Shown here: positions 1 through 64,000 of the stretch, in pieces
How the letters are laid out: each line of letters starts with the position of its first letter
Position numbering within the stretch: position 1 is the stretch's first letter
Assembly (NCBI GenBank): GCA_963556495.2
Contig: OY747713.1
Span: 50,317,328 to 50,381,327 of the forward strand
Length of the DNA stretch: 64,000 bases
Direction of reading: 5' to 3'
Source of the DNA: Valencia hispanica
Taxonomy: Eukaryota; Chordata; Actinopteri; Cyprinodontiformes; Valenciidae
Made by a program: the position numbers and the translations under genes
The notes under the pieces: model-generated
Told to the model about the DNA's origin: nothing
Seen by the model: only the letters and a program-made list of their open reading frames with translations
Database searches by the model: none

Positions 1-230
1 GTGAGGGCTGGGGTCGGGCCCTGGGTCCTGGAGCCGGATCTCCTGCCCCTCTCCCTCTGTCCTGTGAGCAGCAGCAGCAGGCCCTGGGTGAGGGCTGGGG
101 TCGGGCCCTGGGTCCTGGAGCTGGCCTCAAGCTCTCCTCCCTTCTGCCTGTGAGCAGCAGCAGGCCCTGGGTGAGGGCTGGGGTCGGGCCCTGGGTCCTG
201 GAGCTAGCCCAGACCGTGTGTGGTGCAGGA
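1..230 (+). repeat. End of an 80-bp-type minisatellite (previous macrosatellite unit)
   Basis: Roughly three copies of a unit running from GTGAGGGCTGGGGTCGGGC through CCTGTGAGCAGCAG. It is a diverged form of the array at 7400-8150, and the sequence after it (GGAGCGAGGAAAGAGATGCG) corresponds to the transition at 8150-8215. It therefore marks the left-hand macrosatellite unit. Confidence 0.8.
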
Positions 231-3200
231 GCGAGGAAAGAGATGCGAAAAAAATCCTAAGTGTCAGCCCCTCCTCTTACCAGAGGCACCAGATGCGGAA
301 AAATGACTAAGTGTCAGCCCCTCGCCTTACCAGAGGCACCAGATGCGGAAAATATCCTAAGTGTCAGCCCCTCGCCTAACCAGAGGCACCAGATGCGGAA
401 AATATCCTAAGTGTCAGCCCCCTGCCTGAAGGGGAGGCACGGGCGGCCCCATACCCGGGAAGAGGCCCGCTTCCCGGGTAAAGACAGCTAGCCTCAGCCC
501 CTCGCCTTACCAGAGGCACCAGATGCGGAAAAATGACTAAGTGTCAGCCCCTCGCCTTACCAGAGGCACCAGAAGCGGAAAAATGACTAAGTGTCAGCCC
601 CTCGCCTTACCAGAGGCACCAGATGCGGAAAAATGACTAAGTGTCAGCCCCAGCCTGGAGGGGAGGCTCGGGGTTCCCATGCCCAGGAAGAGGCCCCGTC
701 CCTGGGTAAAAAGAGTCAGCCACAGCCCCTCGCCTTACCAGAGGCACCAGATGCGAAAAAATGACTAAGTGTCAGCCCTTCGCCTTACCAGAGGCACCAG
801 ATGCGGAAAAATGACTAAGTGTCAGCCCCAGCCTGGGGGGGAGGCTCGGGGTTCCCATGCCCAGGAAGAGGCCCCGTCCCTGGGTAAAAAGAGTCAGCCA
901 CAGCCCCTCGCCTTACCAGAGGCACCAGATGCGAAAAAATGACTAAGTGTCAGCCACTCGCCTTACCAGAGGCACCAGAAGCGAAAAAATGACTAAGTGT
1001 CAGCCCCTCGCCTTACCAGAGGCACCAGAAGCGGAAAAATGACTAAGTGTCAGCCCCTCGCCTTACCAGTTGCACCAGAAGCGGAAAAATGACTAAGTGT
1101 CAGCCACTCGCCTTACCAGAGGCACCAGATGCGAAAAAATGACTAAGTGTCAGCCCCTCGCCTTACCAGAGGCACCAGAAGCGGAAAAATGACTAAGTGT
1201 CAGCCCCTCGCCTTACCAGTTGCACCAGAAGCGGAAAAAAGACTAAGTGTCAGCCCCAGCCTGGAGGGGAGGCTCGGGGTTCCCATGCCCAGGAAGAGGC
1301 CCCGTCCCTGGGTAAAAAGAGTCAGCCACAGCCCCTCGCCTTACCAGAGGCGCCAGATGCGAAAAAACGACTAAGTGTCGGCCCGCTGCCTTATCAGAGG
1401 CACCAGATGCATAAAAACAACTAAGTGTCGGCTCGCTGCCTTACCAGAGGCACCAGATGCGTAAAAACGACTAAGTGTCGGCCCGCTGCCTTACCAGAGG
1501 CACGAACTGAGCGTATGGTTCTATACTGCGTAGCATGGGTTGCCCATTGGACATGGTCTCTCATGGTAGTCGCCAGAAGCCCAGTCGAGAAAAACACCTC
1601 CCGCAGGATAGTAGGAAGGTGTTTTTGGACCCAGCCCGGCCGGTTCCATGCCCGGGAAGATGCTTGGTTCCCGGGTAAAAAGAACCAGCCTAAGTCCCTT
1701 GTCTTTCCAGTCTCACCGGATGCGTGAAAATGTCTAAGTGTCGGCCCCAGGCTGTGGGGATCCGCAGGGTTTACATGCCCAGGAAGAAGCCCGTTCCTGG
1801 GTAAAAAGAGCGAGACTCAGCCCCTCGCCTTACCAGAGGCACCGGATGCGGAAAAACGACTAAGTGTCAGCCCCAGCCTGGGGGGGAGGCTCGGGGTTCC
1901 CATGCCCAGGAAGAGGCCCCGTCCCTGGGTAAAAAGAGTCAGCCACAGCCCCTCGCCTTACCAGAGGCACCAGATGCGAAAAAATGACTAAGTGTCAGCC
2001 ACTCGCCTTACCAGAGGCACCAGAAGCGGAAAAATGACTAAGTGTCAGCCACTCGCCTTACCAGAGGCACCGGATGCGGAAAAATGACTAAGTGTCAGCC
2101 ACTCGCCTTACCAGAGGCACCGGATGCGGAAAAAAGACTAAGTGTCAGCCCCAGCCTGGAGGGGAGGCTCGGGGTTCCCATGCCCAGGAAGAGGCCCCGT
2201 CCCTGGGTAAAAAGAGTCAGCCACAGCCCCTCGCCTTACCAGAGGCGCCAGATGCGAAAAAACGACTAAGTGTCGGCCCGCTGCCTTACCAGAGGCACGA
2301 ACTGAGCGTATGGTTCTATACTGCGTAGCATGGGTTGCCCATTGGACATGGTCTCTCATGGTAGTCGCCAGAAGCCCAGTCGAGAAAAACACCTCCCGCA
2401 GGATAGTAGGAAGGTGTTTTTGGACCCAGCCCGGCCGGTTCCATGCCCGGGAAGATGCTTGGTTCCCGGGTAAAAAGAACCAGCCTAAGTCCCTTGTCTT
2501 TCCAGTCTCACCGGATGCGTGAAAATGACTAAGTGTTGGCCCCAGGCTGTGGGGATCCGCAGGGTTTACATGCCCAGGAAGAAGCCCGTTCCTGGGTAAA
2601 AAGAGCGAGACTCAGCCCCTCGCCTTACCAGAGGCACCGGATGCGGAAAAAAGACTAAGTGTCAGCCCCAGCCTGGGGGGGAGGCTCGGGGTTCCCATGC
2701 CCAGGAAGAGGCCCCGTCCCTGGGTAAAAAGAGTCAGCCACAGCCCCTCGCCTTACCAGAGGCACCAGATGCGAAAAAATGACTAAGTGTCAGCCACTCG
2801 CCTTACCAGAGGCACCAGAAGCGGAAAAATGACTAAGTGTCAGCCCCTCGCCTTACCAGAGGCACCAGAAGCGGAAAAATGACTAAGTGTCAGCCCCTCG
2901 CCTTACCAGAGGCACCGGATGCGGAAAAATGACTAAGTGTCAGCCACTCGCCTTACCAGAGGCACCGGATGCGGAAAAAAGACTAAGTGTCAGCCCCAGC
3001 CTGGAGGGGAGGCTCGGGGTTCCCATGCCCAGGAAGAGGCCCCGTCCCTGGGTAAAAAGAGTCAGCCACAGCCCCTCGCCTTACCAGAGGCGCCAGATGC
3101 GAAAAAACGACTAAGTGTCGGCCCGCTGCCTTACCAGAGGCACGAACTGAGCGTATGGTTCTATACTGCGTAGCATGGGTTGCCCATTGGACATGGTCTC

Positions 3201-3860
3201 TCATGGTAGTCGCCAGAAGCCCAGTCGAGAAAAACACCTCCCGCAGGATAGTAGGAAGGTGTTTTTGGACCCAGCCCGGCCGGTTCCATGCCCGGGAAGA
3301 TGCTTGGTTCCCGGGTAAAAAGAACCAGCCTAAGTCCCTTGTCTTTCCAGTCTCACCGGATGCGTGAAAATGACTAAGTGTCGGCCCCAGGCTGTGGGGA
3401 TCCGCAGGGTTTACATGCCCAGGAAGAAGCCCGTTCCTGGGTAAAAAGAGCGAGACTCAGCCCCTCGCCTTACCAGAGGCACCGGATGCGGAAAAACGAC
3501 TAAGTGTCAGCCCCAGCCTGGGGGGGAGGCTCGGGGTTCCCATGCCCAGGAAGAGGCCCCATCCCTGGGTAAAAAGAGTCAGCCACAGCCCCTCGCCTTA
3601 CCAGAGGCGCCAGATGCGGAAAAATGACTGTCAGCCCCTCGCCTTACCAGAGGCACCAGAAGCGGAAAAATGACTAAGTGTCGGCTCGCTGCCTTACCAG
3701 AGGCACCAGATGCGTAAAAACGACTAAGTGTCGGCCCGCTGCCTTACCAGAGGCACGAACTGAGCGTATGGTTCTATACTGCGTAGCATGGGTTGCCCAT
3801 TGGACATGGTCTCTCATGGTGGTCGCCAGGAGCCCAGTCGAGAAAAACACCTCCCGCAGG
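231..3860 (+). repeat. 50-bp satellite array with 845-bp higher-order repeat, unit 1
   Basis: The basic unit is 50 bp (CTCGCCTTACCAGAGGCACC, then AGATGCGGAAAAATGACTAA, then GTGTCAGCCC). It is interspersed with about 128-bp variants carrying a CCCAGGAAG...CCCTGGG inverted repeat, and with a 106-bp module starting CACGAACTGAGCG. That module sits at 1501, 2296, 3141 and 3753, spacings of 795, 845 and 612 bp. The first differs from 845 by exactly one 50-bp unit, so this is a higher-order array that grows and shrinks in 50-bp steps. ORFs read through it only because the unit lacks stops in some frames. Confidence 0.9.
1501..1610 (+). repeat. Dispersed 106-bp module of the satellite (representative copy)
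   Basis: Starts CACGAACTGAGCGTATGG and ends GAAAAACACCTCCCGCAGG. Other copies start near 2296, 3141, 3753, 7225, 9218, 10314, 10854, 11699 and 12572. Copies at 9218 and 10314 begin CACGCTTCGAGCG. It is always entered from the 50-bp unit and followed by one of several tails, so it behaves as a junction module of the higher-order repeat. I recognise no RNA gene or coding content in it. Confidence 0.8.
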
Positions 3861-3958
3861 TTTATGATGTTCTTTTTCACACAACGTCTTAAAAAAGGAG
3901 CGAAAAGATCGATATGGTCATGATTGTGGAGGCTTTTTGTCCAGCAGCCCTGGAGCTA
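3861..3958 (+). repeat. 98-bp spacer of macrosatellite unit 1
   Basis: Begins TTTATGATGTTC and contains GATCGATATGGTCATGATTG. An identical copy lies at 12679-12776. It separates the 50-bp satellite from the 85-bp minisatellite and is the best single-copy anchor for measuring the 8,818-bp period. Confidence 0.85.
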
Positions 3959-3960
3959 TT

Positions 3961-4576
3961 CTGCCAATGGCAGGCGTTTGTCGGTCGGTCCTGCCAATGG
4001 CAGGCGTTTGTCGGTCAGTCCTGTCAATGGCAGGCCTCGGTCGGGCTGTCAATGGCAGACCTCGGTCGGTCGGTCGGTCGGTCCTGTCAATGGCAGACCC
4101 TTGTCGGTCGGTCCTGTCAATGGCAGGCCTCGGTCGGGCTGTCAATGGCAGACCTCGGTCGGTCGGTCCTGTCAATGGCAGACCCTTGTCGGTCGGTCCT
4201 GTCAATGGCAGGCCTCGGTCGGGCTGTCAATGGCAGACCTCGGTCGGTCGGTCCTGTCAATGGCAGACCCTTGTCGGTCGGTCCTGTCAATGGCAGGCCT
4301 CGGTCGGGCTGTCAATGGCAGACCTCGGTCGGTCGGTCCTGTCAATGGCAGACCCTTGTCGGTCGGTCCTGTCAATGGCAGGCCTCGGTCGGGCTGTCAA
4401 TGGCAGACCTCGGTCGGTCGGTCCTGTCAATGGCAGACCCTTGTCGGTCGGTCCTGTCAATGGCAGGCCTCGGTCGGGCTGTCAATGGCAGACCTCGGTC
4501 GGTCGGTCCTGTCAATGGCAGACCCTTGTCGGTCGGTCCTGTCAATGGCAGGCCTCGGTCGGGCTGTCAATGGCAG
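3961..4576 (+). repeat. 85-bp minisatellite with CTGnCAnTGnCAG dyads, unit 1
   Basis: About seven copies of an 85-bp unit, itself three related subrepeats of 26-30 bp, each starting CTGTCAATGGCAG and ending in GGTCGG runs. The first copies read CTGCCAATGGCAG, a perfect 6-bp-arm palindrome around one base. The array lies 0.5 kb upstream of the recombinase start, and isolated relatives of the core (for example TGACAATGGCAC near 4730) continue toward the gene. This arrangement suits a protein-binding or promoter array, but that is inference. ORFs through it in several frames are repeat artefacts. Confidence 0.9.
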
Positions 4577-5098
4577 AACTCTGACACTTCCCGCACATGA
4601 ACGTAACACATTTTCACTGCGGTGAATTGTGTGACAATGTCCGCAAACTCCATTGGAAGTGTGTGCCACTGACAGGACTTTGGGTTAAGCTGTATTATCC
4701 CGTCTTCTCGGCTGTGACAGTGGCAGCAGCTGACAATGGCACACAGCTGCTCCACATCAAGCCTCAATCAAGGGAGTTTATCGTTGGCTGTCCTTGTCAG
4801 ATGGCTGCAGCAACTTGTCGGTGTCAGCTCGGTCTCTTTTGTCTTCGGTTCTGCGGTTCGGAACGAGGGGGTTCGGGTCGAAGCCCACCTGTTCCTTTCC
4901 CCTAATTGAGGCAGAGCGGTGCCTGCCGGTGAACGTCTTTTGTCGGTGGCAGGCTTTCCTTGTCCGTGGCAGGTTGGTGGACTTTCTGTTCGGTTCTGGT
5001 GGTGGGGTAGAGGGGGTCTGGGCCAAAGCCCACCCGGTTGACAGGTGGTTGGTAAAGTGGAACAAATGTTGTCTTTTTCCCCCTCCTCCAAGGAAACC
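4577..5098 (+). promoter_or_regulatory. Presumed promoter and 5' UTR of the recombinase gene
   Basis: A 114-bp spacer (4577-4690, identical to 13451-13564) is followed by single-copy sequence up to the start codon. It contains degenerate copies of the upstream minisatellite core (GTCGGTGGCAGG, GTCCGTGGCAGG) and several C/T-rich runs just before the ATG. I see no convincing TATA box. The role as promoter is inferred only from position. Confidence 0.45.
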
Positions 5099-7014
5099 AT
5101 GAACCCAGGAAGCAAGGCTCGGTGCTGTCCCCTTTGCAACAACAGCTTCGCCTCATTGCCAAGCCACCTGAAAAGATCACACTTTGTTAACAATCTGGAG
5201 GAAAGAAGACTTTTGCTCAACCTCTCCTCAGGCCGGGTCAATGTAAGAGACTACCCGTGTAATGTGAATGGGTGTTTGTACAAGAATTCCCGCTTTGACT
5301 ACCACATGCGACGCAGCCATCAGGAGCTTTCCATTGAGCAGAGGGAGCGCAACATCACTGCTGCGAAAAAATCAAGAACCATCTCCCTGCTCCGGAGCCT
5401 CAGGGAAAGCAACCCCAATCCTCCCCTTGTCTCACAGCTTGATATTGGGGTTGAACCCTGTCTTGAACAAGAGCTCTCCTCAGCTCTAGCACCACTGTCG
5501 GATCCAGGGCCCGCGGTTGTCCTCTCTCCATGTCCGGTGTCTCTTTCAGGGGAGGCAGCAGTCGGAGTGACCCTCCCTTCAGCTCCGGCACCACCGCGGG
5601 GTGCAGGGCGAGCAGCGGCCGGGGTTGGCCTCTCCCCAGTGGTGGTGCTGGAGAGACTGGACCCCTATGCGTTGGTTCCAGCAGGAGCAGCAAGAACAAC
5701 AGCAGCAGCAGCAGCCGGAGTGGACCTGTCCGAGGACAGACCCACAGACCCGGGGACCAGGGGCAACGTTTTCCCTAAATCCATCAGTAGGTGACTTGGA
5801 GATTTGATGTGTCGTACGGTATGGTATGGTTTGGTATGGTGCTTCAGGTGACCATGCTTTTCTTGTCTGGTTGTTTTCACAGCAAAGTACTTGGGAGCTT
5901 ACCAGGCTTACATCAAAGGTTTCAACCCGTCACGAATGAAGTTGAAAAACTCATGCTCACAGCTTTCGAGGGTGAAGGAGTTCCTCTCCTACATGGCAGA
6001 GGGAGCCCAGCAAACACACGACTGGCTCTTCCTAGACGATGTTCACCGGATCCATGGGTAATCCTCGCTCGCCTGATGTGCAGGTCTGCTGTGAAAATGC
6101 TTGGATGTCAGGTTCTTTTTATGCATGTTTGCAGATGGGCTTCGCACCTGCTCGGGAATGGAAGGAAGCTGTCCACAGTCCACAACTATCTGGGTCAACT
6201 CCAAAAGTTCCTTCGGTACCTGACTGACACACCGCCGTTCCAGTGCAGGCTCTCCAAGAGACAGATCTTTTCAGTGCGTCGTACCATCCAGAACTGTCTT
6301 AAGGAGATCCGTGGAGGCCTTCTCACCTACCAGATCGAGCTGAAGGCCAAGAAATCAGAGCGGGCAATTTCCCTGCAGACCCTCACCAGATGTCGGGAGC
6401 GTGCCAGCAGAAAGATCCCTGAGCTTCTGGAGGAAATCGCCAAACAGCCCTCGCGCCGCTTAACTTATCTTTTCTTTGGTTACTTTGCTGCGTATCTCTC
6501 GTGCATTTATGGCCACAGAAAGGGGGTCCTTGTAAACATGACTGTGGAAGAGGTTGCGGCGGCCAGGGAGAACTGCAAGTCCCCCGAGCAAGGTTACCTG
6601 ATTAACGTGCATGAGCACAAGACAAAAGGATCATACGGAACTGCCCAGATCTTCCTGAAGCCGGAAGAGTTCGACTGGCTGGATCGATGGTTGAAGATCC
6701 GGGCCGGTCTCCGTCCCCCAACAAACCAGGTCCTTTGCCACCTTTGGAGGTCTGTCGGCCACAGCATTGATCAGTACTTACGGGTGGCATGGGGAGAGAT
6801 GGGTTTGCCAGGGAGACCTACTTTCACGGACATCAGGAGCGCAGTGGCAACCCATGTGAAGAACCATAACTCTGTGAGACAGCGCGAGCGAATGTCTGAA
6901 TTCATGTGTCACAGCCCTGGCACAGCTGACCGGTTCTATGTTTTCCACCTGGACGTAGATCAAGCAAGGGAAATCAGACAACACTTTGACCGACTCTTGG
7001 TGTTGGAGGGGTAG
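5099..7014 (+). CDS. Zinc-finger tyrosine recombinase (Crypton-like), three exons, intact
   Basis: Predicted exons 5099-5786, 5883-6057 and 6135-7014 join in frame to 580 codons plus TAG. Introns are short (96 and 77 bp) with GTAGGT/TTTCACAG and GTAATC/TTTGCAG sites. The start at 5099 is chosen because the first finger follows at once; an ATG at 5045 would add 18 residues. Finger 1 uses C10, C13, H23, H28; finger 2 uses C54, C59, H69, H74. A Pro/Ala/Ser-rich linker (about 100-225) leads to an N-terminal core-binding domain (about 230-330) and the catalytic domain. Candidate active-site residues are R416 (GHRKG), R522 (TDIRS), H547 (MCHSPGT) and Y556 (DRFY). The usual His of the HxxR box is Thr519. 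Family knowledge predicts strand cutting through a 3'-phosphotyrosine without DDE chemistry. There is no reverse transcriptase beside it, which argues against DIRS/Ngaro and for a Crypton-type element. Splice sites need RNA support. Confidence 0.85.
5787..5882 (+). other. Predicted intron 1 of the recombinase gene
   Basis: Donor GTAGGT at 5787, pyrimidine-rich tract and acceptor TTTCACAG ending at 5882. The alternative donor GTGACT at 5791 would shift exon 2 out of the frame that encodes the recognisable core-binding domain, so 5787 is preferred. Confidence 0.7.
6058..6134 (+). other. Predicted intron 2 of the recombinase gene
   Basis: Donor GTAATC at 6058 and acceptor TTTGCAG ending at 6134. 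Splicing restores the frame between the core-binding segment and the long third exon. Confidence 0.7.
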
Positions 7015-7042
7015 TAAAGTAGACTATGGACTGACTTGTTGA

Positions 7043-7048
7043 AATAAA
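7043..7048 (+). terminator. Polyadenylation signal of the recombinase gene
   Basis: AATAAA lies 29 bp after the TAG stop, and about 45 bp before the satellite sequence resumes. The transcription unit therefore appears complete and compact. Confidence 0.7.
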
Positions 7049-7090
7049 ATCAAAAACTTCCAACTAAATGTGTCTTGTGTAATGAAAAAA

Positions 7091-7345
7091 ATATTCTAAG
7101 TGTCGTTATCTGCCTTACCAGAGGCACCAGATGCGTAAAAATGACTAAGTGTCGGCCCGCTGCCTTACCAGAGGCACCAGATGCGTAAAAACGACTAAGT
7201 GTCGGCCCGCTGCCTTACCAGAGGCACGAACTGAGCGTATGGTTCTATACTGCGTAGCATGGGTTGCCCATTGGACATGGTCTCTCATGGTAGTCGCCAG
7301 GAGCCCAGTCGAGAAAAACACCTCCCGCAGGATAGTAAGAGCGAG
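7091..7345 (+). repeat. Short 50-bp satellite block after the recombinase gene
   Basis: About two 50-bp units and one 106-bp module (CACGAACTGAGCG at 7225) connect the recombinase 3' end to the 80-bp minisatellite. The gene is thus flanked on both sides by family satellite sequence. Confidence 0.85.
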
Positions 7346-7399
7346 TCTTTTAGGAGCGTGGCAAGGAAAAAAAGTCTAAGTCTTGGGAGTAAGGCCCGT

Positions 7400-8190
7400 T
7401 GCCCTGGAGCCGGATCCCCAAGTCCTCTCCCTCCGGCCTGTGAGCAGCATGCCCTGGGTGAGTCTTGGGGTCGGCTCCTGGGTCCTGGATCCAGCCTCGA
7501 GCTCCTCTCCCTCCGGCCTGTGAGCCGCATGCCCTGGGTGAGTCTTGGGGTCGGGTCCTGGGTCCTGGGTCCTGGATCCAGCCTCGAGCTCCTCTCCCTC
7601 CGGCCTGTGAGCAGCATGCCCTGGGTGAGTCTTGGGGTCGGGTCCTGTGTCCTGGATCCAGCCTCGAGCTCCTCTCCCTCCGGCCTGTGAGCAGCATGCC
7701 CTGGGTGAGTCTTGGGGTCGGGTCCTGGGTCCTGTATCCAGCCTCGAGCTCCTCTCCCTCCGGCCTGTGAGCAGCATGCCCTGGGTGAGTCTTGGGGTCG
7801 GGTCCTGGATCCTGTATCCAGCCTCGAGCTCCTCTCCCTTCGGCCTGTGAGCAGCATGCCCTGGGTGAGTCTTGGGGTCGGGTCCTGGGTCCTGGATCCA
7901 GCCTCGAGCTCCTCTCCCTCCGTCCTGTGAGCAGCATGCCCTGGGTGAGTCTCGGGGTCGGGTCCTGGGTCCTGGATCCAGCCTCGAGCTCCTCTCCCTC
8001 CGGCCTGTGAGCAGCATGCCCTGGGTGAGTCTCGGGGTCGGGTCCTGGGTCCTGGGTCCTGGATCCAGCCTCGAGCTCCTCTCCCTCCGGCCTGTGAGCA
8101 GCATGCCCTGGGTGAGTCTTGGGGTCGGGTTCTGGGTCCTGGAGCCAGGGCAGGCCGTGTCTGACGAAGGAGCAGGCTGGCTGGAGGCAC
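7400..8190 (+). repeat. 80-bp minisatellite (nine to ten copies)
   Basis: The unit runs from CAGCATGCCCTGGGTGAGTC through GGGTCCTGGATCCAGCCTCG to CTCCTCTCCCTCCGGCCTGT. A strict 80-bp period is visible from 7552 on; some units carry one extra GGGTCCT. The long ORFs on both strands across it (273-306 residues on the minus strand) simply reflect a repeat without stops in several frames. Confidence 0.9.
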
Positions 8191-8214
8191 GGAGCAAGGC
8201 AGAGGAACCCAGAT

Positions 8215-11200
8215 GCGTAAAAACGACTAAGTGTCGGCCCCAGCCTGGGGGGGAGGCTCGGGGTTCCCATGCCCAGGCAGAGGCCCCTTCCCTGGGTAAA
8301 AAGAGTCAGCCACAGCCCCTCGCCTTACCAGAGGCACCAGATGCGAAAAAATGACTAAGTGTCAGCCCCTCGCCTTACCAGAGGCACCAGAAGCGGAAAA
8401 ATGACTAAGTGTCAGCCACTCGCCTTACCAGAGGCACCAGATGCGAAAAAATGACTAAGTGTCAGCCACTCGCCTTACCAGAGGCACCAGATGCGGAAAA
8501 ATGACTAAGTGTCAGCCACTCGCCTTACCAGAGGCACCAGATGCGAAAAAAATCCTAAGTGTCAGCCCCTCGCCTTACCAGAGGCACCAGATGCGGAAAA
8601 ATGACTAAGTGTCAGCCCCTCGCCTTACCAGAGGCACCAGATGCGGAAAAACGACTAAGTGTCAGCCACTCGCCTTACCAGAGGCACCAGATGCGGAAAA
8701 ATGACTAAGTGTCAGCCCCTTTCCTTACCAGAGGCACCAGATGCGGAAAAACGACTAAGTGTCAGCCCCAGCCTGGGGGGGAGGCTCGGGTTTCCCATGC
8801 CCAGGAAGAGGCCCCGTCCCTGGGTAAAAAGAGTCAGCCACAGCCCCTCGCCTTACCAGAGGCACCAGATGCGGAAAAACGACTAAGTGTCAGCCCCAGC
8901 CTGGGGGGGAGGCTCGGGGTTCCCATGCCCAGGAAGAGGCCCCGTCCCTGGGTAAAAAGAGTCAGCCACAGCCCCTCGCCTTACCAGAGGCACCAGATGC
9001 GGAAAAACGACTAAGTGTCAGCCCCAGCCTGGGGGGGAGGCTCGGGGTTCCCATGCCCAGGAAGAGGCCCCGTCCCTGGGTAAAAAGAGTCAGCCACAGC
9101 CCCTCGCCTTACCAGAGGCACCAGATGCGGAAAAATGACTAAGTGTCAGCCACTCGCCTTACCAGAGGCACCAGAAGCGGAAAAATGACTAAGTGTCAGC
9201 CACTCGCCTTACCAGAGGCACGCTTCGAGCGTATGGTTCTATACTGCGTAGCATGGGTTGCCCATTGGACATGGTCTCTCATGGTAGTCGCCAGGAGCCC
9301 AGTCGAGAAAAACACCTCCGGCAGGTTGGTAGGAGCGTGTGCCGGGACCGAGACCCTGCCTGGAGGGGAAGGCACTGGGGGGTCCCATGCCCAGGAAGAG
9401 GCCCCGTCCCTGGGCAAAAAGAGCGAGACTCAGCCCCTCGCCTTACCAGAGGCACCGGATGCGGAAAAAAGACTAAGTGTCAGCCCCAGCCTGGGGGGGA
9501 GGCTCGGGGTTCCCATGCCCAGGAAGAGGCCCCGTCCCTGGGTAAAAAGAGTCAGCCACAGCCCCTCGCCTTACCAGAGGCACCGGATGCGGAAAAAAGA
9601 CTAAGTGTCAGCCCCAGCCTGGGGGGGAGGCTCGGGGTTCCCATGCCCAGGAAGAGGCCCCGTCCCTGGGTAAAAAGAGTCAGCCACAGCCCCTCGCCTT
9701 ACCAGAGGCACCAGATGCGGAAAAACGACTAAGTGTCAGCCCCAGCCTGGGGGGGAGGCTCGGGGTTCCCATGCCCAGGAAGAGGCCCCGTCCCTGGGTA
9801 AAAAGAGTCAGCCACAGCCCCTCGCCTTACCAGAGGCACCAGATGCGAAAAAATGACTAAGTGTCAGCCCCTCGCCTTACCAGAGGCACCAGAAGCGGAA
9901 AAATGACTAAGTGTCAGCCACTCGCCTTACCAGAGGCACCAGATGCGAAAAAAATCCTAAGTGTCAGCCCCTCGCCTTACCAGAGGCACCAGATGCGGAA
10001 AAATGACTCAGTGTCAGCCCCTCGCCTTACCAGAGGCACCAGATGCGGAAAAATGACTAAGTGTCAGCCACTCGCCTTACCAGAGGCACCAGATGCGGAA
10101 AAATGACTAAGTGTCAGCCCCTTTCCTTACCAGAGGCACCAGATGCGGAAAAACGACTAAGTGTCAGCCCCAGCCTGGGGGGGAGGCTCGGGGTTCCCAT
10201 GCCCAGGAAGAGGCCCCGTCCCTGGGTAAAAAGAGTCAGCCACAGCCCCTCGCCTTACCAGAGGCACCAGATGCGGAAAAATGACTAAGTGTCAGCCACT
10301 CGCCTTACCAGAGGCACGCTTCGAGCGTATGGTTCTATACTGCGTAGCATGGGTTTCCCATTGGACATGGTCTCTCATGGTAGTCGCCAGGAGCCCAGTC
10401 GAGAAAAACACCTCCGGCAGGTTGGTAGGAGCGTGTGCCGGGACCCAGACCCTGCCTGGAGGGGAGGCACGGGGGGGTCCCATGCCCAGGAAGAGGCCCC
10501 GTCCCTGGGCAAAAAGAGCGAGACTCAGCCCCTCGCCTTACCAGAGGCACCAGATGCGGAAAAACGACTAAGTGTCAGCCCCAGCCTGGGGGGGAGGCCC
10601 GGGGTTCCCATGCCCAGGAAGAGGCCCCGTCCCTGGGCAAAAAGAGCGAGACTCAGCCCCTCGCCTTACCAGAGGCACCGGATGCGGAAAAAAGACTAAG
10701 TGTCAGCCCCAGCCTGGGGGGGAGGCGCGGGGTTCGCACGCCCAGGAAGAGGCCCCATCCCTGGGTAAAAAGAGTCAGCCACAGCCCCTCGCCTTACCAG
10801 AGGCGCCAGATGCGAAAAAACGACTAAGTGTCGGCCCGCTGCCTTACCAGAGGCACGAACTGAGCGTATGGTTCTATACTGCGTAGCATGGGTTGCCCAT
10901 TGGACATGGTCTCTCATGGTAGTCGCCAGAAGCCCAGTCGAGAAAAACACCTCCCGCAGGATAGTAGGAAGGTGTTTTTGGACCCAGCCCGGCCGGTTCC
11001 ATGCCCGGGAAGATGCTTGGTTCCCGGGTAAAAAGAACCAGCCTAAGTCCCTTGTCTTTCCAGTCTCACCGGATGCGTGAAAATGACTAAGTGTCGGCCC
11101 CAGGCTGTGGGGATCCGCAGGGTTTACATGCCCAGGAAGAAGCCCGTTCCTGGGTAAAAAGAGCGAGACTCAGCCCCTCGCCTTACCAGAGGCACCGGAT

Positions 11201-12678
11201 GCGGAAAAAAGACTAAGTGTCAGCCCCAGCCTGGGGGGGAGGCTCGGGGTTCCCATGCCCAGGAAGAGGCCCCGTCCCTGGGTAAAAAGAGTCAGCCACA
11301 GCCCCTCGCCTTACCAGAGGCACCAGATGCGAAAAAATGACTAAGTGTCAGCCACTCGCCTTACCAGAGGCACCAGAAGCGAAAAAATGACTAAGTGTCA
11401 GCCCCTCGCCTTACCAGAGGCACCAGAAGCGGAAAAATGACTAAGTGTCAGCCACTCGCCTTACCAGAGGCACCGGATGCGGAAAAATGACTAAGTGTCA
11501 GCCACTCGCCTTACCAGAGGCACCGGATGCGGAAAAAAGACTAAGTGTCAGCCCCAGCCTGGAGGGGAGGCTCGGGGTTCCCATGCCCAGGAAGAGGCCC
11601 CGTCCCTGGGTAAAAAGAGTCAGCCACAGCCCCTCGCCTTACCAGAGGCGCCAGATGCGAAAAAACTACTAAGTGTCGGCCCGCTGCCTTACCAGAGGCA
11701 CGAACTGAGCGTATGGTTCTATACTGCGTAGCATGGGTTGCCCATTGGACATGGTCTCTCATGGTAGTCGCCAGAAGCCCAGTCGAGAAAAACACCTCCC
11801 GCAGGATAGTAGGAAGGTGTTTTTGGACCCAGCCCGGCCGGTTCCATGCCCGGGAAGATGCTTGGTTCCCGGGTAAAAAGAACCAGCCTAAGTCCCTTGT
11901 CTTTCCAGTCTCACCGGATGCGTGAAAATGACTAAGTGTTGGCCCCAGGCTGTGGGGATCCGCAGGGTTTACATGCCCAGGAAGAAGCCCGTTCCTGGGT
12001 AAAAAGAGCGAGACTCAGCCCCTCGCCTTACCAGAGGCACCGGATGCGGAAAAATGACTAAGTGTCAGCCACTCGCCTTACCAGAGGCACCAGATGCGGA
12101 AAAACGACTAAGTGTCGGCCCCAGCCTGGGGGGGAGGCTCGGGGTTCCCATGCCCAGGAAGAGGCCCCGTCCCTGGGTAAAAAGAGTCAGCCACAGCCCC
12201 TCGCCTTACCAGAGGCACCAGATGCGGAAAAACGACTAAGTGTCAGCCCCAGCCTGGGGGGGAGGCTCGGGGTTCCCATGCCCAGGAAGAGGCCCCGTCC
12301 CTGGGTAAAAAGAGTCAGCCACAGCCCCTCGCCTTACCAGAGGCACCAGATGCGGAAAAACGACTAAGTGTCAGCCCCAGCCTGGGGGGGAGGCTCGGGG
12401 TTCCCATGCCCAGGAAGAGGCCCCATCCCTGGGTAAAAAGAGTCAGCCACAGCCCCTCGCCTTACCAGAGGCGCCAGATGCGGAAAAATGACTAAGTGTC
12501 AGCCCCTCGCCTTACCAGAGGCACCAGAAGCGGAAAAATGACTAAGTGTCGGCCCGCTGCCTTACCAGAGGCACGAACTGAGCGTATGGTTCTATACTGC
12601 GTAGCATGGGTTGCCCATTGGACATGGTCTCTCATGGTGGTCGCCAGGAGCCCAGTCGAGAAAAACACCTCCCGCAGG
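8215..12678 (+). repeat. 50-bp satellite array with higher-order repeats, unit 2
   Basis: Same building blocks as 231-3860: 50-bp units, the approximately 128-bp inverted-repeat variant (multiplied between 8760-9120 and 9480-9840) and the 106-bp module. Spacing of the last variants is 845 bp (10854 to 11699) then 873 bp. Copies at 9218 and 10314 carry the CACGCTTCGAGCG variant and a different tail (GTTGGTAGGAGCGTGTGCC), absent from the first array, so the two arrays have diverged in order while their units stay very similar. Confidence 0.9.
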
Positions 12679-12776
12679 TTTATGATGTTCTTTTTCACAC
12701 AACGTCTTAAAAAAGGAGCGAAAAGATCGATATGGTCATGATTGTGGAGGCTTTTTGTCCAGCAGCCCTGGAGCTA
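12679..12776 (+). repeat. 98-bp spacer of macrosatellite unit 2
   Basis: Identical by eye to 3861-3958. It defines the 8,818-bp period. Confidence 0.85.
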
Positions 12777-12778
12777 TT

Positions 12779-13450
12779 CTGCCAATGGCAGGCGTTTGTC
12801 GGTCGGTCCTGCCAATGGCAGGCGTTTGTCGGTCGGTCCTGCCAATGGCAGGCGTTTGTCGGTCAGTCCTGTCAATGGCAGACCCTTGTCGGTCGGTCCT
12901 GTCAATGGCAGGCCTCGCTCGGGCTGTCAATGGCAGACCTCGGTCGGTCGGTCGGTCCTGTCAATGGCAGACCCTTGTCGGTCGGTCCTGTCAATGGCAG
13001 GCCTCGGTCGGGCTGTCAATGGCAGACCTCGGTCGGTCGGTCCTGTCAATGGCAGACCCTTGTCGGTCGGTCCTGTCAATGGCAGGCCTCGGTCGGGCTG
13101 TCAATGGCAGACCTCGGTCGGTCGGTCCTGTCAATGGCAGACCCTTGTCGGTCGGTCCTGTCAATGGCAGGCCTCGGTCGGGCTGTCAATGGCAGACCTT
13201 GGTCGGTCGGTCCTGTCAATGGCAGACCCTTGTCGGTCGGTCCTGTCAATGGCAGGCCTCGGTCGGGCTGTCAATGGCAGACCTCGGTCGGTCGGTCCTG
13301 TCAATGGCAGACCCTTGTCGGTCGGTCCTGTCAATGGCAGGCCTCGGTCGGGCTGTCAATGGCAGACCTCGGTCGGTCGGTCCTGTCAATGGCAGACCCT
13401 TGTCGGTCGGTCCTGTCAATGGCAGGCCTCGGTCGGGCTGTCAATGGCAG
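12779..13450 (+). repeat. 85-bp minisatellite with CTGnCAnTGnCAG dyads, unit 2
   Basis: Same 85-bp unit as 3961-4576, with one extra perfect CTGCCAATGGCAG copy at the left and about 55 bp more in total. Differences from unit 1 are copy number plus isolated substitutions, for example CCTCGCTCGGG and CCTTGGTCGG. Confidence 0.9.
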
Positions 13451-13564
13451 AACTCTGACACTTCCCGCACATGAACGTAACACATTTTCACTGCGGTGAA
13501 TTGTGTGACAATGTCCGCAAACTCCATTGGAAGTGTGTGCCACTGACAGGACTTTGGGTTAAGC
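13451..13564 (+). repeat. 114-bp spacer of unit 2, interrupted by a retroviral LTR
   Basis: Identical to 4577-4690. Sequence identity stops at TTAAGC (13564), where the LTR begins with TGTT. In unit 1 the same point continues TGTATTATCCCG into the recombinase promoter. Unit 1 therefore preserves the empty target site. Confidence 0.9.
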
Positions 13565-14073
13565 TGTTAAAATCTGTAACTGTGTTCTGTTGTTTCTTAT
13601 CGCTCCTGTTGTGGTAAAATGATGAATGTCCAAAATGTTCTTACCAAAAATGCTACGTGAAGGAATTTGTGTGTTTATTCAGAGAAGGAAGGCTTGGGTC
13701 ACTGACACGATAAATTATAAACTTGGCTAGCAGAACATGTTCTCTCAGAGAGCGTGTTATTATCAAAGAAAGCATCTGGATTATGTTAGGCCGCACTGGC
13801 GCCAATATGACGCACGAGCTAGGTATAAAATCTGTGTGTTAATAATAGAAGAGGGAGTCTAGTCTGGGGCTTGCCGGAGAGTCTTGCTGGGGTATTTGAA
13901 GACGACAGAACTGTATGTCATCAATGCTTTGTCCTGCTCAGAGAAGGTATGTAAACTAATAAACCGGCAGAGGCTGTATTCCAGAACTGAAGTTGTGTTG
14001 GCTTTGTTTGTTTGTTAAACTGGACTCAATATCTTTGCATGTTAACCTGGTCCAACATTCAAAATAACCAACA
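13565..14073 (+). repeat. 5' LTR of the endogenous retrovirus (509 bp)
   Basis: Starts TGTTAAAATC and ends AACCAACA, giving TGTT/AACA terminal inverted repeats. It contains TATAAAA at 13824-13830 and AATAAA at 13958-13963 in the order expected for U3-R-U5. The left edge coincides exactly with the break in homology to macrosatellite unit 1. Confidence 0.8.
13824..13963 (+). promoter_or_regulatory. LTR TATA box and polyadenylation signal
   Basis: TATAAAA at 13824 and AATAAA at 13958 lie 128 bp apart, which fits a retroviral R region. Function is inferred from motif and position. Confidence 0.6.
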
Positions 14074-14094
14074 TTTGTGGCGAGCCAAGCCAGG
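14074..14094 (+). other. Primer-binding-like site
   Basis: TTTGTGGCGAGCCAAGCC follows the LTR end directly, where a retroviral primer-binding site is expected. I do not assign the tRNA. Confidence 0.5.
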
Positions 14095-16296
14095 CTGTCA
14101 TCGACATTTAAACTCTGACCGGAAGGCCGGCCAAATCTACTGTTTAAGGTAAATGAAAATAATTTGAATATTCTCATCGGAGTGTGATGAAGATGCTTCC
14201 TGTGAGATGTCAAACATTTACTGTGTTTTTATTCATGTCAGCTTCATGTCTGGAATACATGCTTTAAGGCCAAATTTGCGTGCACGCAAAGAGCAGCTGG
14301 CAATTATTCAATAATTAATTTTAAAGTTCAGCCCTGAGCAGAAGCAAGACCTAATTGGACAAAAACCAGCTGTTAAAAAGTTTGATACTGATGAAAAAAA
14401 GTTAAAAACAAAAAACAAAGTAAAACAGAGAATTAAAGGAACAGTAGCCTATTTGTTTGAGTAAAAACAAATTGTAATTAACCGGCACTTGTCGGATGTA
14501 GGTTTTTTGATTCCGGTTGAAAACTTCCTTGGCTTGAAGAAGCTGAAATCTTGGTTCCCTGATATTGTCAGAAGCAGGTCCCCGGCTTAAAAACCGGAGA
14601 TCTGGAGGTTACCGGCTTTTTGCCAAAGACGGAACCTGGCAGCATGCCAGAATGTCTTAGTATCCCCAGCAATGTCGCTGGATGACTGTACCTGGCTTTA
14701 AAGAGAAAGCTAGAGGAACTTTGAATACATGGGAACATGTTCCAGAAGAGGCGCTGACTTTTAAGTCACTGAGAATCTTGAAGAGTGCACTCACTAATCT
14801 ATAAAAATCTAAAAGTGGCCAAAGAAAAATAACTGCAGTATTAAAATTATATGTGTATTAAATAATCTGGAAAACAATTGATAATTGACAAAAGAAAAAC
14901 AGACTAAAAAGGAGTTCAAGTGAAAGATTTATTGTGAATCTAGAAAAAGACTTGACATGAAAGACCGACAAATTCTGTATGAGTGGTGATTAATATTTGC
15001 TCTGTGAAGACATAACATAATAATGCTGCATGTACTTTCATTTGATTCTGCTTGTTGAATGCTGTTCCAAAAAAACGGACTGAAAGATAGGACTTTTGAC
15101 ATGTGTGACTGTATGCTCAGCTGTGAGAATGAGTGGGTTGTTAAGCTTAGCTTTTGTGAAAATTTTAAAGTGCTCTAATGTTTCACTGTGCTGGTAAAGT
15201 TGTAAAAAGCTTGATTTCTGTGAAAATTGTGAAGTGTTGAGGAAACCGCTCCGCAGATCCACTCTTTTCTCATCTCTTTTCTTTCTCACTGCACATTGGA
15301 AGCGTTCCAAAAGTGTCCTTTTTTCCCCTTCTCCCTCTTAGAGGCCAAAGTGGGGTCCGACGGCTTTATGAATGGCTTGAGTTCTGTAGAAAAGTAGAAT
15401 AAAGCAGTGAGATGCATATAAAATATTTTGGCAAAGTTAAAAAGTTGGGGTTGTGAGTAATTTAGGATAAACAAACTGTAGATTTGAGTGGATTACAGCC
15501 ATGTGTCTGTAAGCGCAACAGTTACACCCCCCCCCCCCCCCCACACACACACACGCGCACAGGCAAAGACAGACAGCACTGTGCAGGAGGAAATGGCCTC
15601 ATCCTGTTTTGAATGCAGGGATAAATGTTAACTTTTCTTTCTCTGTTGAAATTCCAATGTTATCTGTGAGTGTGAGTTATGTGGTGTTTTTGAGTGCATA
15701 ATACGAGAAGGTTGTTGGGAAGGCGAAAAAAAGGTAAGTTGTAAGAGTGTTACGTTGATTAAATTGGTTGAAATTTGTTTCATAACTTACCGGAGAGTTG
15801 AGAACAGCGAGACATCGTTCGCCTAGCTCAGTTCTCTTAACTGGGCACAGCTCTACGTCAGCATAGAGTTTTTATTGAAACACGAGTTGGATGAAACCCC
15901 TCCCACATAGATTTTTGTTCACAGAATAATGGTCAAAGCTTCTTCACATAATGGAACGCATGATGTACTACATTCTTCTTGATTGTTCACTGTTTCTAAG
16001 TGTTGCCACATGCGCTACAGAATTAAACCCCCATATACACAAAATAAATGTACTCTCAGCATTTACAGAATTTTTATCTCTTCACCTCCCACAAAATCTC
16101 CCAATCTCCTCCCCAGTTACCGCCCAGACACTGCCCAGTTACTGCCAACTGCTCGTTCCCCTCCCAAACAGATTAGGAAGCTTGGAGCAATAATCCTTTA
16201 AATGCTGGTTTGTGAATTTAAACACCAATAAAATAGGCTTTTTCTGATTAATTTCAATTCAGTTGAGACTGAAACACAATTTTAACAAACTTTAAA
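14095..16296 (+). other. Retroviral leader or inserted noncoding sequence
   Basis: AT-rich sequence without a convincing gene. It holds a C-run followed by a short CA tract (about 15526-15560). At 2.2 kb it is long for a leader, so it may contain unrecognised insertions. Confidence 0.5.
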
Positions 16297-17258
16297 ATGT
16301 CTGCCACCCCAGTAGCAATTTTAAGCATTAAAAACCCAGAATTGGCAAAAGCGATTGAGAAACTTTCACATAAATGGCACAAACGAACAAAAAACGTAGG
16401 ACATCTTTGGCCACAAAGTGGGATCTTTGATCTTTTGGTAAATGAGCTTATGGAACAAAGGATTCTTGATTATAAGGCAAATCAAAAAAAACAAAAAGCA
16501 AACTGAAAAAAGGGAAAAAGAGTTACAGATCCTAAAGTTATTTAAAGAGGAAGGGAATTAATTCAGACAAAACTTTAAAGCAATGATTTCAAGCTTGGCA
16601 GAAGAAAAGGATGAGATTAAGCAAATCAAAACACAGCAACCTTTAAAAGCAGAGATGCAACAAGGCATTTATCCAGTTCTGGAAGGTAAGATCCAGATCG
16701 ACGCTAATTTTGAGATGGACAAAGAACGAAGCCTGAATGTCTATGAACCACTTTTGAGATTGAGCATGACTAATCATTCAGAACCAGGCGGGGAAGGAAA
16801 ACGAAGTTGCTTCCCCAGAACATTTAAAGCCACCTGCTTATTGCAGCCCAAGCATCAAACAGTCCCAAATCAGAGACTGCTATGCTGGATTAAAAAACCC
16901 AAAATCAGAGGTTGAAAAAGAACCCTTCTGGAAAACATTGCAAAGCAAAGATGCAAACCCTAATCGAGAATTGAAACAAGCCATTATCACTGATAGACGA
17001 ACATGTAAAAACTTTTATAGAGAATCCACAATCTCATCAGAACAATGACAAACAAAAACAAAAAGATTATAACCTCAAATACCGACCAAATTCTCATTCA
17101 CCTGACAGATTACATGCATGTGCATCGTTAACACGGGAAACCGATGGAAATACAGAAGAGGGTGTGGTGAATATAAGGGCTAATACACAAAAACATCATG
17201 ATTTGCGAGACAGAGAAGGCAACCCCTTAAATTTCCTGCAATGTCCGCCCTACATTTT
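16297..17258 (+). pseudogene. Gag amino-terminal (matrix-like) region, broken
   Basis: A 69-residue ORF (16297-16506) of basic, helical character is followed after a stop by a 110-residue ORF (16583-16915) and a Lys/Asn-rich tail in shifting frames. Position between the leader and the capsid-coding ORF, orientation and composition suggest the matrix and linker part of gag. Sequence similarity alone would not prove it. Several stops and frameshifts make it non-functional. Confidence 0.45.
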
Positions 17259-18545
17259 TTTAAAACACATACCCAAAATTAACTTAAAGCTGTTCTTGAA
17301 CCATTTTGAGTAGAGACATGGCTGGGGTCTATTTGGAAAGCAAACACTCTAAAATTTATCCCAGAACTGTGTTAATATCTCTGAGTGCTATTGTTACCAA
17401 GCAATGTTAATTTTAATACCCCAAAAAATAATTTTATTTGTGTCCGAATATTTATTTGATATAAATACATGCTGTAAAAATGGCTTTAAAAAGAGGTGGT
17501 GACCTAAAACACACTGTGGGTCTAAAGTCTGAAGTATTACCTTCATCCACACCAAATTTGACAGCAATAAACAAAAAATGAATATTCTGCACACATTTTT
17601 ATAATTACAGGTCAAAGGTGGTCAAAAGTGTGCCATATGCGCCATCTCCTGGGTAAGTGCCGTAGTCCTCACTGAATCAAAAATATCATCAGAATCATAA
17701 CTTCATCTTACCATATAAAGCTCCACGGCTTCCTTCAATGTTGTATTTTGATCATAAAGGGTGTTTGGACACGGTGCTGAAACAATATGTTACTGGTACG
17801 CACTGTGCGTAATCTCTTCATGAATAAGACATTTTACGCACGTCATATACAATGGCTGCGAACAAGTCCGCCCGGTCATGTTATATATCTGCGTTTACAG
17901 CATTACATTGGCTATTCGATGCGTCAATCATCAGAGTTCTGGACCGCAATTGGTTCGAGTTACTTACCATAACGTGACTTTCCATCCATGCGCCATTGGT
18001 TGAAAATGTACCCTACGTAAGGAAAACACCGGATGAATTTTTTTTTTCCTTCTGGGCATGCTCAGTGACCTTTGTAGGCGGAAGTGGAAGCGAATGAATC
18101 GAAAACAAAGCCGTAAAGACTACAAAAATGGACAGACATTTCGGGAGCGCATTTCCACTGTTTGTTTTACATTTTTTATTGGTTTATCTGTTGTCCTGGT
18201 CTAATAACTTTATCGGAGGACTTTAATCGGACCCTTATTGATTTAAAAAGACCATTTTTGTTCGAAATGGATCGGTTTTGTCACGTTTATTGGACTACAA
18301 AGTGGTGAGTTCCATATTTTTATACCTCCATCAGGAGAACGTTTGTGTTGGCAAAAGCGCTCACTGTGTCTTCAGTTATGATTGTATCCTTAAACGCCAG
18401 GCATAATTGGAATCACAAGACTCTTAGCTTTCCAATTATATAAAACATGTATAGGTTCATAAAAGTTAGAAGTCAGAAAGTTGGTGGATTTAAACTAGGA
18501 AATGGGCTGAGCGCGCCCGCAGGCTCTCGGAACCCTAACGCCCTC
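17259..18545. other. Unclassified 1.3-kb insert inside gag
   Basis: Coding character of gag stops near 17258 and resumes near 18545 with the capsid. Between them lies noncoding sequence with a T-run, pieces such as GGGCATGCTCAGTGACC, and no long ORF. It is probably a non-autonomous element, but I could not find clear terminal repeats. Confidence 0.4.
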
Positions 18546-18565
18546 AAAGGTATGATGAAGGGGCT

Positions 18566-19285
18566 ATGTACACAAGTTTGGTAAAAGGCACTCGAATCCA
18601 ATACGTGCCTTGGCAGACCTTAGATTTGCAGGGACTCATCTCACGGCTGCCCTCGATGGGGCGATGGATAAAAGCATTTGAAAACGAAACTACAGGGCTG
18701 ATGCTAGCCCTGGGTGACATAAAATCAGTTTGGGCAAAAATTATTGGGACAGCTGCCATGGACGCAATGCTGACCAATGGTGGACACTGTTGGATGTTGG
18801 ATCCAGAAAACAACGGTGTGGCCTTTAATCCATACAGAAACCAGGTCTGGGAAATATTGAGAAAACAATACCCCACCCACATTGACCCATCTGCATTAAA
18901 AGGTGAGCCAATACTGGAAGGGGAAAATCCAGCCGCCTACATAGAGCGTCAGCTCAAAAGATGGCATGAAGAGACTGAAATGGACCCAAACACCAATCCT
19001 GTAACGACAACCTTGTTTCGATCAGCCTTGGTGACTGCCCTCCCAGACAAAGCCAGAGAGCAACTGGAAGGAGTCGTGGGACTACACTCAATGTCTCACG
19101 CACAGTTCCATGATCATGTTGTCCATGCTGTCGGGAAACACAGAAAAGAACAGTTAAAGGTTCAAGAAAATGAAAGAAATGCTCAACGCAAGCTGACCCA
19201 ACTCCACATTGCGGAGTTACAAGATAAGGCTAAAGCAAAAACGCAAGCGCCTGCAATGCAAACAGACACTGCCGTGACATCATAA
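18566..19285 (+). pseudogene. Gag capsid-like ORF (239 residues)
   Basis: The ORF has a capsid-type amino-terminal stretch (PWQTLDLQGLISRLP), a GRWIKAFE segment, and a carboxy-terminal helical region with FRSALVTALPDKAREQLE followed by a Lys/Glu/Gln-rich coiled tail. This pattern fits the capsid of gamma/epsilon-type retroviruses, which forms the core shell. It ends at TAA 19283-19285; coding similarity continues past the stop into the Pro-rich and zinc-knuckle segment, so the stop is probably a mutation. The true amino terminus is upstream and separated by the insert. Confidence 0.65.
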
Positions 19286-19318
19286 ACTGTTTCAGAGGCT
19301 GGGGGACAGACGTCACAG

Positions 19319-19483
19319 ATGTTCGTGACAGCCCAACCTCCCCCTCCTCCTGTGATGAATGTGTTTCTGAATCAACCAGGCCACCAGCAGGGTGGGCCAA
19401 GGCGACCCTACAACCGCAGAACATGGAGTAGAGAGCAGAGAGGTGCTCGTCCTACAGACATTTGTTGGATGTGTGGCGGCCAA
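19319..19483 (+). pseudogene. Gag nucleocapsid remnant, cut inside the zinc knuckle
   Basis: A Pro-rich stretch leads into RRPYNRRTW and then CWMCGG, the first half of a CX2C zinc knuckle. The sequence then passes directly into the L2-like LINE at about 19484. The second half of the knuckle and the protease are absent. Confidence 0.55.
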
Positions 19484-19510
19484 TTCTCTCCAACTTCCTA
19501 GTATTCTGCT

Positions 19511-20557
19511 TTAATTATGCAACTCTGCGTTAAACCAAGAAGTCAGCCTCCTATGGTTAGCCACTTTCTTTTTTAAGGGGGCTACACTATCTAATGCCAA
19601 ACGCAATGAGGACGTAACGCTGTGAACCAGACCATCAATTTCTGAAGGGTTAGAGATAGAATTGCTGCCATCCACTGTGTTACTCTGAGACACTGAGGAA
19701 AGTAAGAATGGAACAGATTCTTTAAAAATTGTTATAGCATTGTCTGATAAAGCTCTACTATAATGAAATTTTCTTTCAGATTTAAGATGGTCAGTTAAAG
19801 TAAATTCAAAAGTTATTAAGAAGTGGTCAGACAGGACCGGGTTATGTGGGTGGACTGTTATTTCCTCACACTCAATACCGTATGTCAGTACAAGGTCCAA
19901 AGTGTGTTTACCCGAGTGGGTCGATCCCTGTACTTTTTGAGTAAAGCCAATTGAGTCTAAAATAGCACTAAAGGCTGCATTTAGGCTATCACTTTCAGTA
20001 TCCACGTGATTGAAGTCCCCCCACTATAATGACCCTATCAGTATTTAATACTAAATCAGATAAAAATGTGAGATCTGATCCAAAAATTGAGAGTAAGGGC
20101 CTGGTGGACGATAAAAAACCACAAACAAAAATGGTCTTAATGTTTTGCAACTTGGATGAGGAAAATTAAGGGTTAGATGTTCAAAAGAACTGTAGCTATC
20201 AATTGGTCTGGGACTAATTAGTAAATCAGAACAAAAAATGGTTGCAACTCCTCCTCGCCCAGTATTTCTAGGAATGTGAAAATTGAAATGACTGGAAGGA
20301 GATGACTCATTTATACTGACATAATCCTCCTGCTGCAACCAGGTTTCTGTAAGACAAAGCAAATCAATGTGATTATCACATATTAAGTCATTTACTAACA
20401 AAGTCTTTGAGGAGAGAGATATTATATTTAATAAACCACATTTAATAGATTTATTTTTCTGTTCAGTCAAAGTCGTATTTATCTTTATGAGATTTCCATA
20501 ATTTGCTTTTGTTGGCTTAACTTTTAATCCATTTAATTTTGGCCGTGGGCAAGACAC
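19511..20557 (-). pseudogene. L2-like ORF2 endonuclease, broken
   Basis: Two ORFs (20557-20051, 20005-19511) in different frames encode an APE-type endonuclease: [19 protein letters not shown], then GRGGVATIF, and later LSDHFLITF. Glu in TETWL and Asp-His near the end are family catalytic residues. A frameshift near 20030 separates the halves; the intact counterpart is in the copy at 44260-45054. It would nick target DNA in an active element. Confidence 0.7.
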
Positions 20558-20863
20558 TGTTTCTATAGGATAATGGGTGGGTAACAGTACAGAAGCAGCA
20601 GAGAGGTGGGTTAAACTACGACTCTGCTTCTTTGTCTGGACCCTGGGTTGTCAGTGTTTTGGAGGACTCATAAATTCGGCCATATTCCTAGAAAGAAGAG
20701 CTGCTCCATCCAAGTGGGATGGATGCCGTCTCTCCGGATCAGACCAGGTTTTCCCCAAAAAGTTTGCCAGCTATATATGTAGCCCACATCGTTTGCAGGA
20801 CACCACCTAGACAGCCATTGATGGAATGACAGCATGCGGCTAAACATGTCCTCACTGGTCCGA

Positions 20864-21493
20864 TCAGGCAGGGGACCAGAAAAGATTAGAGTCTGACATT
20901 GTTTTAGCAAACTTACACACCGAAGCAACACTAATTTTAGTAACCTCCGATTGGCATAACCGGGTGTCATTACCGCCAGCGTGAATAACAATCTTACTGT
21001 ATTTACGCTTATCTTTAGCCAGCAGTTTCGGGTAGGATTTGAGGTCGCCCTTTCTGGCCCCAGGCAAGCATTTGACTATGGTCAATGGTGTCTCTAATGC
21101 CACGTTTCTGACTATGGAGCTGCCAATTACCAGCGTCGGCTTCTCAGCGGGTGTGTCGCTGAGCGGGGAAAATCTGTTAGAAATGCGGACCGGTTGGTGG
21201 TGGCCTGTGGGCTGGGTGCTAGAACTATGCTTCCTACGTACCGTCACCCAGCCGGCCTGGGGTCCCGGCTGCGCAGGCTCTACCGGAGGACAGCTAGGGG
21301 GTTCCATCCTTATTGGCTCCGCGCTGGCTAATGGGCTTCGGCTATCTGCTGGTTTTTCAACAGCGCGGAGCCGTGCTTCTAATTCTGATACCCTCGCCTC
21401 CAAAGCTACAAAAATGTTACATTTATTATAGTTACCATTATTACTAAAGGAGGCAGGGAAGTAACTAAAGTCACTATCTGACAGAGAGAGCAA
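20864..21493 (-). pseudogene. L2-like ORF1 with esterase-like domain
   Basis: A 209-residue ORF. An amino-terminal Ser-rich part is followed by a heptad-like helix ([16 protein letters not shown]), a Pro-rich linker, then [12 protein letters not shown] and [10 protein letters not shown]. These match blocks I and III of SGNH-type esterases found in ORF1 of L2/CR1-type LINEs. The ORF1 product is thought to act in the LINE ribonucleoprotein. The carboxy terminus ends early after FWSPA relative to the expected length of an esterase domain, suggesting truncation by frameshift. Confidence 0.65.
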
Positions 21494-21735
21494 GAGAGAA
21501 GAGAAGAGTTAGAGACAGGAGAAAGAAAAGTAGCCATAGCCGCAATGAAGCTAAACTAACTGAGCTAGCGAGACCTTACCACCCCAAGAAAAGCTGTGTG
21601 AAACACAAGGAGTTCCCAAAACGTAAAGTACACCACCACAAAACGTGTGTTTTAGTGTGCTTGTGTGTTAAAATAATAAATAACAAGAGCTCCACGGAGC
21701 AAAACAGTGACAACAGGAAATGATGCAATACGGCT

Positions 21736-22665
21736 TACCCCGTCACAGAGTACATAGTGATAGGAAAACAAGGTGCAGCTATAAATGTGAAGCCAAACCC
21801 ATTCATTGAGAGATGGTACAATGTACCAGAATCTGCACCACACATAACTCTGTCAGTTAATGAAGGCTTTGAATCCAAAGCTTTGGGGCCAATGATGTTA
21901 ACAGCAAACCAGGCTCCATGGCAAACAACAGATAATCCTCTAATCTTTACGACTAAAGATTCAGCTATGATTAAAATCCTTTGCAAAACTGCTACACTTG
22001 CTAAACCACAAATAGTGTAGATCCCAAAGAAACAGGAAAAACAACAGTTTTGAAAATCCAAAACCCGCCAGGACACGTTGAAAAAGGACACGTTAGACCA
22101 TGTCCCAGAACAGCTTTGGTCAAAACAAGACACAGATGTAGGTCTGGTACAATCAGCCAGTCTAGTTGAAATACACCTAAAACAGAATTTCAGACTACCT
22201 AATCGTCCTCAATACCCAATGAAACCAGAAGCAGAACAAGGAGTGAGTGCAACACTTTATGGCCTACAAAAAGCAGGAGTCTTGAAAGAAACAAATAGTG
22301 TTTGTAATACGCTCATCTTTCCAGTCTTAAAAGCAGATGAGTCCAAGTATCGTTTGGTGCATGACTTAACTATCAACGCCATAATCGAAGATTGGCTTGC
22401 AGAAGACCCAAATCTGCATACATTACTCACAAATTTACTTCCTGATGCCAAATTTTTCACCATCATAGATCTGTGTTCGGCATTTTTTAGTATTCCTTTG
22501 GCAGAAGCCTCCCAGTACCTTTTTGCTTTTAGGCACAGAGGAAAACAATACACATACACAAGACTCCCACATGGATTTAAACACAGCCCTCGCGTGTTTA
22601 ATCAAATCCTTAAACAGGATCTTGAAGGGATTGACATCGAAGGGTACCTTAATACAGTATGTTGA
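21736..22665 (+). pseudogene. Retroviral pol: pre-RT region and reverse transcriptase, broken
   Basis: A 87-residue ORF (21757-22020) ends in TAG. A 195-residue ORF (22078-22665) then carries the reverse transcriptase fingers and palm with the catalytic block IIDLCSAFFSIPL and the LPHGFKHSP segment. This reading frame ends just before the active-site loop, which continues in another frame. The product would copy viral RNA into DNA; this copy cannot make a full enzyme. Fish gamma/epsilon-type pol is the closest family by eye. Confidence 0.75.
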
Positions 22666-22939
22666 TGACATACTAATTTGCTCAAAAACCATTGAAAGTT
22701 GCCACCAAGACTCAATTAAAGTACTTACCAGATTGGCTAAAGGAGGCCATAAGGCCTCTCAAGCAAAACTCCAATATTGTCATCCACAGGTAGAGTACCT
22801 GGGGAGAGTGGTCTCCCATGGTTCTGTCTCCACTTCACCAGAACATGTGGAAGTAGTCAGCAAAGCTCCACAGCCAAAAACAGTTGGTCAAATGATGACA
22901 TTTTTAGGAATGACAGCTCTGAATGGATCGACAGTTACG

Positions 22940-22942
<3 letters not shown>
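22523..22942 (+). pseudogene. Retroviral pol continuation with YVDD, frameshifted and truncated
   Basis: In a different frame from the upstream RT ORF, sequence from about 22640 encodes the YVDD active-site loop (22658-22669) and LICSKT, then the thumb and connection start. A second frame change occurs near 22915. Coding similarity ends at 22940, where (TA)n begins; RNase H and integrase are absent. Confidence 0.7.

Positions 22943-23027
<85 letters not shown>
22941..23027. repeat. (TA)n microsatellite
   Basis: About 43 uninterrupted TA units join the retroviral pol directly to an unrelated LTR-like fragment. The Ile/Tyr repeat ORFs across it are artefacts. Confidence 0.95.
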
Positions 23028-23028
<1 letters not shown>

Positions 23029-23029
<1 letters not shown>

Positions 23030-23564
23030 AAGACCTAATTCTCTACCCAGACCAAAAGAAATAAACCAGGTTTTCCTACTGGGTGATGATTCTCTCAACA
23101 GTCCACGACGAAACGTCTTGAAAGTGTCCAGTTTAAAGGAGAGCGGTTTTGCGCAAAACCGAGGTCGGAAAGGCGGACGTCCGACTTTAGGCGCTGAGGG
23201 ACTCAGGGCAGATTTCAATAGAGCTCAGATGGCCATCGGACTACCTGGTACAGGAAAGTCTGTTTGCTCTGCCGATTCACTTCGAAGTTTAAAAGGGAAG
23301 TTCTTCCTGGTCCAGTAAGTTTGAATGGAAAAAGGGAAAATGCTAGCAGTGGATTAAAGCGTCTTCTTACGGCACCGCTTGGGGACCAAAAGACGAAGAT
23401 TTCAATATTCGCGCTGCCTTTTATCAACTCTGTGATGTCATCACTGGCCACAGACCAATGAGAATGGGTTGAGGGCAGCGCAACGGATGCTGGGAGATGT
23501 AGTTCGTTCAGTGAAAGGATGCTGGGAGATGCAGTTCATTCAGTAAAAGGCCATAGCCTCAACA
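23029..23564 (-). repeat. Partial copy of the LTR-like element at 57825-59141
   Basis: Homologous to 58562-59141. Both copies end at the same place, CCTCAACA on the plus strand (TGTTGAGG on the minus strand), after which the flanks differ. That marks a true element terminus. The rest of the element is missing beyond the (TA)n tract. Confidence 0.8.
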
Positions 23565-25134
23565 TCCCCCTTTTAGTTCCAAAGAATGCGCACTGTTCAG
23601 TCTTTGGAGCTAGAACCAGGTTCATTGTTCATTACGTCCAGGAATGCCGCTGTCCTTCAGCGGGAAGGTGTAACAGTTCAGTCCATTACGTCCAAGAATG
23701 TCGCTGTCCTTCAGTGGGAAGGTGTAAGAATTCAGTCCATTAAATCCGAATCTGGTCCCAGCACCAACCTGCATGATCTTCCCCTCATCAACCAAAAAAT
23801 ACCGGCCAGAGGTCTCAGCTAGAGCACCCCATCTGATCTTTATTCTGCCGCTCCAGGAAAACTGCCTGTTTATTCTAATAAAGCTTAAAGAACGGTAAAG
23901 GAAGAGGTCATTCAGGTTAATCCTGCATGAATACCTTCAAATAACTACACAAGAATTTATCCTAATGTCAATTTTAACTATTTCTTTTTCAAAAGTCATT
24001 TTAAATTGTTCAAAGTAAGCTTTATGTTCATATCTTTTAAAAACTGTAATAATAATGTAACTGTTAATAAAATGACTTGATATTTACTATTTTTTTAATT
24101 CAATTTATTTATAACAACCATAGAACAACTAAATAACCAATGTGACAAAAACATAATTGACAAACAGAAAACAGTCGATCCATCCGGTCTCTCCTGTCCT
24201 CAGCCTCCTGTTGCTGCTTCATGTCCAAAACAAGAAATCAAAAACTGTTTACAAAAAGAGCAACACAAAAACGTTTAAGAAAATCTATATTTATTAACAC
24301 GATCAGTAAGAAATTATCTATTGATGCTTTGTTGCACATGCACATATAGTACTTTTTCATAAAAATTAAAAAATCTCATTTGTTTTTGGCAAAGGGAGAC
24401 ATTCCCCCCCAGATCCACCAGAAATGTCCGCATAAAATAAATAGAAAATAAGTAAAGATGAGGAACAAAGCAACTGTGTTAATTACAAGAGATCACGTAC
24501 TGAGATAACAGGTTCTGTAGTTTTGAGGCTTAATAAGACTCCTCTAAGCGTAAGGTGTTTAACTGGATTTATTCTTTTACCACCATGCCACCGTGGCCCA
24601 ATTATGCCCCTATAAAGACGTAATAATTTCTTCTAAAAAGAGTCGTCTTTTTGCTTTATTTGCAAAAACCGAAATTAGCTATATATAAGCGGGGCAATAC
24701 AGGGAGAACCATTAGACCAACATACGAGCTTATTTACGAGCGATGGTTTGCAAAATAATATTAAAATACATGTCTATACAAACAACAAAAGCCAAACAAC
24801 ACAACCGCTTTAAGTTTTTTATTTTTGTACCGCCAGAATTTTACGTACTTACATTTAAAACTGTACTCCCGTACTGCTTTGCCTCCTGTTCCGACCGGCA
24901 TTGTTGCTGGAACAAAAATCTCCCGTTTGGCCCGCGATGCATTTTGGGATACGAAGAGCATTAAAGGATACACCGGACCCATCCTTCAAATTGGTGAAAA
25001 GAAGGATGGATTTATGCGCCGCATTTGCAGGATCCTTCGAATTTGGACAGCCTTTGTCGCGGCGCTGTGACGTGGCATCCGTCAAATAAGTTCTCTGAAG
25101 GATGCAGACCCTGAATTTGGACACAGCCAAGGAC
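23565..25134. other. Noncoding stretch with short repeats
   Basis: Contains a twice-repeated segment of about 50 bp (CATTACGTCCAGGAATG near 23632 and CATTACGTCCAAGAATG near 23682), then AT-rich sequence without a convincing gene. Near 24975-25120 are inverted and direct short repeats (CCATCCTTC...GAAGGATGG; GAATTTGGACAGCC and GAATTTGGACACAGCC) that look like the end of a small non-autonomous element abutting the next LINE. Confidence 0.5.
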
Positions 25135-25137
25135 TGC

Positions 25138-26007
25138 AGTGTTATGTGTTTTACAGAGACGTGGCTGTTGGATCATATCCCCGACTCCAACGTCTGTCTG
25201 CCAGGCTTCCTGACTGTACGAGCAGACAGAGATCTGAAAACGAGCAGGAAAAGAAAAGGAGGTGGAGTAGCAGTGCTTGTCAACAACAGATGGTGTCATC
25301 CAGGACATGTTACTGTGAAATGTCGTCTCTGCAGCCCAGATCTCGAACTCTTGGCAGTAAGTTTTCGTCCATATTATTTACCACGAGAGTTCACCAGTGT
25401 AATTTTGGCAGTTGTTTACATTCCACCTTCAGTCGTTGGCGACAATGCATGTGATGTCATCAGTTCCGTTGTTGCTAAGCTACAGACACAGCACCCAAAT
25501 GCATTTGTGGCAATATCTGGTGATTTTAATCATGCCTCGCTCTCTACTACACTAACAACATTTTAACAGTTTGTCAGCTGCTCTACAAGAGAAAACAGGA
25601 CCTTGGATTTGTTTTATGCAAATGTAAAGAATACATACATGTCCAAACCAAGACCTCTTCTGGGACAATCAGATCACAGTCTTGTTTTTCTCTGTTTAGA
25701 ATATAAACGACTTGTTAGAGGCAACCTGTTACAAAGAAAACAGTGAGAAATTGGTCACTGGAAGCTGAAGAAGCCCTGCAAGGTTCTTTTGCAACCACAG
25801 ATATGATGACTCTTTGCCAAGCACATGGAGAGGACATAAATGCCATGACTGAGTGTGTGACTGACTATAGAAACTTCTGTGTGGACAACATCATCCCCAC
25901 CAGAACAGTGAGATGCTTCCCTAATAACAAACCATGGATCACCAGTGACCTGAAGGAACTGCTAAACAAGAAAAACAAACCTTCAGGGAGGGAGACAGGG
26001 AATTACT
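25138..26007 (+). pseudogene. Rex1-like endonuclease, broken
   Basis: An APE-type endonuclease segment with CFTETWLLD, GGGVAVLVNN and AISGDFNHA. A TAA at 25564-25566 replaces the CAA seen in copy 2, and further frame changes follow (about 25710 and 25990). In an active LINE this domain nicks the insertion site. The segment after the endonuclease (from 25743) is the linker to the reverse transcriptase. Confidence 0.7.
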
Positions 26008-26328
26008 GAGGAGTATACAGAATCAACTTAAGGTCAAGATCAGAGACAGCAAGGAGGCATACAGGAAGAAGCTGGAGAACAAACTACAGAGGAACAATAT
26101 CCGAGATGTCTTGTCAGAAATGAGAAAGATCACAGGGTTTAAGGACAGGAAGGATTGGATAGATGGAAGTCTGGACAGAGCCAATGAACTGAACACATTC
26201 TTCAACAGGTTCAGTTCAGGAACTAGCTCAGCATCCTTCTCTCCTGTTCCCAGCCAAACAGATATCCCACTCTCCTCTGATCAACAGCTTTCCTGTTACA
26301 CCTCGATGTTTTATCCTTCACCTCAGCC

Positions 26329-27783
26329 ATGGACTCTTCTGATTCCACAAGTTTGACTTCAACCAAGTCAGGAAATGCTGGTACCCTCTTTGCCTCCGCC
26401 TGCCACTTGTTTGTCTCCAAAAGTCAGGTGAAGAGGCAGCTGGAGAAACTGAACCGGAACATGGCTGCAGGTCCAGATGGTGTCAGCCCCAGAGTCCTGA
26501 AGTACTGTGCAGAGCAGCTCTGTGGGATTCTTTAGCACCTCTTCAACCTTAGCCTAACTCAGGAGAAGGTTCCAGTGTTGTGGAAGACATCCTGCCTTGT
26601 TCCAGTACAAAAAATAACTCTCCCATCAGTCATCAATAACTATAGACCTGTTGCCCTGACATCCCACATCAAGAAGGTCCTTGAGAGACTCCTGTTGGGA
26701 CCCCTGAGTAAGCAAACAAGAACGTATCAGGACCCACTGCAGTTTGCTTATCGCTGTGGAGTTGGAGTTGAAGATGCCATCATCCACCTGCTTCAACTAA
26801 CCCACTGTCATCTGGACAAAGCAGGCAGCAGTGTGAGAATCATGTTCTTTGATTTCTCCAGTGCATTTAACACAATTCAGCCTGATTTGCTTTGTCAGAA
26901 ACTTCTGAAGACACAGGTTGAGCCCTCAACAATAGGCTGGATCAAAGACTACCTGACCAACAGACCACAATTTTTGAGACTGAAGTATTGTGTGTCAAAC
27001 CAGGTGGTCAGCAGCACAGGAGCACCACAGGGGACCATGCTCTCACCATTCCTTTTCACTCTGTACACCTCAGACTTCCAGTACAAATCAGAGACCTGTC
27101 ATCTGCAGAAATACTCAGAGGACTCTGGAATTGTCGGGTGTATCAGAGATGGACAAGAAGCTGAATACAGAAAGCTGGTGGACCGCTTTGTGACATGGTG
27201 TGGAAACAATTGTCTCACCTTTAATGTGAACAAAACAAAGGAAATGATTGTAGATTTCAGAAGAAACAGGGATAAGTCAAACGCTGTTTCCATCATGGGA
27301 GAAGAAGTGGAGGTGGTTGAGGAGTATAAATACCTCAGAGTTCACATTGATAGACTGGACTGGAGACTGAACAGTGAAGCCGTCCACAAGAAGGGACAGA
27401 GCAGACTGCACTTCTTGAGGAAGCTTAGGTCCTTCAAGGTTTGCAGTAAGATCCTGTAGATCTTCTACAAGGCCGTTGTGGAAAGTGTAATCTCTTCAGC
27501 CATCACCTGTTGGGGTAGCAGCATCAGAGCCAGGGATTTAAAAAGGCTAAACAACCTGATAAAGAAGGCTGGTTCTGTTCTTGGGACAACTGTGGAACAT
27601 CTGGAGATGATAATGCAAAGAAGGATTCTTTATCAAATCAAAAAAATTATGGACATCCCTGAGCATTCTCTTCATGAGACTGTCATACAACAACAGAGCG
27701 TTTTCAGTCGGAGGCCTCTTCAGTTTCGCTGCAATACAGGCTGCTACAGGAAATCCTTCCGGTCTCGAGACATACATCACTAA
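26329..27783 (+). pseudogene. Rex1-like reverse transcriptase with altered active site
   Basis: ORFs 26329-26535 and 26575-27459 are separated by a TAG at 26533 and are followed by a further piece to 27783. The RT has YRPVALTSH, FFDFSSAFN and GAPQGTMLSPF. The active-site loop, normally Y/F-x-D-D, reads YSED at about 27111-27122, so the first catalytic Asp of this loop is Glu. Together with stops (TAG 27457-27459) this copy is dead. The carboxy-terminal part (AGSVLGTTVEHLE) resembles other fish LINEs of this group. Confidence 0.75.
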
Positions 27784-27900
27784 TTATCACAAATGTTTTG
27801 TGAAAGAGCCTTGTTCAACCATCACTGTGTTTATGTTCTGGTCAAAGCAGTTGAAGGAGCTACTGCTGTAACTAATTATATCTATTCCTTTGTTCATGTA

Positions 27901-28779
27901 TTAGATTTTACTACTGGCTCAAACCTTATATGTTTCACTGTTTCTCACCTATAGATGAATCCACTAAAAGCGTGACTGCTGCCACTAACTTTTTGGTTTT
28001 TCTTTAATATTGAAAGTATTCTTTGTTTTTTTTTTGCTTGGTTGTTTGTTTCTCTTCTATCTTTTCAAGCCACAATCTGCTGTGGCAGATGGCTGATCAC
28101 ACTGAGTCAGAGGTTTCTAGCTGTTAAAAGGGAGTCTATTTTTCCACTATAGCCACTTAGCTACATACCCAGTGTGGGAGATTGCTGCAAAGATACATCA
28201 ATGTTATAACCTCTCCATTCTCACCAAATGCTTGTTCAGGAGGAGGCATTGCTGCAAAGTAAATTAATTGATCCAATCTGCTGGATTTTCATAAAAATAT
28301 TTTTTTACCAATTGGTCTATACTGAACCTGACTGCATTGTATTATACCTAGGATAATACAATGTATTTGCATTTGTAAAAAACATAAATTACGTAAATTG
28401 GAATTTATGTAATTATTTTAAAGTCTATATGATTGGATTAAATTGACTACATATTATACCATATGCTATATCAGGAGAGGGTTATGTTTGGCCCCTTCAG
28501 AATATTTTGACAGCAAAGTCAAAAGCAAGCTTAAATATTTAGTGTGTTGAAAGGCACTGGAAGTCGTAGGAGCCCAGTCTGCGGCAGTATTACATTCAGC
28601 ATAATCTAATAACAACAATTAGCATTTATAACACCACAGACCAATAGAAACAACATTATGAGAATACATTTTGTGATGAGTGAATTAAAAACCAAAAAGC
28701 TGAAGCCTCATGCAGAGAAAGAGAGGTTGTGAAGAATTGCATCATTGCTGCTGCAGAGCTGCTACCTCCTGATGTCAGG
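27901..28779. other. AT-rich noncoding stretch
   Basis: Includes LINE tail sequence at the left. It contains a T-run (28025-28037) and an AT-rich imperfect palindrome around 28330-28400 (CCTAGGATAATACAATG and its partner). I see no gene. Confidence 0.5.
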
Positions 28780-28914
28780 GTTGCGTGTTTAAAGAGGACC
28801 CAAATGCAGAACTTAAATGAACTAAAAATTAATTAAATAATAAATTACAAAACTTACAAAATCACAGGTAAACCAGGGAACATGGAGACCAGGGAACGCG
28901 GGAAGACAGACCTG
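28780..28914 (-). repeat. Distal fragment of the repetitive locus interrupted by Harbinger A
   Basis: TGATGTCAGGGTTGCGTG followed by GGGAACATGGAGACCAGGG-type sequence. Its composition resembles that resuming after the Harbinger element at about 32160, so I infer that the element split one locus. Confidence 0.35.
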
Positions 28915-29178
28915 GGGCCTGTACCATGAAGCCGGATTAGGTGGCTAGCCAGCTATGTTTCAGCTTAGTTTCCGCCGACCCTGGGTTTTAGGTACTATGA
29001 AAGTAGCTCGGCTTTGATCGGTGTTCATTGCCATGGTATCTTACACTGCATGGCTAACCTGCTCCGGGGCAGGTTATGTTCTGGATTCAAGATCTCAGAC
29101 TGAAGTTTGACCAATCAGCTGTGAGCAAAGAAACATATATGTGACGTAACTAATTCCCAGCGTCTGTTCTCTGTTGCA

Positions 29179-30574
29179 ATGGCTTCACCTTTTCTCCCAA
29201 ATCCTGTGGACATCTCCGCGCAAATTGTTAGACGAGCACTTCGTAGAGAACGAGTTTTTAGGGACAGGCAAAATCCATTAGACTTTCCTGATGCGTACTT
29301 GTATGAAAGATACAGATTTTCCGCGGAAGGAATGTCTTATCTCTGTGAGCTTCATGAGCCGCACATAACAAATGTGACTCGTCGAAGCCATGCCCTGACT
29401 GTACCGCAAATGGTATGTATTGCGTTGCGTTTTTTTGCAAGTGGTACATACTTGTATGCGGTCGGGGATGCAGAGAATCTAGGGAAAAACACAGTCTGCC
29501 GAACCATTCGAAAGGTGGTTCTCGCTCTGCAGGGGTACATCAATAGCTTCATTGTGTTCCCTGGACATTTATCGACCATGTCCATAAAAGAGGGCTTTTA
29601 TAAAATTGCCGGTAAGATATCTTGATAGGGTGATATCACATGAACAAATTTAACATTTGAGACTCTTTTTTTTTTTCTTCAAAAAAGCATATTTCACAAG
29701 AAGAAATCTATTATACAGTAGTCTGCAGCAGCTACCTGTTAAGAATGATTTTAAATATATGTCGTTAATTCCTATGATAGGATTCCCTAGAGTCATAGGA
29801 GCAATAGACTGCACACATGTTGCAATCTCCACAGCTTTGGGAAAACATGAGGCAGATTATGTGAACAGAAAGTCCTTTCACAGCCTTAATGTTCAGGTAG
29901 TGCTACTATATAGCCTATGTAAAGTTTTATTTGCATTGAGATCAATCTTTAAATAAATAGTAACTCACAGGACAATAATTTAATGTACATTTCTTCTGCA
30001 GATGACTTGTGATCATGAATGCATGATCACAAGTTTGGATGCCAAATGGCCTGGCTCAGTGCATGACTCACGAATTTTCCAAGAGTCTATTTTGTGTCAG
30101 CGCTTTGAGGAAGGCAAGTTCAATTTGGTACAGTACACTTAAAAAAAATTTTTTTTAATAGCAAAACTTACACAATTTCCCCTTTTCTGTTCTATGACAG
30201 GGCTTTTTGATGGCCTGTTGGTAGGAGATTGAGGTTATGCATGCCAGAGGTTTTTGCTAACCCCCTATCCTGACCCTCAGACAGGGCCACAAAACCGCTT
30301 CAATGTGGCCCTCAGTAAAACCAGGGTCAAGATCGAGATGACCTTTGGCATCCTAAAGGCACGTTTCAACTGCCTTAGGCACTTAAGAGTGTCACCAGAG
30401 CGGGCATTACCGATAGTCGCTGCATGTGCCATTCTGCATAATATAGCCACTATCAGAAAGGAGCGATTACCACCTCAAGACCAGCTTCTCCCTGATGAAA
30501 TTGACCCCATCACACTTGACCACCCAGCTGGCACAGCTGTCAGAGATGCAATCACAACACAATATTTTACTTAA
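29179..30574 (+). pseudogene. Harbinger A transposase (HARBI1-like), four exons, one nonsense codon
   Basis: Exons 29179-29611, 29781-29896, 30002-30113 and 30201-30574 join in frame to 344 codons plus the terminal stop. The first catalytic Asp is D154 (AIDCTHV), the second D230 (LVGD) and the Glu E266 (KIEMTFG), the DDE set of the DDE_Tnp_4 family. Intron 3 appears to use a GC donor (GCAAGT at 30114). TGA at 30230-30232 directly after D230 breaks the frame. Apart from this single codon the gene reads intact, which suggests recent inactivation. The product would cut and join the element ends with help from the Myb-like protein. Confidence 0.8.
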
Positions 30575-30723
30575 CAAAAGCACACTGACACTGCAGATAT
30601 GTCTCACACTGTTTTATTGGTCATCATGTGGTTAGGGGGAAAGAAAGAGAGCAAGAAAAATTACATTAATAAACATTCATAATGTTCATACTAAAGGGTT
30701 ACTTGGTTAAAAAAAAGTTCACA

Positions 30724-31791
30724 TACTGAGATCTGTTTTTTCCAGCTGTTTGATCTCCAATTTAATTTTCTTAATTTGGAGCCTCCTCAGCTCACAGTCC
30801 AGCTCCTTCAGTGTGCAGTCTAGTGTGAGGCTCCTTTTGTACAGGGCCCTGACTGAGTCTGTTTCCACCTGAAACAATTCCACCACAAACAATCACTACA
30901 CGTTTTCTGGAGGTTGATCAAATCACAAAAAGTGGCATGACTTTCTACAAACACAGGACTGACTGTAAATTATGTCAAGGGTTTAAAGCATTACCTTGTT
31001 CACATTCCTTCTGTAGCCCATTGAGGTAGAGGCCTCAGTTTCTGGGGCAGGTTGTGAAAAATCCTACAAAAGAGATGTGTAACGGCCAGTCACTTAATTA
31101 TGACATTCAAATGTGTGCCATAATAAAAAGCTCAGTGCATTCATCTCAGCAACGGTCTCAGAACACACAGACAGAGTGTCTTCATCGTTTGGTTCACCCT
31201 AATAAATTAAGGCCAATGTAAAGCATAACTGTTATAAAGAAGGTTATGTTTGGTGTTCTGTCTACTGCATACTGACCTCTGTGTGGGAGACTGTGTGCAT
31301 GTGTGCTGGCTTCAACAGGTACACTGTATTTCCCTCTACTGCAGCACAGAGTCAGCCATATTTAACTTTTTAAAAAACATTAGTAATGCATTGTACACAC
31401 ATACCCAGTGTCACTTGCTTAGATGAGCCAGCACCAGGGTCAGAATGTACAGCACATGCAATCCCATCCATAATCGCCCGCCCCTTGTTGTTGCTCAGAG
31501 CCAACTCCTCTGCCACAGTGTAATCTTGAGGAGGTGGCCCTCCCCCAGTCTTCCTTATTTCAATTTTTTTTCAGTTTGCTGCAAACAAGTGTTTGTGATT
31601 AAATGTTCAAAGAAAATAATAAAAGGTTATGGTAAATACTCACCACTTTGAATTATATTTTTATAATTTGTCTTGATCTGCTGCCAAGAACGTTTAGAGT
31701 TGAGGTTCCATCAAAAAAATCAATGAATATCATTCTTTCTTAGGATGTAATAGCCTATACATTCACATTTTACATACATCTACAAACACAT

Positions 31792-31864
<73 letters not shown>

Positions 31865-32103
31865 ACACGAATACATTTTCATTTTAGCATTTAATATATT
31901 TTTAATATGCTTAGCCTACATAAATGTACATTAATTGTTTAACCCACGCAACCAATCAGCAATCTTCCTCCACAATTTTCTCTTGCTTTGGCAGCAGATA
32001 CAGTGTTACTGCGTGTTTGAAAAATATTTCGAAATTCTTCATATTTCTGGAGAATAATCTCTTGCTCCTCCGTTGAAAAGTATATAGATCTCGCTTTATC
32101 CAT
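30724..32103 (-). pseudogene. Harbinger A Myb/SANT-like DNA-binding protein, spliced, broken
   Basis: The start ATG is at 32103 (MDKARSIYFSTEEQ). The Myb-like helices continue at about 31975-31945 in another frame after loss of one A from an A-run. Further coding blocks lie at about 31710-31643 (SKRSWQQIKTNYKN), 31590-31405 (KTGGGPPPQDYTVAEELAL, preceded by an in-frame TGA) and 30880-30724 (a coiled coil, LKELDCELRRLQIKKIKLE). This is the second protein of Harbinger elements, which binds DNA and brings the transposase into the nucleus. A frameshift and a nonsense codon disable it. Exon edges are approximate. Confidence 0.65.
31795..31862. repeat. (TA)n microsatellite inside Harbinger A
   Basis: About 34 TA units between two exons of the Myb-like gene. 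Confidence 0.95.
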
Positions 32104-32159
32104 ATCGAACGCGATTGGTTGTTCAGTGTCGTCGTCACTCTTTTATGTGCACGCGCAAA

Positions 32160-33450
32160 AACAAAACAACCAAAGGCTAAAGTCCTGAGGCCTGCGACGA
32201 AGGAGCAGGAACTTGGGAGGCTGGCGACGAAGGAGCAGGAACCTGGGAGGCCAGCGATGAAGGAACAAGAACCTGGGAGGCCTGCAACGAGGAACCAGGA
32301 GACAAGGAGGCCTGCGACGAGGAACCAGGAGACGAGGAGGCCTGCGACGAGGAACCAGGAGACGAGGAGGCCTGCGACGAGGAACCAGGAAACGAGGAGG
32401 CCTGCGACGAGGAGGCGCTTCGACGAGGAGGCCTGCGACGAGGAACCTTGTGGCGTGGAGGCCTGTGGTGGAGAACCTTGTGTCTAGGTGGCCGGATGCA
32501 GAAAACCTTGTGTCTTGGGAACCGACTGCAGAGAACCTTGTGTCTTGGGAACCGACTGCAGAGAACCTTGTGGCTTGGGAACCGGCTGCAGAGATCCTTG
32601 TGGCTTGGGAACCGGCTACAGAGAACCTTTTGTCTTGGGAAATGACGACGACTAAGGGGACCTTGGTAGGACGCTGGGAACCCTCGAGAGGACGGAGTGG
32701 AAGACCCTCGAGAGGATGGAGTGGAGAACTCTCGGGGAGGAGTAGAAGACCCTTGGAGAGGGGTAGAGGAACCACAACGTGGCGTAGAGGACCCACGACG
32801 AGGTGTAGAAGACCCACGACGAGGCGTAGAAGACCCACGACGTGGCGCTGAAGACCCACAATGTGACGCTGAAGACCCAAGGCATTATGTCCCTCTGGAG
32901 ACCCTTGGCAGAGTCAGGAGCTAGAGGTGTGTCCTCCGGAACACCCCCTGCGTAATCAGAAGCTAGAGGCGTGTCTTCTGGAACACCCCCAGCGGAGTCA
33001 GGAACCAGAGGCGTGTTCTCCAGAACACCCTCTGCGAAGTCAGGAACCAGGGGCGTGTTCCCAAGAACACCCTCTGCGGAGTCAGGAACTAGAGGCGTGT
33101 CCTTTTGGACATCCTCAGTGGAGTCAGGAGCCAGAGGCGTGTCTTCTGGAACACCCCCTGCGGAGTCAGAAGCCAGAGACATGTTCTCCGGAAAACCCTC
33201 TGCAGAGTCAAGAGCCAGAGGAGTGTCTTCCGGAACACCCCCTGTGGAGTCAGGAACCAGAGGCGTGTTCTCTGGAACACCCCCTGCGGAGACGGAAGCC
33301 AGAGACATGTTCTCCGGAACACCCTCTGCAGAGTCAAGAGCCAGAGGCGTGTCTTCCGGAACACCCCCTATGGAGTTAGGAACCAGAGGTGTGTTCTCTG
33401 GAACACCCCCTACATAGTCAGAAGCCAGAGGCGTGTCCTTTCGTGCACTT
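32160..33450 (-). pseudogene. Repetitive minus-strand coding locus, part 2: nested minisatellites
   Basis: On the minus strand a 42-bp array (33440-32930) encodes a 14-residue unit of the type GVPEDTPLAPDSAE in about twelve copies. It is followed by a 21-bp array (32880-32760), a 30-bp array (32640-32480, CTTGTGTCTTGGGAACCG on plus) and another 30-bp array (32460-32190, encoding RRPPRLLVPR). All units are multiples of three, and ORFs of 355 and 245 residues cover them in two frames. A matching unit (TPLAPDST) occurs at 39670-39700, beyond a 6.2-kb insert. I do not recognise the protein; length polymorphism by slippage is expected. Confidence 0.55.
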
Positions 33451-33479
33451 AGGGACGTCTGGGACACTTGGCACATATT

Positions 33480-33990
33480 GAATGGGACGTTTAGGGTGGC
33501 ATGACCACTTTTTTCAAAAAATCGCCCCGGGGCCCGACAAGTCCGGGTCTCTTCCAGAAATTTGCCGGGCCCCAGATCTCGGCCCTCCCCGGTTTTCGGA
33601 TTTTTCGGGCCCTCGGGGACCGCGGGGCGAATTTTCGAAGTCGCCGTCAAACGTATGCCAAAGGGGTGATGTGACCAAAACGGCCACCGGGTCGGAAACA
33701 TATCCCAAATGTCCCACAACGGGAAAACGGGACACTTCGGCTATCAAACCCGCCCTTTGGCATACGGTGTAATGGGAAATGTCCGAAGCGTACCCCAAAG
33801 GGCCGCCCCAAAAGGCTAAATCGTCCCCCGAATGTCCCAGAATGGCCCGCGGGACACTTTGGATAGCCGTTTCCCATTACAAGGTATGCCAAAGGGTGGG
33901 ATTGATATCCGAAGTGTCCCACGTATCCCGAAGAACGCCCTAAAGGAAAGGGAAGTACCCCAAATGGATAAAACCGTAAAAGTTGCTTTT
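33480..33990. other. Left part of the motif block: scattered GGGACATTTGG relatives
   Basis: Contains motif relatives at, for example, 33841-33865 (GCGGGACACTTTGGATAG) and 33910-33930 (CCGAAGTGTCCCACG). Both orientations alternate. ORFs here change frame with no recognisable domain. Confidence 0.6.
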
Positions 33991-33999
33991 AGCATGGGT

Positions 34000-34500
34000 A
34001 AATGGTGTCAGAAAATGCCCCAGGGTACCAGACTTCCAGGGTGGTGTCCACAGTGTTTTTCAGCGCAGAAATGGGACCTCATACCTGGGTAAATATCAAA
34101 AATTCACCTCCACTTAACCAGAGGGGGAGCAAAGTGTTTTTTAGCCCAGGAATGGGACTTCATACCTGGTTAAATGTTGTGATAAATGCCCCTCCAGGGA
34201 ACCAGAGATCCATGGGGGAGCACAATGGTTTTTAGCCCATGAATGGGACCTCATACCTGGGTAAATGTTGTCATAAATTCACCTCCACTTAATCAGACAT
34301 CCAGAGGGGGAGCAAAGTGGTTTTTAGCCCAGAAATGGGACCTCATACCTGTGTAAATGTCATAAATTCACCTCCACTTAACCAGAGGTCCAGGGGGGAG
34401 CACAGTGGTTTTTAGCCCAGAAATGGGACCTCATACCTGGGTAAATGTCATAAATTCACCTCCACTTAACCAAAGATCCAGAGAGGGACCACAGTGATAT
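34000..34500 (+). repeat. Tandem repeat of about 85-110 bp with GCCCAGAAATGGGACC core
   Basis: Five to six imperfect copies of GTGGTTTTTAGCCCAGAAAT, GGGACCTCATACCTGGGTAA and CACCTCCACTTAACCAGAGG. Two further copies lie at 35335-35520. Order and wording resemble the inverted-repeat module of the macrosatellite at 1-13 kb (GCCCAGGAAG...CCTGGGTAAA...CTTACCAGAGG). Confidence 0.8.
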
Positions 34501-34829
34501 TTTACCCCAGAAACAGGACCTTCGGCCAAGGACAATTGGCATCAATTTCCTGGAGGGTCATTAGTGGATTCATTTACCCAGGCGAGAGGCCTCTACTCTG
34601 GGGTGAAACCACTGCTAAGTCCTGGATATGGAGGATCATTAGTGGCTTTATTTACCCAGGCTGGAGGAGACTTATCTGGGCTAGAACCACATGTGGTGCT
34701 CACTCGATCACATTTTGCTGTGCTGAACCACATATGATCCATTGTGTGCAGAATATGGCCTTTTGACCTTACAAATCACATTTATTCCCAAAATAAGGGA
34801 ATTTAGTGACAGTTGGAATGAAAATCTAT

Positions 34830-35245
34830 TCAGAAGAATTGATGCCAAATGTCCCGGGGGCCAGGGACATTTGGAATGAGTTTCTTTGAATGGGAGCGTA
34901 TTCCAAACGTCCCTGAAATCCCTAATTTGCCAGGGACAATCAGATTACATTTCCTAGAATGGGAGCGTATTCCAAACATCCCTTAAATCCCTAATTTGCC
35001 AGGGACAAACGGAATACATTTCCTAGAATGGGAGAGTATTCCAAACGTCCCTGAAATCCCTAATTTGCCAGGGACAATCGGAATACATTTCCTAGAATGG
35101 GAGCGTATTCCAAATGTCCCTGATATCCCTAATTTGCCAGGGACAATCGGAATACATTTCCTAGAATGGGAGTGTATTCCAAACTTCCCTGAAATCCTTA
35201 ATTTGCCAGCGACAATCGGCATACATTTCCTAGAATGGGACCACA
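34830..35245 (+). repeat. 69-bp tandem repeat with hairpin potential (five to six copies)
   Basis: TATTCC starts at 34899, 34968, 35037, 35106 and 35175, a strict 69-bp period. Each unit has TATTCCAAACGTCCCT facing AGGGACAATCGGAATA across an 18-bp loop, a 16-bp-arm imperfect hairpin. Confidence 0.9.
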
Positions 35246-35737
35246 CTAGTGTTTGACTAGGCCATTTGGGGGACCTCCAGGTTAGGCCAAATGTCTGAGG
35301 GTTTACCCCAATACAGTAGCTTCTGTCCTGGGTTACATGTTGTCAAAAATACCCCTCCAGCGATCCAGGGTTGAGCACAGTGGTTTTAAACCCAGAAATG
35401 GGACCTCATATCTGGGTAAACGTTGTCATAAATTCCCCTGCAGGAACCAAACATCCAGAGAGGGACCAGAGTGGTTTTTAGCCCAGAAACGGGACCTTGG
35501 GCCAGGGACATTTGGCATCAATTTCCTGGAGGGCCATTCTAGAATTGCGCTGCTCTGGGTGGCTGCATGTTGGAGTGGCTCCGTTGGCTACATATTAAGT
35601 TTTTGTTTTTTGTATATTGGTTCCTCTTTTTTCTTGAGGAAGATTGCATTTTTTTGACCTGTATACTTTCTAGTTTTTGGTGCTGTGAAGCTGGAAGGAT
35701 TTTTGCTGTAAATATTTTCACTTTTTGACAACTTGTT

Positions 35738-36916
35738 ATGATGCATAACCATGGCAACAATGTGGTTTACAGCCGGGAGAAGCTGATTAACATCGCAAAA
35801 AATTTAATAATGCCTCAACTAAAGCCACAAATCCCTGATGAGTTGATAAGGAGGAGACGTGGATGCAGAGCAGGAGCGAAAAGGAGACAGAGGAAGATGA
35901 AGTTCAAGCCATCTCTTCCATCAATCATAATGGGCAACGTAAGATCACTGGCTAACAAGATGGATGAACTCCAAGCCCTTACAAGGACTCAGCCAGAGTA
36001 CCGGCAATGCAGTGTTATGTGTTTTACGGAGACGTGGCTGCTGGATCATATCCCCGACTCCAACTTCACTCTGCCAGGCTTCCTGACTGTACGAGCAGAC
36101 AGAGATCTGAAAACGAGCAGGAAAAGAAAAGGTGGTGGAGTAGCAGTGCTTGTCAACAACAGATGGTGTCACCTAGGGCATGTTACTGTGAAGTGTCGTC
36201 ACTGCAGCCCAGATGTCAAACTCTTGGCAGTAGGTAGAGAGTTCACCAGTAGTAGAGAGTTCACCAGTGTAATTTTGGCAGTTGTATACATTCCACCTTC
36301 AGCCGTTGCCGACAATGCATGTGATGTCATCAGTTCCACTGTTGCTAAGCTACAGACACAGCACCCCAATGCATTTGTGGCAATATCTGGTGATTTTAAT
36401 CATGCCTCGCTCTCTACTACACTTCCAACATTTCAACAGTTTGTCACCTGCTCTACAAGGGAAAACAGGACCTTGGATTTGTTTTATGCAAATGTAAAGG
36501 AATCATACCTGTCCAAACCAAGACCTCCTCTGGGACAATCAGATCACAATCTTGTTTTTCTCTGCTCAGAATATAAACCAGTTGTTCAGAGGCAACCTGT
36601 TACAAAGAAAACTGTGAGAAAATGGTCACAGGAAGCTGAAGAAGCCCTGCAGGGTTGTTTTGCAACCACAGACTGGATGACTCTTTGCCAAGCACATGGA
36701 GAGGACATCAATGCCATGACTGAGTGTGTGACTGACTATAGAAACTTCTGTGTGGACAACATCATCCCCACCAGAACAGTGAGATGCTTCCCTAATAACA
36801 AACCATGGATCACCAGTGACCTGAAGGAACTGCTAAACAAGAAAAAAAGAGCCTTCAGGGAGGGAGACAGGGAATTATTGCGGCGTATACAGAAGGAACT
36901 TAAGGTCAAGATCTGA
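35738..36916 (+). pseudogene. Rex1-like ORF: endonuclease and linker (392 residues)
   Basis: The ORF opens with a basic region (RRRRGCRAGAKRRQRKMKFK) and MGNVRSLANKMDEL, the start of an APE-type endonuclease. CFTETWLLD, GGGVAVLVNN, AISGDFNHA and GQSDHNLVFL follow, containing the expected catalytic Glu, Asp-Asn and Asp-His. A TGA at 36914-36916, where copy 1 has AGA, ends it. A 12-bp near-repeat (GAGTTCACCAGTAGTA) near 36239 is a local duplication. An active protein would cut target DNA and prime reverse transcription. Confidence 0.75.
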
Positions 36917-36999
36917 GACAGCAAGGAGGCATACAGGAAGAAGCTGGAGAACAAACTACAGAGGAACAATACCAGAGATGTCTGCTCAGGAATGAGAAA

Positions 37000-37830
37000 G
37001 ATCACAGGTTTAAGGACAGGAAGGATTGGATAGATGGAAGTCTGAACAGAGCCAATGAACTGAACACATTCTTCAACAGGTTCAGTTCAGGAACTAGCTT
37101 AGCATCCTCCTCTCCTGTTCCCAGCCAAACAGACATTCCACTCTCCTCTGATCAACAGTTTCTCTGTTACACCTCGGATGTTTTATCCTTCACCTCAGCC
37201 ATGGACTCTTCTGATTCCACAAGTTTGACTTCAACCAAGTCAGGAAATGCTGCTACCCCAATTCCCTCCCCCTCCCACTTGTCTGTCTCCAAAAGTCAGG
37301 TGAAGAGGCAGCTGGAGAAACTGAACCGGAACAAGGCTGCAGGTCCAGATGGTGTCAGCCCCAGAGTCCTGAAGGCCTGTGCTGAGCAGCTCTGTGGGAT
37401 CTTGCAGTACCTCTTCAACCTTAGCCTAACTCAGGAGAAGGTTCCAGTGTTGTGGAAGACATCCTGCCTTGTTCCAGTACCAAAGAGAACTTACCCATCA
37501 GTCATCAATGACTATAGACCTGTTGCCCTGACATCCCACATCATGAAGGTCCCGGAGAGACTCCTGTTGGCGCCCCTGAGTAAGCAAACAAAAACATATC
37601 AGGACCCTCTGCAGTTTGCTTATCGCTGTGGAGTTGGAGTTGAAGATGCCATCATCCACCTGCTTCAACCAACCCATTGTCATCTGGACAAAGCAGGCAG
37701 CACTGTCAGGATCATGTTCTTTGATTTCTCCAGTGCATTTAACACAATTCAGCCTGATTTACTTTGTCAGAAACTCCTGAAGACACAAGTGGAGCCCTCA
37801 ACAATCGCCTGGATCAATGACTACCCGACC
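37000..37830 (+). pseudogene. Rex1-like reverse transcriptase, amino-terminal part only
   Basis: After a 1-bp deletion near 37011 (CACAGGTTTAAG against CACAGGGTTTAAG in copy 1), coding resumes and reads through LNRNKAAGPDGVSPRVLK, YRPVALTSH and FFDFSSAFNTIQP. It stops before the GAPQG and YxDD blocks because the element is truncated at 37830; the ORF runs on by chance to 37959. Confidence 0.7.
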
Positions 37831-39240
37831 ATCCTGCGATGTCGAAAACTGGACCGACGCCTTCGAAGCGACCTCGTCTCCTTCCGTTTGGAAGCACGCG
37901 TCTCTAAACGTCTCGGATTCCAAACTTCTCACAGGGGCCGCGTAGACGCTTGGTGGTGACGGAATAATGTTCAGCGCTTTCCCCTGTGCCGCATATCCGG
38001 ATGTCATAAGAATACGGCACCGTTAACCGTTCGCTTATTGAAAAAAAGCACTCGTAGACCCTAAAGGGTCGGGACATTTGGAATACCATTTCTATAATAG
38101 CAATGTATTCCGAATTTCCCAAAACTAGGTTTCACAAGGGACATTTGGGGTACATTCCTCAAAATGCCCAAGTATTCCATTTGTCCCAAAGTCAGGGTAA
38201 AGTGGGACATTTGGGATAAACGCCCATTCAAAAACAACGTATTCCAAATATCCTTGGGAAACCGTCGGGCCATCCTGCACGTAAGGCGCAGTGTACCCCT
38301 TATGTCCCCTGTGTTCCCCAATTGTCCAGTTCAGTCTGAACCTCAAACATGCAGCCCATCCCCCACTCCATCTGCTGTAACTGGGACAAAGGTCAAGCTC
38401 GTTAAGGCTTGTATCTCGACTTCCGCTCGACGTAGAAACCTGCGATTTTTCACTGCCGGATCCCAGCCTCCAGACAGGCGGGACGCCCCGGTCGCACGTC
38501 GATCCGACAACTTTTAGGGTCAAAGGTCAGGGTGTTATCCCGAGTGTCCGCGGGACATTTGGGTACACACTGACTTATTTTGGTCAAGGTGTAATCCCGA
38601 GTGTCCGGGGGACGTTTGGGAACACACTGACTTATTTCGGCTCTGCTTCGATGACGATGGGATTTTACGACCGACCGTGGGTCCTGAGACCGTTGTCTTC
38701 GCAGGGCGCGTGGCCGGGGAGGCTCTGTGCCAGAACATGTCGACCTCCTGACCGTACGTGTCCCGTGAAAAATATACGGTCTGCTTTTGAGACGGGGGGC
38801 GCGTGGCACGACCAATGGGGTCCGTTGAGAAGCTTCAGATAGAAATACGGGTCAAAGCAGCAACTTTTTTCCAAAGTGTGTCACAGAGACATAAGATTTC
38901 GGCACGTCGCATGGGATATCGGGAGGCTCCTCCCCGCACAGTTGCGGATCCCCAGCTCGACGGGCGTCCGAAACCCGGTCCCTGACCCTTGGCGCGGCCA
39001 CGAACCTCTGGGGGGTACACCCGGATGCGCCCAGAGAACCAGGAAACCGATAGCAAGTACCAAAGGCCCAGATCCCATGAAAAAAAAAGCGGCCGTCCCA
39101 AATATCACAGGAAACTTATACCCAAACGGCCAGCGTCAGCTACCTGGGGCCCCTGTAGGCCTGGCCCTGGGACCGGTTGGGCGTGTCCCCAAACCCCCGT
39201 TTCACCAGGTCGACGCGTGCCGAAAACCAAGGGACGGAGC
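37831..39240. other. Right part of the motif block
   Basis: Motif relatives lie on both strands, for example GGGACATTTGGAATACC at 38070, GGGACATTTGGGGTAC at 38138, CCATTTGTCCC near 38175 and GGGACATTTGGGATAAAC at 38204. Two imperfect copies of about 65 bp ending CACACTGACTTATTT lie at 38520-38640. No gene seen. Confidence 0.6.
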
Positions 39241-39490
39241 GTCAGGTAGACAGTTTCCCAAACGTCCCAGGTGTTTCCCAAGGGGTTTAACATGAAACCA
39301 ATATCCCCCCCCCCCACAGGCCGGTAGACGGTTTCCCAAATGTCCCAGGTGTTCCCCAAAGGGTTTACATTTAACCAGCCGGTCGACGGTTTCCCAAACG
39401 TCCCAGGTGTTCCCCAAAGGGTTTACATTTAACCGGCCGGTCGAATGTTTCCAAAGGTCCCAGGTGTTCCCCAAGGGTTTACATGAAACC
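39240..39490 (+). repeat. Tandem repeat of about 60 bp (four copies)
   Basis: Units start at GGTAGACAGTTTCCCAAACG and similar (GGTCGACGGTTTCCCAAACG), and continue TCCCAGGTGTTCCCCAAAGG. A C-run sits in the first unit. The AAACGTCCC core is another relative of the block motif. Confidence 0.85.
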
Positions 39491-39641
39491 ACTGCCCCCC
39501 CCAAGAAAAAAACACCCTTACACCATATTCCCCAAATGGCCGAAGTGTTCCTCAAAAGTCCCCATTCATGTATGCTAAAGGGACGGCCTCGGGGACATTG
39601 AGGTGCATTTTGGGACATTGGCTATTACACTGAATGGGATT

Positions 39642-40298
39642 TTACCTGCCCTTTGGGGAACACGTCCTTCTCGTGGAGTCAGGAGCTAGAGGCGTGTGGC
39701 GTTTCCTCCAAATGGAGGCGCCGTATCCCTCCAACAAGGCTTCCATCATCCCCGAGTCATTTTGGAATTGTTGAAAAAACAACCCAAACTCCTCCTCAGT
39801 GATGGTGCTTAACAATGATGGAGAGTCTGGAGGAGGAGCGGAAGGAGGGGCTTGAGGCTGGCTGGGAGTTGGGACCGGAGACTGGTCGCGCCGGCTTTGC
39901 GCAGGGAGCGGACCCCGGAAGGGCGAGTGCAGGCGGGCAGCGCCTGCAACCGGCGGCCCGCAGCTATGGGGAACCGAGACTGGAGCTTGGGCGGTCTGGA
40001 GGCAATGGTGCAGGCTAGGCTTCTGGGAAGCAAGGATGTCGCCCCTCAAGTCCTCCTAGAGAATAATAGGAGCGACTCCAGGGCGGGAGAAATTCTGGCG
40101 TTTGGAGGCATTAGGACACTAACGACGGCGGCAGCTCGAGGAATGGGGAGCGGAGGCGCAGTTCGCCCCAACACCGGGAGGACAACAAGCCAATCGGGAT
40201 CCGTTATAGGGTGAGTCCGAAAACAACCCCTGACTAATGCTCCAGTCTATAAGTTCCTGCAACTCCTCCTCTGAGTGTGCATATTCTGCTGGGTCCAT
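39642..40298 (-). pseudogene. Repetitive minus-strand coding locus, part 1: amino-terminal region
   Basis: The likely start ATG is at 40298 in the context GCCAGT-ATG. The first ORF (to 40119) encodes MDPAEYAHSEEELQELIDW, an acidic amphipathic helix. After a frame change the ORF 40049-39642 gives a Pro/Ser/Gln-rich linker and a second acidic-aromatic segment (EEEFGLFFQQFQND), then enters the TPLAPDST unit that continues at 33440. I do not recognise the protein. The MDPA start recalls some LTR-retrotransposon gag proteins, but nothing else supports that. It is broken by a frameshift and by the 6.2-kb insert. Confidence 0.45.
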
Positions 40299-42593
40299 AC
40301 TGGCTGGTTCGTTCTGGGAACTATGACACCTGAAAGATTGACATTTTTTAAACGTATCAATTTGTCCAGAAGAAAAGTTGCAGACAGAATAATTGATGTG
40401 GTGAATAATCAAAAAACCCTGAATGGCACTGCATGACTGTGACAAGACATATCTTGTCATATATCACCAATACTGCACAGCTAGCTGTATTTGTGCTCAA
40501 GAGTACAACAGGCTATGGAACAAAGGAGGAGCTTCTGTCGTTTGGAACAAACATGTTAACAACAATTTTGAACTGCCATTTGAAAATTGAACCGACCTTG
40601 CTACGGATGGAGCACCAGCGATGATTGATCAGTTACTTGGTAATGAAATGAGCTGTCTTGGTTTCGATCCTGGTGATTTAGGTATATGCACTGCATCGGG
40701 TATCAAGAGAATCTGTGTGCTCATTGTCTGAAAATAACCCATGTGGTGACAACTGTCATTTCCACTGTAATCTTCATCTAAACAGACGGCTAATCAGCTG
40801 TCGGTTCAGGGAGTTGCTCATCAGGCTTGAGTCAGACTTTGTAGATTTGGTGCACCATTATTTAGTACAATAACTAAGTCATGCCAACTTACTTGAAAGG
40901 TCTCCTTCACTGAGAAACCATGTAATAGTTGTTCTTTCTGAGATATGATCGGTCACTCTGACTTGCATATGCAAGCCGCAAGTGAACATTTTCTCCAACT
41001 CCCATTGCCTGCATTAGCCACAAATAGAAAACAGACAACAAAACGAGCAGGTCAGAAAAAGCCAGTCCCTTGTAAGTCACAGGGAAAATTAGTATTCATG
41101 GTCTTGCCTACCTTGGCTTGCGACTGCCCACGGAAAGTCTGATTTTGCAACCTAGAGAGAGCAGAGCAGGTCCCTGCTAGTAGAAGCTTGAAGTCGAAGC
41201 TAATTATTAGCAATGAAGCTGGCTGTTAGCAACTGTGTGATGAGTTTAGCTTTCATCATTCAGAACAACATAATGACTATTTTCCTTTTGCAAAAACTGA
41301 TTGCTATTTATTGCATCATTAGTGTTTTCAAATTCAGCAGGGCCCTCAAAAAAACAACATTTTATCCATTTGTCTTAAGATTACTTTTGTTGTTAACTGG
41401 CACTATATGAATAAACGTAATTAAACTGAATGTTTTCCACTTGATAACAATTTCAACTCACACTTGGAAACTACCTTATAGCTTTTCGACTTTAATGAGC
41501 ATCAACAACTGGTCTCCCTGCTATTTTCTCTCCCTTGACAAGCACACGTCCAAGACTACTGCTTTTATGAAGGTGGTCATACTTGCAAAGTGTTCAAAAA
41601 AACAATTCCGTTTAAAGGCAGCGACTGGCCTCTACTTTCTCTCTTTCTCATTTGAGCAATCAAATGTGTGCTTTTCTCTTGACAGTATCAATAGTTCCAA
41701 AAACATTTTCTACCATGGCTGTATATATCAAAACCTTTAGTTAATTTTCTCTCTATGTTGTTTGGTTTGGCTGGAAATAGCACAAAACATGAAATATCTG
41801 CAGCAATGGTTTGGAGCTTTACCACCTGCAATCAACAACTCCCACTGTTTGCCAAACACTGATGAAACTAGCTTCTCATGACAAACTGCTGTATTGTCTA
41901 ATGTGATGTGTCATTTAAATGAGAACTTAATGATATTTTATACATTATTTAGTGCTTAATGGAAATAGCATCATCATTATTTTCATTGAAAAGCAACATA
42001 GTTTCTGAAAGTTAGAGTTACAGTTGGATGCCTTTCTCTACTAACAGTGGGAGATGCTTATAAATAAGCCAAACTTTTTTTTGGGGGGGTGGGGTGGGGT
42101 GAGTGTGTGGTGTTGGTGGTAGTGTTTAGGTGGGGATTTGGTGGTGCAGATGTTGTTGGATTTAAATGGTATGTTGAGGATTTCATGTGAGTTTCAGATA
42201 CAGCATTTAGTCAGACTGAATGGGTGTCATGTTCTGATTCAGTGCTCTGATCCACATGCAGCGGAAATTTGGAGACAGGACTTAGTTTTCAAGGTTTTAT
42301 TGTAATGAAACAGGTGGAACCGGGTTGTTCGGATGTCTTGGAGGGGAAGGATAGGGGTTAGGACTGGGCTGTGATTGTTGGCAATGATGTTTGTGTGTGT
42401 GGGTGTGTACATGTATAGCTATGCTTGTGTGGACCAACCTTTAACAGGCCACTAGCATTGTGTGGACATTTTTTTAGTTGTGAGGACATTTTGCCTGGTC
42501 CACACAATGTTTAACAAGCTATTAAACTCTACTAGTTAGGTTTAGAGGTATGGTGTGAATTAGGTTTAGGCTACGGTTAGGGATGGGCCAGTA
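40299..42593. other. Noncoding stretch with a degenerate hAT-like transposase relic
   Basis: At about 40490-40640 the plus strand reads EELLSFGTN in one frame and a TDGAPAM-like block in the next, a combination seen in hAT/ZBED-like transposase proteins; frames are broken. The remainder is AT-rich, with G/T-rich simple sequence (42080-42130) and a GTGTGGACATTTTTTTAG...GTCCACACAATG palindromic pair (42450-42500). No intact gene. Confidence 0.35.
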
Positions 42594-42758
42594 ATTCAAT
42601 TCAATTCAGTTTATTTACATAGCGACGATTCACAACAGATTTCATCACAAGGCACCTAACAATTTATTGCCATCCAGATGAAGTGATTGACTAAGCAGTT
42701 TCTTTTTTAGAACTTCTGGTCCAAAGACAGCAACTTCTGTCTTGTCAGAATTTAAAAG

Positions 42759-44157
42759 CTAAAAGTTTAGATTCATCCATGTTTTTATGTCTTCCAGACA
42801 TGCCTGTAATCTACCTAACTGACTGGGTTCATCAGGATTTATGGATAAATATAGTTGTGTATCATCGGCATAGCTGTGGAAATGTATCCCATGCTGTCTA
42901 ATGATTCTACCAATTGGGAGCATATATATGGTGAAAAGAATTGGTCCAAGCACAGAACCCTGTGGAACTCCACAAGTAACCCTTGAGAGTGAAGAATATT
43001 GATCATTTAGATGAACAAACTGGAATCTGTCGAATATTATTTAAACCAGTCTAGTGCTGTTCGTTTGATCCTTGCAACATGTTCAAGCCTTTCTATGAGA
43101 ATATTATGATCGACTGTGTCAAAAGCAGCACTGAGATCTAGCAAACCGGAAAAGACACCTGTCCATTATCTGAGGCCATGAGAATATCATTAGTAACCTT
43201 CACCAGTGTTGTTTCGGTGCTATGATGAGCTCTAAAACCTGACTGAAACTCTTTAAACAGCTCGTTACTGTTTAGATGCTCACAGATTTGATTAGCAACA
43301 ATTTTCTCAAGGATTTTAGATAAGAAAGGAAGGTTAGATATCGGTCTGTAATTCACTAAGTCATCTTGATCAAGGGAAGGTTTCTTGAGTAAAGGTTTAA
43401 TTACAGCTATTTTAAATTCTTGTGGTACGTATCCGTTTACTAAGGACAGATTCATCATATCCAAAATGGGGCCAGGAACCAAATGGAACACTTCCTTAAA
43501 TAATTTGGTTGGGATTGGGTCCAACATACAAGTTGAAGGTTTAGATGAGGCTAATAATTTTGATAATTCCGAAAGCTCGACTGATTCAAAACAACCTAAG
43601 TACAAATGAGGTTCTACAGTTCTTTCCGATTCTGCCTCATTTACTGAGGAAGAACTAATGATGTTTGAGAGGATGCCAATGATTTTATTTTTAATAGAAT
43701 TAATTTTATTTATGAAGAATCCCATAAAATCATCACTGCTAAGAGCTGGCGGAATGGTGTGCTCAACAGAGCTATGACTCTGTGTAAGTTTGGCAACTGT
43801 ACTAAAAATAAACCTAGGATTGTTATTATTCGCTTCTATTAATGATGAAAAATATGCTGTTCTAGCTTGTCGAAGGGTCTTTTTATACACCAGTAGACTG
43901 TTATTCCAGGTTAAATAGGAATCCTCTAGATGTGTAGAGCTCCATTTTCTCTCCAACTTCCTAGTATTCTGCTTTAAAGTATGCAACTCTGCGTTAAACC
44001 AAGGAGTCAGCCTCCTATGGCTAGTCACTTTCTTTTTTAAGTGGGCTAGACTATCTAATGCCAAACGCAATGAGGACGTAACGCTGTGAACCAGACCATC
44101 AATTTCTGAAGGGTTAGAGATAGAATTGCTGCCATCCACTGTGTTACTCTGAGACAC
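42759..44157 (-). pseudogene. L2-like reverse transcriptase, frameshifted
   Basis: ORF 44157-43138 (339 residues) covers the linker and RT fingers (MLDPIPTKLFKEV, NYRPISNLPFLSKILE, FQSGFRAHHSTET). Frames are lost at about 43140, where the first catalytic Asp block should be, and resume in ORF 42953-42759 with MLGPILFTIYMLPIG and the SYADDTQLY active site. Two or more indels therefore break the domain. The carboxy-terminal region is absent; the 3' tail follows soon after. Confidence 0.75.
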
Positions 44158-44259
44158 TAAGGAAAGTAAGAATGGAACAGATTCTTTAAAAATTGTTACA
44201 GCATTGTCTGATAAAGCTCTACTATAATGACATTTTCTTTCAGATTTAAGATGGTCAGT

Positions 44260-45054
44260 TCAAGTAAATTCAAAAGTTATCAAGAAGTGGTCAGACAGGA
44301 CCAGGTTATGTGGGTGGACTGTTATTTCCTCACACTCAATACCGTATGTCAGTACAAGGTCCAAAGTGTGTTTACCCGAGTGGGTCGATTCCTGTACTTT
44401 TTGAGTAAAGCCAATTGAGTCTAAAATAGCATTAAAGGCTGCATTTATACTATCACTTTCAATATCCACATGAATATTGAAGTCCCCCACTATAATGACC
44501 CTATCAGTATTTAATGCTAAATCAGATAAAAAATGTGAGATCTGATCCAAGAATTGAGAGTAAGGGCCATGTGGACGATACAAAACCACTAACAATGGTC
44601 CTAATGTTTTGCAACTTGGATGAGGAAAATTAAGGGTTAGATGTTCAAAAGAACTGTAGCCATCAATTGGTCTGGGACTAATTTGTAAATCAGAATGAAA
44701 AACGGTTGCAACTCCTCCTCCTCGCCCAGTATTTCTAGGAATGTGAAAATTTAAATGACTGGAAGGAGTTGACTCATTTATACTGACATAATGCTCCTGC
44801 TGCAACCAGGTTTCTGTGAGACAAAGCAAATCCATGTGATTATCACATATCAAGTCATTTACTAACAAAGTCTTTGAGGAGAGAGATCTTATGTTTAATA
44901 AACCACATTTAATAGATTTATTTTTCTGATCAGTCAAAATCGTATTTATCTTTATGAGATTTCCATAATTTGCTTTTGTTGGCTTAACTTTTAATCCATT
45001 TATTTTTGGCCGTGGGCAAGACACTGTTTCTATAGGGTAATGGGTGGGTAACAC
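44260..45054 (-). pseudogene. L2-like endonuclease (264 residues)
   Basis: An uninterrupted APE-type endonuclease: [53 protein letters not shown] and [13 protein letters not shown]. The catalytic Glu, Asp-Asn and Asp-His are visible. A stop at 44258-44260 then separates it from the RT part, so the ORF2 protein would be truncated. The first Met lies in 5' sequence just inside the element. Confidence 0.75.
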
Positions 45055-45263
45055 TACAGAAGCAGCAGAGAGGTGAGTTAAACTACGACTCTGCTTCCTG
45101 GTCTGGACCCTGGGTTGTCAGTGTTTTGAAGGACTAATAAATTCGGCCATATTCCTAGAAAGAAGAGGTGCTCCATCCAAAGTGGGATGGATGCCGTCTC
45201 TCTGGATCAGACCAGGTTTTCCCCAAAATGTTCTCCAGTTATCAATGCTGCCCAAATCGTTTT

Positions 45264-45915
45264 TACTAAGCAAAAAGAAAGCGATGGGGGGAGACCTCCC
45301 TTCAGTGAAACTGGGCGCTCAGGCAGACAATGGGGTCTTTAAACTAGCAACACTTCAGCTCCAGACAGTCTAATATGTCAACAAAATTAATGGGCCCAGG
45401 GGAGGAATTTTGATAATCTAAAAGTGGGATCTTATGTTATTTGTTTATTTCTCTTTTATTTACTCTTATTTGTTTCTTCCATAACTGGGGAGTATTTGAG
45501 CATTCAGATCACTTGCTTGATGGCTTGGTATAATGCAGAATGGCACAAAGAGCCCTAATCCTTCCCCCCCCTGTAATGAGGGATTTGGCAGCCATGACAA
45601 AGGTGAAGGCCGACCTCTGGCCTGAATGAAAGACGGGCTGACCAGTGGGCTGAGGGGAGATCTCTTGCTCAGGTGAGATTGTTTTACGTAGAGGCTGTGG
45701 TTTTTTTCCTTCTACATGGGTGTGTGGTGGAGCTGGATCGAAGGTGGGGGTTCTGGTCCTGGGCCTGCCGCCTGTCGCCTGCAGATGACCCAGCGAAATT
45801 CAGGCAGGACAAAAAACACGCAGCTCAAATGCAATTAAGAAATGCTTGCTGACTAATGTAGCTTGTATTTTCTTTCTGTGACACCTGCTGATGACACACA
45901 CACACACAGACACAC

Positions 45916-45953
<38 letters not shown>

Positions 45954-46214
45954 GAAAGTAAATCTTGGTTTGTTTTTTCAACGTGTCCTGTCCTGTTTGG
46001 CCGTGTGGAGCTCAGAAGGAGTGTCTAAGTTGTATAGTAAAATTGGGACCCAGGCCACCATGGGATAGCGAAGATGGAAACCCCTCCTCGCACCCTAGTG
46101 ATGGTAAAGTGATGGAGCTGGTGGACAGAGGTGTTTGGGGATGGGGAGGGAAGGTCTGGGAGACAAAATACCTTCCCAGTTAGCCAGCTCCCCCACTGAC
46201 CCCAATAGGCACTC
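45264..46214. other. Noncoding stretch with (CA)n
   Basis: Mostly unremarkable sequence. An interrupted CA/CACG tract lies at about 45892-45951. The right end may include the 3' untranslated region of the following L1/Tx1-like LINE. No gene seen. Confidence 0.5.
45892..45951. repeat. (CA)n microsatellite
   Basis: About 28 CA units with single interruptions (CAGACA, CACGCA). Confidence 0.9.
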
Positions 46215-46526
46215 CTGTTCACCAGGAAAGTTCAACCTGGGGCAGCCAAGAGAGATTGATCAGATATGGAGGTAGGGACCGTCTCAAGACCAATGTGGTC
46301 CAACAAGAGATTTCGATACTGATTAATATTAAGAGCCTTTTTTTTTTCCAGTTCAGGAGGATAGTTTTCTTAGCGATGCTTAAGCCAATGTGAACCATTA
46401 GAACTGACTTTGTGTCCATGGTGACATCATTTAAATTTCCTAGCAAGCAAACTGAGGGAGATGGTGGAATGTTACATTTCAGACACTTTGATAAGTCCTC
46501 AGATGTCTGGCACCAAAATTTCTTAA

Positions 46527-47205
46527 AGGAGGGGTGGCATGTAAAATCCACTTTTTAAAGCTTTTCATCACATTCTTATGCCATTCCCTAATTGAAAACA
46601 TGCCTAAAGTGTTTCTTAGGTTAATTTATGTATGTTTGAGTAATATCTATAAACTCTCACGGCCGCCGTGTTGAGCACTGAACGCCAGGGTCCTCCTAGG
46701 AACTCCCTAACCTCCCAGCAATGCCCCTAGATTTTGATTACCGCCCACGTCTCTCCACAGCACTCCCTCCCCCGCTCCCAGAGCACTAAAGCAGAGCGTC
46801 GTCAGCAGCAATCAGGTAGCACCTGTGGAAAGTAGTAGCTCTTGAACGAGCCGCTGAACGCGCTCCGGTTCATCCAATATTTCACTTTCAGGGACAGAGA
46901 TGGGATCAAATGCATATGCTTGTACCATGTCCTGCGTGGCCATAGTAAACTGAAAGATATGCCTGTCTTCCAAAAGTCCAGCGCACCGATGCTACAGTAC
47001 TATAATTCTTCGTCCCCATGCGACTGGAGAATGTTGTGATGACGTTGACGGTAGCGTGTTGAAGGGGGCATGTCCGAGACTCTTAAAAACACATGCAGCT
47101 AATTTCAAGGCGTTCAGTGCCGACATGCTGTGAGTGCAAAATTTCAAATAGGTAGTATAAATATTTTATTGAACTTACAGATCTATTTCAGTTAAAATTA
47201 TGGAT
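46527..47205. mobile_element. Unclassified insert of about 680 bp in LINE ORF2
   Basis: LINE coding stops near 46527 (GGGGTGGCATGTAAAATCC) and resumes near 47205. The insert is moderately GC-rich in the middle, with no ORF of note. Terminal repeats are unclear. Confidence 0.5.
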
Positions 47206-47767
47206 GTACTGGACCTCAGAATTGCTCGTTCTGCATAAAAAGAAAGTGCTATTGATTCATCTAATGTAGATAAGGTTTTGTATATTTTAGACAGCAATTT
47301 GGGGGGGGTGTTGAGATTAAGAAAATCTAAAACTCTTGCTGGAATTTGTAATTCAACTGTATTGACCCTAAATTTACCTTTAATAATAGGTTTAATTTGT
47401 TGAGATTCTAAGAATTTGTTTTTATCAATTCCATATTGTGCAATTTATGTATTAAATGGGATAAAGTCTGTTCCTTCAAATATTTGTTCCAGGTATTCAA
47501 TTCCATTACGCCTCCAGTCTGGAAAACTTATCATACATTTTTTTTGCAAGATGGCGGGATTATTCCAGATGGGTGTACGTCTGCATGGGATTATTGTGGA
47601 TTCTGTCACTTTTAGAAACTCCCACCATGCTGTCAGAGAGGAGCAGATATTTATGCTTTTAAAGCATTCATGTTGTTTTATATTTGAGCTAATAAATGGT
47701 AGGGCTGAAAGTTCAATCTTATTGCATAGTGTCTGTTCTACGTCTATCCAGGACTTATCTAGGTAGC

Positions 47768-47905
47768 TATGTTTCAATTTCAATTCAGTTCAATTCAGTT
47801 TATTTATATAGCGCCAATTCACAACAGATGTCATCTCAAGGCACTTAACAAGAAGTGATTTCAATACATTTATACAAACATTCCAATCAGTTAAAATGTT
47901 TCCTA
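47768..47905 (-). mobile_element. L2-like LINE 3' tail fragment
   Basis: CAATTCAGTTTATTTATATA followed by GCGCCAATTCACAACAGATG matches the 3' end of the L2-like copy at 42594 onward. It is an extremely 5'-truncated insertion within the L1/Tx1-like LINE. Confidence 0.75.
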
Positions 47906-48141
47906 TTTAAGGAATCCCAGCAGATTGCGTCAGCCATTGGCGTGAGGTTGGCGTGAGGTTTAACCATTTTGAGATGTATTGGAGCCTGTTGGCTAAGAAA
48001 TAATGATAGAAGTTTGGTAGATCTAGACCTCCTTTTTCTTTGGTCTCCTGTAGTGTTCTTAAGCTAATATGTGGGGGTTTATCTTTCCAACGAAATTTAG
48101 AGACAGAGGAGTCCAGAGATCTAAACCAATCCAGTGATGGT

Positions 48142-49089
48142 TTACTTGTGATCATTGAGAAAAAGTAGCTTATTCCGGTGCAAAACCATCATTTTTATTG
48201 AAGCAACCCTTCCCATAAATGATATGGGTAGAGATTTCCATCTGGCAAGATCATCTTCCACTTTTTTTAAAAGTGGGATGTAGTTTAGCTTTATTAAATT
48301 TGCCAGTCTTGGTGAAACATTGATACCTAAATAAGTAATATTCCCTGACTGCAGTTGTGTATTAGTTGGATTCTGGACAGAACAATTGATTGGAAGAACT
48401 GTAGATTTTAACCAATTTATAGTATAATCTGGAACTTTTGAGTAAGAGTTTATCAACCAGATTACCTGACAGAAAGAGGTTTGTGAATGCTGGAGAAAAT
48501 GTAATACATCATCTGCATAAAGACTGATTTTATGTTCTATATTATTGCATTTTATGCCTTTAATATTTTGAGTTTGCCTGATTGCTGTCGTTAGTGGTTC
48601 AATAAAAATAGCAAACAAGGAGGGAGAGAGAGGACATCCCTGCCTGGTATCTCTCTGAAGATAAAACCTAGATGATGTTTGGTTATTAGTCCTGATACAT
48701 GCTGTTGGTGAACTGTATAATATTTTCAACCAGTTTATAAAAAAAATTCCAAAGCCAAATTTATGTAAGGTAGCAAATAAGAATTTCCAGTTAACTCTAT
48801 CAAATGCTTTTTCTGCATCTAGAAATAATATACTAGTTTCAATGTTTTTAGAGTAAGAAAAATCTATTAAATTTATTAATCTACGTGAATTTGTGGATGA
48901 ATGTCTCCCTTTTATAAAACCAGTTTGATCAGGATGTATTATAAGAGGGGTTACTTTCTCTATCCTTTTTGCGAGGGATTTGCAGAGTATTTTGAGATCA
49001 ACATTAATGAGAGATATGGGACGATAGCTGGTAGGGAACACAGGGTCTTTACCTGATTTTAGTGGAAGACTAATGTTGGCAGAATTCAT
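48142..49089 (-). pseudogene. L1/Tx1-like reverse transcriptase (315 residues open)
   Basis: Contains SYRPISLINVDLKIL, HPDQTGFIKGRHSS, FLDAEKAFDRVNW (first catalytic Asp), RQGCPLSPSLFAIF and SLYADDVLHF (catalytic YADD, about 48500-48520), then the thumb (YLGINVSPRL). All motifs of the RT core are present and this 315-codon stretch is open, although the surrounding ORF2 is broken. It would copy LINE RNA at the nicked target. Confidence 0.75.
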
Positions 49090-50548
49090 ATTTTGTGTAA
49101 GTCTGCCATTTTCCTTGGTTTACTGCAGCAATCTGTGGAATGTTGGTGCCAAAATATTCTAGAATTCTTTATAGAACTATGCTGGAAATCCATCTGGGCC
49201 TGGAGCCTTTTTATATAGCATGCTTTGGAGGGCCTCCTGGAGTTCAGCCGCTGTTAGTGGTGAATCCAGGGCCATTGCTTGACTTTCCGATAATTTAGGT
49301 AGTGTTATTTTATCCAAACATTGTTCAATTTCATGATCTGATGGGTTAATGTCGGGTGAGTATAAAGCCTAGTAAAATTCTTTAAAGGTGTTGTTTATTC
49401 TTCTGGGATCATATACTGTATTCCCGGTCTGATCTTTAATAACAGATATAGTTGTTTTTTCTTTATTAATTTTAGGCTGGTTAGCCAAAAAGCTAACCTG
49501 ATTTATTACCTTGTTCAAAGTTTTCTATCCTAAGTCTTTGAATTAAGAACTTGATCTGTTTATTAATAATTTCATTTAATTCTAGCTTTGCTTTACGGAT
49601 TTTGCCTAGTCTCTCCTCATCTAGGGAAGCTTCTAATGAATTAATAGTTTCTTCTAATTTCTGAATACGTTTTTTTCTATTTTCTTTTTATTTGATGAGA
49701 ATGAGAATATTTTACCTCTAATCACAGCTTTTCCTGCCTCCCAAAGAATTGATGGCAATGTACCAGGTAGGTAATTATATTCCAAATAAGAAGCCCACTC
49801 TTTTTCGAAATATTTAATAAATTCTTTATCCTTAAGTAATGATATATTAAAGGAGCATGGGGCAGAATGAAGAAACAAAGCTCACGAGAGATGCGGCCGG
49901 CACTGCAAGCAACTGCAGCCACCCGCGCGGGGGCGCGCACAAACGCTTCACAAAAAAAACATACCTTTATACAGTAACATACTTCTTTTTCTTAGTGCCA
50001 CTTTTTAGTTGGCTGTGAGTCGTCCTTGGTCTTTTCCCAGTTGGAGAAGAATCCATTCTCACAATTGAATCAAAGGAGGTCTGCGGCCATTTATCTTCCT
50101 CTTTTAAAGCTGTTGAGAACGCACACGCAGTGTCAATTGATGTCACACCCGTCACACCGGTAATACAGCGCAGGAAATTCGGGCCCCGAACTGCAGCAAA
50201 TTTTGCAGCACACAGCCAGTTTAAGAAAATGGAACAATACGTGGGTGAGCTCATTCTTTTTGGTTTATAACGCTTCATCACCCAACAGCATTAAAAAACT
50301 GGACATGGATGTTTACTTTATTGACAAATCCTGCCCCATGTTCCTTTACATCTCCAATTTTTGCTTTGAGGCGTTTCTTTTTTATTTACTAAAGTTAGAG
50401 AAACAGGAGCATGATCGCTAACAGCTATAAGGTGTATCTCAGTCTCTGAAGTGTCAGTCAACAGTGAGCTGCTGACTAACAAATAATCCAGTCGAGAATA
50501 CGAATAGTGGAAATTTGAGAAGAAAGTATATTTTTTGTCATTGGGGTG
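49090..50548 (-). pseudogene. L1/Tx1-like ORF2 segment between endonuclease and RT, heavily broken
   Basis: Short ORFs in different frames, for example 49878-49654 with LPSILWEAGKAVIRGKI, match the linker between endonuclease and RT of this group. It is interrupted by a 497-bp insert (49850-50346). No domain is complete. Confidence 0.55.
49850..50346. mobile_element. 497-bp MITE-like element with TA duplication
   Basis: Left end AAGGAGCATGGGGCAG and right end CTGCCCCATGTTCCTT are inverted repeats with one mismatch, flanked by TA on both sides (49848-49849 and 50347-50348). It lies inside LINE ORF2, which continues across it. It contains a minus-strand ORF of 104 residues (50281-49967) with a basic carboxy terminus (GKRPRTTHSQLKSGTKKKK) that I do not recognise. 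Confidence 0.75.
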
Positions 50549-51154
50549 TCATTTGTCATTGACCTGCTCATGGGGGTGAAGAGATCGCCATGCATCGCAA
50601 AGTCCATAATCGCTCATGTACTGTTTGACTATATCTATGGATTTCCAGCTGTGCTGAGTCCCTGCTGTCCTGAGCCTGTGAATTTCTTCATTTAAACCAA
50701 AGTTGAGGTCGCCCCCAAGAAGAAGTGAGCAATCCAAGTGTTCAAGGAGCACCGAGAAGAAGGTATGAAAGAATGAGGGATCATCAACATTTGGACCAAA
50801 TATACTGACAATACATAACTTTTGGTTATGTATAGATAGTATTACTATAATAAATCTACCCTCGGGATCTGTAACTGTATTTATTACTGTAAAATTAACA
50901 TTTTTATTTATTAGAATTGCTACACCCCTTTGTCTAGAGTTATAGCATGCAGAAAACAAATTAGGAAACTCAAGAGATTTTAGATCATCTGCAGCTGAGG
51001 TAGATTTATGGGTTTCTTGTAATAAGATGACATCTGCCTTCAATCTTTTAAGCTGGTTAAAAATCTTATTTTTCTCTAGTGCCAGTTCCTTGAATATTCC
51101 ATGTGACAAACCTGAGGGTAGCCATAGTTTTGAGACCAAGGTTGGAAAGTGCAT
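50549..51154 (-). pseudogene. L1/Tx1-like endonuclease (201 residues)
   Basis: APE-type fold: FNQLKRLKADVILLQETH (catalytic Glu), RGVAILINKNV, IVSIFGPNVDDPSFF, LLLGGDLNFGLN (catalytic Asp-Asn), then SDYGLCDAWR. The carboxy-terminal S-D-H block lies past a frame change near 50545. The start Met at 51154 replaces the usual WN-containing start, so the true amino terminus may differ. Confidence 0.7.
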
Positions 51155-51502
51155 GTCACCATAGAAACAGATAAACAGAAGTGCAATATTAGTTTTTGCT
51201 AGGGGTTGCCTGATTTGAAATCCAGAAGCAGAGATATAAGAAAGAGAAAAATAGAAGAAAGTTGTTAAGGGTGAAGGTGAGAGAGAAATAAATAGTTATG
51301 TTATGAAAAAATTCTGTGTCTGTGTGTGAGTGATAAAAGAAGAAAAAAGGAGTGACAAAGACATTTGGTGATAAAGATGTGAAGATGAAAAAAAAAAGCC
51401 AGTATCCCAGAGCTTAGCCCTGGCCCCGCCCACATTGAGTAAGTTAAACAACTTTACAGAGCAGTGCTAACATTATATTATAGTTGACTGATAAAACAAC
51501 TC

Positions 51503-52309
51503 TTATCTGACCAGTGTTACATAACTAATAAAGCCAAGGAGTAAGCTTGGGGTCCCTGAACAGCTGCCATTAGCATTCAGTTTATCTACCGCTACTGTAG
51601 CATTGGTGCCTTCACTGATATATTTCTTCCTGACTGGGAACAAAACGCGCCTTCTATTTAGGATTTCCTTCGGATATTGATCATTAACACTGTAATTCGT
51701 TCCGCGCACCTCTCTACCCCGGCCTCTGACCTGCTCTTTTTGCTTGTAATGCTCAAATTTAGCAACAATTGGTTGCGGCCGGCTGTTGTTGGGCTTCTTA
51801 CCCCCGAGCTGGTGGACGCGGTGAAAAGTGATGTTTTTTACCGTGTCGCTTGGGAGTTTCAACTGATGTTGGGGAAATCTTCGGACGGTGGATTTAGTGT
51901 CGTCCTCAGAATGTTCTGGGATTCTGGAAAAAACAAGATTGTCCCGCATTCCCCTGGCCTGTATACCCAAGATAGTTTCTTTCATCCTCTTACTTTCTCT
52001 GGACAGCTGCGTCATCCCATCGGTCAGTTTCTTTACACTGTCTCTCATCGTTTGGTTTTCTGCTGCGAGCGACGCTACCTGTTGTTGGCTGAACTCCAGA
52101 GATTCCCTCAGAGCTTGAAATTCTTTGTGGAGAACCTCAACCGGAGACAGACGGGCGTCTAGGCTGGTTAACTTCTTATCTATTGAGTCCAGGACATCGC
52201 TGTAACTTTTCTATGGCGAGATGGTGGAGGTGCTGGCCTCAGAACGTGTGCGTTTCTGTGATGGAGTGCTTGTCGGCATAGCAGAGGTGGATTTTTGTGG
52301 CTTGCTCAT
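51503..52309 (-). pseudogene. L1/Tx1-like ORF1 (RNA-binding protein)
   Basis: Starts MSKPQKSTSAMPTS at 52309. A TAG near 52213 follows, then a coiled coil (about 52190-51980, SLEFSQQQVASLAAENQTM) and the core NLVFSRIPEHSEDD, typical of L1 ORF1 trimer/RRM proteins. The carboxy-terminal basic region reads RRRVLFPVRKKY. The ORF from 52048 to 51503 is open. ORF1 protein coats LINE RNA and acts as a chaperone. The TAG and missing 5' context make it non-functional. Confidence 0.65.
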
Positions 52310-52385
52310 AACAATGTTGTCAAAGCACTCGTCCAAGTAGCTTTCCAGGGTGTCCAAGGTTTCCTCGTCCAGTTTGTTTTATGAA

Positions 52386-52645
52386 GAAATACAAAATAAT
52401 GGTTATTATTATTAAACGTTTGCTATATTTGGCTCGAATGTATTGTTTTGTTTTTACCTGAGTTTGTTTGTTTTACCAGTTTACCGCCATATTACTTACG
52501 CACAGCTCTCGCGAGATCTCAGCAGCAGCTCATACCTACACGTCTGTGTTTGCTCCCTTCATCTCTGCATCTGCAGCCACTCCCTAGACCACCCATGGGT
52601 ACTCTCCCCTGCATCCTGAGCTGCACCAACTGTTGATAACAGAAG
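52386..52645. other. Noncoding sequence upstream of the L1/Tx1-like LINE
   Basis: May include LINE 5' untranslated region up to about 52520 (GCTCTCGCGAGATCTC). No gene seen; the short ORFs have no recognisable content. Confidence 0.4.
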
Positions 52646-52649
52646 AATA

Positions 52650-53115
52650 GGTAGGCGTTCAGTTTAGCAAACTTTGACCAGATAACGCTTTTGGTCCAGA
52701 TGGAGTTTGTCCAAGGCCTCTGAAGGACTGTGGAGGACAACTAGCAGTTCCTCTGCAGAGGGTCTTCAATCTGAGCCTTCAGATGGAAAAGGTCCCGGTG
52801 CTGTGGAAGACATGTCTCATACCGGCGTCCAAAAAAGGGCGACAGGTAGAGCTGAATGACAACAGACCGGTGGCTTTGATATTCCACATCATGAGGACCT
52901 TATTTAAAGCTACTCCTTGTCTGTCGAATGAAACTGCAGGTTGCTGAGGAACTAGACCCCTTCCAGTTTGCCTATCAGGAACACTTGGGAGTTGAAGATG
53001 CGGTCCTTTACATTCTGCACCGGGCATACACCTACCTGGATGTTCCTGGTTTTTATGTCAGGATCATGTTCTTCAACTTCTCTAGCGCTTTTAACGTCAT
53101 AAACCCTCCCATATT
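52650..53115 (+). pseudogene. Diverged Rex1-like reverse transcriptase relic
   Basis: Plus-strand translation in shifting frames gives GPDGVCPRPLKDCGG, EKVPVLWKTCLIP, NRPVAL and, from 52928, DPFQFAYQEHLGVEDAVLYI then IMFFNFSSAFNVI. These are the ordered blocks seen in the Rex1-like copies at 26.4 and 37.3 kb, here more diverged. The catalytic Asp of FFDFS is Asn (FFNFS). The piece ends before GAPQG. Confidence 0.65.
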
Positions 53116-53697
53116 AAATGATCAATGTATCATGTATCATATATGTTCATGCTTTATTGCTGTTTTTCATGCTTTATTGTGTATTGTGTTGTGTGTGTTT
53201 AATGCTAAATTGCTGCTTTTAATTTCCAACGTTATTTTGTATGTTTTTCTTTATCACCAAATCATGTAAAGCACTATAAAATTGCCTCGTCAGACAAAGT
53301 GAATGTCCCCTTTTTGGGGATAAAATACCTCCCTGTCGCTGATATTTTAATCCGTGTTCTTATCGTTATCAGGGAGTTTTGAACAATGCCCGTCCCCTCG
53401 GCAGGGGATGCAATTTTCGGCAGGAATGCATCTCTCTGCATTACAGCTGTTCGAGTTCAAAAATCATCTTAAAGGTGCGGGTTGGTAAAATTGGACTTTG
53501 CAAGACTTTGCTGCAGTTTACCGTTTTTCACTGCAATTCTTTTATATATACATACACAAGTGAGAGGCATAAGAGTAGACATTCGTTGGGGAAAAGATTA
53601 GTTAGATCAGTTACCTGTTGATACTGTACCCACTTTTGATTGTGAGTCTTTTTTTAATGTATCATCAACCTCCGCAAAGAATGCTGCAGCATTCACT

Positions 53698-53740
53698 CAG
53701 AAAGAAACATGGTTGTGTTCTACAGCCATGTTTCTTTCTG
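53698..53740. repeat. Inverted repeat, 19-bp arms, 5-base loop
   Basis: CAGAAAGAAACATGGTTGT faces ACAGCCATGTTTCTTTCTG with one mismatch (a possible G-U pair in RNA) and loop GTTCT. The arms are shorter than usual for a microRNA precursor. Confidence 0.8.
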
Positions 53741-54381
53741 GACTGTAATACCAGTCAGTTTGGATACTGATTACACGGATATTGTGCTGGGAGTACAAGT
53801 GGATGTTAGCTCTGCGCTGGTAAGAAATTCCACATCAGGTTTATAAAAGTGGTGGGGACAAAACCATCAATCATATTTATTGCTGGGGACATGTCCAAGG
53901 CTAACATGGACGTAACCCACTGATAACTAACAGTTATGATTTTATTCACATAACATATTTATTTATTAGTTTTGCCTTGGTCAGGATGTCCAGTTGCCAA
54001 GGTATCTCTGAGTCTCATACCTTAAAGACAGGTGCAACCCTTCGGTCAGATCTTAAGTGCTTGTCTGGCCTGCTGAGGCACTAGGTTTGAAGAGCGCTCT
54101 TTTCTCATTTTCCACTGTGATTTGAGTTCTGTTAGGGGTCAGATGATAAAAAATTCCTTATAACACCAATGGCCTCTTGCAGTACTCCCGAGTACTCCTA
54201 GAGGTCACCCCGCACCTGCTTCTCAACCAATCACAGTGCAATAAACGGACTACCTTCCATTTCCACCAAACTCCTTCCAATTCCACTATACTTTCTTTCA
54301 CACATACATACATTCTTCTTACAGAGTGAGAATATATGTAAGTGAGCAAAAATATTATGTGTGAGTGAAAATATACGTGAG

Positions 54382-54384
<3 letters not shown>

Positions 54385-54450
<66 letters not shown>
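54385..54450. repeat. (TA)n microsatellite
   Basis: About 33 TA units; third long TA tract in the window. Confidence 0.95.
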
Positions 54451-54455
<5 letters not shown>

Positions 54456-56182
54456 AAAAGAAAATTTTTGTGAAAATATATGAGTGTGAGAATGTGAAAA
54501 TATATGTATCTGTGCGTAAAATATAGGTAAGTGAGCAAAAATATATATGTATGTGTGAGGGAAAATAATTGTGAGTGAGTGTGAGAATAAGTTATGGCCT
54601 ATACGGCACCTCATAGTGATTTCAGTCTCTTGCCTACCTATCTAGTGTTGGGCACTGACTGGCCTGGCGGTGTGCGTGGAAGTGATGTCACAGAATAGCG
54701 CCTGACCGCTGCTTGCCGAGGACAAAATCCAGAGGAAACTGTTTACTAGGCTTGTAGCATTTACGAATGACATTATAGACTTTTCAGACCACCCATGTCC
54801 TCGCACACTTGTGCGTTCCTGAGATGGCAGTAGTAGTTTACAAAAGACCTGCCTGCCTAACAGTGTTACCTCGTTAATATTATTGAAAAGCCATGTTGGT
54901 CTGCACCTTATCTCTGCCTAATCAACCTGCTAAAGACCATTCTAACATGTCATATACGAATGAAGTCATATTTAACTGTACATAATATGTTAAAAAGTTT
55001 TAGCTAGAGATATCTATCTAAAAAAATCGAGACTTAAGACTGAAAATCATGCCTTTTGCTTTATAGATTGACAATCCATACAACCCCACAACCAAAAAAA
55101 GGGAATTATTTCACAATGTATATTTATTTTGGCAGTAATGTGTGACTGTTATGTGACAATGGCTGTTTCCTACACTGTAAGGACAGGACCTATTGGCCTG
55201 CTGATCTGGACAATCCACTGTAAATGTTTAAAGGCCATCAATATGAAGTAGTGTGCCAATGTAAATAAAATGGATTTAAAATGCTGATATGTATTTCATT
55301 ATCTGATGCTTGTGGGTTTGCAGTACATTTCTCAAGTTGAGAAGTTAGATCCAATTCTGCCTTTACTTGGTGATTTTCCATCCGAACTTCCCCCCTGAGT
55401 TGTCTGTGTGATGAGGAGCGACCAGCTCCAGTAATGCAAAAATAATCTGCTAATCTCCACTGTAATTAAACAGATGGAATGAGGTTTTTACTGCTTGCTT
55501 CAAATAAGCGTTAACTTCCCCCAAGCCACAGAAAAAGATGTGCAGAGCAGTCAGTTACTAAGGAAGATAATTGCAATGAGATCCCTAAAATACTCATCTA
55601 GAACTGTGCTCTTTTTGTGTATGTAGGGCACTATGAATTCATTTTATTTTCCAAATTCCCTTTAATTTTTTCCCAGATTTCACTTTTTCTGTTTTTTATT
55701 TTTTACTTTTCTCCATTTCATCTTTTCTCTTCTAACCATATTTATTAACCCAAAACGTGTGTAGTACTGAAATGAATGAAAACAATTCAACAAATCCATA
55801 TCTACTGCTATTCAAGTTTCACAAATAAAGTGGTCTGAAAAAGTTTTTGGCCCTTTCTGATTTTTTTTAAATTATTTTTGCATGCTTGTCACACTTAAAT
55901 GTTCATATAATCAAACACATTTAAATATTAGTCAAAGACAAAACAAGTAAACACAAAAGGCAGTTTTTAATTTGAAGGTTTTTAAAATAACTAGAACTGC
56001 AACAAGTTATCAACAGGCTCCAAGCCCCAAGCAAATCTGCCCCCTGCCTCAACCCTCCCAGTAAACTCTCCTTCCTGCGTTCCCTCAAAGCAATGTCTGT
56101 TCAGACATCGCCTGAATTAGGAATTTGCAGGACAAAGCTTACTCCTTGAAGATGTTGTAATTATAATGCATTTAACCTATGA

Positions 56183-57530
56183 GTGGTAGTGTTAAACATA
56201 AAAAATTATTTAAAAATGAATAATTCATCATTAGATTATGTACCAGTACCAGTCGACCAGCTAGTGGATTGGTGTGACAAAAACTGTCTGATTATCAACA
56301 GTAAGAAGACAGAGGAAATCATTTTTGGTCTTGCTTCTGGTGGTATGACACTGCCTGTGACCATCCATGGTATTGGTATTAAACAGGTACTATCTTACAA
56401 ATATCTGGGGGTGATGAGGGGTGAAGGAGGGGATGAGGGGGGTTGAAGGGATGAGATGAAGGGATGAGGGAGGGGTGAAGGGATGAGATGAAGGGGTGAG
56501 GGGGGGATGAAGGGAAAAGGGAGGGGGTGAAGGGATGAGATGATGGGGTGAGGGAGGGGATGAAGGGATGAGGGGTGAGGGAGGGGATGAATGGATGAGA
56601 GAGGGGATGAGATGAAGGGATGAGGGGTGAGGGAGGGGATAAAGGGATTAGGCGTGAAGGAAGGGATGAGGGGTGAAGGAAGGAATGAGGGGATGAGGGG
56701 TGAAGGGGGGGATGAAGGGATGAGGGAGGGGATGAAGGGATGAGATGAAAGGATGAGGGGTGAGAGAGGGGATGAAGGGATGAGGGGATGAAAGGATGAG
56801 GGGTGAAGGAAGGGATGAGGGAGGGGATGAAGGGATGAGAGGGGGGGATGAAGGGATAGAGGGTCGGTGGAGGGGGTTACGAGACAACAGCCTGAGCGAC
56901 CCTAATCGCTAGGTAGGCAGGGTTTAAATAGATCGCATAGTAATTAGGGATGAGATTCAGATGTGAGATGCCATGTGAATCGAACCTAAATTAACACATT
57001 AACTTCATTTGGTGCTAGCAGTCAGATTTTGTCTCTCTTTTATAGGTCTGTTTTCCAAACTGATGCTGTACTGTATCACAGCCTGGTTTAACAGTTTATC
57101 TGTAACCGATAATAAACAAACTCTATAGACGAATTAAGATCTGTGCTAAAATAACTGTTAGGCATGTTGAGACTGTTACACTCCTTTAAAGATGCCCAGA
57201 CCAAGAGCATGCTTAGACTAGTGTCTAAGCATCTCCTGCCCTCCATGAGGCGGTTTAGAGTCCCCAGATTTAGGAAAAACTGACTAAAGAACTCTTTTGT
57301 GTATCAGTCTGTCCTGCTGCTAAATCACAACAGAAAACTCAGAAGATATGTTTTCTTGTTCTTTCATTTCTTACTTTCTGCTATTGTGAATATTCCTGTA
57401 TTGTATGTACTGTATGTATTAATTCTGTGTGTTGAATGGAGACACCATTGAGGCAAAACAAATTTCTGTGTAAACCGACAAAGTAGTATTGTATCCTATT
57501 GTATCCTATTGTATCCTATTGTATCGTAAA
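56183..57530 (+). pseudogene. LINE RT carboxy-terminal relic and 3' tail, split by a minisatellite
   Basis: ORF 56183-56446 contains VDQLVDWCDKNCLIINSKKT and YKYLGV, the post-active-site region of a Rex1-like RT. After a GA-rich array (56406-56870) the element resumes from about 57045 (YCITAWFNS-like, then TRSMLRLV) and ends in a tandem tail (57488-57527) of TATTGTATCC units. Repeated short-word tails are usual for this LINE type. Frames are broken throughout. Confidence 0.6.
56406..56870 (+). repeat. Purine-rich GGGATGA minisatellite
   Basis: Irregular repeats of GGGATGAGATGAAGGGATGA and GGGGTGAGGGAGGGGATGA, almost pure purine on the plus strand over 460 bp. It lies within the LINE relic. 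Confidence 0.9.
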
Positions 57531-57824
57531 TTCCCAAAATATTTTTCAAAAAAACATGTCTATACCTGGAACAATGGAAATTCATTCCAGGGATCTTTGA
57601 TCTAAGGCTTTAAAAAAAAAACAGTTTTAAATGTCAACCGTAATTTTGATATTTTTTCCAATGCCGCTCAATCTCAAACATTTGTAGGAAATCATTCCGT
57701 GTATCATTTGTCCTTTCTATTTTTGATTGATGTTGTAACTACTAATAATAAATATTTGTTTTCTGGTTTTCTGAGCATCAATAATTATAATCAATAATTT
57801 TATATTAATATAATTATTGATGAC
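57531..57824. other. AT-rich noncoding spacer
   Basis: Includes an AT-rich inverted repeat at about 57776-57822 (ATCAATAATTATAATCAATA and ATATAATTATTGAT) directly next to the LTR-like element. No gene. Confidence 0.6.
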
Positions 57825-59141
57825 GTTCGAGTTTAACCTGTTTATTAAAGATTTCGGGGCACCAATCTCATAAATGAGAATTTTAATTAAACCAGACTGT
57901 CAGTCTCTCTGAAAAGGCGTAGAGTTCGTCCGCGGGGTTAAAACAAACTTCACAGCACACACTGAAATAGCACAGGAAACTTCTCGTTACTTAAGGGAAT
58001 TTATTAATGAAATAGGTCAACCTTACAGATTACATTTCATTCATAATTTCCATCTATTCTAACGCATGCAAAAATATAGAACAAAGTTAACATCGTGGGA
58101 AGGGGGCTTGTGTGTGCGGCTGTGTGTGTGTGTGTGGGAGACAGCGAGCGGATGAGGGGGGTTCAGTTTAGCACACTCAATGCGATAAATAACTCAATTC
58201 ATATCAATTGGCGCGATCAGTTCACAAAGGAAGACAAAGGAAGACCGCGTGGCAATTCAACAAAACGCTAGTTTCATTAGCAATGGTGGCTTGGACAAAG
58301 GAAACGAGGGCGACGGAGAAAGGGGATCGACTGAGGCCACGCGACCTGTCTAAACAGACACACGCCGACCGCAGCAGACAATAAACAAACAAGGAAATAA
58401 TACAATATAATATACTGCTTCTGGTTGCAACCAAAGTCACATAATAAAACACAAAAAGCATGCACATTCAGGGTCGGTGTACGGCGACAGACGACCAAGA
58501 ATAACAGTGGCTAACCAGTTGACAAACTTATTTTAATCAACAGAAAACGGATATTAACCGTCAAGACCTAATTCTCCTCTACCCAGACCAAAGATATGAA
58601 CCAGTTTAATCCTACTTGGTGGGGGCAGCTCTCCACAGTCCACGACGAAGAACGTAGAAAGTGTCCAGTTTAAAGGAGCGGTTTTGCGCAAAACCGAGGT
58701 CAGAAAAGCGGACGTCCGACTTTCAGGCGCTGAGGGACTCAGGCCTGTTTTCAATAGAGCTCAGATGGCCAGCGGACTACCTGGTTACCCGTACAGGAAA
58801 GTCCGTTTGATCGGCCGATTCACTTCGAAGTTTTAAAGGGAAGTTCTTCCTGGTCCAGCAGGTTTGAACGAAAAAAGGGGAAAATGCTAGCAGTGGATTA
58901 AAGCGTCTCCTCACAGGCACCGCTCTGGGACCAAAAGAGACGCTGATTTCAATATTCGCGCTGCTTTTATCAGCTCTGTGATGTCATCACTGGCCACAGA
59001 CCAATGAGAATGGGTTGAGGGCAGCGCAATGGGTGCTGGGAGATGCAGTTCGTTCAGTGGAAGGATGCTGGGAGATGCAGTTCGTTCAGTGGAAGGATGC
59101 TGGAAGATCCAGTTCCTTCAGTAAAGGCCATAGCCTCAACA
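57825..59141 (-). mobile_element. LTR-like element (1,317 bp), full length, with ATGAC duplication
   Basis: ATGAC lies on both sides (57820-57824 and 59142-59146), a 5-bp target duplication. On the minus strand it starts TGTTGAGGC and ends AACTCGAAC, with AATAAA near the end. The start coincides with the end of homology in the partial copy at 23029-23564. Length, 5-bp duplication, TG start and terminal polyadenylation signal suit a solo LTR. The lack of a CA end leaves another class possible. The ORFs inside have no recognisable domain. Confidence 0.65.
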
Positions 59142-59146
59142 ATGAC

Positions 59147-60004
59147 AAAAAAAACAAAAATATTATCTTTTTTTGTTACTTGTTTTTAAATCGGAAACAA
59201 AATAAGAAAAATGCCTTGTTTCTCATGTTTAATTTTTTTTGTCTCGGTTAAAAAATACAACATTTAAAAAGGGGCCACATGACAGAATTAGTTTTTAATA
59301 TTTAATAGCTGGGATGTAGGTGACAAGGAAATTGTTCTGCGTGCAAAAATGCGGGTAAGTTAGCGACACCATTGCAGCTGGAGCCACACTCAACATTAAT
59401 TATGGAGCTTTTCAAAACCGGCGCTAGGGATCAACGTGTTTTTGTGTTAACTGGTTTCCAATTTCCGTTAGCGTTGGTGGTTGCAGTTAGCTACCACAGA
59501 TGTTACTGAGCAGAAGGGCACTGCTTAGTGATCAGCTATAAGCAGGACCGGACCTCTGACTGTATTAATGTGTGTTAAAATGTTTCAGTGACAATCACTT
59601 TGCTGTGTGTTGCAGCTCGAAGCTGATCGGATAATAAATAAAAAATCAATAAGAAAATAAAGTTACTTTTTTAAGTTAACACACATACTAAATGGTATAA
59701 AAGGCAATAAATAATAATGAAAAACCTCATCAAACCAAGAGAAACCACAGGGTTCAATCACACAGGAAAACAGAATATTGCAACAGTGACTGCAAAGATG
59801 GAATTAAATTATCAATTATCGACTAAAGCTGATCTGGTAATAAAGTAATCAAACAGATTGAGTGGGCATTCACTTAGATATAAAAAGGCCATGTAGCTTT
59901 GTGCTTATTCCAGTGTTTTAAATATAAGTGCCGGTTTAATCAGTGTCAGTTTTATTTAATAATACATTTGTGCATGGCAACAAGGAATATTACTACGCTT
60001 CAAA
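59147..60004. other. AT-rich noncoding stretch
   Basis: No gene or clear repeat seen. Confidence 0.5.
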
Positions 60005-60181
60005 CATGGCTTTCAAGGCAAGGCAAGGCTATTTTATTTGTATAGCACACTTTCAACAACAAGGTAATTCAATTCATCAAAGCATTACAAAGTATATAAT
60101 ATAAAAACAGCAGTAAAACAAGAAGACACAATACATGATACAACAAAGCATTAATCAAAGGCAACTCTGAACAGATATGTT

Positions 60182-60367
60182 TTAAGTTGTGATATAAAAA
60201 AAACTTGGTGTTTCAGCAGCTTTCCAGTTTTCTGGAAGTTTGTTCCAGATTTGAGGAGCATAGAAACTGAAAGCTGCTTCTCCATGTTTGGTTCTGATTC
60301 TAGGGATGTTGAGTAGACTGGAATTAGAGAACCTAAATGGTCTGGGAGATTGGTATAGTACCATCAG
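60182..60367 (-). pseudogene. L2-like ORF2 carboxy terminus, downstream piece
   Basis: Encodes RTKHGEAAFSFYAPQIWNKL and PENWKAAETPSFF, the usual end of ORF2 in this group. The upstream half lies beyond Harbinger B. The ORF as read starts inside the Harbinger end and is chimeric for its first 17 residues. Confidence 0.7.
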
Positions 60368-60607
60368 GGCCCGTATACCTAAAGAATTTTTGTGCAAAAA
60401 GTGGCTCCTAGCGGCCAAATTGTAAGAAAATTCTCAGTCACGACGTTTTCTTAGAATTTCCCCTAAAAGTGATACGAAAATCCCAGTTAATATAAAAGCT
60501 ATTCCTCAAGATTCCTAGCGCTTAAAAGGGCTCCTAAGGTGAGATCTGCTAAGAGCAGGGAAGAGGACTTTTAGTGGCTTAGGAGTTCCCCTGAGCAGCT
60601 GCACAAA

Positions 60608-61872
60608 ATGGCCAACAGAGGAGGCAGGAGAGATGTCCTGCAAACACTGGATGACAGGGAATTATTGAGACGGTACAGATTGGATCGTGCAGGAATCATG
60701 TTTGTGGTGGATCTCCTTAGAGATGCAATTACTTCACCAACTCGACGCCACAACGCTATTACACTGGAAAAGAAAGTAATCACAACCCTGAGGTATTTGG
60801 CAACAGGGAAAATGCAACAATGCAGCAGTGATGACTTGGGTCTGTCCCAATCCTCCGTCAGCAAAGTCATCACCCAAACACTGACAGCTTTGTCACAACC
60901 TAATATTGTGACACAATTTGTTTCATTCCCGCTGGATGCCCGCACTTTACACACACATAAAAGGGCATTTATGGACATTGTAGGATTCCCTGACGTTGTG
61001 GGTGTAATTGATGGAACACATGTGAGAATAATTGCACCATCAGAGGAGGAGGGTGTCTTTATTAACAGGAAGAATTTCCACAGCATCAATGTGCAAATAG
61101 TGTTCAATGCGGCCTGTAAGATTTTGGACATTGTGACTAAATGGCCAGGCTCCACATATGATGCAAGAATGCTCTCCGAGAGTGGCATCAGACAGCTTTT
61201 TGAGAGAGGCTGTGCGCCAGCTAATTGCCACTTGTTAGGGGACAGTGGCTACCCATGCAAACCATAGCTCCTTACACCTTATTTCCAGCCACGCCAAGGG
61301 CCCCAAATAAACTATAACAGGTAAGCCAAACAATACAAAAATCATGGAAATGAAATGCAAGCAATATGTTAGAGCATCCAAGTAGTGCAATATTTCCATC
61401 AAATAATTAAAGGTCTGTATTCTATTGTAGGGCCCACATGACAACAAGAGCGGTGGTGGAGCGTGGCATAGGCCAGCTTAAGAGGCGCTTTCATGTTCTC
61501 CACGGAGAGGTGCGGCTGAGGCCTGAAAAAGTCAGCAAAGTCATCATAGCCTGTGCAATATTACACAATATTTGCAAGGTTAGACAGATTGCAGAACCTC
61601 TGGAGGATGAGGATGAAGACAACGATGAGGATAGTGGTGAAGAAGATATTCACATTCCACAGGGGAACCTAGCCCAGAGTGGACTGCCTTACAGGGCAAA
61701 CTTCACAAATTTACATTTCAGGCAAGCTGTAGCCCCATGTCATTTGAGAACTTGTGATGGTATTGAGAACTACCACATTTTTACTGCACATCACCTGCAA
61801 TTGTTAAATGCAAGAGACATTACACAATCTCTAAATGGTTTATTTTTTAGGTGTTCCATTTTAAGGCGGTAG
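60608..61872 (+). pseudogene. Harbinger B transposase (HARBI1-like), two exons, one nonsense codon
   Basis: Exons 60608-61320 and 61431-61872 join in frame (GTAAGC donor, TTGTAG acceptor) to 384 codons plus stop. The amino-terminal helix-turn-helix region (LGLSQSSVSKVITQTL) precedes the DDE domain with D135 (VIDGTHV), D212 (LLGDSGYP) and E248 (VVERGIGQLKRRF). An acidic tail (about 285-305, EDEDEDNDEDSGEED) follows. A TAG at 61265-61267, where the family has Trp, interrupts it nine codons after D212. Everything else reads intact, so the element was probably active recently or can still be moved in trans. The start at 60608 (MANRGGRRD) is the first Met of the open frame. Confidence 0.85.
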
Positions 61873-62745
61873 TACTCCTCCTGAAGGGAAAGGACTTTTT
61901 TTGTTGTTCAAACACATCAATTGTGAGTTGCAATCTTCTCTCCTGCAGGGATGCTGACGGAGCAGGTGCTGCGGATGGGAATGGTGTTTGATCCGCCGGG
62001 CTATCCTGAGTAGCAGCTGCAGATGGTTCAGGCGGCAATCTTGTCGGCAAACTTGATGGGCCCGGTTCTTGTGATGGCTCCATGCTACAGAAATACATAA
62101 GCCTAGTTTAATTATTGTTTTGATTAAATTAATTTAATACAATGAGCATGGATAACACATGAAATGGCTTCTGCAATGAATAAACACTGTTGATATGAAT
62201 AACCCTGTGTCCTACCTTTGCTGCATTTCAAGGGCCTGCATCATTGACGTGTCAATGCCTGTTGGCAGCCCGGTGACACTGACCTCAGCGGGTCCCAGGA
62301 CTTGAAGGACAGTGTCGGCCACCTGGGACAGCCGCTTTGCAGGTGGTCCACCCCCTATAAAGAAACAGTCAATGAACACAGTACTTAGGCATGTAAATTA
62401 ACTTTGCCAGCAGGAGCAAGTTGCCAGATTATGTGGTAGGCTATAGTATTTTGCTCACCTGTGAGTGAGGATTCCCGCTTGTGTGCTGCAATCTCATCTT
62501 TTGCCTTGGACCACCTTTTCTCACAATCGTCGCCTGTCCGCACCACCAGTGGAAAAGAGGCATTGATTGTTTGGGATATTGTGTCCCAGGCGCGCCTCTT
62601 GGCTAGTGACAGTTGGGCCAAATTTTCCTCGCAACATACCTTTATGTTCATTCACCAACTGGGCCAGCAACAAACCTTGCTCCTCAGTCCAGTTTGGCTT
62701 GCGATTCCTTTTTTTCTCAATTTTCTGTGTTTTATAGGTTATTTG
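61847..62745 (-). pseudogene. Harbinger B Myb/SANT-like protein, frameshifted
   Basis: On the minus strand, from about 62710, KPNWTEEQGLLLAQLVNEHK starts a Myb/SANT-like domain. After a frame change near 62600 it continues as KRRAWDTISQTINASF and CEKRWSKAKDEIAAHKRES (ORF 62651-62385). A further exon at about 62340-62225 and the last (62098-61847) give a Pro/Ala-rich linker and a helix, LQERRLQLTIDVFEQQKKSF. This is the accessory DNA-binding protein of Harbinger elements. Exon edges are approximate and its 3' end overlaps the transposase 3' end. Confidence 0.6.
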
Positions 62746-63411
62746 TTAACAAGCCTTCATAAATAGACCAGCCAGCAATCACAGACATTGATAAAAGCTG
62801 AGCCGTGTTACCCTCGTTAAGATCACACTGAGTTGTAACGTTGCAATTTCTACTTCATTAAGGACAGCCCCTTGGGAAAGGCCATCTTGTTTTCAATGGG
62901 GTCCATATGGGAGTGAAAGTACAAAATATGCCAGCTAGGATATTAATATGAGCAAATAAGACACAAATCATTATTTGAACAGGGTGTAATGAGCTTAAGT
63001 TTTCACATATTTTAGATTCTAATGTTAGGCTATAACCCCTACAGCTTACTATTCATTTTCCAGATATTTTCTTGAACGTGAAATATTATTTACAATTACA
63101 GTCTGCATAAGATTAGAGTGTATAATTATGTTTATTGATTTGAGGGTACAGCCTTTGCTCAATATCACCAAAAGTTCATTTTCATCAAACTTGTAGGAAC
63201 AACCAATCACAGCTTTTGAAATGATGACTCATACCTAGCAAGGGGGTCAACCACACCTCCTCACTAAGATAAGATTTTCCATCCATTTCTTGCTCAGAGT
63301 TCACTGAAAATGTTCTGGAATCACTTCTAAGCTAAAACTTCTGGCAAGGAATTTTTAGGTTAAGTTAGGAGCTCTCTGAGAGGATTCTCAGAATCTTTAG
63401 GGATACGGGCC
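62746..63411. other. Right subterminal region of Harbinger B
   Basis: Noncoding AT-rich sequence between the Myb-like gene and the right inverted repeat; it presumably holds that gene's promoter. No other feature seen. Confidence 0.6.
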
Positions 63412-64000
63412 CAGGTCTTCAACATATTTTGGTGCTAAGCCATTCAATGATTTCTAAACTAGTAGAAGTATTTTAAAGCCTATTCTCTGAGCTACAGGGA
63501 GCCAGTGTAATGACTTTAGAACTGGGGTGATGTGCTCTACTTTCCTGGTTCTAGTGAGGACACGAGCAGCAGTGTTCTGGATCAGCTGCAGCTGTCTAAT
63601 TGACTTTTTAGGCAGAGCTGTGAAGATGCTGTTGCAGTAATCAATCTGACTAAAGATAAACGCATAGATGAGTTTTTCGACGTCCTGTTGCGACATTAGT
63701 CCTTTAATTCTAGAAATTTTCTTCAGGTGATAGAAGGCTGATCTTGTTATTGCCTTTATGTGACCCTGGAGGTTCAGGTTTGAGTCAATTACTACGCCTA
63801 GATTTCTGGCCTGATCAGTAGTTTCTATCTGTATTTACTGGAGCTGTGTGCTGACTATTGATCTTTCCTCTTTAGGTCCAAAAGTAATTACTTCTGTTTT
63901 GTTTCTGTTCAATTGGAGGAAGTTATGACACATCCATCCATTGATTTGCTCAATCGTGTACTCAGCGGCTGGATAGGTTCAAAGTCACCTGGTGACATCG
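63412..64000 (-). pseudogene. L2-like ORF2 carboxy-terminal part, upstream piece
   Basis: Translation gives [14 protein letters not shown], then ARNLGVVIDSNLNL near the right edge in shifting frames. The ORF 63696-63454 follows with FSQIDYCNSIFTALPKKS, AARVLTRTRK and ITPVLKSLHWLPV. These are standard blocks after the RT active site in L2-like LINEs. A TAA at about 63835 and a TAG at about 63460 show decay. The rest lies beyond the window. Confidence 0.7.

Follow-up and report, generated by a model that had tools for sequence, protein, structure and literature searches.

A satellite unit with an intact recombinase gene in Valencia hispanica that may be spreading itself between chromosomes

Satellites are usually viewed as the passive outcome of copying errors. 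Coding macrosatellites such as D4Z4 with DUX4 and RS447 with USP17 are arrays of kilobase units, each with an intact gene of its own, and McGurk and Barbash (2018) reportedly traced satellites back to tandem transposon insertion followed by unequal exchange. Tyrosine recombinases are used by the DIRS/Ngaro retrotransposons. As stated in PMC3212892, the Cryptons, which have no long terminal repeats and share the catalytic tetrad R-H-R-Y, have been proposed to move as circles. According to the same source, fungal and oomycete Cryptons carry short direct repeats that are likely recombination sites, whereas terminal repeats were not found in the animal ones. No earlier description of a gene-bearing recombinase array was found among the open-access literature matches listed.

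The window, by which we mean the whole stretch of DNA analysed, comprises 64,000 nucleotides of Valencia hispanica (GCA_963556495.2, OY747713.1:50,317,328-50,381,327, forward strand), and its array part occupies positions 1-13,564 (Table 1). Neither Rfam nor tRNA scans gave a match in the window. The genome from which the window comes (1.29 Gb, 29 contigs) was surveyed with a sequence probe, and the first 18 regions were picked from or beside the probe matches before the end types were known; one of them (L011) consisted entirely of N.

Table 1. Features of the array and its right flank, in window coordinates
Feature	Position	Strand	Remarks
S80-L, left-type 80-bp minisatellite	1..209	+	diverged from copy at 7423-8148
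S50 (50-bp satellite) with 128-bp and 339-bp modules and 845-bp higher-order repeat	233..3742	+	higher-order repeat at 2624-3468
Left 220-bp direct repeat (S50 and connector), brackets gene cassette	3641..3860	+	216/220 vs 7112-7331
Unique 98-bp spacer	3861..3958	+	identical to 12679-12776
30/85-bp satellite, core CTG[TC]CAATGGCAG, 22 copies	3961..4581	+	
Right-terminal segment of element, end ...GACAGGACTTTGGGTTAAGC	4582..4690	+	exact exit point at 9 places including window 13564
Unit-to-unit junction, GTTAAGC followed by TGTATTATCC; proposed recombination core	4684..4700	+	same junction at 15 internal places, this included
Gene 5' leader; putative left terminus of element at 4691	4691..5098	+	
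Exon 1, two zinc fingers C-x2/4-C-x9-H-x4-H and linker	5099..5786	+	fingers: visual inspection here, pattern match in relatives
Exon 2, start of core-binding domain	5883..6057	+	
Exon 3, remaining core-binding and catalytic domain (R, K, R, H, Y), including stop codon	6135..7014	+	
AATAAA, likely polyadenylation signal	7043..7048	+	
Right 220-bp direct repeat, brackets gene cassette	7112..7331	+	vs 3641-3860
S80-R, right-type 80-bp minisatellite	7423..8148	+	
Second-unit S50/128/339 satellite and connectors	8149..12678	+	
Spacer copy 2	12679..12776	+	identical to 3861-3958
30/85-bp satellite copy 2, 24 cores	12779..13455	+	
Array right end	13456..13564	+	same terminus as 4690
Flank outside the recombinase element: retrovirus-like element, segment resembling an LTR (TGTTAAAATC...CCAACA, by eye)	13565..14073	+	

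A sequence-only reading had described the array as a macrosatellite with an 8.8-kb unit and a period of 8,818 bp. The repeating module order and tandem units above 1 kb were borne out, but the period is not fixed, and the array lacks the uniform unit and the one or few loci of a macrosatellite: the period measures 8,818 or 8,874 bp, depending on the anchor, the ends of successive 80-bp minisatellites lie 7,939 bases apart (209 to 8148), adjacent units, counting measured neighbours only, range from 7.5 to 11 kb (7,473 and 7,568 bases on C20; 10,180 and 11,089 bases on C24), and copies occur on at least ten contigs. Some listed copies are 20-24 kb apart, but further copies that went unscored, or runs of N, may lie between them. 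The window itself covers about 1.5 periods and only one gene.

The identity of the spacers between units was confirmed at 223 of 223 bases (3743-3965 vs 12561-12783); 124 of 124 bases also agree between 4570-4693 and 13444-13567, as do 841 of 845 in the higher-order repeat (2624-3468 vs 11182-12026), and high identity, with dips, extends roughly over 500-4693 against 10.4-13.57 kb. Monomers of the minisatellite at 1-209 are only 80-87% identical to those at 7423-8148, which are 94-100% identical among themselves, and the left edge is thus not a near-identical copy; this left type, with a 140-bp satellite upstream, is also found in L028 and L030. The S50 tract with its connectors measures 3,651 bases in one unit and 4,530 in the other, with 22 and 24 cores of the 30-bp repeat, respectively. 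Degenerate relatives of the 30-bp repeat are held in the gene leader (score 69 against a maximum of 65 in 300 shuffles), and a putative 50-bp-repeat relic at the 3' end of the gene was weak, its score being reached by 16 of 500 shuffles.

The unit does carry one complete spliced recombinase gene, as had been claimed, with 580 codons in three exons, the two GT-AG introns of which are backed by an uninterrupted relative of 583 amino acids. A further in-frame ATG lies at 5063, upstream of the exon 1 start. By its predicted fold, the product appears to be a two-zinc-finger tyrosine recombinase of an unnamed teleost family, the modelled core-binding and catalytic fold placing it within the superfamily. 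The top structural matches of the predicted fold include XerA, XerH, Cre and the Tn1549 integrase, at modest Foldseek TM values (0.37-0.44 in the first seven rows) and high rmsd; the phage repressors MrpR and YopR, which have the same fold, are also among the matches, so that the fold alone is no proof of recombinase activity. Pfam matches for the recombinase ORFs were below the curated cut-offs, and a search of solved-structure sequences gave two rows, weak and unrelated.

All five catalytic residues (R, K, second R, H and Y) are present in the window protein and kept in most of the 17 aligned members, an alignment that leaves out four fragments, three of which show losses by eye. In P0007 the second R is replaced by Q, P0008 is without that stretch and P0006 is without the K (by eye). 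The box-II histidine (HxxR) is usual, although not universal, in tyrosine recombinases; here it is absent from 17 of 17 members, with T in 12, the window protein included. Relatives by the patterns used were found in neither viral contigs nor prokaryote genomes.

Among the probe matches listed there are 40 near-full-length copies, 97-100% identical and distributed over 10 of the 29 contigs, which excludes the case of only two copies with the gene in one. When the unit and its gene were checked on the assembly, as the sequence-only reading had proposed, dispersed copies were found and every full gene copy read was intact: this applies to ten of ten further full genes fetched, with at most two differences from the window gene in 1,916 bases; the intact copies include that in L034.

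The array had been taken to end exactly at 13564, and the same terminus does recur at other places. The leader end ...GGGTTAAGC is present at 24 of 24 places read, always with GC after TTAA. Fifteen of these, on seven contigs and all alike, continue as TGTATTATCCC and the gene leader, forming a unit-to-unit joint, and at the other nine the element stops at that very base and gives way to flanks of seven unrelated types. It was also considered that a retrovirus-like element had inserted at 13565 and cut the second unit, a reading dropped because other places with unrelated flanks end at the same base; the LTR-like segment may be the target or a neighbouring insertion, and the search for another LTR copy within the window found none. 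Over 4,019 alignment columns beyond 13564, the window flank matches that at C16:50298.1 kb, about 33 kb upstream, at 99.8% identity; there an N run at C16:50302128 separates flank from array, and some joins may therefore be wrong. In the fetched stretches scanned, the left sides of which run into N, no left end of the element was found.

On two chromosomes (C8 and C26) the element runs into one and the same satellite at an identical point of its monomer, at which the monomers read GTTA[A/T]GC. On C26, none of 13 neighbouring monomers has GTTAAGC and all 13 have GTTATGC, followed by AT, not TG, in 12; on C8, 7 of 18 neighbouring monomers do likewise, so the core common to element and satellite is only partial in most monomers there. 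The satellite target has most or all of the GTTAAGC core, which fits a Crypton-like element integrating in circular form at such a site, its own copies included.

Taken together, these data suggest that the unit is probably a satellite-laden mobile element of the tyrosine-recombinase type, which would multiply head to tail by circle integration at a GTTAAGC-like core. TGTATTATCCC would be its left end; the recombinase would excise a circle joined at GTTAAGC, and this circle would recombine at another GTTAAGC-like site and leave no long target duplication. Within the array, the joint between unit ends would itself be such a site, so that circles could reinsert there and lengthen the array, and homologous exchange among the many internal repeats would then alter and homogenise the units. 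A left end would be expected to show TGTATTATCCCGTCTT not preceded by GGGTTAAGC, in the order flank, GTTAAGC-like core, TGTATT, and within the satellite to read CACCAAGTTA[A/T]GCTGTATTATCCC. That the array is a self-propagating satellite, its own recombinase excising circles and reinserting them at a short core recreated at each joint, and also entering another satellite, we regard as an even proposition; since the core is recreated each time, every insertion would be a good target for the next, and a vertebrate transposon would thereby become gene-bearing arrays on many chromosomes. The earlier guess of a self-amplifying array has thus gained strong structural support from the fixed terminus beside unrelated flanks, the joint that repeats this terminus and the satellite target. 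Homologous recombination surely acts as well, and the circle, the left end, the enzyme activity and growth by reinsertion are putative parts of this mechanism.

It is less probable, though worth serious consideration, that the array is an ordinary macrosatellite in which unequal exchange, slippage and ectopic recombination between satellites alone account for the growth, loss and spread of units, with the recombinase gene as a passenger. The gene is bracketed by 220-bp direct repeats (98%), so plain homologous recombination could yield circles and tandem copies, and sub-repeat counts and adjacent unit lengths vary while the unique parts are identical. Satellites growing by such exchange out of mobile elements are described in the reviews PMC9659126 and PMC12628747. 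However, this leaves unexplained why one fixed end base adjoins seven unrelated flank types and why two copies enter a different satellite at the very same point.

A domesticated host gene in a tandem array comparable to those of rDNA or DUX4, with exchange among regions of the chromosomes, would account for a gene that was found intact in all full copies read, is conserved in distant fishes and has a relative, P0001, from an uninterrupted and probably spliced contig, but seems improbable given the fixed ends in unrelated flanks and relatives that look broken by eye (P0006, P0016, P0018), as in a mobile-element family. Known piggyBac elements end in GGG followed by TTAA, as the right end does here. 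Nevertheless, movement of the unit by a piggyBac-like DDE-type element with a TTAA target, the recombinase being a passenger, is quite improbable, given the invariable GC after TTAA, the opposite side of the junction, which is GCTGTATT and not TTAACCC, and the array ORF listing, in which no second gene was recognised (by eye, with Pfam run on the recombinase ORFs only). An assembly artefact from misjoined haplotypes or collapsed repeats is hardly credible in spite of N runs within many arrays and the recurrence of the window's right end and flank upstream, since the 15 internal junctions are alike on seven contigs, satellite numbers differ between units and the flanks at the ends are unrelated.

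If the preferred reading of a mobile, satellite-laden element is true, an array with an intact, recently spread site-specific recombinase and core-repeating joints would amount to a satellite that drives itself. It would open the circle step proposed for animal Crypton-like elements to direct testing and could provide a vertebrate recombinase whose target core is defined. With the Crypton DNA transposons (CryptonA, CryptonI, CryptonV and others) the element has the tyrosine recombinase enzyme in common; compared by description, it differs from them in its two zinc fingers, its intron-bearing gene and the lack of the box-II histidine, the window protein having R, R and Y of the tetrad and one H, with the H of HxxR replaced. 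Unlike Cryptons, it forms head-to-tail arrays with adjacent units of 7.5-11 kb that consist mostly of layered satellites, and, where Crypton ends are concerned, a right end with core is seen here at nine places, read on the right side only. It also differs from DIRS/Ngaro elements, as no reverse transcriptase ORF was recognised by eye in window 1-13564. In contrast to the satellites of McGurk and Barbash (2018), an intact recombinase gene lies in the unit and the joint repeats the insertion core, and unlike in D4Z4 and RS447 the gene is a recombinase, copies are spread over at least ten contigs and the arrays stop at one constant base amid unrelated surroundings.

The position of the gene leader was read at 24 distinct places, in the window and in a sample of 18 stretches of 10 kb, taken at or beside matches to a 240-base spacer probe, followed by nine more. 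All 15 unit-to-unit joints among them read GGGTTAAGC followed directly by TGTATTATCCC, and the other nine places exit the element exactly after GGGTTAAGC. Two of these exits lead into a satellite of ~190 bp, in the flanks of which CACCAAGTTA.GC occurs 18 times on contig C8 and 13 times on C26; both element junctions lie at CACCAAGTTA.GC, i.e. at the same monomer position. The reading GTTAAGCTGT, as in the unit joint, is found in three C8 monomers and in none on C26, where all monomers have GTTATGC. Judged from these sequences, the 15 constant joints, the nine exact exits and the position of the satellite junctions argue that the right end of the element is a real terminus, that the joint within the array links this terminus to the gene side, and that the satellite target has all or most of the core (GTTAAGC). 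The C8 junction itself reads GTTAAGCTGTATTGAAATG and the satellite monomers listed TGTTTTGAAATG or ATTTTTGAAATG, which is only suggestive of an element base beyond the core.

In the source assembly (1.29 Gb in 29 contigs, the window being C16:50317328-50381327) the spacer probe has at least 264 matches. Near-full-length copies, at least 40 with 97–100% identity (40 scored of 151 candidates), are clustered on C8, C11, C15, C16, C18, C19, C20, C23, C24 and C26; this figure is an undercount, since the window's own second spacer is missing among them. The sampled stretches hold 10 further full genes on seven contigs, all of them open: two are identical to the window gene, seven differ from it at two bases, the same in each, and one has a single other base change which alters one residue.

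The three-exon splice model of the gene is supported by the alignment of P0001, a relative of 583 residues read uninterrupted from a 1,923-base contig, with 60% identity over the recombinase part. Two zinc fingers of the form C-x2/4-C-x9-H-x4-H were recognized by eye in the window protein, and the pattern recurs in three of 20 relatives, many of which are fragments (P0001, P0010 from Xiphophorus and P0014 from Scophthalmus). Pfam gave recombinase matches below threshold only. The predicted fold is clearly that of a tyrosine recombinase, as such enzymes rank first in Foldseek and VIA-align searches, which further list type IB topoisomerases and, with the same fold, some phage repressors. R, K, R, H and Y are kept in most of 17 aligned family members, and the box-II histidine is substituted in all 17, mostly by T; four fragments (P0006–P0009), three with losses at catalytic sites, were excluded from this alignment. 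Relatives of the gene were found in Nematolebias, Ataeniobius, Goodea, Girardinichthys and Cebidichthys and, in a second set, in Xiphophorus, Nothobranchius, Kryptolebias, Misgurnus, Scophthalmus, Pseudoliparis, Anabarilius, Liparis and Megalobrama. Nearly all named relatives are annotated as 'uncharacterized' or 'hypothetical', and one carries another gene's name. Judged from these relatives, the window is probably teleost DNA.

Locations of features (window positions unless a contig, C, or a sampled stretch, L, is named)
Feature	Location	Remarks
Array modules, in order	1-13564	left-type 80-bp minisatellite; 50-bp satellite with 128- and 339-bp modules; connector; unique 98-bp spacer; 30/85-bp satellite; leader; gene; further 50-bp satellite and connector; right-type 80-bp minisatellite; 50-bp satellite; connector; spacer; 30/85-bp satellite; leader ending at 13564
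Recombinase exons	5099-5786, 5883-6057, 6135-7014	580 residues
CTGCCAATGGCAG	3961-4581	30-bp repeat core variant; 6-1-6 inverted repeat (by eye)
Unit joints	window, C8, C16 (L009), C19, C23, C26 (one each); C20 (two); C24 (seven)	
Exits, LTR-like flank	window; C16:50298.1 kb	flank common to both
Exits, ~190-bp satellite flank	C8; C26	
Exits, flanks matching no other	C20; C15; C11 (two); C18	
~190-bp satellite	L018 1-3766 (C8); L024 1-2483 (C26)	adjoins arrays
140-bp satellite	L028 3401-4260; L030 4002-4527	upstream of left-type minisatellite; N runs adjoin
LTR-like segment	13565-14073	by eye
Gag-like ORF	18539-19282	by eye
Reverse transcriptase ORF	22054-22662	RVT_1
Second tandem-repeat region	32187-35240; 38525-39491	periods 30-180 bp; GC-rich at ~32-34 kb and 38-40 kb
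Transposase ORF	60575-61264	DDE_Tnp_4; presumably Harbinger-like

The sequence-only reading of a repeat of ~8.8 kb with one recombinase gene was largely right, except that the period is loose and the window holds one gene. The two units match base for base in their unique parts (223/223 and 124/124) and nearly so in an 845-bp higher-order repeat (841/845), satellite copy numbers are unequal, and the left- and right-type 80-bp minisatellites are clearly diverged. The connector is present 10 times within 13.5 kb, followed by differing segments. The inverted repeat CTGCCAATGGCAG, upstream of the gene, is possibly a protein-binding site. The 140-bp satellite has no match in the window's array.

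Right of the array, a retrovirus-like element, interrupted by LINE-like sequence, extends to ~23 kb. Its LTR-like segment was not found a second time within the window, and its gag-like ORF had no Pfam match. The second tandem-repeat region gave no blastn match to the array.

Taken together, the fixed terminus, the constant joint, the short core in common and the tyrosine recombinase encoded in the unit would be explained most simply if a circle of the element integrated at a GTTAAGC-like site via this enzyme. Homologous exchange must act beside this route, given the varying length of the units and the 220-bp direct repeats on either side of the gene. The proposal that the array amplifies itself gains strong indirect support from its terminus, its joint and the core-sharing target; the left sides of the sampled stretches run into N and the left end of the element is not among them. 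Whether it should be read more boldly as a self-propagating satellite is, in our estimate, about evenly balanced.

Circle integration has been proposed for Cryptons (PMC3212892). The element is not classed as a Crypton, because its recombinase lacks the box-II histidine and no left end turned up in the stretches sampled; in the proposed circle integration it would work like one.
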